NCBI GenBank assembly: GCA_014871385.1
Contig: CM026426.1
Span: 35,775,918 to 35,839,917, forward strand
Length of the DNA: 64,000 nucleotides
From: Ceratodon purpureus
Lineage: Eukaryota > Streptophyta > Bryopsida > Pseudoditrichales > Ditrichaceae
Reading direction: 5' to 3'
Every line of letters begins with the position of its first letter. Positions within the stretch are counted from its first letter, which is position 1. The notes below the pieces were generated by a model, which was not told the origin of the DNA, ran no database searches, and was given only the letters and a program-made list of their open reading frames with translations. This document shows, piece after piece, positions 1 through 64,000 of the stretch. The position numbers and the translations under genes are program-made.

Positions 1-210
1 GCCAAACATTTTTTAGGTGTAGGCAATTTTTTGTACTCTAGGACCTTGGCATCGTCCCCCGTTTCCACTCTCCCTCGCGATTTGAGGACAGAAATACCGG
101 AAAAAGGGAATAATGTTAAGCGGAGACCCAACTGGTCTCTCCCTTTAGCCCCATCCACTCCCCTCCCAGTGTTACCCTTGCAAGTTTTCGACACTCATCC
201 AATCTCTGTG

Positions 211-305
211 GATAAATTCTGTCCAGCCAACTTGGATGAATTCTGTCCAACCAACTTGGATAAATTATGTCCAGCCAACTTGGATGAATTCTGTCCAGCC
301 GACTG
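211..305. repeat. 24-bp tandem repeat, four units
   Basis: Four consecutive 24-base units beginning GATRAATT and ending CAACTTG, the last slightly diverged. The period is a multiple of three, and read on the + strand each unit gives eight residues of the form LDEFCPAN. The repeat lies in a 110-codon open frame that I cannot otherwise support as a gene. Confidence 0.85.
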
Positions 306-960
306 GATGAACCATTGGAGGTGGCCCATGCAGCTGCAAGTGGTGGGCTTTGTCACAGCTTAGAAATCTGCCCAAAGATTGTACTCAAACAATTTGCTGG
401 TGTGCATGTCCAGAAGAGGCTAGTCTAGAGTAGTCAATGCTAGCAACGATAGCGGCTGAAATGATCCGTATAGAACTCATGGTGTTGGTGGTACATTGAC
501 AAGGTTAGAGAAAAAAATTCCAAACTGAAACAGTTCATTGTAGGACATCCCATTCCGAGATGCTTCTCCAATTTTGCTATGCATGACAACGATTACTCCA
601 AGTAAAGAGAGCAGGTCCCCCAGTCTTCATTGAAAGACTAATACAAAATTGTTGCCAACTCAAAAATAACAATTACCATATGAGTATGTAAGAGTGCAAT
701 GCCTTTGCAATGTGGAATTGAAAGGAATTGATGCTGAGTGGAAACAAATTTAGTGGCATCAGCAAAGTCATGTACACTTACAAATTACATGAAACTTATT
801 TGTGTCAAATCTCTGGATCTAAAAGCACCTGATTCCGGTGATATACATGTCTTAGCAACACCACTTCTAGCTTGGGCCTGTTGCAAACATTTCTGCATCC
901 ATCAAGTTTGAATCGAAAGTCTACCACCTGAGCTTTGTAGGACCCCTCATGGTCTCACCT

Positions 961-1040
961 CTATGCCTTTGAGCAATCTTGGATAGAACATGCTTGAGTA
1001 GACTCTTGGATAGCTTGCCTCTATGCCTTTGAGCAATCTT
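961..1040. repeat. 60-bp direct duplication
   Basis: The 20-mer CTATGCCTTTGAGCAATCTT occurs twice exactly 60 bases apart, with related flanks such as TTGGATAG. This is a small local tandem duplication. The rest of the first kilobase, outside this and the 24-bp repeat, shows nothing I can assign. Confidence 0.7.
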
Positions 1041-1279
1041 TGATCAATCTTGGATAGAGAACCGTGCTGTCTCTACCCGGACGTACCAAAGTAAACTTTC
1101 CTTCCCCCACTTTGCAAAGTCTAGATGTCACTCCCCTAAGTGACACCCGAGTGGCGTCCCCACGGTGAAGTGACCGATTGGAGAAGAACAAGAGGCAAGC
1201 TAAGGAGAGTCTACAGTTGCTCTTGGACTCGGAAGACAAATCTGAGTATACTGGATCGTTGGCCACCACTTTAACCGGA

Positions 1280-2432
1280 TCGACCCATATATAGACTTTG
1301 ACTTCGACAAAGACTGCGACAAAGGTTTCATCCAGGTCCAAGATCCTGACCCGGTCTCAAGAGCAAAAGAAGAAGAAGGCTACGAGACGTGCCTCAAAGT
1401 CCAGAGCAAAGGCAGGAGATGTGGAAGAGAGGGCGGACAAGTTGAATAAGGACAAGTAGAAGAGGAAGAAGCCAAAGACCAAATAGATTGGCCAGTGGTA
1501 GTTTTTGGTTTTGTAGGAAATCTAGAAGTAGGATCTAAGATCCGGAAAACTTACAAAGATACCATCAGGGTATGTTGAGTAGGAGTTAGGGTTCTAAGTG
1601 AACTTTTGGCGCTGTTGCTTTTGTGAAAGCCTTTGTTTATTGACTAAAGTCTATAGGATCTGTCGGGTCCTTGTTTTTGCATAATTCCTTCCCATATTCC
1701 TTATCACTATAACATTGTGTTTTCCTAATGTTGTTTCCCCTCTGAATTCCTTTCGGAGTCTGAATGATCCAAGAGAAGATAGAGTTCTACTGTAGACCAG
1801 ATGTAAAGGTGACGGAAGTTGTGAGGCAGGACCCGGATCATTCTAGATTTCCAGACTTAGCGATCGATGCATTGGTTTGTTGTAGGAGTTAAAGCCTCCT
1901 TGCTTAGGTCACTAATTATTCTCATATAGAATAGCCCTTGCTAAGGTTGTTGCAGATCAAGGGGTCCTTGATCGGGCTTCCTAAACTTCCAAAGAGATTT
2001 TGATTACAATGAGGAAGAGAGTCGCGCAGTGGAACGAGTCGCCCAAAGATAGCCGGATCCTAGCTCTCTTGTATCTGGATCGGTGTGTCGTTGTAGTCTC
2101 ACGGATCGAAAGGAAATTACTTTTGTAACTTGCTAATCAAAGTTTCTAGGTTAGTTGTAAGGCGACTTTGTGTTGGATACGTTGGGTTTGGTTTGTCTTA
2201 ATAACAGAATAGGCAAAGTAGATTAGAAAATGTGAGTAGGTAGAAACTATATAGTATATACAGTTCCGGAGATACAATTGGGACAAACTTATAAGGAATT
2301 AGATTGCTCATGATTAAAAACTGATATCACACTAACGAGTCCACGGAATGGTACTTGGAATCACATGGATAGAAGGAAAATAAGCTTGTTTTTACCGTCA
2401 CCGGGAGATAAACAAATTTCGTGTTCCGACAA
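1280..2432 (+). mobile_element. Family E element, 5'-truncated (copy E0)
   Basis: Only the tail of a gag-only element is present. The first 200 bases read, with interruptions, as a very basic tail rich in Lys, Arg, Ser and Gln, resembling the C terminus of the E protein at 58.2-60.4 kb. The non-coding 3' region shares blocks with the same copy, including TTGTAGTCTCACGGATCG, a GATCGGGCTYCCTRAACTTC segment, and a terminal GTGTTCCGACAA, which I take as the 3' end because similarity to the other copy stops there. The left boundary is approximate. The class of the element is uncertain. Confidence 0.6.
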
Positions 2433-2864
2433 CGGGATTAGAAATAGGTGACCATGCAACATACTAAAGATGTTAGCAGTCTTGTCTGGGAACAAATGAA
2501 ATGAAATTTTAAAATAAAAAAGTACAAATAACCATGTTGGAAAACTAGCCAGTATTGACAAGCCTCAAATAAGGACATATGAGAATGAAAAAAAGAACAT
2601 CGAACAAATATATACAAGACCTTGTAACCAGCTGACGGAGCTGAACTAGACAATAGATTACAATTAAAAGAAAACAAACATGGAGGCACAACAAACCGCC
2701 GGTGCCGGCACGCCTTCAACAAGCATAACAATAGACATGAAAAAGAGCATCAAACATGACCAGGCAACCAACTGCCTGTGCCGGCACTTCACATGCTCAC
2801 CTAAACATAACTGCAATTATTGTAATATAAAAGAACAATAAAGGGTCGGGAACAAAGCGCCATT
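2433..2864. other. Unassigned interval
   Basis: Nothing recognisable. Short open frames on the minus strand are AT-rich and have no family features. The last four bases, CATT, are the target-site duplication of the element that follows. Confidence 0.6.
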
Positions 2865-3605
2865 GGGTGTAAGCATGGTAAAGTGGACCAGTAAGTGCAA
2901 TGTGTGATCACTAGAAAGTGAATATGAAGTGTGCTGTTTTTTGAAGCTCTAAGCTGATTTTGAGCATTTTGGTGTAGTTTTTTGAGCATTTTAGTCACTT
3001 TTTAGGGTGTCACAAGGTATCTAATAAGCAACTTCATAAAAAGAACATCTTCAATTGTTACTTAATTTGACCACTAGTTCTAAATCATGAAAATAAACTT
3101 TTCCAAAGTTTTGATTTTTTCATTTGGGGCCCTCTATTGTCTTTAGAGGATGTTTTTTCCAATTTGAAAAACAATGTTCGGTGAAAAAAAACTCACTAAA
3201 AGTACCGCGGAAGTAACCCTCTTAAAAAACATCCTTGCGACACTTTTGGAACCCTCAACCAATTGATGAATATATGAATTGACTATTTTAGAATACCTCT
3301 TAAACATACAGAGGGCCCCCCATCATCAAAAGTGATTTTTAGATAGTTTTTGATTCTTTTCTAGCCACTTTTTCAAATGGTCACATTCACTTTGCTTGGA
3401 CTTAAAGCCCTCATACAATAACTTAAAAGTGTCTACTTTGCATGAAACTTTTCCAAGTTGTACAAAAACAAGTTGAGAATCTATATTAGCAAAATTATTT
3501 GACTTCAATAACATTTTTCCATCACTTTTGCATAATTTTAGCAAAAGGGCTGAAACTGACAAATAGTTAACCACTTTTTTGGTACACTTTACCATGCTTA
3601 CACCC
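2865..3605 (-). mobile_element. Family R TIR element, copy R1
   Basis: A 741-bp DNA transposon bounded by perfect inverted ends GGGTGTAAGCATGG and flanked by a direct CATT on both sides, read as a 4-bp target-site duplication. It is nearly identical to R2 at 6.4 kb in inverted orientation and has exactly the same length. A 4-bp duplication does not fit the common plant superfamilies: Mutator gives 9, hAT 8, CACTA and PIF 3, Tc1/mariner TA. It is probably non-autonomous, as no transposase is visible. Confidence 0.9.
3326..3595 (-). CDS. 89-residue reading frame of R element (R1 copy)
   Basis: Unrecognised small protein. The start codon lies inside the terminal inverted repeat, so translation begins almost at the transposon edge. 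The product is lysine- and leucine-rich, with a C-terminal half that could form a short helix or coil and no Cys/His motif. The copy in R2 differs by a single residue (Lys to Asn near position 27), while R3 at 27.8 kb has lost the frame. It may be a relic of an autonomous parent's first exon, or open by chance; near-identity of two young copies is not evidence of selection. Confidence 0.35.
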   Translation of the reverse strand: MVKCTKKVVNYLSVSALLLKLCKSDGKMLLKSNNFANIDSQLVFVQLGKVSCKVDTFKLLYEGFKSKQSECDHLKKWLEKNQKLSKNHF

Positions 3606-3609
3606 CATT

Positions 3610-5095
3610 GCTAGAAGGCCTCCAACGAGGACATTTGAAAATGAAAATAAGAACATCAACCGAATGCATGCAAGACCCTGTGACCAATTGGCAGCAACCG
3701 CATTCCAGTTACAATGGTAAAATTGATTGCAAATTACGTATGACCTCTAGGTTGTGCAAGAAGAGGGTTAGAGAACAGGATGAGAAATATGAAGGTCTAC
3801 CGCACCTACTACGAGTATTGACACGAAGAATTGGACAAATGAAATATGAAGAAAGCTATACCTTGCGTGCTGCCGATGTCGGCACTTGTTCAAGGGGTGT
3901 TGGCAAAATTAGAAATTAAGCAAGGCCGCATGGTTGTTGTCCTCAATTGTGTGGTAATAGAAAATAAATAACAGAACAAGAGCCAAACGGTCGATCAGAC
4001 TATCGCCGCGGGCGGTACACCAAAGAAAGTCGGACGAATTTTTGAAGGGTCGGGACGAGATCCGCCATACTTTCAAGTTCCTCTTCCTTGTCAGGTTGCT
4101 CTTTGACATCAAGTCGCTCTCCTCAATTTAGGTCACGCTCCTCATTGCTCTGTGTCTCTTCATATCGTCGCCTCTCGCTCTTGGGTTCTTCTCAACAATG
4201 CTACTCTGGTAGCTGCTCGCCTCCGGAAACCCCAGTCGACTCCATACCCTTGACTTATGGAGCGCCGAGTCCTCCCAAAGTATTCATATCGTCTTTGTCA
4301 AAGACAACTTATGCGCCGCCTTTGCAAGTCATCTTCTACAAAAATCTCAACGCGCCAACAATGAGAACTAATCAATGAAGAAATATGACCAACTCAAATG
4401 ACTAAGATGGAAAGGACCTTTTCGGGCACCTCACGGACTTTAGAAGGTACTTCACAGGTCAACATGAGGACCTCAAGAAGGTACTTCACAGTCTTTGCCA
4501 TGAGTTTGCATATATCTAATTTTAACACTTTTTAGTAGGTATCTTCTTGCTCTTCATTACTCACTTCTTGACAGTGGCCTGCATGTCACATAATAGCCAT
4601 CTAGAATACACAACATTGAACTCCACTCAAGCTATATCTTCTCTCATTGCAGACATCATGAACAATCCGTTTCCCATAATGTTCACGAGATGTTAGCATC
4701 ATATGTACTGATTTTCTAAGCAATTAATTATAGAAGTAGGTATATTTGTACCTAACAGTCTATCATGTATAAAGATATCCAATATAAGAGCATCACTTAA
4801 TTCATTCCAAAGAATGTTAATTATAATCTACATTCGATGGCTGATCACAATCCCTACCATCATCGCCAAATAGAATTAATTCAATGATCTTCTATTTACT
4901 AAAGAGTCAAAATACAGCAGTAAAGTAGCCGGCGTTGAGTACTAGTATTAATTATGTTTAATCATGGAATGTAGTAAAAATGTCAACTGACATTCAAAGG
5001 CTCTATTCATCTTCAAAACTATATGTTAAATACATCTACTTCCAAGAAGAGAGTCCTCTTATATTGCGCTTTGCCTTAACCTTTCTATCACGTCA
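3610..5095. other. Unassigned interval upstream of MULE copy 1
   Basis: No gene or repeat that I can support. Open frames at about 3.6-3.9 kb (+), 3.9-4.1 kb (-) and 4.1-4.4 kb (+) lack recognisable features. The end of the interval presumably includes the 5' terminal region and promoter of the MULE that starts near 5.1 kb, but I could not define its terminal inverted repeat. Confidence 0.5.
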
Positions 5096-6262
5096 TTGAT
5101 GCTTTTGCACTCCTGCTCTACAGTCATGACGCTCGCTATCCTTTATGCCGACGCGGTTGGAATTCCTCTCACGTTCCATGCGAGAGAGGTTGGTTTTGCT
5201 TTCGTTACGTCTCTTCGTCTAAGTCTAAAATTTAGTTTCAGAGAGAAGAGTAATTGTATTGAGAAAGAGATCTCCAATGATGTTACTTCTGAGCTTACTC
5301 ACACTTTGGGACAAATTTCTGATAGGGATGCGAAGAGTTTATTAATGTGGACGCTGTATCCTCGTACTTACAAAGTCTATGGTCTCGTTGATTCACAGAT
5401 GGCCGCTCCTACAAAAATTCTAACCCTTCGGCAATCTTCTACATGTATTGTTTGGAGCCCTATGCCTCCTGATGTGAAGGTCAAGGTCAAGCAAGGTCTA
5501 GAGACTCCTGATTCACAGTATCTGAACGTTGAGCTAGTTATTACTCTCTTGTTAGGTGATAAAGGCAGTCCATCTAAGTCGCCCTCTCAAGCAAAACCCA
5601 TAGTAGCACCAATAGTTGTGCAAGAAGAGATTAGCATATTACTATTGCTAATACAACGAGCCACTAGGCCACGAATTAAAAAAAAAAAATTGAAAAAAAT
5701 AGATTATTCATCCATTAGATATAGGAGGTTAGAGTACCTATCTGCCGTGTTTGATGGCGCCGTTATATTTGAGTTGCCAGCTATCGGAGACCAGAGTTCC
5801 AAATCACAAGCAAAATCAATGCGTGGAATGAACAAGTGTTACGATGCTCGCGTTTGGACCAAATCCATCACAACCAACATCACTAGCAACTTCGGCTTGT
5901 CCTTTTGCTATTCAACTTGTGTTGGTTACTTGCAATGCAACAACAAGAAGTTCAATTATCTAGACCACCGACCTCCCATTTTCCAAGTGAATCAGACAGA
6001 GTTTGAAGGTTGTAGTCTTCAACCATTTGTAGTGGACTAAGCACCCCCAACAAATTCTACGCTACTATGCAAGTTATGTAGAGAACCTTCAGCATATATT
6101 GCAAGATATAGAGCAAATATTTATTATTTGAGTGAAAAAAGGAATCAAACCAGAGCATGTATCCACATAGGCATTCACGATCACTCGGTCGAGGTTGGAG
6201 ACTATAGAGACAGTAAGGCCAAAATCAATAGACTGATTCAAGAGCAGTTTGAGAGAACTTGT
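5096..6262 (+). pseudogene. MULE transposase copy 1, N-terminal part
   Basis: N-terminal third of a Mutator-like transposase, homologous throughout to the copy at 50.6-53.5 kb (-). Shared landmarks in order are a THTLGQ segment, a YPRTYKVYGL segment, an acidic low-complexity linker, a DARVWTKSITTNIT segment, a CxxC-like pair followed later by CKLCREPSA, and a TRACIHIGIHDH segment resembling a Cys-His finger. Translation runs to a stop near 6040 and homology continues past it. At about 6262 the gene is broken by insertion of the E element and resumes at 10.52 kb. The family acts in the nucleus as a cut-and-paste transposase. This copy is inactive. Confidence 0.8.
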
Positions 6263-6373
6263 GGAAAGTGATTTCTACGGTTGGCACACCGGAAGACTAA
6301 AATCCGGTGAAAAAAATGAAAAAAATTAGAAATTACGTTATAGGAATATGTAAGTGTTAACTAGATCTAGGTA

Positions 6374-7114
6374 GGGTGTAAGCATGGTAAAGTGTACCAA
6401 AAAAGTGGTTAACTATTTGTCAGTTTCAGCCCTTTTGCTAAAATTATGCAAAAGTGATGGAAATATGTTATTGAAGTCAAATAATTTTGCTAATATAGAT
6501 TCTCAACTTGTTTTTGTACAACTTGGAAAAGTTTCATGCAAAGTAGACACTTTTAAGTTATTGTATGAGGGCTTTAAGTCCAAGCAAAGTGAATGTGACC
6601 ATTTGAAAAAGTGGCTAGAAAAGAATCAAAAACTATCTAAAAATCACTTTTGATGATGGGGGGCCCTCTGTATGTTTAAGAGGTATTCTAAAATAGTCAA
6701 TTCATATATTCATCAATTGGTTGAGGGTTCCAAAAGTGTCGCAAGGATGTTTTTTAAGAGGGTCACTTCCGCGGTACTTTTAGTGAGTTTTTTTTCACCG
6801 AACATTGTTTTTCAAATTGGAAAAAACATCCTCTAAAGACAATAGAGGGCCCCAAATGAAGAAATCAAAACTTTGGAAAAGTTTATTTTCATGATTTAGA
6901 ACTAGTGGTCAAATTAAGTAACAATTGAAGATGTTCTTTTTATGAAGTTGCTTATTAGATACCTTGTGACACCCTAAAAAGTGACTAAAATGCTCAAAAA
7001 ACTACACCAAAATGCTCAAAATCAGCTTAGAGCTTCAAAAAACAGCACACTTCATATTCACTTTCTAGTGATCACACATTGCACTTACTGGTCCACTTTA
7101 CCATGCTTACACCC
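6374..7114 (+). mobile_element. Family R TIR element, copy R2, nested in E1
   Basis: A 741-bp element with ends GGGTGTAAGCATGG / CCATGCTTACACCC and a 4-bp GGTA duplication on both sides. The E2 copy keeps the empty site near 38.25 kb: there a single GGTA joins the two flanks without the 741 bp. This fixes the element boundaries and the duplication length, and shows that R2 jumped after E1 had formed. Confidence 0.93.
6384..6653 (+). CDS. 89-residue reading frame of R element (R2 copy)
   Basis: Same unrecognised frame as in R1, starting in the terminal inverted repeat and ending TAA-free until a TGA after a Lys-Asn-His-Phe end. One residue differs from R1. No signal peptide, membrane segment or metal-binding motif. 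Whether it is expressed cannot be judged here. Confidence 0.35.
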   Translation: MVKCTKKVVNYLSVSALLLKLCKSDGNMLLKSNNFANIDSQLVFVQLGKVSCKVDTFKLLYEGFKSKQSECDHLKKWLEKNQKLSKNHF

Positions 7115-7383
7115 GGTAACAACAAATTAAGACGGTTGATTGAAGGAATAAAGAACCGGACGGGCTACCAAGACTGATCTAGTCGAGCAGGACCGGTTGG
7201 ACCAAGGACAGGCTTCGGGACCGATTCAAGACACGGGCAGACATAGGGCAACAGCCGGTACACATAATACGCACGGGAGAGACGGCCGCAACAATTAAAG
7301 CGCCGCCCGTCGCGACCGTCCAATGATGAAGGGCTACGATCGTCCATCATGAAGAGCTACGAACGGCTGCAGTCAGAGCAAGG

Positions 7384-7390
7384 TATATAA
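7384..7390 (+). promoter_or_regulatory. TATA box of E1
   Basis: TATATAA in the leader, about 150 bases before the expected start of the gag-like frame. E2 has TATAAAA and E3 TATATAA at the equivalent place, so the box is conserved in the family and probably drives its transcript. Confidence 0.7.
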
Positions 7391-7534
7391 GGCAGAAGGG
7401 CAACCAAGATCCTTCTTTCATTTGTCATTTTGTGTGCGCCGGGACTTTGTGCTCCTCGGTGTATTTCGCATTACGTGCTTAGGCTGATAGGAGAGAGGCG
7501 GTGAGACAGAAGTGTTTCCCTTAGTCAAGGGACT

Positions 7535-9458
7535 GTGTGAGAAATTGTGCGTGCAGGGGTTACCGGAGGGACTGTAAGGACGATTAGCAGTATGGCTAGT
7601 AAGGGGATGGAACCGGAGGAAGGTCCTTTGCTGAAGGTACAACGGATTATGCCGTTGATACCAACAGATGAGCGCCGAGAACGTCTACGGGATGCATTGG
7701 AGATTATGGGTTGTCCAATGTTCCTTGATAAAGCATGGGCTTAGTCGGAGGCACTTCCGGCACAAGAGATTCAGGTCAAGAATCCTAACAACTGAGGGGC
7801 CATCCGGGGAGAGCCGGAGTAGTGGACGGTGCAGCTTTGGAGTGATACGTATGGCTTCCGGGATGGGGAAGTTTCCAGGCCGGAGGTACGTGAGTTCATC
7901 TACGAGTACGTCAAGACAGCCAGAGATCCGCCGGAAGGTTGGAGTATGGACAACATTAAGGACTAGAGCGCCCGGTTGGTGGTAGGGTTTATGAACTCGA
8001 TTTTCCACCCGGAAAAGCCCAAACGAGTCACCATCAAGTTTGCCACCACCTTCATAGGTGCCATGAACGGGTTGATCCAAGTGGAGTGGGGCGCTATGAT
8101 CAAGACAATCGTCGACCGGGAGGTGGCCCAACTTAAGAGGGTGAAGAAACCTCCCACCTGCCTTCCAACTTTCCTCATTCACCTCTACCGGCACAAGGGA
8201 ACATTGACACCAAAGGAGGTAGTGGAGTACGATAGGATGAAGAGTCTCTAGAAATACGCGGAATCAGAGACGGAAGTTTCTGATGACGATGATGATTTGA
8301 TGAAGATTTTGCCCTCCCCAACAAAGAAACGGCCAAACCCGGAAGCAGGGCAGCCATCCGATACTCCCCGGTCCCCCACAATGGCCAGATGCAACCTGAG
8401 CACGGAAGCCCTCAAACCTATTGGTCCACCGGAGCACATCAGGGATGTGTGTAAGAACTTGGCCAACCTGGCGGGGAAGATGACCGAGTATGTCCAGTAC
8501 CTACAGGAAACCACAAAGCTTGAATACCGGTTGATGAAGGAGGTGATTTCCCTTACTGGAACAGACCGGTTGGAGGAATTCGTTACCATTCTTTGCAACT
8601 TCCGGGACTTGGCTGGCCTACAGTCAAGCCATGTCAAGGGATTGGCACATAACCGGGAGAGGATCATCAAACTCCAACAGGATTTGAATGATGCCCAGTT
8701 AGACTTCCGGGAGGCCCGTGACCGGGCGGCCGGAACGGTCCAGAGCGTGGTGGAGATCAAGAACACTCTAGCCCTTTCGGTAGATGTGGCCAACCAGTGT
8801 GCCTTCTATAAGGAGTTTTTGATACACCTACCACATCCAGCCCGGAAGTTAATTGTGAATTTAATGCACGACCGGACGCAGGTAATGGAAGCGACTTGGT
8901 TGAAGATGAGAGCCCTAGTGGCAAGCATTGACGGGAATAAGTCCAGTCCGTCAACTCCACCGGGTCCACCGGCAGATCAGGAGGCGCATAGGACTCCAGC
9001 GCCACCAGCTCCGACCTTGGGATCGGAACCAGTGCCGACCGTTCCCTCTCCTGTTCAGTCGGCCCTCCAGTCACTGGTTCGGCCGGAACTTGGACAACCG
9101 CTAGCGAACCCTGGACAACCTTCACAATCTCATCATCCCGGAGGGGGTGAAGGCCATTAACCCGGAGAACATCAACCTAGATGGGAGCCCTTGGCCACCG
9201 GCATGAACACCCTTCGTTCCGGTACAAGGAACTCCATCCCCACGACGAGTACGGTCGGGCCTCGATATAACCCCGGTGGCTACACGGTCTCCCTCCCCCG
9301 CAGTACAAATAGACCGAGTCCGAAAGGCGGCCGACCAACCGGTGCCAGATACTCCTAGAGCCGGCTCGTCACTGAAACGATTGAAGAGGGGAGGATAGAA
9401 GAAAGGACGGCCAGACGGAGCCCGGACTAGCCCAAGGTTCGAGAAGGAGAAAGAGTAG
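7535..9458 (+). pseudogene. E1 gag-like protein, decayed
   Basis: Single long frame of the E family, about 640 codons here. The expected ATG (present in E2) is GTG in this copy. Parts in order: an N-terminal globular region containing LEIMGCPMFLDKAW; a conserved block reading FHPEKPKRVTIKFA with a following FLIHLYRHKG; an acidic linker; a long helical, probably coiled-coil segment; a Pro-rich stretch; a basic tail. In-frame stops fall at 7742, at about 7790, 7820 and 7960, and at 8249, and there is a frameshift near 9140. Layout and company suggest a capsid-like (gag) protein of a non-autonomous retroelement; that role is inferred. Confidence 0.65.
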
Positions 9459-10519
9459 GGATAGGATAAGGACCGGATAAAATGGCAGCGATTAACGATG
9501 GGGCTCACTTGCACCTAGCTGTCAATCCAGATAGATAGCAGCAGTAACTAGGAATAAAAGGCGGCCACCGGCCGGGGATTTGCAGGGTCCAAGATCCGGA
9601 AATTTTGGATCTCGGTTGGCCACTTGTCTACTATAGGCTCATTAGGAATTACTACTTAAGCCAAAAGTTTTCCCAAGGCCTGGGCCTTGTTTTTGTAAGC
9701 CGTTTTGATGTTGCAACTAAGAATATACTTTTGGAGTTGTTTTGGGTCTGGGTGGCTGGCAGGCCCGTTACCGTAACAGTTTGTGGGTACTGTTGTCTTT
9801 GATAGGATTCCGGGAGAGTCTTGAACAGTGTAGTAGTTTGGAGAGCGCCCGGAGAGATTGGAGAGGTGTCAAGCGTCGAGTGTTGACGGTTTCCAACGTC
9901 CGGAAGGAGCCTAGAGGGAAGGAAAGACGTATTGCAGCAGGGGCTGGTAGTCTTAAGGTCACGACGAGTCATGTGTACCCTGGAATCCGAGATCCGGGCA
10001 GTTGCTTCCTCTTGATAGGATAAAAGCCGGGCTACCCACTGCAAATCAGATCGGAAGGAGACAATATCGTTAGGATACAGTGCAACCATGAGGTGATGAC
10101 GTTGTAGTATGGATTCAGTCCCTATAACCGGTACTGAGTAGTTATCCGGACCGGTCCCTAGTCATACGGAAGGAATACTCCTCCTTCTCCGGGTGTTAGA
10201 TAGGAACAGTGGGGTGTCCAGCCACTTTATGTCTCGGGACGATGGAGAATCCAGCCATTTGAAAGCATAGAGAAATCGGGGGGAACCGGCCACTAGTCTA
10301 AAAATCCGGAAAATAGGAACGAGGCAAAAACAACCGGTTCGAGACGACCGGCATTGGGACGGGAGACAGTTGGAACCAGGTGGTGACTTACCGTTATGTT
10401 CTAAAAGGAGGGAAACTATAGGTCTTCGTAGGAACGAACACCGAGTGGTTTACTTTGGAGTGTATGTAGTGTCCTTTAAGTACTTTCCAAATGATTACTA
10501 CTGCCACGCCGTGCTACAG

Positions 10520-13430
10520 AGATCTCGAGGCTACCAAGAGTGCAATCGTGTTGGAAGCAAAGTTCTTATCAACAACTATCTAATACAGCCTAAAGACGGA
10601 CCTCCAAAGATGATGTGCATGGAGGAGCTTGTTCTTGTACTAGACTAATGCAAGGACATGGCTTCCTCAAACATATGTAACAAGGTAATGACCCTCTGGC
10701 AGTTGAAAAGGTACGGTGTCATGGACGTTATTACCAAGCTTTGTGGAATCAGTTTATGGGGCTTTGTCCAAAAATACAAATTTCCATGTCAAGGGGCTGA
10801 TCTTGACAAGGTATTTGTCTTTAAAATGTCTCAGGTTTGCTCAATTAGTGGAGTAGGGTTGGTGAAAAGAATGCAGCCCGGGGGAGATCTCGAGAATGCA
10901 TGGCTCATGTTTGACCATGTCAAATGGGTATGACAATAGACCACAATGGCATGCCATATGTACTACTTAACCTATTGCCGTGTCATGACCATTGCTAGTT
11001 GTGAAATTTGGTCTGAGGACTATGAGGCTCAAATCGTTTTCACAAAAAATCTTAATCTTCTCATGGAGACCAATGGAGTTGTGGGGCCCAATCTCAAAGG
11101 ATTAATGGCCTACAGCGCTCAAGCTAATTGGAATGCAGTTCTATCATCTATTGCAACAAAAAGAAGGAGGACTGGGAGAGGACCTGCGAGTTTCATAGGA
11201 CGCAATCAATGGTCAAGTATACAGAGAAACACATCCCGGAAGAGCTTTGGAAACAACAAAGAAGATGTGTCATCAATACATGATAGCAAAGAGTATGGAC
11301 GAATCTGACAGTCTCTATCACAAGTTGCGAACATGGTGGATATACGCTGGAGTCATGTTTGAGCAGGCCCTAAGTAAACTTGAGTTGTGGCTTGCATTCT
11401 CGCACTTTCACAATCATGACTCGGGTATGATAATTTCTTATCCTTCTTATTTTATCACTTCTTTCCAGAATATCCTATTTTAGATCGTTTTCCATCATAT
11501 TTAACTGCTTCACGTGTGTACCTTGGAGAAATTTTCAGATGAAGAACTTGCAAAAATGCCTTTATCTAAGCTTGCCAAGAAAATTCACAACAAATGGCTT
11601 CAAGCTTCAGGAAACAAGGGCGGCGACCTCTATGTTGCAATTGTAGGCGATTTCGATTGCGGATTTCTACAGGTAGTCAGTTCTACCTATTTCCGAAAGG
11701 TGATGTAGGCGGAACCAGTCCATGCAAAATGGAACTAAAGGAGAGGATGGCAGAACGCAGGGCGAAGCTAACAAAAAATCCTATAGTGCTTGAAGATCTC
11801 ATATTTGAGAAGCCCGGAGAGTCCTGCACGCGTTGTCCTCACATGGCTAGAGAAGAAGTTTTTGGGTCCTTCAAGCGGAAGGCCGACCTACCCCTTGGAG
11901 CTAAGGAAGAGTGACATCATTCAGATGATATGAACTTCTCTTATCCAAGAGGTAGAGGACGTGTTGTAACGGCTTGCACTATGTATATGCCCATCATTGT
12001 GGAAGATGATACCGAAGATGATACCGAGGTACAAGAATATCAACAATCCGCATTGGAAGCTCCGACTGCCCCCATGTTTCCATCAACTGAGGGGGAAATT
12101 TGCCATGTGAATGCAGTTGAAGAGACCAAGGTCAAGTAGTTGCACATTTCAAGACTTTCCAAGACCATTGCCAAGTGTTGTTGGGCCCAAAGAGCCGTCA
12201 CGAAGAAGAAGTGTACTGAGAGAATTGTGAAGGACAAGAATTCAACTGTAGCACCTACCTACACTAGAGTTTGGACTAACATCCGCGGGAACATATTAGA
12301 GAGGACGAAATTTTTTTTTTTACTCTGATGACATAAAGAGGTGCGTGAAGGGCATAAGGCGCAAGTGGATTGCTAAGTACTTAAAGGACAAGGAGATGCC
12401 ACTGATTCTAGAGGTTTGGCGAGTTAAGTTAGGCACAAACCTTAAGTAGACTGAAATCCTTGTCATCGAAGCAATTGGATTCCGACTCTCGTAGAAGTAG
12501 CTATTCTCCGCGAGATGCCATTTCTCCTCTGCTCCACCACCTGCATATCTGAGTTTGCTGCCAGTCCCTTCAGCGGGTAACCGCTACCCTTGTAAGAGAA
12601 ACAACAAGATTGTCAAAGGCACTGCCACTTGCCAAAATCCGGCCTAGCAACTCTCCATTGGCTCTTAAGTACTCTCTCAAAGCTTGCCTCGGTTCCGTCC
12701 CTATGATACCTCACTCGGGCCATGGTTGCATCATCGGGCTGGATTCGTGCGTTGCTTAAGCCATTATACAGTACTAGATCACCATCAGCTCTTACCCATT
12801 AGGAGAAAAATCAGGTCACAAAAAGGCCGTGTAAGCGGCACGTGAGAGAAAAAAACGGGCGCTGCCCGCGTACTTTTTGACATGGCATGTGAGGTGCCAC
12901 CGTGGTGCCAGCAACCGCCACGGGGGCTCGAACCAATGACCTCCGAGCGAGGCGTGTGGAGGGCACATCGACAGTGTCGGGCTGACACAACCTGCCCACT
13001 TGGGACCAAAGCCCAAGCCGAGGCATTCATGTCTCACCTAATATTCCGAGGACCTTTGTTGTGAGTGCGCCACGCAGTTCTGTGCGGGCAGCAACTCTGG
13101 CATCCGCTGCCAGCGGCAGAGGTGCCCAAAGTAGGAAGTTCACCTAGAAAGGGCAGGCTTACACGGCCTTATTTTGAGCTCATTTTTCTCCTAATGTTGG
13201 TTGCACTTGCCCTGCATTTATGAAGACCATGATTAAGTTTCGAGGAAGGACCCAATTCTTCTACTGCAAACATGTGTACTCCATCCTTTTGAAGGCCTGC
13301 AACCGTGATCCCAACGTTGACCTTATCATCCACTCGCCTACCTTTGGCTTCAACAAGGTCAAGCTAATCCAAGAAAGGAGAATCTTGACTCACTCTTTGA
13401 CAAAAAAGAAGATAGCAGCTGTTTTTTAGT
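10520..13430 (+). pseudogene. MULE transposase copy 1, catalytic and C-terminal parts
   Basis: Continuation of the gene broken at 6.26 kb, with several frameshifts. Recognisable are a region around ENAWLMFDHVK, the catalytic segment ending GLMAYSAQANW, a KMCHQYMIAKSMDESDS stretch, a second exon starting KFSDEELAKMPLSKLAKK after an AT-rich intron, and a C-terminal part with FRGRTQFFYCKHVYS, corresponding to the CxC...KH SWIM-like finger better kept in the copy at 44.4 kb. Both Asp residues present in the 51.8 kb copy at presumed catalytic positions are Tyr here (codons at 10964 and 11111). A 400-bp S element splits the C-terminal exon. Dead copy. Confidence 0.78.
12797..13196 (-). mobile_element. 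Family S TIR element with tRNA-like core, copy S1
   Basis: A 400-bp element with imperfect inverted ends of about 43 bp beginning CATTAGGAGAAAAAT. It is nearly identical and inverted relative to S2 at 47.7 kb. On the minus strand it contains GGTTCGAGCCC (12924-12934), a match to the RNA polymerase III B box, preceded by a short stem and an A-box-like TGGTCCCAAGTGG. It sits in MULE coding sequence; the homologous stretch at 44.35 kb is uninterrupted and serves as an empty site. No obvious target-site duplication. Confidence 0.85.
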
Positions 13431-13669
13431 CACAGGTTTTCACAATGGACACTAGTCACTGTTGTTGCTTAGTCATTGATTTGAGAATTATTCCTTGTAG
13501 TGAGTCAGCAATACAAAATTTGTTCTGTCTATTTTAATATAAAGGTTTTGTCATTCACATTGATTGCATGTGTAACTATAGCCTCCACCTAGGACAAGCG
13601 AACTATGTACTTTGTATCCACTAACAGATGCACATTATTGCTGCAAATCAATAGTTGTAAATAGACATT

Positions 13670-14122
13670 TTATTGTTTGAACTTGATGCATTTAGGTTTG
13701 ACCCTTGCATTTTCAGTATAACTACCAACCTCCGGCTGTATTACAAGACAAGTTACATTCTTGTCCATTTTTGGTCCCACAGTTGGCATTTGTCCCGGGT
13801 GGGAATGTTTCAACAATGGCCCACCTCCACTCATCCCTCTAAGAGCTTCCCTAGAATAAGTTCCTGGTGGGATCTTCCCAACCTTGGAATATGCATGAAG
13901 TGGCAGGGGCACATCCGCCTCGTCCTCAAGCACTATGATCTTACTTGAATCTTCTATAGCTGACGAGTCTCTTCTCAAATCTGATTCTACATCCACGTGA
14001 ACCGTCACAGTAAGCCCTTGGCTGCAGCCCTACACCTCCTCTTCCTCTTCAACCTCCAGATATGATTGAAATAGGCCAATAATGTCACGAAGTGAAACAG
14101 CAATAATCTCGACGTCTTCCAT
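13670..14122 (-). pseudogene. Second MULE gene (ORF2), convergent, copy 1
   Basis: Runs head-on towards the transposase at the 3' end of the element, as accessory mudrB-type genes can. The protein starts MEDVEIIAVS, has an acidic N-terminal half, then EDSSKIIVLEDE and the block HAYSKVGKIPPGTYSREAL, followed by a Gly-rich GGGPLLKH segment. A TAG interrupts it near residue 31. The same block occurs at 45.0-45.3 kb and, diverged, at 25.9-26.3 kb, so it is a conserved part of the element. I recognise no known domain. An accessory role is inferred from position only. Confidence 0.6.
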
Positions 14123-14432
14123 AATTGTAGCCTGCTACTACAAACACCTGTTTCAAAAACAAACAATCAATAAAGAAGAAGAGACTGTCCATACCCCAAG
14201 CTTAAATATTTGTGAAGAAGGTGCTTGGCGCCCTTGAAATCCGGCCAAAAGATCCACAGTTATAGGCTAAAAATAATTTTCTGAAATAGTAATATTTCAA
14301 GAATATTCCAAGAATATTTGAATCTTCAAATTTTAGTTTCTAATTTTAGTAAAAATATATTTGGATTCAAGTCTTCATTCTCTGCTCTCTGCACTCCAAA
14401 TCTCCGCTCTCCACTCGCATACAAGTCTCGTC
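14123..14432 (+). repeat. MULE copy 1, 3' terminal region
   Basis: AT-rich segment ending in a CT-rich stretch of CTCTCTGCTC-type motifs and CGCATACAAGTCTCG. The same order of motifs ends the element at 45.56-45.82 kb, where similarity also stops at AAGTCTCG. I take this as the right end of the MULE; the matching left end was not identified. Confidence 0.55.
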
Positions 14433-14573
14433 CCCGGCCATGTCTATGTACGCAAATTTGAATTCCTCACCAATTGTGTATGGCGTCTATGTTGCGAAGC
14501 CTAAGTCAACCAAAGATAATTGGAAAATTAATTTGTTCTGGCATGTCAATAAATAAAAATTTGGCTGGTGTAG

Positions 14574-16431
14574 TCAGCCCATAGGTGGTGTAGTCAACCC
14601 ATGGGTGCTGAGAGCCACTGACGAGTGTATGCCCAAGAATGTCACTGGGGCGTCCTTGGCCATCATTAGGATGAACCAAGCGGCCTTAAAGAAAGGCAAT
14701 CTCAAGTTTTCGCGAGGTTTGTTGCTTATGACATTGATGTCAGATCCCCCGTTGACTAGAATGTTGGATGATTCGAACTGTCGCAGGCACATTTGAATAG
14801 ACGATGCATCGAATTCGAGCGTGGAGGTGTTTACCTTTACAGCAATTAGATTTTCTAGTAATCAAGGTAAGGTGGCATGTTGGAGGTACTTTTGAAGATA
14901 AAGCTAGATTAATTTGGAGAGGGTAATTGTGACTTTGGTGTTGTCGATGACATGTTAGAGGCTAAGACTACCAGGTGGTAATTCTAGTTCATCTTGCAAA
15001 TCTTTCCTAATCTGGTGCAATTTTTCTTAGTGGTTTGGTGGAAAAGGCTTCCGATGTTCCACAACATGCTCTATTGGCTTCACGTTGGTCACGGCTTGGG
15101 ACCTTATGCTCACTGCGGCGGTTGTGATTGTGGCAATCTTGGCTTTTGTTCCTAGCACTTCAGTGAGACTAACTCCGCCTCTACAAGGTGTTGTATCCCA
15201 ATGGACATTAGTTGGAGGAACCGTGTGTGGTGCTGAGGGTGTGGACCATTGTTGGCGCAAGACATGACAATAATTATGACGGTGGTGCAAGGATCCGCAC
15301 TCCCAGCATGCGTCACTTCGACTGGGTTGGAAGGCGTCTACGCTGATCTCCTCAATTTGCATGGCGGCCATGGATGTCCTAGGTTGCCAGATGTCTTCAT
15401 TGCGAGTCTTTCAGCTAGCAAACGAGCATCTCCCCCTGTGGATTTTGCTACATGTATTGCAAGGTCTTGCTGTAGCTCTAGCATCCAAGCGAGATACATG
15501 CAAGGGAAGTAGTGGTGTCTGTAGTCTGTGCAGTGCTCCCAACCCGGCTCATGTCATTGGCAACACTGAGTGTGCCCTGCAATGTCTTAATCCCCCTGAT
15601 AGCGATGCCTTGTTCAATCCATGGTAGTAGTCCCTTTTTGTAACATTCACATAAATAATCTTCCTCAAGCTTTTCTTGAAGTAAGCGGCAAGTTGATTGA
15701 ACTTGTCCTAAAACTTTCCAACTCCTTCCTTATTTTCTTGCACAATTTTTCTAAAAGCCCTAAGGATTTTAGAGTTTTTTTTTAATTTTTAGAATTTATG
15801 CAAAAACTATTTTTCATATCTACCTAGGTAGAATGGGGGTGATCTGTCTCAAAATCAATATACTAGTTGATATAGTTACCTTGGAGTGTGGTTCCAAAAA
15901 TATACTAAAGGTCGGCCGTGTTGGTGACACTGTTGGTTCTAGCTATGACCTTAAACCTGTAAATGTGTTAATTTGCATCATTGGAATTGTCAAAAACAGG
16001 GCAGGGAATTTTAGGTAATCTGATATGACTGTCATCACTTCCCAAGCTACGTGATGTTGCTGCCGTGGGATTTTCTCGTGGAAGGGTTGCGGATCTTAGC
16101 ATTTCGTGGGGTGCCTGGGAAGCTTGTCTATCATTTTCTTGGGGCGACATGTCCATAGGTCCCGGTGTTCTATTGCTTTGCAGATTTTGATATCATATGC
16201 TCAATAGCTCAAGTTTGGCATTAGTAACGTCATTATTGGCAACAAGGTTGATCATCTGCTGCTTCATCTATTGCAAAAATTCTTTTGTCTCTTCCACGTT
16301 GTCTTGGACAGTGGTTTCTTTGCCGTCAATGTTTTTGGCGGCCACCTTCCTTGGCGGCATGGTGATGTTGTCTTATTTTTTCTCAACATCCTCTTTTCTC
16401 AACTATCCATTCTCAGCATGGTAGCCAAAAT
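14574..16431 (-). pseudogene. Ty3-type gag-protease fragment (Gypsy A)
   Basis: Decayed polyprotein read on the minus strand. In order: a gag segment with LPKIPCPVFDNSND (parallel to FPKISYPVFDETGD in the 22 kb copy), a zinc knuckle CWECGSLHHRHNYC of the CX2CX4HX4C type near 15.27-15.31 kb, and a retropepsin-like segment VNGGSDINVIS near 14.75 kb with Asn in place of the usual catalytic Asp. The major homology region is mostly lost to frameshifts and a deletion. Gag packages the element RNA and the protease would cleave the polyprotein. No polymerase follows. Confidence 0.7.
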
Positions 16432-17117
16432 GTTAGCTGGGCTCTCGAGATGGAAGATGTGAAATGAGAGGAGGTCAGAGGAATAATGGAAGATAGGGTC
16501 GGCAATGTAGAGAGGTAGGAGTTTTTGTAGTGAACGTAAAGGTGTGATACACAAGCAAAGGCATGAGGGTCGTTAGAGGGCCGAGGCCGAGGCCAAAGGG
16601 AGGTGTCCCAAGACTAGGACGTCAACAACTTAGGATTAGACAAGGAAGACAAGGAGAGATTTCTTTGTATTTTTACTCTTTAGAGGGTTGGCAGGGTCGT
16701 TGGAAGTCTTGGTTTCTCTTGAAGGAGTTTGTTAGAGTTAGTTAGGAGAAAAAACACGCAGAGTAGAAGGCCATGTAGAAGGGACAGTCAGGGTTACACA
16801 CGAAAACAAATAAGAGAGAACAAGGAGTAAAGAGGCACTTTGTATTAATAGAGCACTAGGGAAGGCAGAGATTATAAAAAAAAAAAGAGTATTGTCCATT
16901 GTTGTTGTCGAGATTAAGCTATGCATTGTAAGTTAACCAAAAACAAACAACCTTTCTTCTATCTGCCTAAGCCTTTATACTACCGTGGCCGCCCTTTGAC
17001 TTCGTGGCTCACTCTTAGTTGATGTTGTGCCTTGCCATGTAGGACTACTAGTGCTAACCAAGAGTTGCTAAGGTAAGATTTATTGAGAGATATTTGAAGA
17101 CACTTAAAGGCTACGTT
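16421..17117 (-). other. Gypsy A primer-binding site and probable LTR remnant
   Basis: Just upstream of gag the minus strand reads TAACATTTTGGCTACCATGC, parallel to TAACATTTTGGCGACCATGC at 22.3 kb. The TGGCGACC motif directly after a CA-ending sequence resembles the tRNA-Asp-type primer-binding site of plant Ty3 elements. The following 600 bases upstream should be LTR, but I found no second copy, so the LTR limits are undefined. Confidence 0.45.
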
Positions 17118-18330
17118 TGAAATCGAGTTAGACTAGAAAGTAGCATGGCTGAAGTCTATGCTATAGTTGAGGCATTAAAATTCTACACCAAGTACATGCA
17201 AGAGTATAATAGTACTAGTTAAAGAGTGTGGGACGATTAGAAAGACCCATCAATTACGACGAGTTCCTCAAAGAGGACGAGCGCCGTCGTTATCTAACAC
17301 CAAACCTTCAACAATGGATACATGAGTTTGTGGTTATCAACGCGGCACCATTGGAAGATTTGGAAAAGGTGAGTTCAGATTAGCTAACTCCACGTTGAAT
17401 ATGAATGAAATTGCACATAGTGTGACTACCTTTGATGACAACAATGATATCTGTGAATGCTTCTAATGCCTTTTGCAGTAGCCGCTCGTAGTAGATGTGA
17501 CTCTTCAACGAGATGTTAGTGATTGCAATTGTAGTCATTTGCAACATATCTTTTTGAATCCTACACTATGTTTTGACCTCCGGATAGTACGTGAAGATAA
17601 TGATGACCATATGTAATCCTCTTTTGTTAAGAGAGGCACAAGGATGACATGGCATGTTGAAAAGCAAAGCGTCACGAGTATAAGCGCAAGAGTAAGAAGG
17701 CTAGAGTAGTCTACCCTTCAGAGATGTGTGACAAATTATTCCAAATATGGTTTTCAGAGGCTGTGATGAGGCTCTAGAGGATGGAGAGGAGGAGGTCCCC
17801 CAAGATGTAAAAGCCTTGATGCTACCTCCTCAGACGTAGCAAAGGCGTATCGCTCCATATATGCATATAGAAAGCACCTCCATATTTGTAGTGCAAAGAC
17901 GCATTTGACTAGTACGGACTCGGGGGTAGGTGCAACCTTTTGACAACTTTGTCGCGCAAATGCAAAGAATACAAATCTCTAAGCTGCAAAAAATGGAGTA
18001 TGTGGGTTGGATGGAGGAAATACTATTTATGGACTACGGACAGTATGAGGTGGTGGTCTTCTATTGCAACTAGGTTGTTGCAAATATGCCACGAGATGGC
18101 GCCACCATGAAGCGCTATGATTACAGTTTGACTATTGTAATTCTTTAGAGGTTGGTCCCATACTTTGTACAGTCATTTGCCTTTGTATTCCACATTTAAC
18201 ATGTTTACTTTGCACTAGATGTGACAAGCATGAATGGAAGGTTGTGATGCGCAGTCAACCACGAGGAGTTTGCACATTCTCAAACCACCAACTCACGTAT
18301 GAAGTACGGTGCATATAATTGAGGAGAGCA
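17118..18330 (+). pseudogene. CACTA TNP2 C-terminal fragment with DUF4216-like part
   Basis: Fragment of an En/Spm transposase, broken by stops and frameshifts. It begins with SMAEVYAIVEALKFYTKYMQ, matching GMASSYMIEESLGFRTEYF of the CACTA at 46.3 kb, continues with YDEFLKEDERRRYLTPNLQQ, and near 18.0 kb has EYVGWMEEILFMDYGQYEVV, the pattern of the DUF4216 domain that follows TNP2 in plants. The last piece reads CDKHEWKVVMRSQPRG. One stop replaces the Trp expected in the FYCN-W-VVAN segment. Upstream parts are missing. Confidence 0.65.
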
Positions 18331-18565
18331 AGTGATTTTTGGACTTCAAGCCACAAGCTTGGATTGGGATGTCACGCCTTAAATACCTATTTTGAGCAAT
18401 GCAGTGGAAGTAGCCCCGGAGGTGGTAGCTAACGGAATAGCACGCCTCAGTCAAGACAATACATTGATAGTTCATTTGGACTATTGCAAGTCAAAGTAGG
18501 ATTGACCGTGTCCCCATTTCCTTGTCGGACAGTTTTGAACCTTGAACTCTGTAGACATATTTATA

Positions 18566-18597
18566 TCTATACATATATATATATATTCATATGTATA

Positions 18598-18645
<48 letters not shown>
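18566..18645. repeat. AT microsatellite
   Basis: Mostly uninterrupted (AT)n, the longest pure run being about 44 bases from 18601. Length-variable in all likelihood. The open frame across it on the + strand is an artefact of the repeat. Confidence 0.95.
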
Positions 18646-18647
<2 letters not shown>

Positions 18648-18649
18648 AT

Positions 18650-19325
18650 AGGTATGTATTTATATGTACGTATATTTATTTGTACATGCATATATTCATT
18701 TGTCATAGAGAGGGCCAATATACATGTACACCATGTCGAGCAATATTTGTAATATTAAGCAATCCAAAATATATATACATACGACTGTAGGAAAATTGTG
18801 ACTACAAAACTTGACTCTGAGAAAAATGTGGCTGCTACAGATGACTACAGGTTTTCTACGAACGTTACTAGCTGTTTTCTACAAAGAAATACGACCTTCC
18901 TATATACATTATATGGTAAAAATGGCAAATATGAGAGCAGAATATGACTATTAGTCACATTGACAATTTTGACCGCCATGCTTCAAAAATGTGACTTACA
19001 GAATCTGTCTTCCGCTATCCGCCTGTCACCCCCAATTAAATTGTTCCAGTCATAAAGTTCCCAATTTGTGGTAGTGTCAAGAACCACAGAACTTAGGATT
19101 ACCATCCGTGTCACCAACAGAATTGGAAGAGCTTCAAGGATAATTGAAATAGAATCTAAGAAACAGATAAATTTGTCTATCCAAATCTCCAGTTTCCGCA
19201 CCTATAGTGTTCTTGTGGAAAAAAGATGGTCGCATACGAGTTTGTATAGACTATTGAAATCTTAATCAGGTCATAATTTAAAACCATCACCCTTTGACAC
19301 TTAGTTCTGAACTTACAGATTGATC

Positions 19326-19327
<2 letters not shown>
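18650..19327. other. Unassigned interval
   Basis: Low-GC sequence with AT-rich tails of the microsatellite on the left. No coding or repeat homology that I can see within the window. Confidence 0.5.

Positions 19328-19358
<31 letters not shown>
19328..19358 (+). repeat. Poly-G run of 31
   Basis: Thirty-one consecutive G, then TC and another GGGGG. The element pol fragment begins right after it. See also the 30-nt G run at 30.44 kb. Confidence 0.95.
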
Positions 19359-19359
<1 letters not shown>

Positions 19360-19369
19360 CGGGGGCTTG

Positions 19370-20290
19370 TATATTCAACGAATTGGATGTGCGGCAAGCA
19401 TACCATTGCATTCGAATAGCGGAGGGCCTTGAATTTTAAACGGCTTTTCAAATTTGCTATGGCTTATTCAAATATCTTGTCTTGTTGTTCGGCTTTACAA
19501 ATGCCCTTGCTCAATTTCAAGCGCACAAGCAAAATATTTTTGGTGACTTACTAGATATTTCACTTGGCATTTATTTGGATGACATTTCTAATATTTTCAA
19601 GAAATAAGGGAGAACATTGTTCCGTGGTCAAAGAAGTTCTTCAACGCCTCACAGCCCACGGTCTCTATATCAAGGTTTCTAAATGTGAATTTTATCATAC
19701 TACTGTAGAATTCTTTGGGATGGTTGTATCATCCAAAGGACTTGAAATGTATCAAGACAAGGTTCATACTATTAAAGAATGGCCGGTACCACAAAATATT
19801 AAGGAGGTTCGATCATTTCTATGCTTTGCAAGTTTAATCATCAATTTATGCAAGATTATTCCCATGTTGCGGTTTCTCTCACATTGTTGACGCGTAAGGA
19901 CCAAAAAATTTAATAGACAGCTAAAGCTGATAAGGCATTCCATACTTTACAAAAATTTTTTTGTCAATCAACAGTATTGTTACTCCCCAATTTTGAATGA
20001 CCATTTATCATCAAAACGGACGCATCTGATACCGCCAATGATACCGCCATTGGGGGCATTCTCCCATAACATGGTGACGATGGTCAATTGCACCGTTGTG
20101 CATATTGCAACTCCAAAATGACTCCAACAGAGCAAAATTATGACATTCGTGATAAGGAGCTTTTAAGAATTGTACAAGCTTTTCAAAATTGGCGTGTATA
20201 TTTAGACTGTTGACCACATGAAATCAAGGTAATCTCCAATCATAAAAATATAGAAGCTGAATCGTTGATATGCTTGATGGTTAAAACTAT
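19370..20290 (+). pseudogene. Ty3-type reverse transcriptase / RNase H fragment
   Basis: Decayed pol with several frameshifts and stops. The palm shows FGFTNALAQFQ and the catalytic box YLDD at 19572-19583 (two of the three catalytic Asp residues). The best open part then covers the thumb: HGLYIKVSKCEFYH and VRSFLCFAS, parallel to the FLGFANYYR type of Ty3 elements. Near 20.0 kb TDASDTA marks the start of RNase H, and IRDKELL follows. Gag, protease and integrase are missing on this strand, and the two gag fragments nearby face the other way. Confidence 0.8.
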
Positions 20291-21125
20291 TGTGTGCATT
20301 CTATTTCACGGACGTAGCTATTGTGCGAGCGGTGAGCGGTGAGTGGAGAGCACTGAGCGGTAACTTTTTGGACATTTTGATGATTTTGGGAATTGAGAGC
20401 GGTATGATTATGGTATTTTATGGACTACCAATTTTTATTTATTTTCATATTCTAAATATAGTTGCTTATGAGACCTATGGCTCTAGACAATTTGAGTGAA
20501 ATGCGTGGAGAACATGAATCTATGGCCGTGGAAATCTTCGTAGCCACCACAATGGACAGTACGGGTCTATAGCCCTGGAATGGGGTAATAAGATCTGTCT
20601 AACCTTCATAGTGTCACACCCTCCGTTTCACCATGGATTGTGATATAAACAAGGTGTTGTATATGTGATAATGTCACATTCTGAAGATTTTTGCATAACG
20701 CGATATTATCAAGGTGAGAGTGTAGTTAAATACATACAATCTGCCTAATCAAACAATTGTCCATCCATATAATTTCTCCATACAAATTAACTTCTCGAAT
20801 GAATTTGCACCAAAATCGGTCCATAACCTTGACCTCTCGGGTCGGAGCCTTTCGGATAGGCTTTCATGTTTGATGTATTCCTTCTAGCTTTGCTGTGTTT
20901 GGGAGGGCCTCGGCTTTGGGTCATAGAGGGGAGGTGTCTTAGATTTCCTTCTTTCTGAATGCATTTATGGCAAGTGGGGCCTAGGTCAGGGTGAGTTTTT
21001 GCTAGATCTTGGACTAAATTTGTAGCAAAAGTGGTTGCGTACTATGGCCTCTCAGGTCGAAGACTTACGGATGGGCTCTCAAGTTTGAGCTATTCCTTCC
21101 AGCAAATAGTAGAAAGGTGGTTGTG
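20291..21125. other. Unassigned interval
   Basis: Nothing that I can assign. Two segments resemble each other loosely: TCGGAGCCTTTCGGATAGGCT near 20.84 kb and TCGAAGACTTACGGATGGGCT near 21.06 kb, each followed by a similar CTATTCCTTC stretch, which suggests an old local duplication. Confidence 0.45.
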
Positions 21126-21212
21126 TTAGTCCAAGCGAGTACACCCCATAGTAACTAATTACACCCACAGTGAGTGTAGTTGATCACTATGGGGTGTACT
21201 CAATTGGTCTAA
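21126..21212. mobile_element. 87-bp hairpin MITE-like palindrome
   Basis: Nearly perfect inverted repeat starting TTAGTCCAAGCGAGTACACC and ending in the complement GGTGTACTCAATTGGTCTAA, able to fold into one long hairpin. Size and shape fit a tiny Tourist- or Stowaway-like element. The TTA/TAA at the ends may be part of a target duplication, which I cannot confirm from one copy. Confidence 0.6.
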
Positions 21213-21214
21213 TA

Positions 21215-22238
21215 CTACCACTTTTCAAGTAGTGAGCTTGGATGAGTTTGAGAGAGTCTTGGCTTTGGGTAATGCAGTGGTTTGGGCTTAGATTTCCTTA
21301 TTTCTAGATGCAGTGGCACGAATTTGTAGAGATGGAATCCAATGCTACTCCAAGTCTCTGGTAGTGGTCGATTGTCTTGGCGGAAATTTGGCATAGGCAA
21401 CAGGGGTGCTTGTGTTTTATTTAACACGCCTAATTCTCGGCTGATGTCATTGGCGGCATTAAGTATATCACTAAGTGTTTTGACACCGCCGATGACAATA
21501 CCTTGTTGAATCCAGGGAAGGAGCCCTTTCTTAAACCACTCACAGAGATAGTCTTCTTCCGGTTGTTGGCTTAGTTTGTCTGCTAGCTGTTTAAACCTAT
21601 CATAGAACGCGTCGACACGCTCATTTCTTTTTTGGGTAATACTACCTAGTGCTTGGAGGATCTTGGAGCTGGTTTTGAATTTCCTAAGCTTATGAAGAAA
21701 ACTTCGCTCCATATTGTTCCAGCTTGCTTGGGCATTTTCTGTTTCGAAATCAATATACCATGTTATTATGATTCCCTTGGAGAGTAGTTCCAAAAATATT
21801 CTGCAAATCCTCGGAGGTTGTGACACCATTGGTTCGTGCGATGACCTTGAATCTCCTAACATGTCAATCAGGGTCACCGGTTTCATCAAAAACCGGATAT
21901 GAGATTTTGGGAAACTTGGTGTGTTTAGGGTCACCTTGGCTTTGTGTGGCCGCACTATGGTTGTCTCGAGGTAAAGTAGTAGATCTTAGGGCCTCCTGTG
22001 GGGCTTCTGACCCTTGGGGTGTCGTGTAGGCAGCTTCATGGGTGCGGCTGTCTTGGAGATTCTGATACTGCATACGCAACATTTCCAATATTGCGTTGGT
22101 TGCTTCGTTTTTGGCAGCGAGGTCCGTCATTTGTTGTTTCATCCATTGTAGGAATTCTTTTGTGGTGTCAGGGTCATCTGTTTGAACAGCTCCTTCAGCT
22201 TCATTGTTTCTTTCTGCAGCAACCTTTCTTGGTGGCAT
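21215..22238 (-). pseudogene. Ty3-type gag (Gypsy B)
   Basis: Gag of a second Ty3 element in two overlapping frames, so one frameshift lies near 21.9 kb. The N-terminal part begins MPPRKVAAERN and has a helical QWMKQQMTDLAAKNEATNA stretch; it then reaches FPKISYPVFDETGD. The retrotransposon gag domain follows: SWNNMERSFLHKLRKFKTSS, then RVDAFYDRFKQLADKLSQQP and WFKKGLLPWIQQ. No zinc knuckle or polymerase is seen before the frame ends. Gag forms the cytoplasmic particle that packages element RNA. The preceding leader at 22.3 kb carries a primer-binding-site-like motif. Confidence 0.82.
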
Positions 22239-23004
22239 GGTGTCTATGTTTTGCTTGGTAAGGTTTGACCCTGTTGTCCTAGCATACCATCCCGAGCATG
22301 GTCGCCAAAATGTTAGCTAGGGTTAGAGTATGGTGATGCCAGGGACAAAGAGGGCCAAGGATAGGCGGGGATTACAAGTAAAGCCAGGGAGTGATGGCCG
22401 TGGTACTTTGATCAGGGGAGTCTTATGAATCAGAGCATATCCAAACATATGTCAAGCGAGACAGGGGGTTTGTAGTGAGAGGAGTAAAGGGGATTTGCCG
22501 TGAGGAGTGTAAGAGAGTCTAGGTGAGGGTGGTGAAGGCATAACGTACTAACAGGACCATGTTAACATCCAAGGAACCAGGGACCAGAGTGAAGCAGAGA
22601 TAGCAAGCAGACTAGGACCAGAAACAGAGTCTACCCAGAACCGCATTCACAACAATCAAAGCAGCAGAGGGACAGGGAAGGTAAAGGCAAGTGAAGAGTG
22701 TTTTAACAGAAGAGAGACCACGGTGTCCAAAGTCTTAAGGAAAATGGGTCAGCATCCAAAGGAGCAAGACAAGGTACGAGGGAATTCCAAGAAACGGGAC
22801 TTGACTCAAAATGAAGGAGTGTTTCTTCTCTGCTGTCTAGTCCTATAAGTACTATTATCGAATCCTAACTCTACAGTGTCACTGTAGTAGCACCGCTCCC
22901 CTTGTCCTAGCTGGCCAAATCTTTGTCCTTGTTCACCAGGTCTTCCATCGTGGTCTTGGTCTTCAAGTCTCCATGTTGCCAAGAGTCTTCTGCCGGTTAC
23001 ACGG
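22239..23004 (-). other. Gypsy B leader, primer-binding site and probable LTR
   Basis: The minus strand at 22.29-22.32 kb reads TAACATTTTGGCGACCATGC, a CA end followed by a tRNA-Asp-like primer-binding site, as in Gypsy A. The bases to the right, up to the E fragment, are the expected LTR, but without a second copy I cannot place its outer edge. Confidence 0.5.
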
Positions 23005-24055
23005 ACCCAAATAATGGAGGAAACCTGGACGGAGATGAGGGAACTAGTGGCAAGCGTCAAGCCAGAGTGGGCCGGGAGTTTAGCTCCATGTTTTCCATCG
23101 GCGGATCAGAAGACGCGTGAAACTCTAGACAAGCCAGCACCGGATGTGGCTCCGGACCAGATACCCCTAGTTCAGGTTCCGAGTCAATCGGCCATCCGGC
23201 CACCTAATCTGCCAAAACAGTGACAGCGAGCAATAGATCCTCTTCCAGATACCTTAGACAGTCTTCACGGTATCCCAATTCCGAAGAAGGTAGAGACGTT
23301 TGATCCGGGTGTCATCAACTTAGACAGAAGTCCCGGGTCACCTTTGGGAGCTGCATTAAGTCCTATACAGGGGACCCGTCCCGCAACGGAGCACAAACTG
23401 TCGTCGATGCAGTTTCGGTTGCTACGCTATCGCCTTCCCTGACTGTTCGAGCGAGTTGTGTCCGGAAGGCAGACAACCAAATGGAGCAAGTGCCAGAAAC
23501 TCTCGTAGTCGGGTCATTGCTGAAAAGGTTGAAAAAAGGCAGCCAGAAGAAACAACCGGAGAGACCGGAAGATGCCCGGCGTAGCCTAAGGTTCGAGAAG
23601 GAGTAGGGATAGGGTAGGTACCAAATAGACTGGCAGCGATTAACGATGGGGCTCAATTGCACCCGGCTGTCAATCCGGAAAGTAAGCGTTAGTAACTAGG
23701 AATAAAGGGCGGCCACCAGTCCGGGATTCTTGAAGTCCAAGATTCGGAAATTAGGGATCTCAGTTGGCCACTTTTCTTCTGGAGCCTCAATAGGAGGTAG
23801 TACTTAAGCTAGTAGTTTTTCCAAGATTGGGGTCTTGTTCTTGTATGCCGTTACAATTATGCAATTGAGAATATACTTTTGGATTTGTTGTGCAGAACGG
23901 TTGTATAGCAGGTCTGTTGCAATAACAATATACTAGTACTATTGTCTCTGATAGAATTCGCACAGAGTCTTGAACAATGTACAAGTCTGGAAAGCGCCCA
24001 AAGAGACTGGAAAGGTGTCAAGTGCAGAGTGTCGATGGTTTCCAGATACCTTAGA
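23005..24055 (+). mobile_element. Family E fragment, copy E4, inside MULE copy 2
   Basis: Truncated at both sides; it corresponds to roughly the last third of the E1 gag frame plus the first part of its 3' region. It begins with EETWTEMRELVASVK (E1: ATWLKMRALVASID) and passes through a Pro-rich stretch into a stop-rich basic tail. The non-coding part shares the block GATTAACGATGGGGCTC with E1. It abuts MULE copy 2, whose frame stops exactly where this starts. Confidence 0.7.
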
Positions 24056-25540
24056 TAACATGTTGTTCTGAATAAATATCCAATTGCTGTAGCCTTGCAG
24101 CATTCCGATGCTGTCCATGGTCCCAAAGCGCCGAATAGCCCTGAATGACGTGATGCAATTTCTAATCTTTGAAGATGATAGATGCTTACAGCCGTCAAAG
24201 ATAGGTTTGAGGATCTCTAGTTCCAATATCTTCTTCGGTTCACCCTCTTTTGCTAGAATTAATGGGCCCAACAACTCCTTTGCTGTTTCGAGGACAATAG
24301 AGGAATTGGTGGCGGACGGAGTTCGCTCCACCTGCTCGCTCATCAAGGTCTCCGCGTGTTCGACAAAGTCGCGGTTCTCACCTGACTTTACTGGGTGGTC
24401 GTGAGTTCCGAAGTGTACGTAGGCTCTCGTCATGTGAGGTGTCGCAGTGACGTAGTAAATCTTTGCACGGAAAAGTGCGACGCATGTTGGTGGAGTGCTG
24501 CAAGATCTACGGACTACAGTGGAACTCCGTCGCAGATTAGATCCAACTTTGAATTGTTTCTCAGAAATTCCATCCCACTCAGTCTCGTTCACTATAGTAG
24601 ACCTATTTTCACATGTCAAGAACTCACAGTCGACATTGTCACAACGGAGATGGCCAAGGCACGATGATGAACGGAATGTCAGCTTCAAGTCATTCAGAAT
24701 ATTAGAGGTCACTGTTCGAGTCCAAGGATGGCCATCGTACTTCCTATCCATTCCACGTACCTGCCTTGCAGCAGAGTGATGGCTGTGAGCACCTAGCGGA
24801 GAGAACTCGAAAACTATGTCGTCGTTGTAATGGGGTGGGAGAAACTGAACTTGCTACATTCTAATTGCATAAAAATTAATGCGCGACATAACACTCTTTG
24901 ACCTTTTACAAACACTGAGCTTCATCAAGCACTGAACAACGCTGTCTAAAGGGGAGACTAAAGGGGTAGATGGAATCGAGGATTCCACAAAGACAACCAC
25001 TTCCTCACGATTATCAACTGCAGTTGGCACTGTCTTCTCCTTGCTCTCAGGAATTACTGTGGTCTCTTCTACGTTTTCACTATCAGAATCATCACTCAAC
25101 TCGTAGATGGTGTGAAGTCCAGGCTCGGTTTTGACTTTCCTCATCAATTGATCAGAGTCAATGCATATTGTTGTGGACAATTGCAGATTAAGCAGTTCAG
25201 GAGAAGCACCCAAGAGAGACTCTGTAACTCCGTAAACTCTATACTTGCGAGGTTTAAGCAACTAAAACGGTCCAATCTCCTTCTGAGTTGACAACTGACC
25301 CACTGCATGCAAGAGTGCGCTAGTGATGTCGTCAAAAATCTCCACCTTTACATGCAGTGATTCCTCCTAGAACCGGAAGCAAAGACTCAGAGTAGTAGAC
25401 TTGATCATAGCACACCCATCTACATCCATAGGAAACATAATCGGAACAGATTGCGAGTCTGCACGAAGGTAAGATATACTGTGAACAGGAGGAGGAAACG
25501 GCAACAACGAGATGTGTAAAGGGAGACACAGCAGAGACGA
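24056..25540 (-). pseudogene. MULE transposase copy 2, N-terminal part
   Basis: Diverged N-terminal half of the MULE transposase. Landmarks match copies 1 and 3: VEIFDDITSALLHAVGQLS, RKYRVYGVTESLL, an acidic SDDSDSENVEET linker, KYDGHPWTRTVTSNI, a Cys-rich stretch, TRAYVHFGTHDHPVK, and NSSIVLETAKELLGPLIL. Two or more stops lie in the first 200 codons. The frame ends at about 24056, before the catalytic region, against an E fragment. It is more diverged from copies 1 and 3 than they are from each other, so it is the oldest of the MULE copies here. Confidence 0.75.
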
Positions 25541-25896
25541 TTACATATTAGTAGCTCAGTGCTCACAGCGACAACCTTGTAAAATCACAGGTGGGATGAA
25601 AAGAAAACATGATTGAAGAGACGGTTAACAATAAGTCGTACAATTAACACAATTTTTAACACGATTAAATCTTACATGAACTAATTAATCATGGATTAGT
25701 ACAAGTGCATAGAATGTGGCCGCCCTAATAATGATTATCATATTAGAGGCTTGTATATTACAGTCATGACTAGTGGATGACAGCAACTTTTAGTACTAAC
25801 AGAATTTTCATAGAAATGAAACGCTTTCAATACAATGGACCATTCCATTCACATTCAAGTGGAAGTATCTAAAGTCTTCAATTCCACTACTCTGTA
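25541..25896. other. Unassigned interval, 5' flank of MULE copy 2
   Basis: AT-rich; expected to hold the 5' end of MULE copy 2. No inverted terminus recognised. Confidence 0.4.
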
Positions 25897-26283
25897 TCAC
25901 ATGCAACGATTGCGCTTTTCGAATGGCTCCCTTGCTTCATAATCTTTGATACTATCTTGAACTAGCCCTTCACTGCTTTCAGCAGCCCAACACCCTCTAC
26001 TTTGTAGATTTCGTCCTTTTGGACAAGGGGTACTTCTCAAAAGAAATCTAGAGTACGTCCCAAGTTTGATGTTTCCAACTTTGGCTAAAGCATGGGATGT
26101 ACTAGTGGATTTGCACTCACTCCGTTTTCCTTCTCCCACGGTTGGGGAGACCGACTGGTCACAGCCCTTGGCATCCACAATCATCACATCCACGGGAGTG
26201 ATCGGGGTGGAAGGCTCGCTGCAGACTAGCAAGTTGCATTCAGGAACTGGTTGAAAGGGACCTTGAAATTTATCTAAGGACAT
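25897..26283 (-). pseudogene. ORF2-like relic of a MULE
   Basis: Open frame of 128 codons whose middle resembles the second MULE gene: VDVMIVDAKG parallels REIIVVEDKV, and HALAKVGNIKLGTYSRFLL parallels HAYSKVGKIPPGTYSREAL. The N-terminal part differs from the other two copies. The orientation does not pair with the adjacent MULE copy 2, so it is probably a remnant of another element. Function unknown. Confidence 0.45.
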
Positions 26284-26284
26284 G

Positions 26285-26525
26285 CATTAGGTGAAAATTC
26301 AGGTCACAAAGGGGCCATTTCTTATGGCACGTGAGAGAAAAAACGGGGTGCCCGTGCACTTTTGACGGGGCACCACTCATGCCACCATGGTGCCAGCAAC
26401 GCTGAAGCGGAGGGTCCAACCAATGACCTTCGCAAAGAACGTGTGTTTGGCGTTGCTAGTGTGGCACGCTGACAACAACCTGATCCACTTGGGACCAAAT
26501 CCCGAGCCGGCTAGCTCGTGTCAGC
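26285..26525 (-). mobile_element. Family S element, truncated and diverged (copy S3)
   Basis: Begins CATTAGGTGAAAATTCAGGTCAC, like one end of S1 and S2, and keeps GCACGTGAGAGAAAAAACGG and the tRNA-like core in degraded form. The opposite inverted end is missing. Confidence 0.7.
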
Positions 26526-27259
26526 AAACATTCTGCCAACGCATTGAACGAGGAAGTTATGAGTCAGCCCACCTACCTCCTCCACCGACGACGTGTCCTG
26601 CTCGGTCTTCGCCAAAGTTGTTGCTAGCGGTTAGGGAAATTGGGTGCATCCAGCAGGGGTTAGTGGACTATACATTGTGCTTGCGACATCATGTTTGGTT
26701 TAGTATATGTTTTATCCTTCCCAGACCGGTCAGTAACCTTCTCCCTTGATGAATGCAAGTCTACTTCTAGAACATCTTGTTGCCAGCAAAGTTTAGGGTT
26801 GCGGACAATGGCGACTTTCACAAAATAGTACAACAAGGTGGCAGCCACATGTACAAAATGCAAATACAACAGGATGAAGTTCATCGTAAGTGTCCAAAAA
26901 AAGGAAGTTCGGTTTCCAAATAGTGTGACCCCTCACTATCGGAACTACTTACACACTGCTGCCAGCAACTACTCGCTGCCACCGCAGTTGCAAACATAGA
27001 GTCGGAAATCAAGGCAGCACATGAAAATAAAATGTGGAACAACGTAAATGCCGCTAATACTAATCCGCTATGGCACTATACACAAAAAAACCACAGATCT
27101 CTATGGCACTGCTAAGGTCTTGATGGCATCAACAAGCTTGTCAAGGGCAGCTCCAGCCGGGCCTGAAGATGTCCCCCCGAACTCTGTGGCATTGCTGCTG
27201 CGTTCACCTATATGTTAGCCGGTGCCCTCAGCCTTGTCCTATGGAGGGGCTTGTGTCAC
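26526..27259. other. Unassigned interval
   Basis: No supported gene. A minus-strand segment near 27.1-27.2 kb reads like a continuation of the gene to its right (Ala-Leu-Asp-Lys-Leu-Val-Asp), separated from it by stops. Confidence 0.4.
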
Positions 27260-27797
27260 CTAGAGGAAGCTAAGGTTGTTTGACCTCTGAATGTTGTCAG
27301 CACAATCGGCCTCCCCTATGGCTGCTAGCAGCGTCTCCACGGAAACCACAAACTGAGTGGAGGTCTTGGTGGTGACAAACGGATCTGAAGCTCCCTCTGT
27401 CGCTTCAAAACGGGCCTTCTTCTTGAATTGGTCTTCCTCCTTCAAAGGAAGAGAAGTATGCTCAGCCGCCCTCTTGGTGCCAGCAATAGAGCTCTTAAAG
27501 TCTAGTACTGACACCTCGGGCTTGAGAACCTCCTGAAGGTGGTGGAGCTTCGTTTGAGCAGACTCATGCAGTGGAAATTCCCATTGCCCAAGCCACCGCC
27601 CACTCAAGGAGCGGAAGCAACCGCTACACTTGGCATCAAGGGAGAAGACAACCTCAAATATGAAATGTGGGTGTGCTAAGCAGCCGCATGTCAAGGGTAC
27701 ACAAGCTGTGTCAACAAAATAATGGTCACGGAACGGGCAAGAGTCTGAAACCAAAATAGGGAGGGCACGAAACTTGGATGGCAGGTAGCAGAGATCA
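27260..27797 (-). pseudogene. Unknown gene N, 3' part
   Basis: Not recognised. The frame continues from the edge of the R3 insertion and carries a Cys-rich start (CDLCY, CVPLTCGCLAH, KCSGCF), then WLGQWEFPLHESAQTKLHHL, a Lys-rich patch KKKARFE and an acidic C-terminal segment. This and the part at 28.5-29.7 kb are read as one gene because they flank a transposon in the same orientation and the open frame begins exactly at its border. Confidence 0.45.
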
Positions 27798-28515
27798 CAA
27801 TAAAGTGGATCACAAAGTGCAAAATGTGATCACTAAGAAGTGAATATGAAGTGTGCTGTTTTTTAAGGCTCAAAGCTGATTTTGAACATTTTGGTGTAGT
27901 TTTTGAGCATTTTAGTCACTTTCTAGGGTGTCACAAGGTATCTTGGATGCATCTTCATAATAAGAACATCCTCAATTCAAACTAAATTTGACCACTAGTT
28001 CTAAATCATGAAAATGAACTTTTCCAAAGTCTTGATTTCTTCAATTGGTGCCCTCTATTGTCTTTAGAGGATGTTTTTTTCAATTTACAAAACAATGTTT
28101 GGTGAAATCAAATGCACAAAAAGTACCGCGGAAGTGACCTTCTTAAAAAACATCCTTGCGGTACTTTTGGAACCCTAAACCAATTAATGAACACATGAAT
28201 CGACTATTTTAGAATATCTCTTAAACATACAGAGGGCACCACTTCATTAATAGTGATTTTTTGATTCTTTTATAGTCACTTTTTCAAATGATTGCATTCA
28301 CTTTGCTTGGATTTAAAGTCTTCATACAATAATTTTAAAGTGTCTACTTTGCACGAAACTTTTCCAAGTTGTAGAAAAACAAGTTGAGAATCCATATTAG
28401 CAAACAAATTTGACTTAAATCACATCTTTCCATCACTTTTGTGCAATTTTTGCAAAAGGGCTGAAGTTGACAATGAGACGTCCACTTTTGTCGTCCAATT
28501 TATTGTGCTTCCTTC
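27798..28515 (-). mobile_element. Family R element, diverged copy R3
   Basis: Full-length but old copy, in the same orientation as R1. Internal blocks are clear (the stretch around GTGATCACTA, TTTTAGTCACTTT, the paired AACATCC motifs, CTTTTGCAAAAGGG), but both terminal inverted repeats have decayed and no target-site duplication is left. The 89-codon frame is broken. Confidence 0.75.
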
Positions 28516-29745
28516 CAGGTGTAAGAGCACACGCTTTGGCCGTATGAATGTTGTTGCCAGCTCGAGGGACATGATCTCTACACTAAGAACCCCAACCTCA
28601 ACCTTGGACTTCTCTATAATCCCTACAAATGCTGCCAGCTGCTTCTCCTTGTTGTTGATGTGATGCTGGGCTTCTTGGCCAGCCTCGCTTATATTGGCCA
28701 TCTGATCACCACCAAGATGGGCCAAAGCATCGAACCGCTTCTTCTCCTCTGCATTGCTAGCGGCCTTGGCTATCTTGCTGGCAGCACAATGGGCGGCCAC
28801 AACGTCATAGAACCGGTTCTCCTCATCCTCTTTCTTCCTCAAGAAAGCATGCTAGTTTTGCAAATCTCCAACAATCCGCTCCCTCTAAACCTCCTTCTTT
28901 GCAAGGTCGGCCTGAACTCTTGCTTTTTTGGTCCAGGCCTGGTCCAACTTCGCCTTCAGATCCGAGGTGGGTTGGTCTTCATCTTTGCTGCCAGCAAGGG
29001 AAGACTTAGGATGCCTTTCTTCCTCACTCACCAAGGTTGTCTTTGCCTTCAACCCGCTTCGAGTGCAACCAGGCGATCCCTCTACTCCAAGCCCTCCCTT
29101 GCTGTTGCTCCTAATAACAAGGACGCCGTGGCTAGGTTGAGAGTCGAGTCCTTCAATGGCCAAGGATATGTTGCCACCAGAGGGCTTGTCATTGATGTGG
29201 TTAGCAAGCACGTCGATGATGGCCTCACTCTGCTTTCTCAAGGCTGGAGGTGAGAGCTTGAGAGGGTTGTGGGTAGTCTGCTTCTCACAAGCCTTCAGCA
29301 GGGACTCCGACTTCTGTGCCCAGTTGACATCTTTGCCCAACTCAAAGCTCAGATGACAAGCTCAAAGAAAGGAGGTACCAAATGTGTTGTTATCAAGGCC
29401 TTCACCTCCATACACCTTCGCATGCATCTCTGTGTAAGCCTCAACGGCCTGCTCATCACTGCAATCAGCAATGTAGTGGCGCCTAGATGACCGCTCCGGC
29501 CACCGCTCTATAAACAAGGATTTCTTGCATAGCTTGTAACTGCTGAGCTTGGAGAAGGGAATCCCAGTGTTGCAGAGGCGAAGTGTACAATGGAAGAACT
29601 GGCTGTCATAGTTTGCCCTCTTCCTTCCAAGAAGAAAGGGTTCAATCACCACAAGCTTGGACGCCACATCCCCTGGTAGCGACTTTAGGTCGAATGCGAG
29701 GTCCCATGGCATATCAACCGGCTCCTCCTTGCTGCGAGCAGCCAT
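28516..29745 (-). pseudogene. Unknown gene N, 5' part
   Basis: About 410 codons in a single frame from MAARSKEEPVDMPWD, broken only by a TGA at 29362 and TAGs near 28885 and 28855. An N-terminal globular part contains SQFFHCTLRLCNTGIPFS and FIERWPERSSRRHY; a Ser/Lys-rich linker follows, then an Ala/Lys/Glu-rich region (LDQAWTKKARVQADLAKKE, ASNAEEKKRFDALA, HHINNKEKQLAAF) with coiled-coil character. The three stops could each come from Arg or Gln by one C-to-T change. I do not know the family; a gag-like or TE-accessory role is possible. Confidence 0.5.
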
Positions 29746-30441
29746 GGCTGCGGCTTAGCATACAATAGTTAGTGACACAATGTACCGACGACAGAAAGCT
29801 CACTAACTCCTAAGTATAGTAAGTAGGAAATAGACTCCGAAAATGCTTACCCTATGTTTGCTAACAGCAAGAATTGTAGCTAAAACAATGGCCTTAGCTT
29901 CTTGCATAGAGTTTGTGGAATTCTTTGGATAGATAGCCTAAGATTACGACTTACACATGCTACACTATGTCACTCACAGCAGACCGAGCTTACGACTTCG
30001 CAAGGCAGCTGAGATTTAAGTAAAGACACAAAACCAAAACAAAGTGAACTGTTCAGGGTTTATCTGAATGCTGCGGCGTCTCCTTTTGCGCTCCTTTGTG
30101 CACCACGGCTGTCCCTCCCACACCTCCCTTGCTTGGCCGCACCCGTCTATCAATAGTGCAATCCGCGGTCTTCCTCTGCCCGGGAATCGCAACGAACCTC
30201 CCTTCCTCCGTGCCTAGCAGCTTCCTTTGTTCGTGCCCTCAGCTCCCTTCCTCCGCGCCCTCAGTTGCCGACCGAGCTGCCTCCGACGACCCGGCGCGAC
30301 CCCCAATCTCTCACCCTCCGTCCCGCCCTCAATCTCCCCCGCTCCGTCCCTCCTTCAATCTCCCAATGCGCCTCTGCCTCCTTGCACGCATTCGCCTCCC
30401 ACAGACTTCGGCAGCAGCTCAGCTGCAAGCTTGCGGGTTGT

Positions 30442-30472
<31 letters not shown>

Positions 30473-32660
30473 CGCGGAGACGTTGCTGCTAGCAATGGGG
30501 GCAAGAGAGGGAAGGGGAGCGCTCCTCCTCCTCTCTACCACGCGCGGGAATGGGCGTCGCGGTCATAGGGGGATGACCGGCGCCCATTATAATACAACCC
30601 CCTCTACAATGTCCCATCACATTAAGAAGACTTGGAAAAAAAAATAAAAAATAAAAATAAAAATAAAAAATAAAAAAAAATTGAGAAAAACACTTCCCTA
30701 CCCCTAAGGGTGGGTGGGCGGAACATCGCTTTACAGGGCAGCTTTTATCACCTTCCTCACAAAATTTCATTCTCAATCAGCCCATTCTCAATTCAAACCT
30801 AATCAAATCTGTACACTCTCTTGTGATTCCAAATTACCAGTATAGACACATAGTGCTTTTCACCAGAGAATTCTCAATCAACACACTACTTACAATATAG
30901 TAGTGTATGACAAAACAATCCAAATAATAGAGAAAAGTTTGTCTTAAAACTGACAATACAAGATCAAACACAAAATAGTTTGAGTCTCTAGAATTCTTCA
31001 TAAACACCTGTCCCCATAAACACAACCAAAACCACAGTTAGAATTATGTTTGTAGACAAGGTGTCAACAGCCCTTTATAGCTTGTTATTGCAGTCACAAG
31101 AAAAATCAAACCCTACACCAAACATACAAATCAAAGGGAGAGAAGAAAGAGTCTAATTGCAAACATAAATTAGAGGACCTGACTAGTAGTTCTACCAGAC
31201 TCAACCATGTTGCACTTTGCTTCAGCTCCACACCACCATGAACCAAAACTTCACAAGCTCTAAAAATCTCTCACACACATGTAGCAAACTAGAATTACTT
31301 TCAAAGCAGACAAGTAAACAGATGCATATGGCCGAGAAATTCCCATGGTTTTATATCCTCAAAGAAGTCTCTAGAGATTCACTTGTTTGTTATATGGACA
31401 GGAATAGCCTTGCTGGTCCAATCATGTATGACCCTTAGATGAAGGTTAACCTAGATCAAATGGTCATAAATTAATGACTTGCTAGAGTAAAGTTCAAGCT
31501 TGTAGTAAGCCCTAAGTGAAGTAAGCCCCAAGTAAAGTAAGCTTCAAGTTTGGAGTAACTACCAGTAAGCCATGTGTAAGGGAGGTGGGTGGGTTTCACT
31601 AATTTACACCTTATTCAGCATATCATGCCATAATAAAGTGACTATGTAATTGCTTGCAAAGTTTTACACGTAATGTGCAAATTTATTTTGCAAGCCTACA
31701 TAACTGAAGAGTGCAACTTCTGTCTGAATCATTGTAATAAAAACCTTATTTAGAAAATAAATTCTAAATTTAATAAGGGTGTAAGATCTTCCCAATATTT
31801 AAAAAAGGAAAAAAAAGAAAAAAAAGAAAGAAACCAAAACAAAGTAAACTCTATAATAACAAATGGTTGGAAAAGCAACGAGAATTGAGAGAGGAAGGGA
31901 AATAATTTACCACTGAAGTTCACAATACAATATCTGAAATTGAAAATAACAAAGGAATTTAGAAGACATCATTTTAAAGAAATGAGATAAAGAGGAATGA
32001 GATAGAAATAAAATTAAGAAAGGGATTACCATTAAAGACATTTAAATTAAAATGAGAAAGAAATAATAAGTAACGAGCTTGTCTCTATGTCCCGGCCTTG
32101 TAGACTATTCTCATTAACATAAATTAAAACACCAATAAACAAGTTAGAAGGATCTCATGTATGAAACTTCCATCTAAAGGTCTTATAGAATACATGTAAT
32201 CTTAAAAATTATTAATTAGTGGTTGTCAAAGCAACTTTCGAACACATCATTTAAAGAATGAGAAAAAAAGGAAATTTGAAAAAAAAAAGGTGTATTAATT
32301 ATTATTCATATTTGATAAATTGAAGAATATGACTTGTATAAGTTTATGAAATTCTTATAATTTATTATACAATATCTTAACGGAAAAGTGTATTTGATTC
32401 TATTATTCAATTATTGTAAATTTAAAAATATTAGGAATTTGGAAAAAATGTAACGAAATTTAATTAAGAAATGATGAAACTTGAGTCTAAGGTCTCCTAG
32501 AAGGGTGAAAGCAGGCTAAGGTTACTACACTTTGGGCAAAATTCGGAGTATATTGAGTACATCACAGTCCCGCTTTCCTTTGTATTTTTTAAATTATCCG
32601 CCACCGTTGATCGCACTGATAGCTCAATCGCGGCCGTTCAGTTCAATTGCTTTAACTCGA
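29746..32660. other. AT-rich gene-poor interval
   Basis: No gene that I can support. The left part (30.1-30.5 kb) is locally GC-rich and pyrimidine-rich, ending in a long G run; an A/TAAAAA-rich tract lies at 30.64-30.68 kb. From 31.0 to 32.5 kb the sequence is very AT-rich with no homology to other parts of the window. Confidence 0.6.
30443..30472 (+). repeat. Poly-G run of 30
   Basis: Thirty consecutive G at the end of a C/T-rich segment. Open frames crossing it encode poly-glycine by necessity and are not taken as genes. Confidence 0.95.
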
Positions 32661-33146
32661 TGTGATAGGTTGTGGTTTTGACTTAATTGAGATGTGCAGC
32701 CCATTTGTAAGAGGTAGGTGGAATTTGGTTCATTCCCCTACGAAAGAAGCGCGCTCTTCCGGCATACGCGCAGGGGCAGTTACCTTGGCTTGGCGAGAGT
32801 CGTCTCCTTCCGTTCTTTCTGGATCGTTGTCCCAAGGAATTTCTATGGAGGTGTGGCCGTGAGGAGGTGTGGCGCTCCAGAGATGTGGCGCTCCTCCGGA
32901 ATTGCAGAGTGAGATGTTTTGCGGGTCCTCTTCCAATGTTTTTTGAGGAACTGATGTTGGGCATCGAGTTGTGGAGTTGGCGGTATTGAGATTAGATTTT
33001 CGGAGCTAGGCGACACTGGTGAGCGGTACCGGCTTTCAAAAGAAGTTAGCTGATGAGCAAGACTGGGAGCTGAAATGAGGCAGGGTAGGGTGTGGGAGCT
33101 GGGCACCGCTACTTCGAACATTCGGTGTCTAGCCTTTGGTGAGTTT
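32661..33146. other. Unassigned interval next to the transposase-like gene
   Basis: Moderate GC, overlapping open frames on both strands (up to 116 codons on the minus strand), none with family features. The transposase-like reading from the right stops making sense at about 33.15 kb, so a junction probably lies there. Confidence 0.4.
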
Positions 33147-34819
33147 CCAATGCAGTACAAATAAGGTGTCATGGGTTTTATCATCAAAAACATAGAAGTG
33201 GCTCTCCTTGATTATGGTGTTTGTCAATGGATCCAATCAATATGTTATGTGAACAAGGATTGTAATCTGAATTGAATGCCAATGCATGGACTGAATTTGG
33301 TTCTGGATCTCAAACGAGTAATTTTTGGCAAAATCAACATGGGAGAGAATTGCATCAGCAGGTAATTCTTTCATACTAACTCTGCATTGTACATCTTGCT
33401 ACCTAGCAACAAAGTTGTGATTAACAAACTTGTGCAATTTGAGTTTCAAATAATCAATGAACTCAACACAAGAGGTTTCCATAAATACTTCCTGGATTCT
33501 TTTTCGTGGTTCTCCATCATTGTTGACTCCCACCACTTCATAACTGAAGCACCGCCACTTCAATTTGAATGCTAGATTTGCCTTTTCATTGAGGCAAAGT
33601 TGAAGGGAAGCTACACCGTACTATAAGCACGAATCCATCAAGCACTGAAGTTTGTGGAACTCCTCTGATTCCCCTTCTGGGCATACAATCTGCTCCCAGA
33701 ACTTAATAACGCCATCACACTTGGTCAAATGTGCACAACATGAATCCTCAGATGCATCAAAACAAACTAAACACGAACAAGTACAAAAAATGACAGAATG
33801 TACTCCCTTCATGGCATCCCTCATTGTGTTGTAGGCCTCTCATAGCATGTCCAATTCAACATGGTACTTGCAGCAAGAGACATTCCGGTCTTCACACTTC
33901 TTAACAAAGAATGGCTTTAGGATCTCAAAGGAACGCATGGAAATGGTAGCTTCTGGATGAGACTGAAGAAAACGATCATAGAATGAGGCTTGCAAAACAT
34001 ATGAGAAGACGCAGTACTTAGTTAGTGTACTACCACATACTTGGAATGCTCTATGTGTACTATATAGCTCTACCTGGGAAGAAATACAATACTTAAAAGT
34101 ATATCAAGGACTTTTGGATACTACAGAATACAGTCCATTTATATACTAAGTATAATTAAAATCCCTTGAAGGATATTATTTTACTCTAAAATTGCTAATA
34201 TGATATGTATGTTGTATAATGAAATATTTCTAAAGTATATCATACTACTGTGAATTTACAGCCACTATGTATATGAAATGTAATTAAAGCTTTCTAAAGT
34301 ATATTATTTTACTTTCATTATACAATGAAGACTTAGGAATGCATACTAGAAGGACTTTAGGAAATGGGTACTAATACTATTCAAGTATGTACTCAATACC
34401 AATGTGAGGCCAATAGTATAGTAGTAGTACTATGAATGTATCGCACGGGTATCTACAACAAAATAAATAGACTCTGACGGTTGTTCATTAGAACATTACA
34501 ATGTGCCACAAACTACTAGCAACACTGTCAATCAGAGTATGTGAGGGTACTATATGTAGATCACAGTATACACGACTACTATCATAAAATGAATAGTATG
34601 TGCAAATTTCAGAAGTATAGTGTTTACTGTGATGATGCACTGTTTCACAGTATGCCTAAAATCACGATTAAGGCAGTGCCTTCTAAATTCCATCTATACT
34701 CTTGTACAACATATGGTAAAGTAAGAATCTTTACCTGGCTTTCTATTAGAAGGTGTGTAGCGTGGTGATTGTAAACTTTGAGCCCCAACCTCTTTCTCGT
34801 CACATCTTTCTTGTTCGAT
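33147..34819 (-). pseudogene. Transposase-like gene G1, middle and 3' exons
   Basis: Resumes the gene at 38.4-39.0 kb after the E2 insertion. An 85-bp exon end reads SNKKDVTRKRLGLKVYNHHA and is followed by a GTAAAG donor; the next exon opens after CCCAG near 34073. It contains SMRSFEILKPFFVKK, NVSCCKYHVE, a CTCSCLVC-type cluster, LKWRCFSYEVVG, and VDFAKNYSF (33318-33338) followed by QNQIQSMHWHSIQ. The VDFxxNY...QxxIQSxHW pattern recurs in a large set of uncharacterised transposase-like proteins that I recall from algae and invertebrates; the Asp is a candidate catalytic residue. Stops at 33403 (TAG), 33237 (TGA) and one near 33867. Confidence 0.6.
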
Positions 34820-37800
34820 CTGCAGCACGACATGGTACCCGTATTCCTCCGGAAGGTACTTAATTGACACTAAATACCCTCCAAAGTAAACCACTTTGTG
34901 TTCGTTCCCACGAAGACCTATAGTTTTCTTCCTTTTAGACTATAACGGTAATCACCACCCGGTTCCAACCGTATTCCGTCCCACTGCCGGTTGACCAGAA
35001 CCGGTAGTTTTTGCCTCGTTCCTATTTTCCAGATTTTTTAGACTAGTGGCTGGTTCCCATTGATCCGTCTATACTTTCAAGTGGCTCGATTCTCCACCGT
35101 CTCGAGACTTAAAGTGGCTGGACACCCCACTATTTCTATCTACTACCCGGAGAGGGGTGTAATAATCCTCCCGTATGACTAGAGACCGGTCCGGATGGCT
35201 CCTCAGTGCCGGTTACAGGGACGTAACGCATACTACAACGTCATCACCTAACGGTTGCACGGTACCCTAACTATATCATCCCCCTTCCAAATTGGTTTGC
35301 AGTAGCTAGTCCGGCTTTTATCCTATCGACAGGAAGCGACCGGTCCGATCTCGGATTCCGGTGTACACACCATTCACCGTGTCCTAAAGACTACCAGCCG
35401 CCGCTGTAGTACGTCTTTCCTTCCCTCCAGGCTCTTTCCGGTACTGAAAACCATCAACACTCGACGCTTGACACCTCCCCAATCTCTCCGGGCGCTCCCC
35501 AAACTACCACTCTGTTCAACACTCACCCGGAACACTACTTAGAGACGATAGAACCCACAAACCGTTACGATATTGGACCCGTCAGTCAGCCGGTCAACAC
35601 AACAAATCTAAAAGTATATTCTCAATTGCAACAACAAAACGGCTTACAAAAACAAGGCCCCGGCCTTGGAAGAACGTCCGACTTAAGTACTAATCCTAAT
35701 GAACCTATAGCAAACAAGTGGCCAACCGAGATACAAAAATTCCGGATCTTGGATTCCGGGTATCCCGGACCGGTGGCCGCCTTCTATTCCTAGTACTGCC
35801 GCTATCTATCCGGATTGACAGCTGGGTGCGAGTGAGCCCCATCGTTAATTGCTGCCATTTTATCCGGACCTTATCCTAGCCCCTACTCCTTGTCCTTCTC
35901 GAACCTTTGGCTGTGCCGGGTTCCATCCGGCCATACCTTCTTCTGTGGCGCCTTGTTCAACTTCTTCAGGGAGGAGCCGGCTCCTAGAGGGTATCGGGTA
36001 CCAGTTGGTCGGCCGCCTTCCGGACTCGCCCTGCCTGCGCCGGGGGTGAGGGAGACCGCGTAGCTACCGGTCTTACCCCGAGATCTGTCTGTGCCCATTC
36101 AGGGGATGGAGTTCCGTGCACCGAGACAAAGCTTGCTTCTGCCGGTGGTCCCTGGCTTCCATTCAATTGGATATTCTCCGGGTCAACGACCTCCACTCCC
36201 TCCGGTATGACTAAGTTGTGAAGACTGTCCAAGATGTCCGGAAGAGGGTCCGCTAACGGTTGTCCAAGCTTCGGTTGAATTGGCCGGATGGTTGACTGAA
36301 TCGGAGAGGCTACGGGTGGTACTTGTTCTGGTCCCATGGTCGGAGCCGGTGGTCTGTACTCCTCTTGATTTGCTGTTGGCCCTGGTGGGTTTGACGGACC
36401 GGCCTTATCATCGTGGAGAATTTCCACCAGGTCCCTCATCTTCATCGAGGTGTCCTTCATCACCTGTGTCCTTCATCACCTGTGTCCGTTCGTGCATGAA
36501 CTTCACAATGAACTTCCGGGCCGGATCCGGTTGACGGGTCAAGAACTCTTGGTAGACAGCGCACTGGTTGGCCACCTCCACTGGAAGGGCTAAGGTGGCC
36601 TTGACCTCCACTACACTCTGGATGGCCTTGGCTGAACGGTCACACGCTTCCCGGAAGTCTACTTGTGCATCATGCACATCATGTTGGAGTTTGACGATCG
36701 TCTCTCGGTTCTGCTCTAACTGTGCGACATGGTGGGCCTGTAGGCTGGCCATGTTGCGGTGTTTACGAAGAATGGTAAGGCATTCTCCCAACTGGTCGGT
36801 GCCTGTAATGTGAATCACCTCCTTCGTCAACCGACTTTCGAGCTGGCTGTTCTCTTGCAGGTACCGGACATACGTTGTCATCTGCTTCGACAGGTTGGCC
36901 AAGTCTTGACACGGATCTCCGGTGTGGACCAATGGGCCAGTAGGTTTGAGGACTTCCATGCTCAGGTTACGTTTAGCCGGTGTGGGGGTCCGGGGAGAAT
37001 CGGATGGCTGCCCCTTCTCCGGACTGGGCCGTGGTTTCTTCGCCGGAGTGGGCAAAACTTCCACCACCTCGTCATCGTCTTCAGAAACATCCTCCCGTTC
37101 CGCGTACCGTTGGAGGCTTTTCAACTAGTCATACTCCAAAACCTCCTTGTGGTTCAATAGACCCTTGTGCCGGTAAAGGTGGTCAAGGAAAGTCGGAAGG
37201 CAGGTGGCCTGTTTCTTGGTCTTCCTCAGGTTGGCCACTTGCCAATCGACGATCGTCTTAATCATAAGACCCTAGTCCACTGTGATATGGGCGTCCATGG
37301 CTCCAACGAAGACGGATGCCCACTTGATGGTGATCCGTTTGGGCTTTCCCGGATGGAAAATTGGGTTCATAAACCAAATCACCCTCCGAGCTCTTGGGTC
37401 CTTGATGTCGTCCAAATCCCAACCTTCCTTTGGATCTTCGGACGTATTGAGGTACTTGTAGACAAAGTCCCGGGTCTCCGGCGTCAAAACGTCCCCCCCC
37501 ACTCAGAAGCCATACGTATCCCTCCAATTCTGCGCCGTCCACTGCCTCGGTCTCCCACGGAGGGTATTTCTATGCTGGGGTTTTTGACAAGGATTTCCTG
37601 CTCTGGAAGGGCCTGCTTCCATCCCCATGCTTTGTCCAGTAGTAACGGACATCCCATGATCTCCAAGGCACTCCGGAGAAGCTCCCACTCGTCGTCATCT
37701 ACCGGCATCAACAGCATAAACAGTTGTACCTTCAACAACGGTCCTTCTTCGGCCGGCTCCTTCCCCTTTCTAACCATACTGCTAAACGTCCTTGCGGTCA

Positions 37801-38361
37801 CTCCGGTAACACCTGCACGCACGAATCTCTCCACAGTCCCTCGACTAACGGAAACACTTCCGTCTCACCGTCTCACTCCTACCGTCCTTACTCGTAATGC
37901 GAACTACGCCGAGGAGCACAAGGTTCCAACGCTCACAAGACGACAAAAGAAAGAAGGAGAACGGTTGCCCTTCTCCCTTTTATACCCCGTTTCAGCCCCA
38001 AGCATTCGTAGCTCATCATGGTGGACGGTCGTAGCCCTTCATCATTGGACGGTCGCGGCCGGCGGCAATCTAATTGTCGCAGTCGTCCCTCCCGCGTAAA
38101 TCACACCCTCAAGCTGTTGCCCTAAGTCCGTCTAGGTCAAGGTTCCGTCGCGTAGACTATTTTCCACCTTAACCGGTCCCGTACGACCGGATCAGACCCG
38201 GTTACCCGTCTGGTTCATTATTCATTTGACCAACCGTCTTAACCGGCTGTTACCTACATCTACTTAATACTTCTGTATTTCTTCCACAAAATCTTTAATT
38301 TTTATCATTTTTTTCCACCAAAATTAGTACTCCATTGTGCCAACCGTGGAAATTACTTTCC
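34820..38361 (-). mobile_element. Family E gag-only element, copy E2
   Basis: Complete 3.5-kb copy with the same ends as E1 (GGAAAGTRATTTC at the 5' side, CGTGCTRCAG at the 3' side). Its insertion split gene G1 between an Arg-rich run and SNKKDV; the two host pieces join in frame without it. TATAAAA lies at 37984-37978. It preserves the empty site for R2. As in E1, no LTR pair, inverted termini or polymerase are seen. Confidence 0.78.
35883..37834 (-). pseudogene. E2 gag-like protein, frameshifted
   Basis: Starts MERFVRAGVTGVTARTFSSM and follows the E1 protein throughout: LRSALEIMGCPLLLDKAW, FHPGKPKRITIKWASVFVGA, a YDELKSL-like junction with a TAG, an acidic SEDDDEVVEV linker, and a long helical segment (LEQNRETIVKLQHDVHDAQV, VANQCAVYQEFL). 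Frameshifts near 37.5 kb and at 36.45-36.48 kb, the second from a 16-bp tandem duplication. The C-terminal part is Pro-rich, with a basic tail ending RFEKDKE. Capsid-like function is inferred. Confidence 0.68.
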
Positions 38362-38999
38362 CTCCTTCTCCTCTTAGGCAACTTGAAAATGGAAAATCCG
38401 TTCGTCTCAAGACTCCGACGACGTTGAATGGCAGAGGAAATGTTCTTGAGATTCATGCCCAACACTCTAGATAAGGCACTTAAGCCAGTAACATCATTTC
38501 TAACTACTGCTTCTAACAAAGTTGTCCTCCTCACAAGCATACTTTCCGAAGACGGGTTTTTCAACATTTGTAACTCATTTTTGTATGACTGAATGAACGT
38601 ATGAGCAGCCTTCGCCTCCAATTCCGAGCTATAGTATTCTGGCAAATGTGGATCAATTGCAGCATTCTTAAGAATTGATTCCAAAACAACCTTACAAAAT
38701 TGCAGACCATCACACTCGTTCTCTAACCCATCTACAATGAAGGAACAAATTCTGGTCGATACTCTAAGGACATCCCGTCGAGCCGAAATTTCCACTTCCG
38801 CACCATCTCTGGCCAAGTGCTCTGACCTCTCATTTATCATTCTCTTCCTTGCCCTGCTTTGCCGTTGTCATTTGGCAACATTCTCCCTTGCTGCTTGGAG
38901 AGATGGTGTTGGTTCTACAGGAGCCTGTAACTGCGCTCTTTGGGTGGGTCCATGCCGTTTCAAACGGCGACGTGGATCCTGAGCCCTGTTGTTCCCCAT
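38362..38999 (-). pseudogene. Transposase-like gene G1, first coding exon
   Basis: Opens MGNNRAQDPRRRLKRHG, Arg/Lys-rich and likely nuclear. A TGA at 38878-38880 breaks the frame, which then runs 180 codons: NERSEHLARDGAEVEISARR, CDGLQFCKVVLESILKNA, SMLVRRTTLLEAVVRNDVTG, and RVLGMNLKNISSAIQRRRSL ending in the KLPKRRRR run where E2 was inserted. The TGA could come from CGA by one transition. The N-terminal region may bind DNA; this is guessed from its basic, helical character. No expression signal beyond the ATG is evident. Confidence 0.6.
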
Positions 39000-40564
39000 C
39001 TTGCAAGCACCACGTAGAAAATAAGTTAGTATGAGGTCATAAGCGTTTGCATACACGCACAATACAACAGAAGTAAACTTGTGTGAAGTCGATGGTACCT
39101 GGTTGTTCCACAGCAGTTGTCAATTAGAGTTCTAGCAGTAAGTACGTCCACCAGCAGCTCCTTGTGAAACAAAGGTAGAAGCCAAAAGCGACATGTAGCA
39201 AAGTGTGAAACGAGGAATTTGAAACAATATCTCCATGCGACCACATAATTCAGCCACCAGCGAACCGTCCTAACATTGAAAGAGAAGTGGAACCACTTGG
39301 AAACCCTAACCAAAATCTGGTCCATGAATTAGAAAGAGACGTTACCAGCCATTAACGTATGCTCAATTTAGATGGGTCGCTACTTTTTCCCTGCCCCATC
39401 ACTGTAACTGGCGGCGGAAAAGTTGGATCCAGAATGCCACGCGTTTGTTTACCATTGCCCGAATGATGGTGACGGAGTATATCAAGATACTATGGCAGTA
39501 CGTATGGTATGTGCAAACTCCCAACTCACCCTTTTTGATAAAGTATTATATCTCCAAGGAATCTGTTTTCTTGTACGTGTATACAAGAAGCCCATGTAGT
39601 ATTCGATGTGTTCTATAAGGGCAAAAAAAAAAATACGGGCAAATTTTTATTTTTTTTCCCACTGTTTTAAACGAAGATAGAGATTTTGCTATTTTGTAAA
39701 TAAATCGTTGACTAGATTGCAATTGCACAAATTTAACAACATAATATGCATCTAATATATGTATTACAACTATCACCAAGAAAGCATTGAAAAAAAAAAA
39801 CATAGAACCCACAGAACTAGGTATATTTCCACAAAAAATATACTCTGTGATAGGAAACAATAGTATACAAACATACTCATAACGATCACACCATATCGAG
39901 TTTATTATTAAAAAGTACAAAAATAGATGGTAAGTTAAATCCACAACCATATTATTTAATCCAATCACTAAAAAACATGTTATAAAGAAATGTAGAACGA
40001 ATCGAAATCCACTAACCTCTGAAGATATGGTTTGTGACACCATCTTTGTACTACCTTAGCCTGCTTTCATCCAAAATACAATGAGGAATGATAAATGAAG
40101 AAACTTGATAAAAATGATATATGATCCAAAATTAAGATAAGTTTATCTGCAAGCAAGATTAATTTAAAGAACATGTTTTAAAGTTTAAAATTTGGCTTTG
40201 TCTAAAATTAAAAAATCTATAAATAACATGGATATTTTTTTATATTTAAATATCATATTCCAAATGTAAGATCTCTAGAAAAGAATTCCAGTCTTATTTG
40301 CTTGAGTATGGACAATGTTTCCTTGATTATGTATTTGCACTACTCTTACACTTAGAAAGTGAATTGCCTATATTTTTTAAATTTTTTTAAAAAGAAAGTG
40401 TACAGTTGAAGACAATTTCAGCGTCCATTAAACTGTTTGCTTCACTATACTGTCTATAGAATACAGTTCATATGAAAGGTATTACTTCTCCGTATCATTA
40501 CCCTTCTACAAAACATTGTATATCAGGAAAAAACATATGACCTAAGCCTCAAGCTCTGAGCCCC
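39000..40564. other. AT-rich interval
   Basis: No supported gene. Two minus-strand open frames (39.0-39.3 and 39.5-40.0 kb) encode Phe/Ile/Tyr-rich strings, as expected from AT-rich DNA. The left part may hold the promoter of gene G1, which starts at 38999. Confidence 0.5.
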
Positions 40565-42659
40565 CTATTTGCTATTAGCATGTTCAATGTCGACATTGCG
40601 GGGAACATCCTCCCCGGCAGCACTGCTGCCAGCATCCTCGATGTCTACATCGTTCACATCAGCGTCCCTCTCTTCATCTTTGTCGCTCTCACTTCCAACC
40701 ATGTCCTCGTTGGCATTCCATTCTCGCTCGTCTTCCACAAAGCCATCTCCTCCACCTTCCACAACTTCTTCAGTAACCCACGCCCTGCCAGCACGCCGCC
40801 TCCTTGACCTCCACTCCTCACAGGCGTTGGCAGCACATGATTGATGCCACCGCTCGCATCTTCTTGATGCCGCTACGGCCCGTGGTCCATCAGCTACGTC
40901 AGGTATAGCTCCCTCGATCTCGAATTTCTTGTTATATCGATGTTGTATGTTTCGGTACCAAAGCAAGAATTGTTGGGAATCGCACTAGTACGGGGTTTCC
41001 CACCACCATGGGCTTTATGTGCTTGATGTGCCGCCTTCGCTTGATGGTGTGGTTTCTCCATACCTTGACAACTCCAGACACCTAGGCTCCCATAGTGATC
41101 CACAAACCAAAAAGAGTGCCTCACAAGTACCTACTATCACCAACAAAAAGGAAGTTAAAAGTCGCTTGTGGAGGTAAATTAGGCAATCCTTGAAGAAAGA
41201 CCGGAAGCATCAACAGACAGATCAGAGTACATACCATGTAATGGGTAACATGCTCCTCTCCAAAGGCCTTTAAGTATGCCTTTCCCACTTGAGTATCTTC
41301 TGTTTGAACTACAGCCGTTGCTATATAGTCAACACCAATCCGGTCAAATATGGTAGGACCTCTTCAAAGGCTTGCCACATCTGAGCCTTTGCAATGCGGT
41401 TAGCTCCACTGCCATTATTATTATTCTTGGCTTGACAAATATCTTTCCAGGCCTTATCATTGCCAGACCAAACGCTTGGCCTAAACAGTGTTATGACAAC
41501 AACACCACTCAGAGATGGTTTCTTTGGCAAATTTCCAGTGTTGCCACTGAGCTTTGGGTCCCTCCTAATCTCCACGTTTCCACCATGAGCCCCAATCGCT
41601 GACAATGGCTTCTCCATCTGTTCAATTGTAGTAGCCCTAAGTCTCTGATTCCGTATGTTCCAAACATACATGATATGCATGTGCACAATCTTCTTTGTCA
41701 ATCCAACCTGGACATGCAGTGTACAAATATGCACTCTGGACAAAGGAATTGGCAGGATAAGCCTCACCTCGTAGATGCTGTCATGTTACAAGGTTCTTCT
41801 GGTATGCTGCTCAAAAATAGTCGTCCTACCCAGTTTGCTTTACCACGGCTTTTGATGGGAGCATTTGCCTGACTTGATGTCCCCACTGTGGGCTTAATCC
41901 TCTTTTGGTCGCAGTATATGCGGTTCATTACACATGCAAGACCAGACTGAAGCCCATACATGCACTTAATTGTCTTCATGTCTGCTGCAAGGTGCCACTC
42001 CACATAGAATTCACCAACTTAGGGGACTCGTAGTCTCTAGCCATTTGACTCTGCTGCAATCAGAGCTGGTAAGTTTGATTTCTTAAATATCCAAGACAGA
42101 ACATTATAGGGCTCGAAAGTTCCTCTTGTGGTCCACCTGAATGTGAGCGTCCAACGCCCTGTTCATCAATGTGATGCTGACACGTTTAAATTTTTTCCAT
42201 TCACAATCTCCGCCTCGTCCAGTTTGAGGACAAAGATCAGCGCACCCCCTTCGAACTCTGCAAAATTTTGGAAAGTGAGAATGACTGTCTGATGCAATAA
42301 AAAATAGCTTTCTTTGTCGTCGACACTCAATGGAGATGCTGACACCAAACGGACAATTAGTGAGGCACTAACATTATCGGAAGAGGATCCATACCTGATT
42401 CCGTGATGCCATAAAACATGACCATGCTCTGCTGGACCACCTCAAGGTAAGTGAATAATGAATTCTTTTCATCCAAGACTACCTCCTTTTGCAGCTCTAC
42501 GGATTTCTTGGTTTTCTGTGACACTGTTGGCAGCTCCATTCTTCCTTCACCGTGGTAGTACTGGCCAATAAATTGTGGCAAGTTTGCATTCAGTTCCTGC
42601 CGAATCAATCTCACGTGGTAGGGGCTTGATAGTATGTTGGCTTTCATATCCTTCGTCAA
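40565..42659 (-). pseudogene. Unknown spliced gene O
   Basis: Not recognised. The 5' exon reads KANILSSPYHVRLIRQELNA, QFIGQYYHGEGRMELP and YLEVVQQSMVMFYGITES, then a plausible 58-bp intron (GTATGG...GTCAG) joins it in phase to SPLSVDDKESYFLLHQTVIL and FEGGALIFVLKLDEAEIVNG. Further pieces are NRALDAHIQVDHKRNF, a 41.3-41.77 kb segment with SGNDKAWKDICQAKNNNNGS and AKAQMWQAFEEVLPYLTG, KAYLKAFGEEHVTHYM before a GTATGT donor, and a last exon of Arg-rich then strongly acidic sequence. Several stops and frame changes indicate decay. It may belong to a mobile element. Confidence 0.45.
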
Positions 42660-43772
42660 AGCAAGAAGAAGATCCTATACGACTTAGTAAATAGCACCAT
42701 AGCCTCGAAGGGACACCCCTGCTTGGTCAAAGGCACTAAGAATTTTTTTTCGGTCCTACACTTTTTCCAATTGAATTGAGGACGTTGCTGCCAATCTTTG
42801 TCTTAACATGCTCCATAGATGGTTGAGTTGCAAGGGTTAGACCTTCATGCCTAGATAGTATTTTTGCCAATGCTACTGCAGTTCTTGTTTGGGAGGCTTT
42901 ATCCCTATGAAAGGTGTTATTTCTTTAACTTCTTCAGGAATAAATATTGTCCTAGAACTCTCTAGAATCCTGCAAAATTTACTAATTTGCCCCCTGAAAC
43001 TGCCGAAAATCCTGGTGTTAGATCTGAAACTGCCAACTTAGATCTACTCAAATCCTGGGGGTATTTTCTTAGATCTGATACATATTCCTACTTTCCTTGG
43101 TCTGATCTACAATATCCACTCATTTAAACACCAGATCTACAAGACCCACCAGGTGTTTTGACTTTCCAGCCCCTCAAACCCCTAAAACATGCATTTTTCT
43201 AGATTTACACACAAATCTCTTCAACTCCTTTCTAAATGTCACTATAAATCCTTACAACATCCTGCTCTCTACTACTACTACTGCCGGGACCTCCATGTTG
43301 CACTAGTATTGTCCTACTAGTTGCTCCTAAGTAGTCCTGCACCCCATCCTACCTTCTAACTACATACATACTGGACTAATACCTCTAAACTAACAGCTCG
43401 GACTGAGAGCAAGAAAGAATGAGAGAGAGATAAGGCTGCCATAGCCCTCTCCCCACAACCTCATCCAAAATCCTAGCCGCCGCCTCCAAAACCCTAGCTA
43501 CCGCCTGTTTTCATCTATCCACCAGATATCATCCAACTGACGGGTTTCATCCATCTAGCAATTTTCATCCAAAATTGACAAGTTCATCCAAAATAGAGCT
43601 CTGCAAGCAAGGACAATAACTTAACAGTCTACTGCCCCCCTAGTATCAACAATTTTACTCCTCCTCGACGGTTTAACTACCCCCTAATTCTACTACATGA
43701 AATCCCTGATTAACAATCTCTATGAAGTGGCTGGATTACATGCTTGGCCCGCTTGTTTTGTTGAAGTAATGT
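42660..43772. other. Unassigned interval
   Basis: Nothing supported. A CT-rich stretch at 43.4-43.6 kb has repeated TCATCCA motifs. The right edge is the abrupt start of the MULE fragment. Confidence 0.5.
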
Positions 43773-44570
43773 ACGGAGAAAATTGTGAAGAAAGTGAACG
43801 CTACTGCTGCACCAACCTATACTGGAGTTTGGACCAACATCCGCCGGAACACTTCGGAGAGGCCGGAATTCTTCTTCTATTCTGACAACATCGAAAGGTG
43901 CGTGAAGGGCTCAAGGCGCAAGTGGGTTGCTAAGTACTATGCAACCCTGGAGTAGCCTCCAATTCCAGCCGTCTGGCCTGTCAAGCTCGGGACAAACCTG
44001 AACATCACAGAAATTCATGCACTAGAGGCGGCTGGATCCTAGCTCCCGCAGAAGAGGTCGGTCTCCCCACGACGCCTCTTCTCCTCCGCTCTGCCACTTG
44101 CAAATCTAAGTTCCTTGCTAGTTCCTGTAGATGCTGACCGCTATCCAGGCAAGAGAGACGGGAAGATGGTGAAGCGCACTGCCACTCGCCCTAATCCGCC
44201 GCAGCGACTCTCCATAGGCTCCTCCGACACCCTTAGAGCTCGCACTGTTCTGTCACCATGATACCTCATCCTGGCCATGGTTGCATCATAGGGTTGGATT
44301 CCAGCATTCCACCTAATGTCACGCACTACCAAATCACCATAAGCTCCAACCCCGGTTGCAGTTGCCCAGCATTTCGGAAGACCATGACTAAGTTTCGTGG
44401 GCGGGTCCAATTCTCCTACTCTAAGCACGTATATTTCATCCTATTGAAGGTTTGCAACCGTGATCTCGACGACGACCTTTTCATCCACGCGCCTACCTAT
44501 AGCTTCAACGAGGTCAAGATACTTCTTGAAAGCAGAATCCTGACACACTCTTTAGCAAGAAACTAGGGGG
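43773..44570 (+). pseudogene. MULE transposase, C-terminal part (copy 4)
   Basis: Begins abruptly at the codon equivalent to KKKC of copy 1 and continues with APTYTGVWTNIRRNTSERPE, FYSDNIERCVKGSRRKWVA and, near 44.35 kb, CSCPAF followed by FSYSKHVYFILLKVCNRD. The CxC...KH order is that of a SWIM zinc finger, found in many MULE transposases at this place. It holds the empty site of S1. The missing N-terminal and catalytic parts are exactly what copy 3 at 50.6-53.5 kb still has, in the opposite orientation. Confidence 0.75.
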
Positions 44571-44981
44571 CAGGCTACTTTTAGTCCATGTTCTTTCACG
44601 TGGACAGTGGCAACTAGGTTGCATAGTAGTTGCTATTTGAATTATTCTCTGGATATACATATTTGTATTGTTTTTTTTTTTAATTTAGAGTCCCACTATT
44701 CACATTGATTGACACGCCTAGTAATTGGTCCAACTAATAATGCAATGCATGTCACATTACTACATTCGACCACTTGTACCCTTCACCCCGTTAAGCACGG
44801 AAATATTATAGTAAGTCATCACTTTAATTCAACCAAGAAACTGTTGCAAATAGCTATTTCATTCTCTGTACTTAATGCGTTTAGCTTTGCCCTTTGCATT
44901 CTCAGCATATCTACCAACATCAGACTCTAGTACTTGAGAAGCTACATTCTTGCCCATTTTGGGTTCCACTTTAGGCACTCC

Positions 44982-45314
44982 CTAACCTAGGTAGGGACGT
45001 TTCAATAATGGACTACTCCCACTTGACCCTTTAAGTGCTTCGCTCGAATAAGTCCCGGGTGGGATCTTCCCAACCTTAGAGTATGCATGAGCTGGCAGCG
45101 GCTTCTCCACCTTGTCCTCAACCACTATGATCTCCCTAGGATCTTGTAACACAGAAGGGTCTCTTCCCAACTCCACTCCAACATCAACGACCTCCGGAAG
45201 TGTAAGTGCTTCGCCACATCCAAACAGCTCGTCTTGCCCCTCAACCTCCACGTAAGGTTGAAACGGGCACACAACATGACCAATGGAAACAGCAACCACC
45301 TCGATGTCCTCCAT
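44982..45314 (-). CDS. Second MULE gene (ORF2), copy 4
   Basis: Best-preserved copy of the convergent accessory gene. Starts MEDIEVVAVSIGHVVCPFQP, with an acidic N-terminal half containing PREIIVVEDKVEK and then HAYSKVGKIPPGTYSSEAL and GSSPLLKRP before a stop; weaker similarity continues for about 35 codons beyond. It lies about 410 bases past the transposase end and faces it. No known domain recognised. Conservation of the block in copies with different neighbours suggests that it coded for something when the element was active. Confidence 0.55.
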   Translation of the reverse strand: MEDIEVVAVSIGHVVCPFQPYVEVEGQDELFGCGEALTLPEVVDVGVELGRDPSVLQDPREIIVVEDKVEKPLPAHAYSKVGKIPPGTYSSEALKGSSGSSPLLKRPYLG

Positions 45315-45559
45315 GATCGAGGATCGGTACAAAACAGAAGTGTCCCTTATACAAAACAAAAAGAATGCGGAAATGCAGAAGACATTCCTCTCACCTTGAA
45401 CTCAAATATCTTAAGGCATTGACTCGGCGCCCTAAGATCACGGACATTGCACCAGACACCAACACTCATCAGACGGAATGGGATCAATAACAAGCAGAAA
45501 TTCACAGCAATGCGTCAATTTTTTTATCCACCACCAAAAATATTTAAAACAATAAAACG

Positions 45560-45818
45560 GTAATAGGATCAAAATGTCATGTAGTTTCCTGAATATTTGA
45601 AAAAATTCCACGGTCATAGGTCTTAAATTCAGCTTTTAATAGGTAACAGTTGGAGAATATTCTCAGAATATTCTAATTTTCTAATTTTAGTATCTAATTT
45701 TAGTATCTAATTTTAGTAAAAAAATACTGTTTTTAGATTTTTGACCCCATTTTCTGCTCTCCGCTCTCCATATCTCTGCTCTCTGCTCTCTGCTCTCCGC
45801 TCGCATGCAAGTCTCGCT
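45560..45818 (+). repeat. MULE copy 4, 3' terminal region
   Basis: Repeats the order seen at 14.25-14.43 kb: an AATATTC-rich part, several CTAATTTTAGTA units, then CTCTCTGCTC repeats and GCATGCAAGTCTCG. Directly beyond it the CACTA coding sequence begins, so the MULE end adjoins the truncated CACTA gene. Confidence 0.55.
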
Positions 45819-45835
45819 CTAATGGCATACAAAAG

Positions 45836-47032
45836 AGGCATTCCAGTTTGGATGAAACGGGGAATCCCTTGTCTTTCAAGATTCGTACGTGGTTGTAGAG
45901 CCATCTGTCAAACTTAGGGAATGCCTCTGCCAAGTGTTCTGGATACTGAACTGTGCGATTTTGCTGAGAAGCCCTGAATGCAGCCCGCGAGTTCAAGAAA
46001 GCTTGGCGTTGATCTGTCCACTCACTGCAAGAAGACATCCAACTTGAAAATTTGAGAATAGATTTACTGAAATTCAAGGCACTAAATCTGAATCGGAATG
46101 CATAACACATGTAGAGAAGGGAAGAACTGTCCATACCTTAGTAGTTTAGACGTGTGAACCGAATGCCTGATAACGTAGTCCCGGGCATGGGCCAGTGCAT
46201 CATCCAATAACCTTTTGGGCACGCCTTTCCCGAGCAAGACCTCGCCTGAGTCCCTCATCACTTCCACCGGATCCCATATGCGGCGTCTAGAGTGAGGATA
46301 TAGTGCAAAATACTCAGTACGAAAACCTAGCGATTCCTCTATCATATAGCTAGATGCCATTCCGGCTTCTGGCTTTGACTTGTTTCTAACGAATTTTGTT
46401 AGCACTCCCAGGTACCTTTCGATGCAGTAACACCATCGTGAGTGTACAGGCCCGCACATTTCGAGTTCGTCAACCAGATGGATGACCAAATGTGTCATAA
46501 TGTCAAAAAACCCGGGAGGGAAATGAATCTCAAGGAGAGAGAGTGTCTCTGCTGCGTAGAGGCGAAGAGCAAGAATGGAATCGACCCTGATCGTCTTGGC
46601 GCATATGCGTTGGAATAAATTGCCCACCCGAATTATAGTCTCTCGCACTCCTCGGCTTAGGAGGTTTCGAACAGCAGCAGGCAATATTTGCTGTATTATT
46701 ACATGGTGGTCGTGGCTTTTGAGCCTTGCCAGCCTACTCTCCCCTAGATGTTTTGTGAGAGTGGAACTATACCCAGTCGGGACCTTCGTAGTGGAGACCA
46801 GATTCAAGAATGTATTCCTCTCCTCATCGGTGAACACATAAGGAGCCCTTGGCTTTATGAAATTCCCACCATGGCCTGGCTGTAAGAGGAGGTGCTCCAT
46901 CCTCCCCACCTCCTGCATATCCTGCCAAGTTGAAATAGAGTCCTTCTCTCCAAAAAGGTGTCGTAAAATGTTGTCTGAAACATTTTGTTCTATGTGCATA
47001 ATGTCCAACGTATTGCGCATAGGTAGTTCCTG
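45836..47032 (-). pseudogene. CACTA transposase TNP2, C-terminal exons (DUF4218-like)
   Basis: Follows an in-phase acceptor (TTTTTCAG). The exon begins RNTLDIMHIEQNVSDNILRH, the hallmark segment of TNP2, and continues through EERNTFLNLVSTTKVPTGYS and SHDHHVIIQQILPAAVRNLL into the DUF4218 region: AAETLSLLEIHFPPGFFDIM, LVIHLVDELEMCGPVHSRW, YLGVLTKFVRNKSKPEAGMA. A further exon near 45.84-46.03 kb reads TVQYPEHLAEAFPKFDRWLY and is cut off by the MULE terminus. The 330-codon main exon has no internal stop, so decay here is recent. The enzyme would excise CACTA elements in the nucleus. Confidence 0.88.
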
Positions 47033-47706
47033 AAAAATGTGCAAAATATCAGTCAGTATTTGGACAGACATTCCTTTCGGTACTTGAGTGAACTTGTCAC
47101 GTAATTATAAAAAAATACAAACATGTTAGTATCCCATTTGCAGTGTCCATGCACTTAGAATAACGATACCCTCGGATATTGGGAAAACGTCTCACAGTGG
47201 GGCACAGGGAATTAAATATTCTTTCAATGTTCGGATACAGCACACAAGTCATCCGGACACTTCCTATGACTAACGCGGGTACAAGTGCTTCTGACGTAGG
47301 AATGTTGGACCGTTGCTTTTCCCAAGTTGTGGAACATGAGTATCACAATATAAAAGGCGAGCAGGGTGTTTGTTTGCAGAATGAGAGACCGCATTTTTTA
47401 AAAATTCCGCAGCTTTGTTAGACCAGAATATTTACTAGACGGACTTTCTCTCGGATCCCTAAAACAGTTCATGTTACAAATTTGATTGGCATTTCTTACG
47501 ATGGAAAGAGCAAAGGCCAATTTGAGACAACACAATATCCAGACAAGGCAGTGCTCCCAGGGACACCAGGTAGACTCTAGACCTTAAACTCGGATGTTTA
47601 ACAGACACTAGTTGGTATCTTTGCTAGCTTCACAGAATTGCTAAATAACACATATCAGACTTTACATATGCTCTTAAAAATTCAATCTCACGTAATCAGA
47701 TTAATC

Positions 47707-48106
47707 CATTAGGAGAAAAATGAGCTCAAAATAAGGCCGTGTAAGCCTGCCCTTTCTAGGTGAACTCCCTACTTTGGGCACCTCTGCCGCTGGCAGCGGA
47801 TGCCAGAGTTGCTGCCCGCACAGAACTGCGTGGCGCACTCACAACAAAGGTCCTCGGAATATTAGGTGAGACATGAATGCCTCGGCTCGGGCTTTGGTCC
47901 CAAGTGGGCAGGTTGTGTCAGCCCGACACTGTAGATGTGCCCTCCACACGCCTCCCTTGGAGGTCATTGGTTCGAGCCCCCGTGGCGGTTGCTGGCACCA
48001 CGGTGGCACCTCACATGCCATGTCAAAAAGTACGCGGGCAGCGCCCGTTTTTTTCTCTCACGTGCCGCTTACACGGCCTTTTTGTGACCTGATTTTTCTC
48101 CTAATG
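47707..48106 (+). mobile_element. Family S TIR element with tRNA-like core, copy S2
   Basis: A 400-bp copy in the large intron of the CACTA gene. Ends CATTAGGAGAAAAAT on both sides. On this strand an A-box-like TGGTCCCAAGTGG (47895-47907), a CGCCTCC...GGAGGT stem and a B box GGTTCGAGCCC (47969-47979) appear in tRNA order, although farther apart (about 60 bases) than in a true tRNA. This suggests a SINE-derived or tRNA-derived core inside a TIR element. No obvious target-site duplication. Confidence 0.85.
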
Positions 48107-48395
48107 ATTCGTAAACCACAATACATCCATGCTTGGAAACTCCCACTAACGCTGGCTAAATGGCACTAGATTCCACTGAGCTAACCAAATTACGAGAGCT
48201 ACATCCTTAGGCAAGAGACAGACAGCACTAGCTGGACTTGGTACTACTTCTAGCTGGTGCCGGCAGGTTTTAGAGGGAAAGCCTGACATGATGATTGGCT
48301 GTCTAGGTTCAATTGCAAGGTAACAGAAGGGTACTGGTCATGACTGCGGCAAAATAACGTAAGAGAGCAATTGAGGTATGAAAATTTCTGACCTT

Positions 48396-49355
48396 CCAGT
48401 ACGGTAGTTTAAAGAGAGAGGAAACCCTCTTAATTCCAAACCTCCTTGTTGGATCCTCGGAAGGTAGACCGCCACCTCGTTGCAAGTAAGACTCCTTCAG
48501 ATGTCCCCACCTTAATATGTCATTTGATGTGACTCTCTGAGGAGGGTCACGGTGTTCTGGTCTTCCATTGAAATCCCGAAGATTGCTCCTCCATGGATGA
48601 CCGCAAGGATGCCACCTTCGATGTTGGTCATGATAGACATTCTTGTGTAACGCCCTCGACTTGCGTGAGATGGTTTTTTCAGCATATATAGGACACCCAC
48701 GATAGCCCTTTGTAACACAACCAGCCAGTATTCCATAGGCTGGAAAATCATGGATTGTCCACAGTAGAATAGCCTTCATGTTGAATTCACGCGACCCCTC
48801 ATACATGGCTGCATCCTCTGTTCTAACTCCCTCGTTCCACAGAATGAGCAATTCATCAAGCAGCGGTTGCAGGTAGGTATCAAAATTGTCCCCAGAAACA
48901 CTTTTCTTACCTGCTATGATAAGACTGAGCATGATAAAATGCCGCTTTGTTGTCATCCAAGGCGGCAAATTATAATTCATCAAAAGGACCGGCGAGGTAC
49001 TCCAAGTAGACAGTTTCACTGAGAACGGATTTACTCTGTCTGGGGCCAGTCCCAACCTAAGATTCCTGTCGTCATGTGCAAATTCTTCTCTGTATCGGTC
49101 ATTGACAAACTTCCACTGCGGGCTGTCTGCAGCTTGTCTCATAACACCTGATTCGCTTAAATTCCTTGCATGCTAGGTCATGTATTGTGCCTGTAAGGGC
49201 GTGCTGAACATCCTAATTAATCGGGGGATCAACGGAAAATGGCGTAGTACTTTGACAGGAACTTTAGCCTTATGGAGAGCAATCACTCCATTATCGAATC
49301 TAGGGTGATTGATGCCAACGGTTTCGAGAGCCAATGTTTCGAAGTTTGCTGGCAC
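48396..49355 (-). pseudogene. CACTA transposase TNP2, N-terminal exon (Transposase_21 type)
   Basis: Reads KVLRHFPLIPRLIRMFSTPL, then a TAG at 49173-49175 where the family has Trp before His-Ala-Arg, then ADSPQWKFVNDRYREEFAHD, RNLRLGLAPDRVNPFSVKLS, NYNLPPWMTTKRHFIMLSLI and YLQPLLDELLILWNEGVRTE. It ends SLFKLPYWK at a GTCAGA donor, joining to the exon at 47032 as is usual for TNP2. The 1.36-kb intron hosts S2. Residues such as FNMKAILLWTIHDFPAYGIL and GYRGCPIYAEK are typical. Only one stop is seen, a G-to-A-type change. Confidence 0.87.
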
Positions 49356-49557
49356 AACGGTAAGAACATAAGAGCTTGGCCGCGCCTAAGGTGGTCACCA
49401 ACTTACAAAAAGCAGTCACAAATTTGGATGCATAGGATTTGACTGTTGTAGAATATAGGACACCATTGTAAGGTGGAATTCAAGGGTGATTGGCCCAACA
49501 CAAGGGCGCACGAGGTTGATAGTGACAACTAAAATTATGAGCGATTTCTTTACAGAT
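49356..49557. other. Short spacer between CACTA and coiled-coil gene
   Basis: Region between two oppositely oriented genes; likely holds the start of the CACTA gene and the promoter of the other. No TIR of the CACTA type was found. Confidence 0.35.
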
Positions 49558-50597
49558 GTCCGCTGGCAGCAATTACGAATTTGAGCAGGAAGCAGATGCA
49601 AAGGTGTTCTTGTAACTCCTACTGCGGTGGACTGAAGAAATACTGTAAGTGACGTCTTCCCTATGATAAGTTCTGGTTGTGTTCCACAATACTAGGGTAG
49701 ATAATGCTCTTCATTTCATTTTGCAATTTCCTTCAGTGGCTATGGTATAGGGTTTGGCTGTTGACAACTCTGGAGTCTTGGGTACTTGGCCATCATAAGA
49801 AGATTTTTATTCATATTGTAGTACGTTCAGAGCCATTGAGAGCTTCAAACACTACGGATTTCTGGACTCTCGATGGCAGCAAGAGTGTCGGAGCGTTCAA
49901 GCTACATTTTCCAAGTTTCACTTGATGCACGCTATGCACCACTTATTAGGCTATGTTTGTTGCGATGTGAGCAACCCTGTCCATCAATGTTTCTAGCGCG
50001 GACGGCAGCTAGAGATACAAACATTGACTTGTGGACCGATGGCAGCATTTACCTGGTTGATCTAGGAATAGGGAGGCCACCTCCATTCAAAACTCTTAGG
50101 GATTGCCTAGAATTCCTATGCCATGGAGAGCGAGGTCTTTACAGATATGCACGCAGATTGGAGGTTGGTGATGAAGGGGGACCTACACGGTGTGAGTTGG
50201 AAATACAATGCCAGCATTTTGAAGAAGAATTGTGGAAGGTGAGAGATACTAGGCTGGCAGCAAAGTGATGCTTGACCATTACAAAGACAGTGAGGATACA
50301 TGCATGCAGTTGCGGAATGAATTGGAGACTACTCATGACAAGAAGAGTGGCAAAGAAAGGAATTATAACATGATGGTCCAACGCTTGGAGACCGAAATGC
50401 ATCGCTTGCAGCAAGAAAGTGAGCATCTACAGGAAGAGAGTGAGAGCCTACAGCAGAGGGCCAACTTTGAGAAGAACACGCCTTTGGGGATGCGTTGTAG
50501 GGCTCGCTGGCTTAGAAGGATTCATGAGGTGAATCCTTGTTTAAGGGATGCAAAACACATAGTGAAGCTCATTAGAAGAGTGTTGCAACCACATCTT
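49558..50597 (+). pseudogene. Coiled-coil gene Q, decayed and truncated
   Basis: Not recognised. A first exon MSAGSNYEFEQEADAKVFL (TAA at 49613) ends at a GTAAGT donor; later frames give ERSSYIFQVSLDARYAPLIR, NIDLWTDGSIYLVDLGIG and a C-terminal coiled coil (RLETEMHRLQQESEHLQEES) ending with RWLRRIHEVNPCLRDAKHIV. A TGA-type break at about 50268 needs a one-base shift. The frame stops abruptly against the broken end of MULE copy 3. It may be another TE-encoded protein. Confidence 0.45.
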
Positions 50598-50601
50598 GTG
50601 G

Positions 50602-53497
50602 GCCCAGCAGCACTTTGCAGAAGTCCTCAACAATCTTGCGATGTGCCATTCTTTGACGTCAACCTTGGTCTCCTGAACTGCATTCACTTGGCGGATTCCG
50701 ATCTCGTTTCGTGGGGTCTCCGGGATTGTCACGGCATCCTCTGTAGGGGACCCGCCTTTGTCGACCTGCGTGTCATCTTTGGTGACAATGATGGGCATCT
50801 GGGAGGTGTGAGTCCTGACATTACGATCAGGTGCTTTTGGATGAGAGTAGTTTACCTTGTCCGGACGGTGCGATTCTCCCTCAGCTCCAAGGGGTAGGTC
50901 GGGCTTCGGCTTCATGGATCCGAACACTTCCTCTCCAACTTGGCGTGGCAGACGTGTGCAGAACTCGTCTGCTCTAGGCATCTCTAACATGTGGTCTTGA
51001 AGCACATGCGGTCTCCCTGTCAACTTCGCCCTGCGCTCTGCTGCTCTAAGCTTCAATTCCTTCTTGAATGGACCCGTCCCTCCAACTTCCCCTTTCAGAA
51101 ACTGGTAGAAGTTGAGAACTTGAAGAAACGCCCGAACATAGTCATCAACTGTAGCCACGTAGAGGTCGCCGCACTTGTTACCAGAGGGCTGAAGCCATTT
51201 GCTGTGAACAGTTTTAGCAAGGTTACACATAGGCATTTCTGCAAGTTCTTCCTCGGTAAATTTCTGCACATGAAAACGATGTCGTGGTTAGATGTGGTTC
51301 GGCATTTAGAACGGTGGGGGCAACTACGAAGTAGAAATAGGAGTGAATGAGTAAGAAAAAAAAAAAGGTACCTTAGTCATGAAGCTGCCCCACTGGCAAA
51401 ATCTGAAGGCCAGAAACAGAGCTAGAGCTCCAATCTAGCTAGGGCCTTCTCTGAGAGAGTTCCAGTAGAAACCCACCAACCTTTAATTGCGAGGTAGAGA
51501 GTATCCGCTTCCTCCATTGTTTTGGCTGCCTAGTATTGCTGGCACATTTTCTTGTGTTGCTCCCACAGTTCTTCAGGGATATTCCTCTCAATGTTATTGA
51601 CCATGGACTGCGAACAATGGAATAGGCAGGTCCTCTCCCAATCCTCCATACGGTCCTCCTTCTTCCATGTCCCGTACACGATCCGACTTGCATTCCAGTT
51701 GGCCTCTGCGCTGTCCGCCATGAAGCCCTTGAAGTTTGGCGCTGGAACGCCATTCCTCTCCATGACAGCATTTAGGTTTCTCCAAAACAGGATCTGGGCG
51801 TCGCAATCCTCGGACATCATGTCACAGGTAGCAATCGTCATCACCCAGCAGTACGTAGAGTCGTACACGTGGCATGCCAACGTCGTCCAATCGCATACCC
51901 GCTTCACATGGTCAAACATCACCTAGGCGTTCTCGAGATCATCGCCGGGCTGCATCCTAGACACGAGGTAGACACCGCTTTCGGGACCCACTTCCGACAT
52001 CTTGAAGAGGAACACCTTGTCCAGATCTTTACCTTGGCCAGGGAATTTGTTCTCTTGAACATATGCCTAGAGACTGATTCCACGCAGCTTTGTTATGGCA
52101 TCCATAACTCCGTAATTCCTGAACTGACGGAATGACATTACCTTGTTGCAAATGTTCGGAGACGCCATGTCCTTGCACCTATCAAGGACTGGAATAAGCT
52201 CCTCCATAGTGAGTTTCTTGGGAGGTGCATCCTCCGGCTGTAGCAAGTAATTCCCAATTAGAACCTTGCTCGCCTCCAGCACCACAGAGCTCTTCGTTGC
52301 TCGAGGTGTGTTTCCGACCTGTTCTGAGATCAAACTATTGATCTCATCCTTTGAATCTTTGTAGTCGCCAACCTTAACAAAGTGATCGTGAGTTCCAAGA
52401 TGGATACACGCCCTGGTTTGGTTGACTGTACCAGACACGTAAAAAATTCGGGCCCCACAGGTAGCAATGCAGGCGGGGGGTTCTTTGCATACCTTGCATA
52501 CAACCGTGGAATCTTTTGGTGGTGGCAGGTTGACACTGAAGGCTTGAAGTGTGCAGCCGTCGAAGTCGGTCTCGTTCACATCACGAATCCGGGGGCGGCG
52601 TTCCAGAAATGGGCAGTCTTTGTTGATGCAGCGCAGCCATACGACGCAGGTGGAGGATCGGAAAGACAGCCCCAAGTCGTTGGTGATGTTGGTGGTGATG
52701 GTCTTGGTCCAGACATGGCCGTCGTATTGTTTGTCCATTCCTTGCATGGACTTTGCTTGCGACCGTGATGCTCCTAGTGCCGCAGGGGGCAATTCGAAGA
52801 GAACTGGTCCATTGAAAACGGCAGGCAAGTACCCTACTCTCTTGTGTCGCATTCTTGAGTAATTTATTTTTTTCAGAACGTTCTTACTACCAGGTCTCTC
52901 GGCAAGTTTGCGAAGAGAATCGACAATACTGATAGTACTATTCTCTGAAATATGAGAGGAACTGTAGGACTTTACTAGAGGGGGGACTGCGGGCCTAGAC
53001 TCTGCAGCGTCCCGCGTGACAGGAGGGGACGACATAGCAGGACTAGTTTCTTCATCTGAAGAGAGGGAGATGACCGGAGTTTGAAGAGTAGCATCCACGC
53101 CTGACTCTACCTTGACCTTCACGTCACGAGGAAGCGGAGTTTGAACAGTGCAAGTGGAGGGTTGACGAGGAGTAAGAATCTCTGTAGACGTCTGCATCTG
53201 CGAATCGGTAAGTCCATAAACTCTATATGTACCTGGATACAAGTGCCAGTACAGAATTCCATCGTCACCCCTCTCGGACAACTGACCTAGAGTGTGAGTG
53301 ACCTCAGTTGTTATCTCGTCAAAAATCTCCTCCTCGACCCTGATTGTATCCTCTCTAAAAGTGAATCTCATACTTAGGTGCTGGGAGGACACGCTAGCCA
53401 TACCATCGGCACAAGTCTAAAAAGAGAGAGGGATTCCAAGGCCGTGAGCATAAAGGACGACTGTGCCTTGGACTTCCTGAGGAGCTGCGCAGGCCAT
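50602..53497 (-). pseudogene. MULE transposase copy 3, N-terminal and catalytic parts
   Basis: Best-preserved MULE copy. Starts MACAAPQEVQGTVVLYAHG; stops at 53417 (TAG), 52067 (TAG), 51923 (TAG) and about 51530. Order: N-terminal domain with EITTEVTHTLGQLSERG; acidic linker with LSSDEETSPAMSSPP; DGHVWTKTITTNITNDLGLS and a Cys-rich finger (VWLRCINKDCPFL, CKVCKEPPACIATC, RACIHLGTHDH); linker; catalytic region with HVYDSTYCWVMTIATCD and FKGFMADSAEANWNA (candidate Asp at about 51861 and 51714); intron 51371-51264; second exon KFTEEELAEMPMCNLAKTVH. The Trp codons at the 52067 and 51923 stops are intact TGG in copy 1. The SWIM part is missing: the gene is cut after KCCWAHK. Confidence 0.85.
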
Positions 53498-53579
53498 AGT
53501 GAAACGTAGAGTGGGGGGATATGACAGTAATCGAGTGAAGGTGCACAAGAATGAAAGATTGAAGTGGTCGAGTACAATG

Positions 53580-53587
53580 ATTATATA
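53580..53587 (-). promoter_or_regulatory. TATA box of MULE copy 3
   Basis: The minus strand reads CTGTATATAATCATTG about 85 bases before the transposase ATG, a good place for a TATA box with the start of transcription near 53550. Confidence 0.5.
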
Positions 53588-54028
53588 CAGTTCTAGTTGC
53601 ATCTTAGGAAATGAATCTGAATCACGAGTAACGGAAGTTAGTTAGATTGTAAGTAATAGAGTTAGTTATCCCTAGCGCCGTAATGAGAATTTAACAGTAC
53701 TTATATTAACTCATGTTAGTACCACTTTAGATCGTGGTTTGATTTTTTGTTGAAGACAGCATGTCAAGGATTAGCTCTAGCCGCCTTTCATTCTAGGACT
53801 CATGGCCAGACCTCAGTGATGGGTTACCCTTTGTCATCAATTCTATTTAAGTGAAGATTATATTGATTTCCAGATCAATTTTAATTATATTTATTTGCAC
53901 ATGAACTTTAATTCAAAATTCATATATCTTTAGTTGTACAATGTCAGTGACCATTTTTAGAGGTACATGTCAGTGATCATTATTATTATGATAGGAGGAG
54001 TTGTTGAGCAGTAGTTAGGATTGATCAG

Positions 54029-54036
54029 TATATAAG
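54029..54036 (+). promoter_or_regulatory. TATA box of gene P
   Basis: TATATAAG about 60 bases before the first in-frame ATG of the reading frame at 54097. The MULE TATA box on the other strand lies about 440 bases away, so the two genes diverge from a shared intergenic region. Confidence 0.5.
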
Positions 54037-54096
54037 CAGAGCTGAAGTTCTATAGTGTCTTTTATTGTGAGGAGGATCATTAGCTTACATAGACAC

Positions 54097-54537
54097 ATGA
54101 AGGATAGTGGAGGGTATACTCCCTCCACTTATGTCACTCCTAAACCGAGAAGAAAACCATGTAAGACAGATTTTACGAATAGGAGAGCGAGAAAGAGGAG
54201 AGCATCACGTAAGAAGGTAGATTTGAAGGCTGATCACTTGAGTGCACCATTGAAGAGGAGAGGAGCGGGTCTGCCTGTAGCCTTGAAGTTTTGTAGCATT
54301 CGTAAACTCATCCTAGACAGTATAGTTGAGGTGAAGGAAGAGATCTTGGAAGACAATGGAGCAGCAAATCAGGAGCACGAGATACCTTGTAGTGGGGTAC
54401 GACTTGAGGAGCATATCGAAGACTTAGAAATTAATTGTAGTCAAAGAGTAGAATCCCCGCAGCCGTCGTTTGGGAAGAAGGATTCACGCTCAAGGGATAT
54501 GCATTCACAATCAGACGAAGATTGTCTCTCTGAACTG
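54097..54537 (+). CDS. Unknown gene P, first coding exon
   Basis: 147 codons from MKDSGGYTPSTYVTPKPRRK to a clean GTAAGT donor in phase 0 after DEDCLSEL. The N-terminal third is very basic (KTDFTNRRARKRRASRKKVD), as in nuclear proteins; the rest is acidic and Ser-rich (VEVKEEILEDNGAA, RSRDMHSQSDEDC). No recognisable domain. No stop interrupts it. Following exons were not identified: 54.6-55.3 kb shows no continuing frame. The ATG is chosen for its distance from the TATA box; the frame is open upstream to about 54055. It could be a host gene exon, or an accessory gene of the adjacent MULE. Confidence 0.5.
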
Positions 54538-55330
54538 GTAAGTGTACGTCACTGTCTTAGCAAATGTTTTTTATGGTTGGCCAACAACTTTATGTTATGT
54601 TAAGCAAGTTATTTTAGAATAATCTAAACTATATTCTACATTGAACCAGCTAATGAACGTAGAGGGATATTATAGTGTACAATAGTCTACGTTGACTCAA
54701 AGCAGTCGAGTACTTGTTTGGATCAATAGAATAAACTTATTATAAGCAGTTTTTTAAACAAGCTCAAGCGATAAGTTTCAGTGAATTCAGATCATTTGTA
54801 GGTTTAGGGTATAGGGGTTGTGGGGTACTTCAGTATGTAGTTTAGAAAGGAAGAACTTACTCTCGCACCTTTGACTGATTGGATATGAGTACCTGTAATT
54901 GTCCATATTAAATTTCCTAGTACATCGAGTGGTCAGCATGAAATTAACGGGGCTGGGAAACATTCGTTCAAATAATCGATGATAGCAAGCGAGAATCAAA
55001 TAAATTATTGAGGCACTAATTATTTGACAAGGGCCCGTAATTGCTTCGGGCTGCCTGCGAGGAACTTCAGTTTCGTATTGTTCACGTGAACTTGATGTTA
55101 AAGTCAATTACTAGGTTGGCTAGTAAAAGTCAATGGGCGTCCTTGTATTGACTTCGGCCCGGCCTCTAGATCGCATTGCCATCTGGATAGGTGTGATGAG
55201 ATTTTGATATCGACTCATAGAAACCTTGTTTGGGTTGACTGGACTCTTTTGTGGCACTCAGAGATTTTGCATAGAGGGAGAGGAGGGTGAGGAATTGCGA
55301 GGGTGCGCGAGGAGGGTTCGAGCCGCAATC

Positions 55331-55518
55331 ATGGAGGCTGGCAGCGACTCTGATGGTGGAGCGGGCCGAGGCATTGCGGAAGACGATGGCAGGGTGATGC
55401 ATGCCGATGGAGGAGGGGGATTTGATGGGCCAGGAGAAGCCACCGACACGGAGGAGTCTTTAGGAGGTGGGCAGGATATTGAGCGAAATGGTGGAGACGA
55501 CGACGACGACGACGAAGA
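55331..55518 (+). CDS. Acidic Gly/Asp-rich exon-like frame
   Basis: Starts MEAGSDSDGGAGRGIAEDDG, continues Gly- and Glu-rich, and ends in a run of six Asp at GAG followed by a possible GTATTC donor. GC-rich compared with its surroundings. It could be the first exon of the ParB-methyltransferase gene downstream; low complexity makes this uncertain. Confidence 0.35.
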
Positions 55519-55966
55519 GGTATTCTAGTAACTTGACCTTCTTGGTTGTAAGCGGATTTGGGTTGTTTAGAAGGGTTTGATTCTTACAGATTGCGTCTTT
55601 ATTGTTTGTGGGTTGTGGGTTGTTCGAGGGTATCGGGTTCTTGGTTGCTTGCGAGTATGGGGTTCTTCAGTGCTTGCGATCTGTTTTTGAATTTTAGAGT
55701 GGGCAGATTGTGGGTGTTGCGGATTCTTGCGCTGCTCTTGGTTAGATGGATTGCATTGCTTGTAACGAGCTGTGAGTGTTGATGTATCTTGGCTGGTTTG
55801 TTCTTAGTGGCCCGCGGCTTTGGACTGTCCATCCGCAATGAGTGGCCACCCGGGAGCAAGCTAAGCGTAAGTGTAAGTCCAATGCTGTTACCTCAAGTAA
55901 TGCCGCCGGTAGCGGGGGATACCAATGGGTTGTTGCTGCGAGTGACTTGTGAAAAGAAGGAATAGC

Positions 55967-55983
55967 TACCTGGTTGATCCTGC
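55967..55983 (+). other. 18S rRNA 5'-end fragment
   Basis: TACCTGGTTGATCCTGC is identical to the first 17 bases of eukaryotic 18S rRNA; the match then breaks (A instead of C). The preceding 150 bases (GC-richer, with GAGTGGCCACCCGGGAGC) could be the end of an external transcribed spacer. Not a functional rRNA gene. Confidence 0.6.
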
Positions 55984-56115
55984 AAGATCGATCCCCACAA
56001 AATTGTAAATTAAATCTGAATTTTTTGAAGATGTCTCCGTTTTTTTATTGGTATTTTTTTAATCTTTAAAAAAAAATGGCCCCAAGCCTACTGTCGGCAA
56101 CATACCTCTCTAGTG

Positions 56116-56370
56116 TACATGCCTACATCCCCGGTGTATAAGCCTTCCTTCCCGGGCTACATGCCCACGTCTCCTCCACAGGGCTCACCACCTATGTCTC
56201 CACCCTCTCCTTCCCCGCCTATTAGAGTGAGGAGGCCAGCCCATGTGGTCTTTGTTCTTCCAGCAATTTTGCCGTGCTCTGTCCAACAGACCAGGCAATT
56301 TTGGAGGAGGCGCCGTCACTGGAACTGTAGACAGTCTAAGGAGTACTACAGTCGTGCATCACGTAGATAG
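56116..56370 (+). CDS. Pro-rich exon with CTD-like heptads, probable 5' exon of ParB-methyltransferase gene
   Basis: Reads VYMPTSPVYKPSFPGYMPTS followed by a Pro/Ser-rich stretch. Three units fit YxPTSPx or a close variant, the heptad of the RNA polymerase II large-subunit C-terminal domain. After the repeat the frame becomes Arg-rich, and a second frame is also open, so a frameshift is possible. No clean donor was found before the next exon at 56513. It is placed with that exon by proximity and strand. It may also be independent low-complexity sequence. Confidence 0.4.
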   Translation, partial: YMPTSPVYKPSFPGYMPTSPPQGSPPMSPPSPSPPIRVRRPAHVVFVLPAILPCSVQQTRQFWRRRRHWNCRQSKEYYSRASRR

Positions 56371-56512
56371 TTCCAGCAAGCTCAGATGATAATAATGTTA
56401 CAAAAGGGTTAACAGTATAAAATTATATTGTTATTTTCTTTTATATACTTGTCTTCTTTGTATGACTTTCGTTGATTGCGATTCTATTGTTAATTTGCAC
56501 ATCTTTTGGCAG

Positions 56513-57685
56513 GTTATTCAAACACAAGATGTGTTGGTCAAACCATCTTGTCTGATAAACTTGAAGAGTGCTAGAGAAGGGGAATTGCAACATCAAAAAC
56601 AACACAAGGTGGACTCTATAGCCGTCATCAACAACCTCAGGATCAAGCCATCGCAGAAGTCCCGAATGTTGGTGCCCTTGTGGAGGATGATCCCAATGGC
56701 CAAGGTTAGACCAGTGGGCAAAATAAGGGTACAGCATTTGGAGCAGGAGTTTGTTAAGGGCTATAGAGATGGGGACCGCGTCCTGTACATCTCTATGTAC
56801 AACAACGAAGAGCAGACAAGAGATGTTACGGATGAGGTCATGGCCGGTTGGAGCCCATTATGGAGGGACACGAATGATGCTTTTGAATATGAGATTCAAA
56901 GAGACAAGGAGTGGTCGCGATTCTCGGGCAAGATGTTTTTTGTCTGGGAAGGTAACCATCGCCTCTCAGCATGGCTACGTCATATCAACAAGCACCACGC
57001 AGACGACCCATCATGGCACATATCTGTGCACTGCATAGTACTAGACCCCCGCGGCCATGTTGGAAATCTTCTTCACGCAATGCATGACATCAACTGGTAT
57101 ATACGTGTGGTTTTTTTCTTGTTTTTCCATTTTGTAATCTATCTTATCTCTATTATTCATCTTACGTATTTTATTTTTCAGGCCGCCAGAGAATGACCAC
57201 GTCAAGAGTAATCTCCCTGCAAAATTGTTTCGGATCCGCTCATTCGGAATGATGAAGCTGGAGGAATTTAAAGACCTCCTCAGTCCCGAAGAATTCGATG
57301 CATGTTTGAAGAACAAGCCACCTAATCCCTCGTGGTTTCCCTTGACAACTAAAGTTTTCATTGCATTTTTGTAGCGAGTAAGTTCTACCTCCTCCCTCTC
57401 TTTGCTCATTATTATTCAAAAATCATGGAATTCCCTAAGTTATAATTATCTTTCTACAACGGGAAATTGCAATGGCCTTGGATGAAGCAGCCAGGGCCTA
57501 CCTCAACAAGACACCCGAGGATGAGTAGTCTGCAGATGCGGTTTGGGATGTCATAAATGAGGCATCAGATAGCATGATCGAAGCCATATAAAAGAAGGAC
57601 TTTACCAAGTACTTGGCCATTGCAAATCCTAAGAATGGTGTGGGATCCGAGGAACTCACAATAAACCGGAAGAGCCTCATCCGGA
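56513..57685 (+). pseudogene. ParB/sulfiredoxin-like domain, exons A-C of a methyltransferase-fusion gene
   Basis: Exon A (56513-57096) begins after TTTTGGCAG: QTQDVLVKPSCLINLKSARE, QKSRMLVPLWRMIPMAKVRP, RDGDRVLYISMYNNEEQTRD, then WEGNHRLSAW (56945-56974) with WHISVHCIVLDPRG after it. GNHRLxAW matches the GxxRxxA core of ParB/Srx-like domains. A phase-2 GT-AG intron leads to exon B (57182-57377, LFRIRSFGMMKLEEFKDLLS), which carries a TAG at 57372 just before a GTAAGT donor. Exon C (from about 57463) has lost its acceptor AG and bears TAG at 57526 and TAA at 57589. In bacteria and phages such domains often sit beside DNA methyltransferases, as here. Confidence 0.6.
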
Positions 57686-58003
57686 GTTAGTATTCCATTG
57701 ATTTTTCATTGTTTTGGTTAATTAGGTAAAAACTAGCTAGACACTAGCTGCATTAGGAGTTAACGCAAACCGGATACTCCAGAAACCTTAAAACAGTTAA
57801 CGCAGGAAGTATTCTCGGAACCTTCATGCCAGAAACTCGGAAGAGAAAACACGGAAAGGGTTGACGATTCGAGAACTGACCGTTACTGTAACCGCGTCTA
57901 GGATCCGAAACGACGCGGAAGTCATCATGACTCGGATAGGCGTCTAGTTCGGTACGGTGGCGGCTGCAATTACGGGCCGCCGCAGCGTTTATGATGCCCT
58001 GGG

Positions 58004-58010
58004 TATATAA
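58004..58010 (+). promoter_or_regulatory. TATA box of E3
   Basis: TATATAA about 150 bases before the ATG of the gag-like frame, the same spacing as in E1. Confidence 0.65.
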
Positions 58011-58161
58011 GCGAGGATGTTAGGGTTTGGAGTTCCTTTTTGCGGACTGGGAGTAGAGAGTGAAAGAGCGGTGAGGTGTCTTGTCTTTTCCGATTCACTG
58101 GCAATTGGATTGCCGGGTTTCTTGCTATCGGATCGCAAAGGGAGAGAAGTGAGACGTAGAA

Positions 58162-60384
58162 ATGGCGCACGTTCAGTGTAGAGTTCTTAGTCCCGGCACT
58201 CCGGTGAGAGAGTCGGATATGGAAGAGTTGATCGCCGATCTCACCCGGATGAGGTGCCAGGGTTTGCTATCACGACCGTGGTTGCTGAAGAATGAGGCGA
58301 TGGTGAGGGAGGTCCTGGACAGACCGGACAATAGGTGGGACAATACGATCCGGGGCAAGCCCACGTTGTGGAATGCGGAACAGTGGGCGGAAACTTACGA
58401 CTTCGAGCAGAATGGACTCCTTTGGGCAACCCGGACGGATAGGTACGTGCAGGATAGGTTTCACGGGAAGATCCATAAGAATAACGGATACGAGATAGAC
58501 GCCTGCAAGGATAGGAGACAGAGACAGGTCTTAGCCTTCTTCGTTCCGATCCTGTATCCGCTGAAACCGGAACAGGTCACCATTACGGTCGGGAACACCA
58601 TCTTCGGAGCGTACACGGGGGAACGTCCGGTGAATTGGGCCGCGCTCATAGCGGAAACCGTGCAGAAGATGGTGCCATCGATCGGAAAGAAGCCGACCCC
58701 GATCAGCCCTTTTCTCTACCACCTTTACCACTCGTATAGTTTGCTGAGGGAGAGGGAGGAGGAGGATTATACGACGGCGAAGAACTTCCTCACCTTTGTT
58801 GAGGTTCCACCAGATATGGATGTCGAACCGCACGGCAAAATCTCGGATACAGCGTCCACGGAACAGGATGATGATACAGCGAACATTCCGAATCCCGACG
58901 CTACGAAGGCCCACTCCAAGTAACGATCGGAACGCGCTGCATCGCAGCACGCGGAGCCCTCCACGGCCCGGGGAGATACGGAACGGAAGGAGGTCAGTTC
59001 CGAGCGGGGATTTCCGGTTGAACTATTCCGGGGAATTCGGGAGGAAACTTATCGGGCGCAAGCCTCTTACGATCGGATCGAGACACTGTTTAGGAGGGTC
59101 TGTACATCTCTCGGGGCCTGTTTACCAGTGGAGGTGATCCGAGAGGTAGAGCTTTTGAAGGATGCCCCGAAACTTCGGAGTGAGAAGAAGCAGTTGGAGC
59201 TTCTGTTGCAGGAGCTTACTATGGAACTGGCGACGAAGAGTGAGGAGATCCGGAAGTTCCATGCCGAGCAAGAGGAGACCTTGGGTGAGCTTCGGAAGTT
59301 GCTGGGGAATTCGGGTGCTGTAATCAACAACGCCCGGTTGTTCGACGAGAATGTTTTGCAGCCTGCAGATTTGGAGAACAAGCAGAAGATCATCACAATT
59401 CTCTCCAAATGCGAGCACTCGATGAACCAGATTCTAAAGAAGGTTCGGCAGTTGCTCAATCCGGGAGTCGGAAGTCCCAGCGTCGGAACCGTTTGTCGGA
59501 ACCACCCGTTTCATGGATCTCCCTCCCGGACCGTTGTAGGGGAATCTCGTGGGGTAGGGTTCCGGACCCCAATAGAGCGCAACCTCCAGCTTGAGGAGCA
59601 GATGGCGGTCGACGCGGATATCTTCAAGCCGGCTCGGACGATCGCAGATATGATCCGGGAACACCAAGGACAGGTGGCATCACCCGGAGCCAGCACGGTT
59701 CAGCAAGGCTGCACGATCCCCACCGGTCTGGCGGAGGTGACAGGGACTACAGTCACCGTTAGGCGATCCAAAGAGCGGACGATTATGGAAGAGGTGACCC
59801 AGCCCGTGCAGCCGGATGTTCTCCCAACACTCGGATCGTCCGTGATCATGCTGGCTTATCAAGGAGAGGTAGCAGGAGCGGAATGGGGACGAGCCATTTC
59901 ACCAACCGGACGGACCCGAGTGATTCAGGAGGGGGCACTTACCCCTTCACCCACAGCCTAGACCGGAACGGTGACTCATACCCCCACCGGAACGCCAGTG
60001 GTGAACTCCTCTGCTGACAGTTCCAGTGCTCGGAGAGTTTTGAGGAAGAGGAAGGATCCGACAGAGAAGGGCCCCATTACGATTTCCGGTTCCGACTCGG
60101 AAACCTATGCGAGCTCTCTGGTTGGGACAGCCGGAACTGGGACTCGGACCCCTACGACCGGAAATCCTCCTGCGCATATGTTGCCAAAGTCTCCCAATTC
60201 TCCCAAGAACCGAATCGTTACCCGGCTGTCCTTGGAGGCCCAAACGAAGGAGTCAAAAGCGGAACGGAGTGCTAGGCGTCAGGCGGAGCGGGCAACGAGG
60301 GCAGGAGGATCCGAGCCACGGATGACCAGGTCGAAGGAGAAGGACCGCGAGCAGGAGAGCCACAAGAAGACGAAGATGGGGTAG
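58162..60384 (+). pseudogene. E3 gag-like protein, 740 codons, two stops
   Basis: A single frame from MAHVQCRVLSPGTPVRESDM to a basic end (SKEKDREQESHKKTKMG), broken only by TAA at 58921 and TAG at 59959, both one transition from Gln codons. N-terminal region: LLSRPWLLKNEAMVREVLD, LWNAEQWAETYDF. Core: ILYPLKPEQVTITVGNTIFG followed by PISPFLYHLYHSY, aligning with the E1 block PEKPKRVTIKFA / FLIHLYRHKG. Then a Glu/Lys-rich coiled-coil stretch (RSEKKQLELLLQELTMEL), a Ser/Pro/Thr-rich part, and the basic tail, which may bind nucleic acid. The longest readable member of the family. Gag-like assignment is by layout. Confidence 0.68.
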
Positions 60385-61183
60385 ATTCCTCTCGCTGCAA
60401 CTGGCGTGAAGTGTGAATGATCTGTGAAGGATATGAGAGTTCCGCTGTAGCTCGGATAGGAAGGTGATGGGAGTTGTGACGAGACCCGAACCGGAAAGGT
60501 AATGGGATTGAGCGGAAAGATTTAGTGGATTGTCGTAGGAGTGAAGCCTCACTGTTCCGTCCCAAACCCAACCTCACGCGGAATAACCGTCGCTAGGGTC
60601 GAAGCGGATCGAGGGGTACTTGATCGGGCTCCCTGAACTTCTGAAGAGGTTCCGTACACTGTGAGAGGGGGATTCGGAACGTGGTACGGGTTGCCTAGGG
60701 ATAATCGGATCCTCGTTCTCTCAGAGCCGGATTGGTTTGTCGTTGTAGTCTCACGGATCGGAAAAGGTCGTTTGTGTTACCTGCTGGTCAGAGTACTCTA
60801 GGACAGTTGTGAAACGATAGCTGTTCCGAGACGTTGGGGTTTGTGGACGAAACACCTGACAAGAACGAGAAAGAGAGATAGAGATAGTCGAGGAGTTACG
60901 TTCCGGGTACACTATCCGAGCAGGGGCAAGGCTCGGAACTATTATAAGTAACTACTTGGTGAAACACTATTGAATCCATGTACGATACTCGGGACCTAGT
61001 GACAATACGGAAGTTTACGCTCAATTAGAGTGCTATCCGGATGTTAGTCGCGTTTCCGTGTTCCGACAAATGGTAACGACTTCCTCAATAAGGGGAGTCC
61101 CTCATCATTGTCTAGTTAAATATTTTGTATCACTACAACAACTTCTGTATTAATACTTATTAAACCTTCGGTACTTCTTGCAG

Positions 61184-62486
61184 ATCAATCCCCGTTTAAT
61201 TGACAATAATAAACTTGAGATGTCACTCGATAAGCTTCAGAAGATTGTTCGAGCGGCCGTTGAGGCCAAATACAAGGCTCGTTGGTTGAGGTGGCAGAAC
61301 TCATCTCCGAGTTCCCAAAATTCTTACAGATTTCTGCCAGCTGAATCCAAGGACACCGACTTCAACCCATGGTTGAACAAAGCTTCATTCTGGGCTGGGG
61401 TAAGTTTCATAAAAAATCCTTTCCAATTCCTTGTTCCTTTATTATCTCACTGATTTCTTTCTCGTCGCTATTGATATGAATTTTGTATTATAGTTGGAGG
61501 AAGCCGTCATCAACGAAGTCGAGGACATATTCAAGGCGGAGAACCTCGATATCAATTGGAGGGCATTTCCTGATGACCAACAGCCGGGCGATTTTGTCGA
61601 GAGTTCACGTATTCTGTTGTGGGACAAGGCCTTCCCTACGTTCATTGGAAAAAAGGCTGAGAAGCCCTTGGATAAGAAGTCCAACTTCGCTAAATTCCCT
61701 GGAACCGCTCAAGTTGTCAAGCGGGTTACTTACCGGTACGTTACCTAACTTAATCGCATTTGCATTTCATAATTTTCATTCTACTTATTTCTTATACCAA
61801 CCTTCTAAATGTCTTCTCTTAGGTACTTCAAGCGAGAGCTTCTATTGAAGGGGGCCATCACAATCCAGCAGCTCCCCAAGTACTTCAGTGCTTGGATGAT
61901 GAGAAGCTCGGACCAGTGTATCTATTCTCCACAGCAGTTGAAAAGGTACAAAGCTACTCATCTGGATGCTAGATGCTGGTATCTTGATTGTATTGGTGGT
62001 TTCACTATTGACTCGGAGGCGGACGTCAAGATGCTACACGATGGGGGTGAGGTGGTGGTCGAAGACTCCGTGGATAATGCAGAGGATCACAAAGGACAGG
62101 AGGATCAATCTTCTGCTCGTCCACCGAAGAGAGGGAGAGGAAGGCGACTCAAATCTCTGCGTTCTCAGTCACAGCAAACAAGTGCGGAGTCTTCGGCGCT
62201 AGGTCAGAAGGCACCTGAGCCCTCTCCAGGTAATGTCGTTACGAAGCCATCTCCAACTTCATCCCCGGCTCCTTCCTCGATCAGTGCTTCCAAGATCACC
62301 AGAGGTCTCCTTGAGCAGAGGAAGGCCAAAAAATTTCCGCAAACTACCTCTTTAGCTGGAACTCCTCATTCCGCACAGGTCTATGTCATCAACTCCTTCG
62401 TGGACTGAGTTTTGCTTCGACACAAGGAGCTCTCCGACAAAGGTGGCGATCACAAATGGAACAAGGCTCTAGACATCGCTAGAAAG
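61184..62486 (+). pseudogene. ParB-methyltransferase gene, middle exons D-F
   Basis: Exon D (61184-61399) follows CTTCTTGCAG: RLIDNNKLEMSLDKLQKIVR, KDTDFNPWLNKASFWAG. Exon E (61494-61735) joins in phase 0 (LEEAVINEVEDIFKAENLDI), exon F (61823-62486) in phase 2 (YFKRELLLKGAITIQQLPKY). All three have standard GT-AG borders. Exon F contains a long linker, acidic then Arg/Lys-, Ser- and Pro-rich (PPKRGRGRRLKS), probably a nuclear-localisation and flexible region, and a TGA at 62406 that could come from CGA. The region has no domain that I recognise; by position it lies between the ParB-like and methyltransferase parts. Confidence 0.6.
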
Positions 62487-62574
62487 GTATGATTTGTTTC
62501 TCAGTCCTTTCACTTCGATACGTACAATGCTATAAATCTTATAGTGTCTAACTCTATTTTCTTGTTTTCTCAAG

Positions 62575-63924
62575 TTTGGAGCAGGCCGCGAAAACCGAGT
62601 TCCGTCAAGATGCAAAGAGCAGAATCACTTGGGATTCGACTTGATCATAGCCGACATTCCTAAGAATCTTCTGGTCCCTACGATATCCAATTCCCCCTAC
62701 GTCATTCCATCTTGGAACAAATGTGATAAGGAGTATTTTGAGGAACTCTTCGAATTTGCAAGACATCTCTTGCAGTATGATGGTGCTCTTTGCATAATCC
62801 ACAACAACGAACAAGACTGGCTTCGAAGATTTCTGAAGTGGCTACAGTTGATGGCTTCGTGCAGCACCGAGACCGGTGGGGCTTCAATGCACTACGCTTG
62901 GCTCACCCTACGATCCCCGGCTCCTTGGTATGTACATCATAATCATTCCTTGTCTTTGCATTCTACTAATCTGTCATTCTTATTATTTACACTCACATAT
63001 TCTGGTGTCTTGCAGTCTCTTCGATTCGGGATGCGCGTCTTCATTTGTGGTGGTCATCCTCCATCCAAGTTCTCTTTTCAAACGAAGAAATCCGATGTCA
63101 TATACAACGACTTCCACATAACCGAGAGTGATGCCATTCTCAACTTCACCGACATGGAATCGCAGCACATGAATGGGGAGGTGCCGTGGAGAGGGCCAAG
63201 GGAGAAAGCCCCTGAGATGATGCAGGGCATAATTGAGGAAATGTCCAAGCCCGGTGACATAGTCTTCGAGTGGATGGCAGGAACAAGTAATCCTTCATTA
63301 ACATTTTGTGCATTTCCGATCCTCTGCTTTTCTTCACAGTTACTCACTTCTTTCTTGTGCTACGTGTTTCAGGTGCCTCCATCAAGGCTTGCCAGAATAT
63401 TGGCCGTCATATTATAGCTTGTAAGGAGGACGAAGCCTTATTCAACGCCCTTCTCAAACCGTACATGGCTACGTCATCCGCCATGGGCCCTCCAAAACAT
63501 CCTTGACCGGCAGCAGTTGAAGACGCACCTCCAAAGAGAGCAAGACGAGATAAGTACTGTAAGTTCTTCTTTACTTCTCTTCGCTAGTTCTCTTTGCTTC
63601 TTTACTGATTCCATCTTCACCCACTTAAACTTACCACTCTTGATTTTCTCTTGCAGAGTAGTTGCGGCAACACCGCCACGTAGGCCAACACCCGTGTGTA
63701 TTCCATCGTGGCGTCTTCATTCCAGTCCGATTCAGCCTTTTATACTTCCGGAATATGCAGAGGGCTTAGCACAAGCGCTCCAATCTGGAGCCCTTACATA
63801 TGTTCCTAGTCAGCCAACTACTTTTGATCCCAAGGCCCTTGTATTCGTCGATGAAGAGGCTGTAGAAGGAGATTTAGAGTCCTCTGGTTCTGAGAGTAGA
63901 AGTAGCGATTGTAGCATGTTGTGA
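62575..63924 (+). pseudogene. DNA amino-methyltransferase-like domain (beta class), exons G-J
   Basis: Exon G (62575-62927) has GFDLIIADIPKN, in place of motif IV ([DNS]PP[YFW]), then YFEELFEFARHLLQYDGALC as in motif V-type helices. Exon H (63016-63286) holds FGMRVFICGGHPPSKFSF, EKAPEMMQGIIEEMSKPGDI and motif I as VFEWMAGTS (family: DPFxGxG). Exon I (63373-63558) continues ACQNIGRHIIACKEDEALF. Motif order IV then I, and the KxxExxxxxI..S.PGD lead-in, are those of beta-class N6-adenine/N4-cytosine methyltransferases. The second Pro and aromatic of motif IV are missing. TGA at 63504; one-base slips near 63016 and 63657. Exon J ends ESSGSESRSSDCSML. Confidence 0.62.
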
Positions 63925-64000
63925 GTTTGAAGGAGGCTTCGGTTCATCATTGTTTTCATCTGATTTGATTTGATTTAATTGGAGTTGATTGCATTATCCT

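Follow-up and report, generated by a model that had tools for sequence, protein, structure and literature searches.

VANDAL transposons of Arabidopsis, which belong to the MULE superfamily, carry a transposase gene and an accessory gene, VANC, in one element, and the VANC report describes a short motif in tandem repeats of the noncoding DNA, VANC introns included, together with hypomethylation (PMC5735166). In bacteria and phages, a DNA methylase can be the partner or the neighbor of a ParB/Srx domain, as in Bce_0392 and in Anabaena phage A-1(L) (A1L_85 and A1L_87). Also relevant are the beta-class amino-methyltransferases (CcrM, M.DpnA, rotifer N4CMT, and the Marchantia 4mC enzyme), in which motif IV precedes motif I, and RNA polymerase II, whose C-terminal domain (CTD) carries Y-x-P-T-S-P-x repeats.

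Here, we analyzed a 64,000-nucleotide stretch of the moss Ceratodon purpureus (the window), which holds a damaged copy of an approximately 17-kb inverted-repeat DNA transposon present in many copies in the moss genome. As in VANDAL, a transposase-like gene and a further gene lie in one transposon with tandem motif repeats in its noncoding DNA. The moss element differs in that its motif is a 24- to 26-bp palindrome and its predicted protein bears CTD-like heptads; an anti-silencing role of that protein would be hypothetical. Neither a ParB nor a methyltransferase domain is known from VANC. A title-level search of mostly open-access literature, 4mC included, found no such element; what is new here is the occurrence of CTD-like heptads under purifying selection with an upstream palindrome array.

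A damaged transposon copy in the window

The features of the transposon outside the main gene are as follows.

43763..45819, minus strand: left terminal piece of the window's copy, inverted (92% identity to positions 652-2702 of L060, reverse complement)
50599..53416, minus strand: transposase-like gene, disrupted in the window's copy (ORFs 52067-53416, 51530-51922, and 50541-51287)
54046..54603, plus strand: small basic ORF (MKDSGGYTPSTYVTPKPRRKP...), common to L057-L059
55208..55519, plus strand: acidic putative first exon (...RRVRAAIMEAGSDSDG...DDDEE, then GT), common to L057-L059
55987..56102, no strand assigned: remnant of one palindrome unit, with similar pieces in L018, L019, L020, L026, and the arrays of L053-L056

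The left end of the window's copy lies at about 45819, where the inverted piece finishes in a GCGAGCGGAGAGC terminal repeat, and the right end falls beyond the window, at about window coordinate 65404, as located in L052. Two other copies, the sole ones with both ends read, have terminal inverted repeats of about 60 bp that are roughly 87% alike and target-site duplications of 11 bp and 9 bp (GACATAACATG in the C11 copy and TCTTTGCAG in the C5 copy). The termini also carry GAGAGCG repeats of their own. The transposase-like gene, 90 to 91% identical to its counterparts in L057 and L060, encodes VYDSTYC, GFMADSA, and a C/H finger with GTHDHPV, and its SWIM-like end is the ORF at 44237-44566 inside the inverted left piece. 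In a profile search, the transposase ORF of L060 gave a SWIM finger match of 0.014, under the cut-off, and no MULE domain was matched in the transposase-like ORFs at E values up to 10. Judged by its sequence, the transposon is MULE-like, because it joins terminal inverted repeats and 9- to 11-bp duplications to a transposase-like gene with a subthreshold SWIM match. A retrotransposon is ruled out, since the copies keep their introns and end in inverted repeats with these duplications.

The small basic ORF (median dN/dS, 0.29; 4 sequences) is maybe an upstream exon. For the acidic putative first exon, dN/dS was below 1 in 3 of 5 pairs, a weak sign of selection.

Structure of the ParB/methyltransferase-like gene

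Ten exon-like blocks with GT-AG at most borders lie on the plus strand between 56.5 and 63.9 kb, preceded by a heptad exon.

56103..56367, plus strand: CTD-like heptad exon, truncated (YMPTSPV-like repeats, then a basic tail); fuller in other copies
56516..57097, plus strand: exon A, ParB-like domain (VWEGNHRLSAW), from alignment and genome matches
57183..57380, plus strand: exon B, one in-frame stop
57460..57638, plus strand: exon C, interrupted by the insertion, two in-frame stops
57639..61068, plus strand: later insertion of 3,430 bp, outside the gene proper (TG...CA ends, 5-bp duplication)
61185..61400, plus strand: exon D
61495..61738, plus strand: exon E
61825..62487, plus strand: exon F, low-complexity linker, one in-frame stop
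62574..62929, plus strand: exon G, methyltransferase motif IV region (LIIADIPKN), encoding GFDLIIADIPKN; from sequence and alignment
63017..63289, plus strand: exon H, methyltransferase up to motif I (GDIVFEWMAGTS); from sequence, profile, and alignment
63375..63560, plus strand: exon I, C-terminal part of the methyltransferase, one in-frame stop; from sequence and profile
63659..63924, plus strand: exon J, acidic C terminus, stop at 63924

Exons B to F and J have homologous exons in related copies. These copies keep homologous exons in the same order and the genome holds further matches, so a chance assembly is ruled out, and the first-pass annotation, which had read about ten exons on one strand with mostly GT-AG borders, proved right. 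Its view of the gene as intron bearing, multiplied, and part of a mobile element is likewise upheld by the copies, the inverted ends, and the target-site duplications. Of the extent it gave, 56513..63924, the end stands and the start does not: other copies show heptad-repeat and acidic exons ahead of exon A, which places the gene start upstream of 56513, and the gene forms part of the larger transposon. The window's gene copy is broken, with five in-frame stops (exon borders as read here), the 3.4-kb insertion, and the loss of its 5′ part. The insertion is flanked by AATGG at 57634-57638 and 61069-61073 and has two long ORFs without a Pfam match; no direct repeats of at least 40 bp were found.

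Palindrome arrays upstream of the gene

In the arrays, units of about 210 bp each contain a 24- to 26-bp palindrome, whose core is 97.6% identical between loci versus 55% for the flanks. Regular arrays have no spacing near 420, so there is no sign of a unit lacking the palindrome, and exact palindromes number 1,706 genome-wide versus 0 for the reversed control. The 100 palindrome places listed form 12 arrays, 11 of which end 1.0 to 1.2 kb upstream of an exon A match. In the window, only a left arm, GCCTACTGTCG, survives at about 56086-56096, cut at 56102. Were the weakly supported acidic exon indeed exon 1, the array would lie inside an intron of the gene.

We tentatively propose, at somewhat less than even confidence and by analogy, that the element-encoded protein works in a VANC-like manner, binding repeats of its own element for anti-silencing or transposition control. 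The gene would then be an accessory gene of the approximately 17-kb MULE-like transposon, and its protein would bind the element's palindromes in trans, with a geometry like that of ParB on parS and a logic like that of VANC. Once bound, it could mark or clear chromatin at the palindromes, and this change might counteract silencing or license transposition. If true, VANDAL would be joined by another plant transposon that uses a pair of protein and repeat to recognize copies of itself; in the moss element, the pair would consist of prokaryote-type parts (a methyltransferase fold and a possible ParB fold) and a polymerase-tail mimic. As the palindrome and the domain are both short and stand apart, binding assays could probe recognition directly, and methylation and expression could readily be followed across the numerous similar copies.

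The arrays could instead be binding sites of the transposase or sites of replication or recombination, unrelated to the ParB/methyltransferase-like protein. They do sit in the element, and many terminal-inverted-repeat elements have subterminal transposase sites. However, three measured copies place the first palindrome 7.5 to 7.7 kb inside the left end, away from the GAGAGCG-bearing termini, and the ParB-like exon follows the arrays at a distance of about 1 kb; we consider this alternative rather unlikely. A point against the VANC-like proposal is that, in the second of the two subfamilies described below, no convincing palindrome was found in eight loci of 9.5 to 9.9 kb, although these extend only about 0.3 to 1.3 kb upstream of exon A; five loose, nonpalindromic matches with up to 6 substitutions occur in L009 and L015.

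Domains of the predicted protein

One predicted protein combines the heptads, the ParB-like domain, and the methyltransferase fold. The heptad exon scored 18.6 bits against Pfam RNA_pol_Rpb1_R, below the cut-off of 20.3 (E = 0.0021). Its repeats share the Y-x-P-T-S-P-x pattern of the polymerase II CTD; unlike the latter, they belong to a transposon protein, number about 4 to 6 in the copies printed, and differ in sequence, position 2 being mostly M and position 7 mostly V or G. Under the VANC-like proposal, the role of the heptads would be to draw in the usual readers of the polymerase tail. A more specific version, parS/ParB-like self-recognition, in which the protein would load on its own palindrome arrays and the CTD-mimic heptads would recruit transcription machinery, leaving all copies unsilenced, is an analogy that we regard as unlikely.

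Exon A possibly encodes a ParB/Srx-like DNA-binding domain. Its GNHRL signature retains the conserved arginine of the GxxR signature in all seven aligned members, and an arginine-bearing GNHR/GNNR signature is shared with the phage and bacterial ParB/Srx-methylase pairs. Unlike those pairs, the moss gene is eukaryotic and split by introns, has a multi-exon linker, and gives no significant sequence match. Pfam, NCBIfam, PHROGs, and PADLOC yielded no significant ParB domain; in favor of the domain, besides the signature, are three subthreshold phage matches (two annotated as ParB-like and one hypothetical) and a subthreshold profile alignment. No bacterial relatives of the exon were found in genome contigs or plasmids. 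With regard to a viral origin, IMG/VR was searched by pattern plus tblastn, and neither domain had a relative there; the search is weak, because the phage ParB-like protein itself likewise drew none. The single-sequence structure model (pLDDT 33.6) was too low in confidence to use.

The C-terminal domain is, by its sequence, a relative of beta-class N6/N4 methyltransferases. Pfam N6_N4_Mtase was matched by all seven members within an E limit of 10, the strongest at 2.9e-10; for the protein of the window, the score was 27.6 bits against a cut-off of 26.7. This family is shared with the beta-class enzymes, the match being computed for the element's members alone. The order of motif IV before motif I is also that of the beta-class enzymes. 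Thus, of the ParB-methyltransferase fusion in the first-pass annotation, the beta-class half is confirmed by profile and motif order, whereas the ParB half, without a significant profile match, is not established.

It appears improbable that the protein is an active N6-adenine or N4-cytosine methyltransferase, which the ParB-like domain would direct to the palindromes so that element DNA is marked. Profile alignment extends over most of the domain with CcrM and over its C-terminal part with DpnA, motif I keeps GTG in L050 and L051, motif IV of the second subfamily retains D and an aromatic residue (DQPF, DQPY, and DTPF), and dN/dS is below 1 on the methyltransferase exons (few sequences). Against such an activity, motif IV reads DIPE (four) or DIPK (one, the window) in the five window-subfamily members read (the window, L047, L049, L050, and L051), without an aromatic residue, and S replaces the first glycine of motif I in the aligned members of the second subfamily. 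The canonical (D/N/S)PP(Y/F/W) occurs in neither subfamily among members read. Rotifer N4CMT loses its activity when the S and Y of SPPY are replaced (PMC8885841). Degenerate motif IV and carriage by a plant transposon set the protein apart from the beta-class enzymes. Because of DIPE/DIPK, base methylation is doubtful in the window subfamily, whose fold has probably lost it; of the two functions suggested earlier, DNA modification or noncatalytic reading, the reader, as in the VANC-like proposal, fits better.

Copies and selection across the genome

A search for paralogues in the same genome, as had been suggested, gave 150 scored exon A matches, drawn from 1,893 first-look candidates; all 150 were 83 to 100% identical and 137 had no stop, which rules out a single-copy host gene. 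Purifying selection acts on the gene's exons: the median dN/dS was 0.161 for exon A (27 sequences; each of the 323 usable pairs lay below 1) and 0.116 for the heptad exon (20 sequences), and exon E gave 0.263 (10 sequences). That the gene is a captured passenger, of no use to the element, is very improbable: MULEs are reported to be prone to picking up fragments of host genes (PMC6446971), but exon order is constant and dN/dS low in many copies, and two diverged subfamilies, about 40% identical, keep the same domain order. Transposase parts had median dN/dS values of 0.31 to 0.39 (4 sequences; 4 of 6 pairs each), and those of the ParB-like and heptad exons are lower, with few pairs for the transposase.

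The ParB/methyltransferase-like gene is carried by an inverted-repeat transposon

By comparison of copies, the left end of the element was placed at GAGGGAGACTTG... and the right end at ...GAACTTTCCCC, and the two are imperfect inverted repeats of one another. Target-site flanks were taken from two copies in which each end had been read, a 16,676-bp copy on contig C11 whose flanks repeat GACATAACATG and a 17,493-bp copy on C5 whose flanks repeat TCTTTGCAG (lengths computed from the end places); at right-end places guessed for three other copies, other DNA was found. The inverted-repeat ends and repeated flanks bear out the suggestion of the first-pass annotation that the gene belongs to a mobile element, and we are almost certain that this is a TIR transposon carrying a ParB/methyltransferase-like gene. 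Its gene order, a composite from several copies, reads from left to right:

Transposase-like gene, minus strand, leftmost
Small basic ORF
Acidic putative exon 1
Palindrome array
Small exon, then heptad exon
ParB-like exon, linker exons, methyltransferase exons
Antisense ORF of 226 aa, minus strand, 5073-5753 of locus L049, near the right end

The 226-aa ORF was found intact in L049 alone by sequence-pattern search and had no match in Pfam.

Copy number and genome setting

The assembly comprises 362 Mb in 151 contigs, the window being C6:35775918-35839917. C6 measures 110.5 Mb versus 16.5-29.0 Mb for eleven other chromosome-size contigs, sizes that presumably fit C. purpureus with a V sex chromosome. 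A first look yielded 1,893 candidates for the ParB-like exon, and all 150 that were scored, the window's own exon among them, showed 83-100% identity. Together with homologous exons in the same order at other loci, these matches confirm that the gene has multiplied. Internal stops occurred in 13 of the 150, and 43 (hand count) were on C6, near its share of the genome.

Five loci (L041-L045, on C3, C6, C9 and C10) compared over 1.6 kb are about 98.6-98.8% identical to L042; judged from this identity, the element appears to have been recently active.

A second subfamily (L009-L016), about 40% identical to that of the window, is also multi-copy. Introns included, L012 agrees with L013 at 95% over 7.5 kb, and L010 with L011 at 92-95% over three pieces totalling 8.9 kb. 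The introns between exons A and B and within motif I are absent from this subfamily.

Domain assignments

The methyltransferase assignment was upheld by the profile check, with an N6_N4_Mtase match in 7/7 members. CcrM aligned over positions 27-236 of 254, and DpnA over 182-242. Motif IV reads DIPE in L047, L049, L050 and L051 and DIPK in the window; members of the second subfamily have DQPF, DQPY or DTPF at this motif. When the window's domain was searched by tblastn against 50,697 phage records (E <=1), 197 matched, all at <60% identity; the 20 listed were from Streptococcus phages, mostly annotated as methyltransferase, with a best E of 0.02.

The ParB assignment was not sustained by the same kind of check. 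GNHRL is invariant in 7/7 members aligned, and no profile reached significance, with UzuA at 0.011 (3/7 members) and DndB at 0.015 (1/7). NCBIfam and PHROGs gave nothing meaningful for this exon. The best PDB match, a ribosomal protein (0.027), was taken as unrelated. With hhalign, a phage ParB-like family scored 4.8% probability (E 0.0083), the signature being aligned nonetheless. Three phage records matched by tblastn (E <=10, best E 0.2), all from Anabaena/Nostoc phages, with ParB-like as the annotation of two and hypothetical as that of the third; the matching phage protein's own link to ParB is HTH_ParB at 0.051, under the cut-off. One of these phages encodes an N-4/N-6 methylase two genes beyond the ParB-like gene. 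In two relatives, Nostoc phage N1 and Anabaena phage Elbi, no annotated methylase was present in the 3-kb flanks, which include several hypothetical genes.

The heptad exon encodes about 4-6 YMPTSPV-like repeats, which scored 0.0021 against Pfam RNA_pol_Rpb1_R, under the cut-off.

Selection on the exons

Simple Nei-Gojobori medians of dN/dS were calculated from pairs that are not independent, and all values are lowered because the search design excludes any sequence with a stop in the stretch it covers. The ratio was 0.116 for the heptad exon (20 sequences, 176/190 pairs) and 0.161 for the ParB-like exon (27 sequences, 323/351 pairs, all <1), the latter being 0.062 in the second subfamily (7/21 pairs usable). 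Methyltransferase pieces gave 0.10-0.45 (usable pairs 2/3, 3/6, 2/15 and 6/28), exon E 0.263 (<1 in 39/41 used pairs), exon F 0.374 and exon J 0.476. The small basic ORF gave 0.291, and exon 1 gave 0.213, <1 in just 3/5 pairs. Values for the transposase, 0.31-0.39 (4/6 pairs each), cover parts other than the N-terminal one, for which the sequence pattern retrieved none.

Palindrome arrays and a possible role of the protein

Loci L053-L059 contain, in order, 6, 16, 11, 16, 9, 10 and 9 palindromes of the form (G/A)CCTACTGTCG-TCAA-CGACAGTAGGC or near it, counted at <=4 substitutions, with some arrays cut off at locus borders. Spacing is about 210 bp in 6/7 loci. In L056 three intervals deviate (259, 201 and 170), and L053 lacks a regular spacing altogether; spacings near 420, a sign of a unit that lost its core, were absent from regular arrays. 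Between loci the 24-bp core is 97.6% identical, a value biased upward because units were chosen by core, versus 55% for the flanks (75 of 77 units, two lacking flanks). A genome-wide count gave 1,706 perfect matches to the 24-mer (758 + 948 by strand) and 0 to its reversed control. The 100 places listed were grouped by hand into 12 arrays, 11 of which end 1.0-1.2 kb upstream of a match to the ParB-like exon; the twelfth, at C1:28.27 Mb, has none among the matches listed.

As described in two papers (PMC5735166; PMC10398659), VANC of Arabidopsis VANDAL elements binds a nine-base motif in tandem repeats, located in non-coding parts of its own elements, VANC introns included, and causes hypomethylation there. 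The layout of the moss element resembles this, with other parts. By analogy of plan, the ParB/methyltransferase-like protein might play a VANC-like role for its own element, which we tentatively favor as the likeliest function.

The copy in the window

The exons annotated at first pass stand, on a single strand and with GT-AG at most borders; the exon reading used contains five in-frame stops. The element copy is divided as follows:

43763-45819, inverted left piece of the element
46082-49172, CACTA-like transposase ORFs, splitting the copy
50599 to about 65404, second piece of the element

DUF4218 was detected at 1.6e-30 in 46085-47104, between the two parts, and we take the transposon bearing it to be CACTA-type. 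An insertion at 57639-61068 is bounded on either side by AATGG, a 5-bp duplication; it is 3.4 kb long, has TG...CA ends and contains long ORFs of 253 and 345 aa. Neither ORF matched Pfam, and no direct repeats >=40 bp were found for this insertion.

All that this copy keeps of the palindrome array is a remnant from a single unit. Adjoining it at 55967-55983 is TACCTGGTTGATCCTGC, which to us resembles the start of 18S ribosomal RNA. A second, diverged (69-74%) left-end and transposase region of the same kind lies at 10950-14411 in opposite orientation, and additional similarity is present at 5730-6254.
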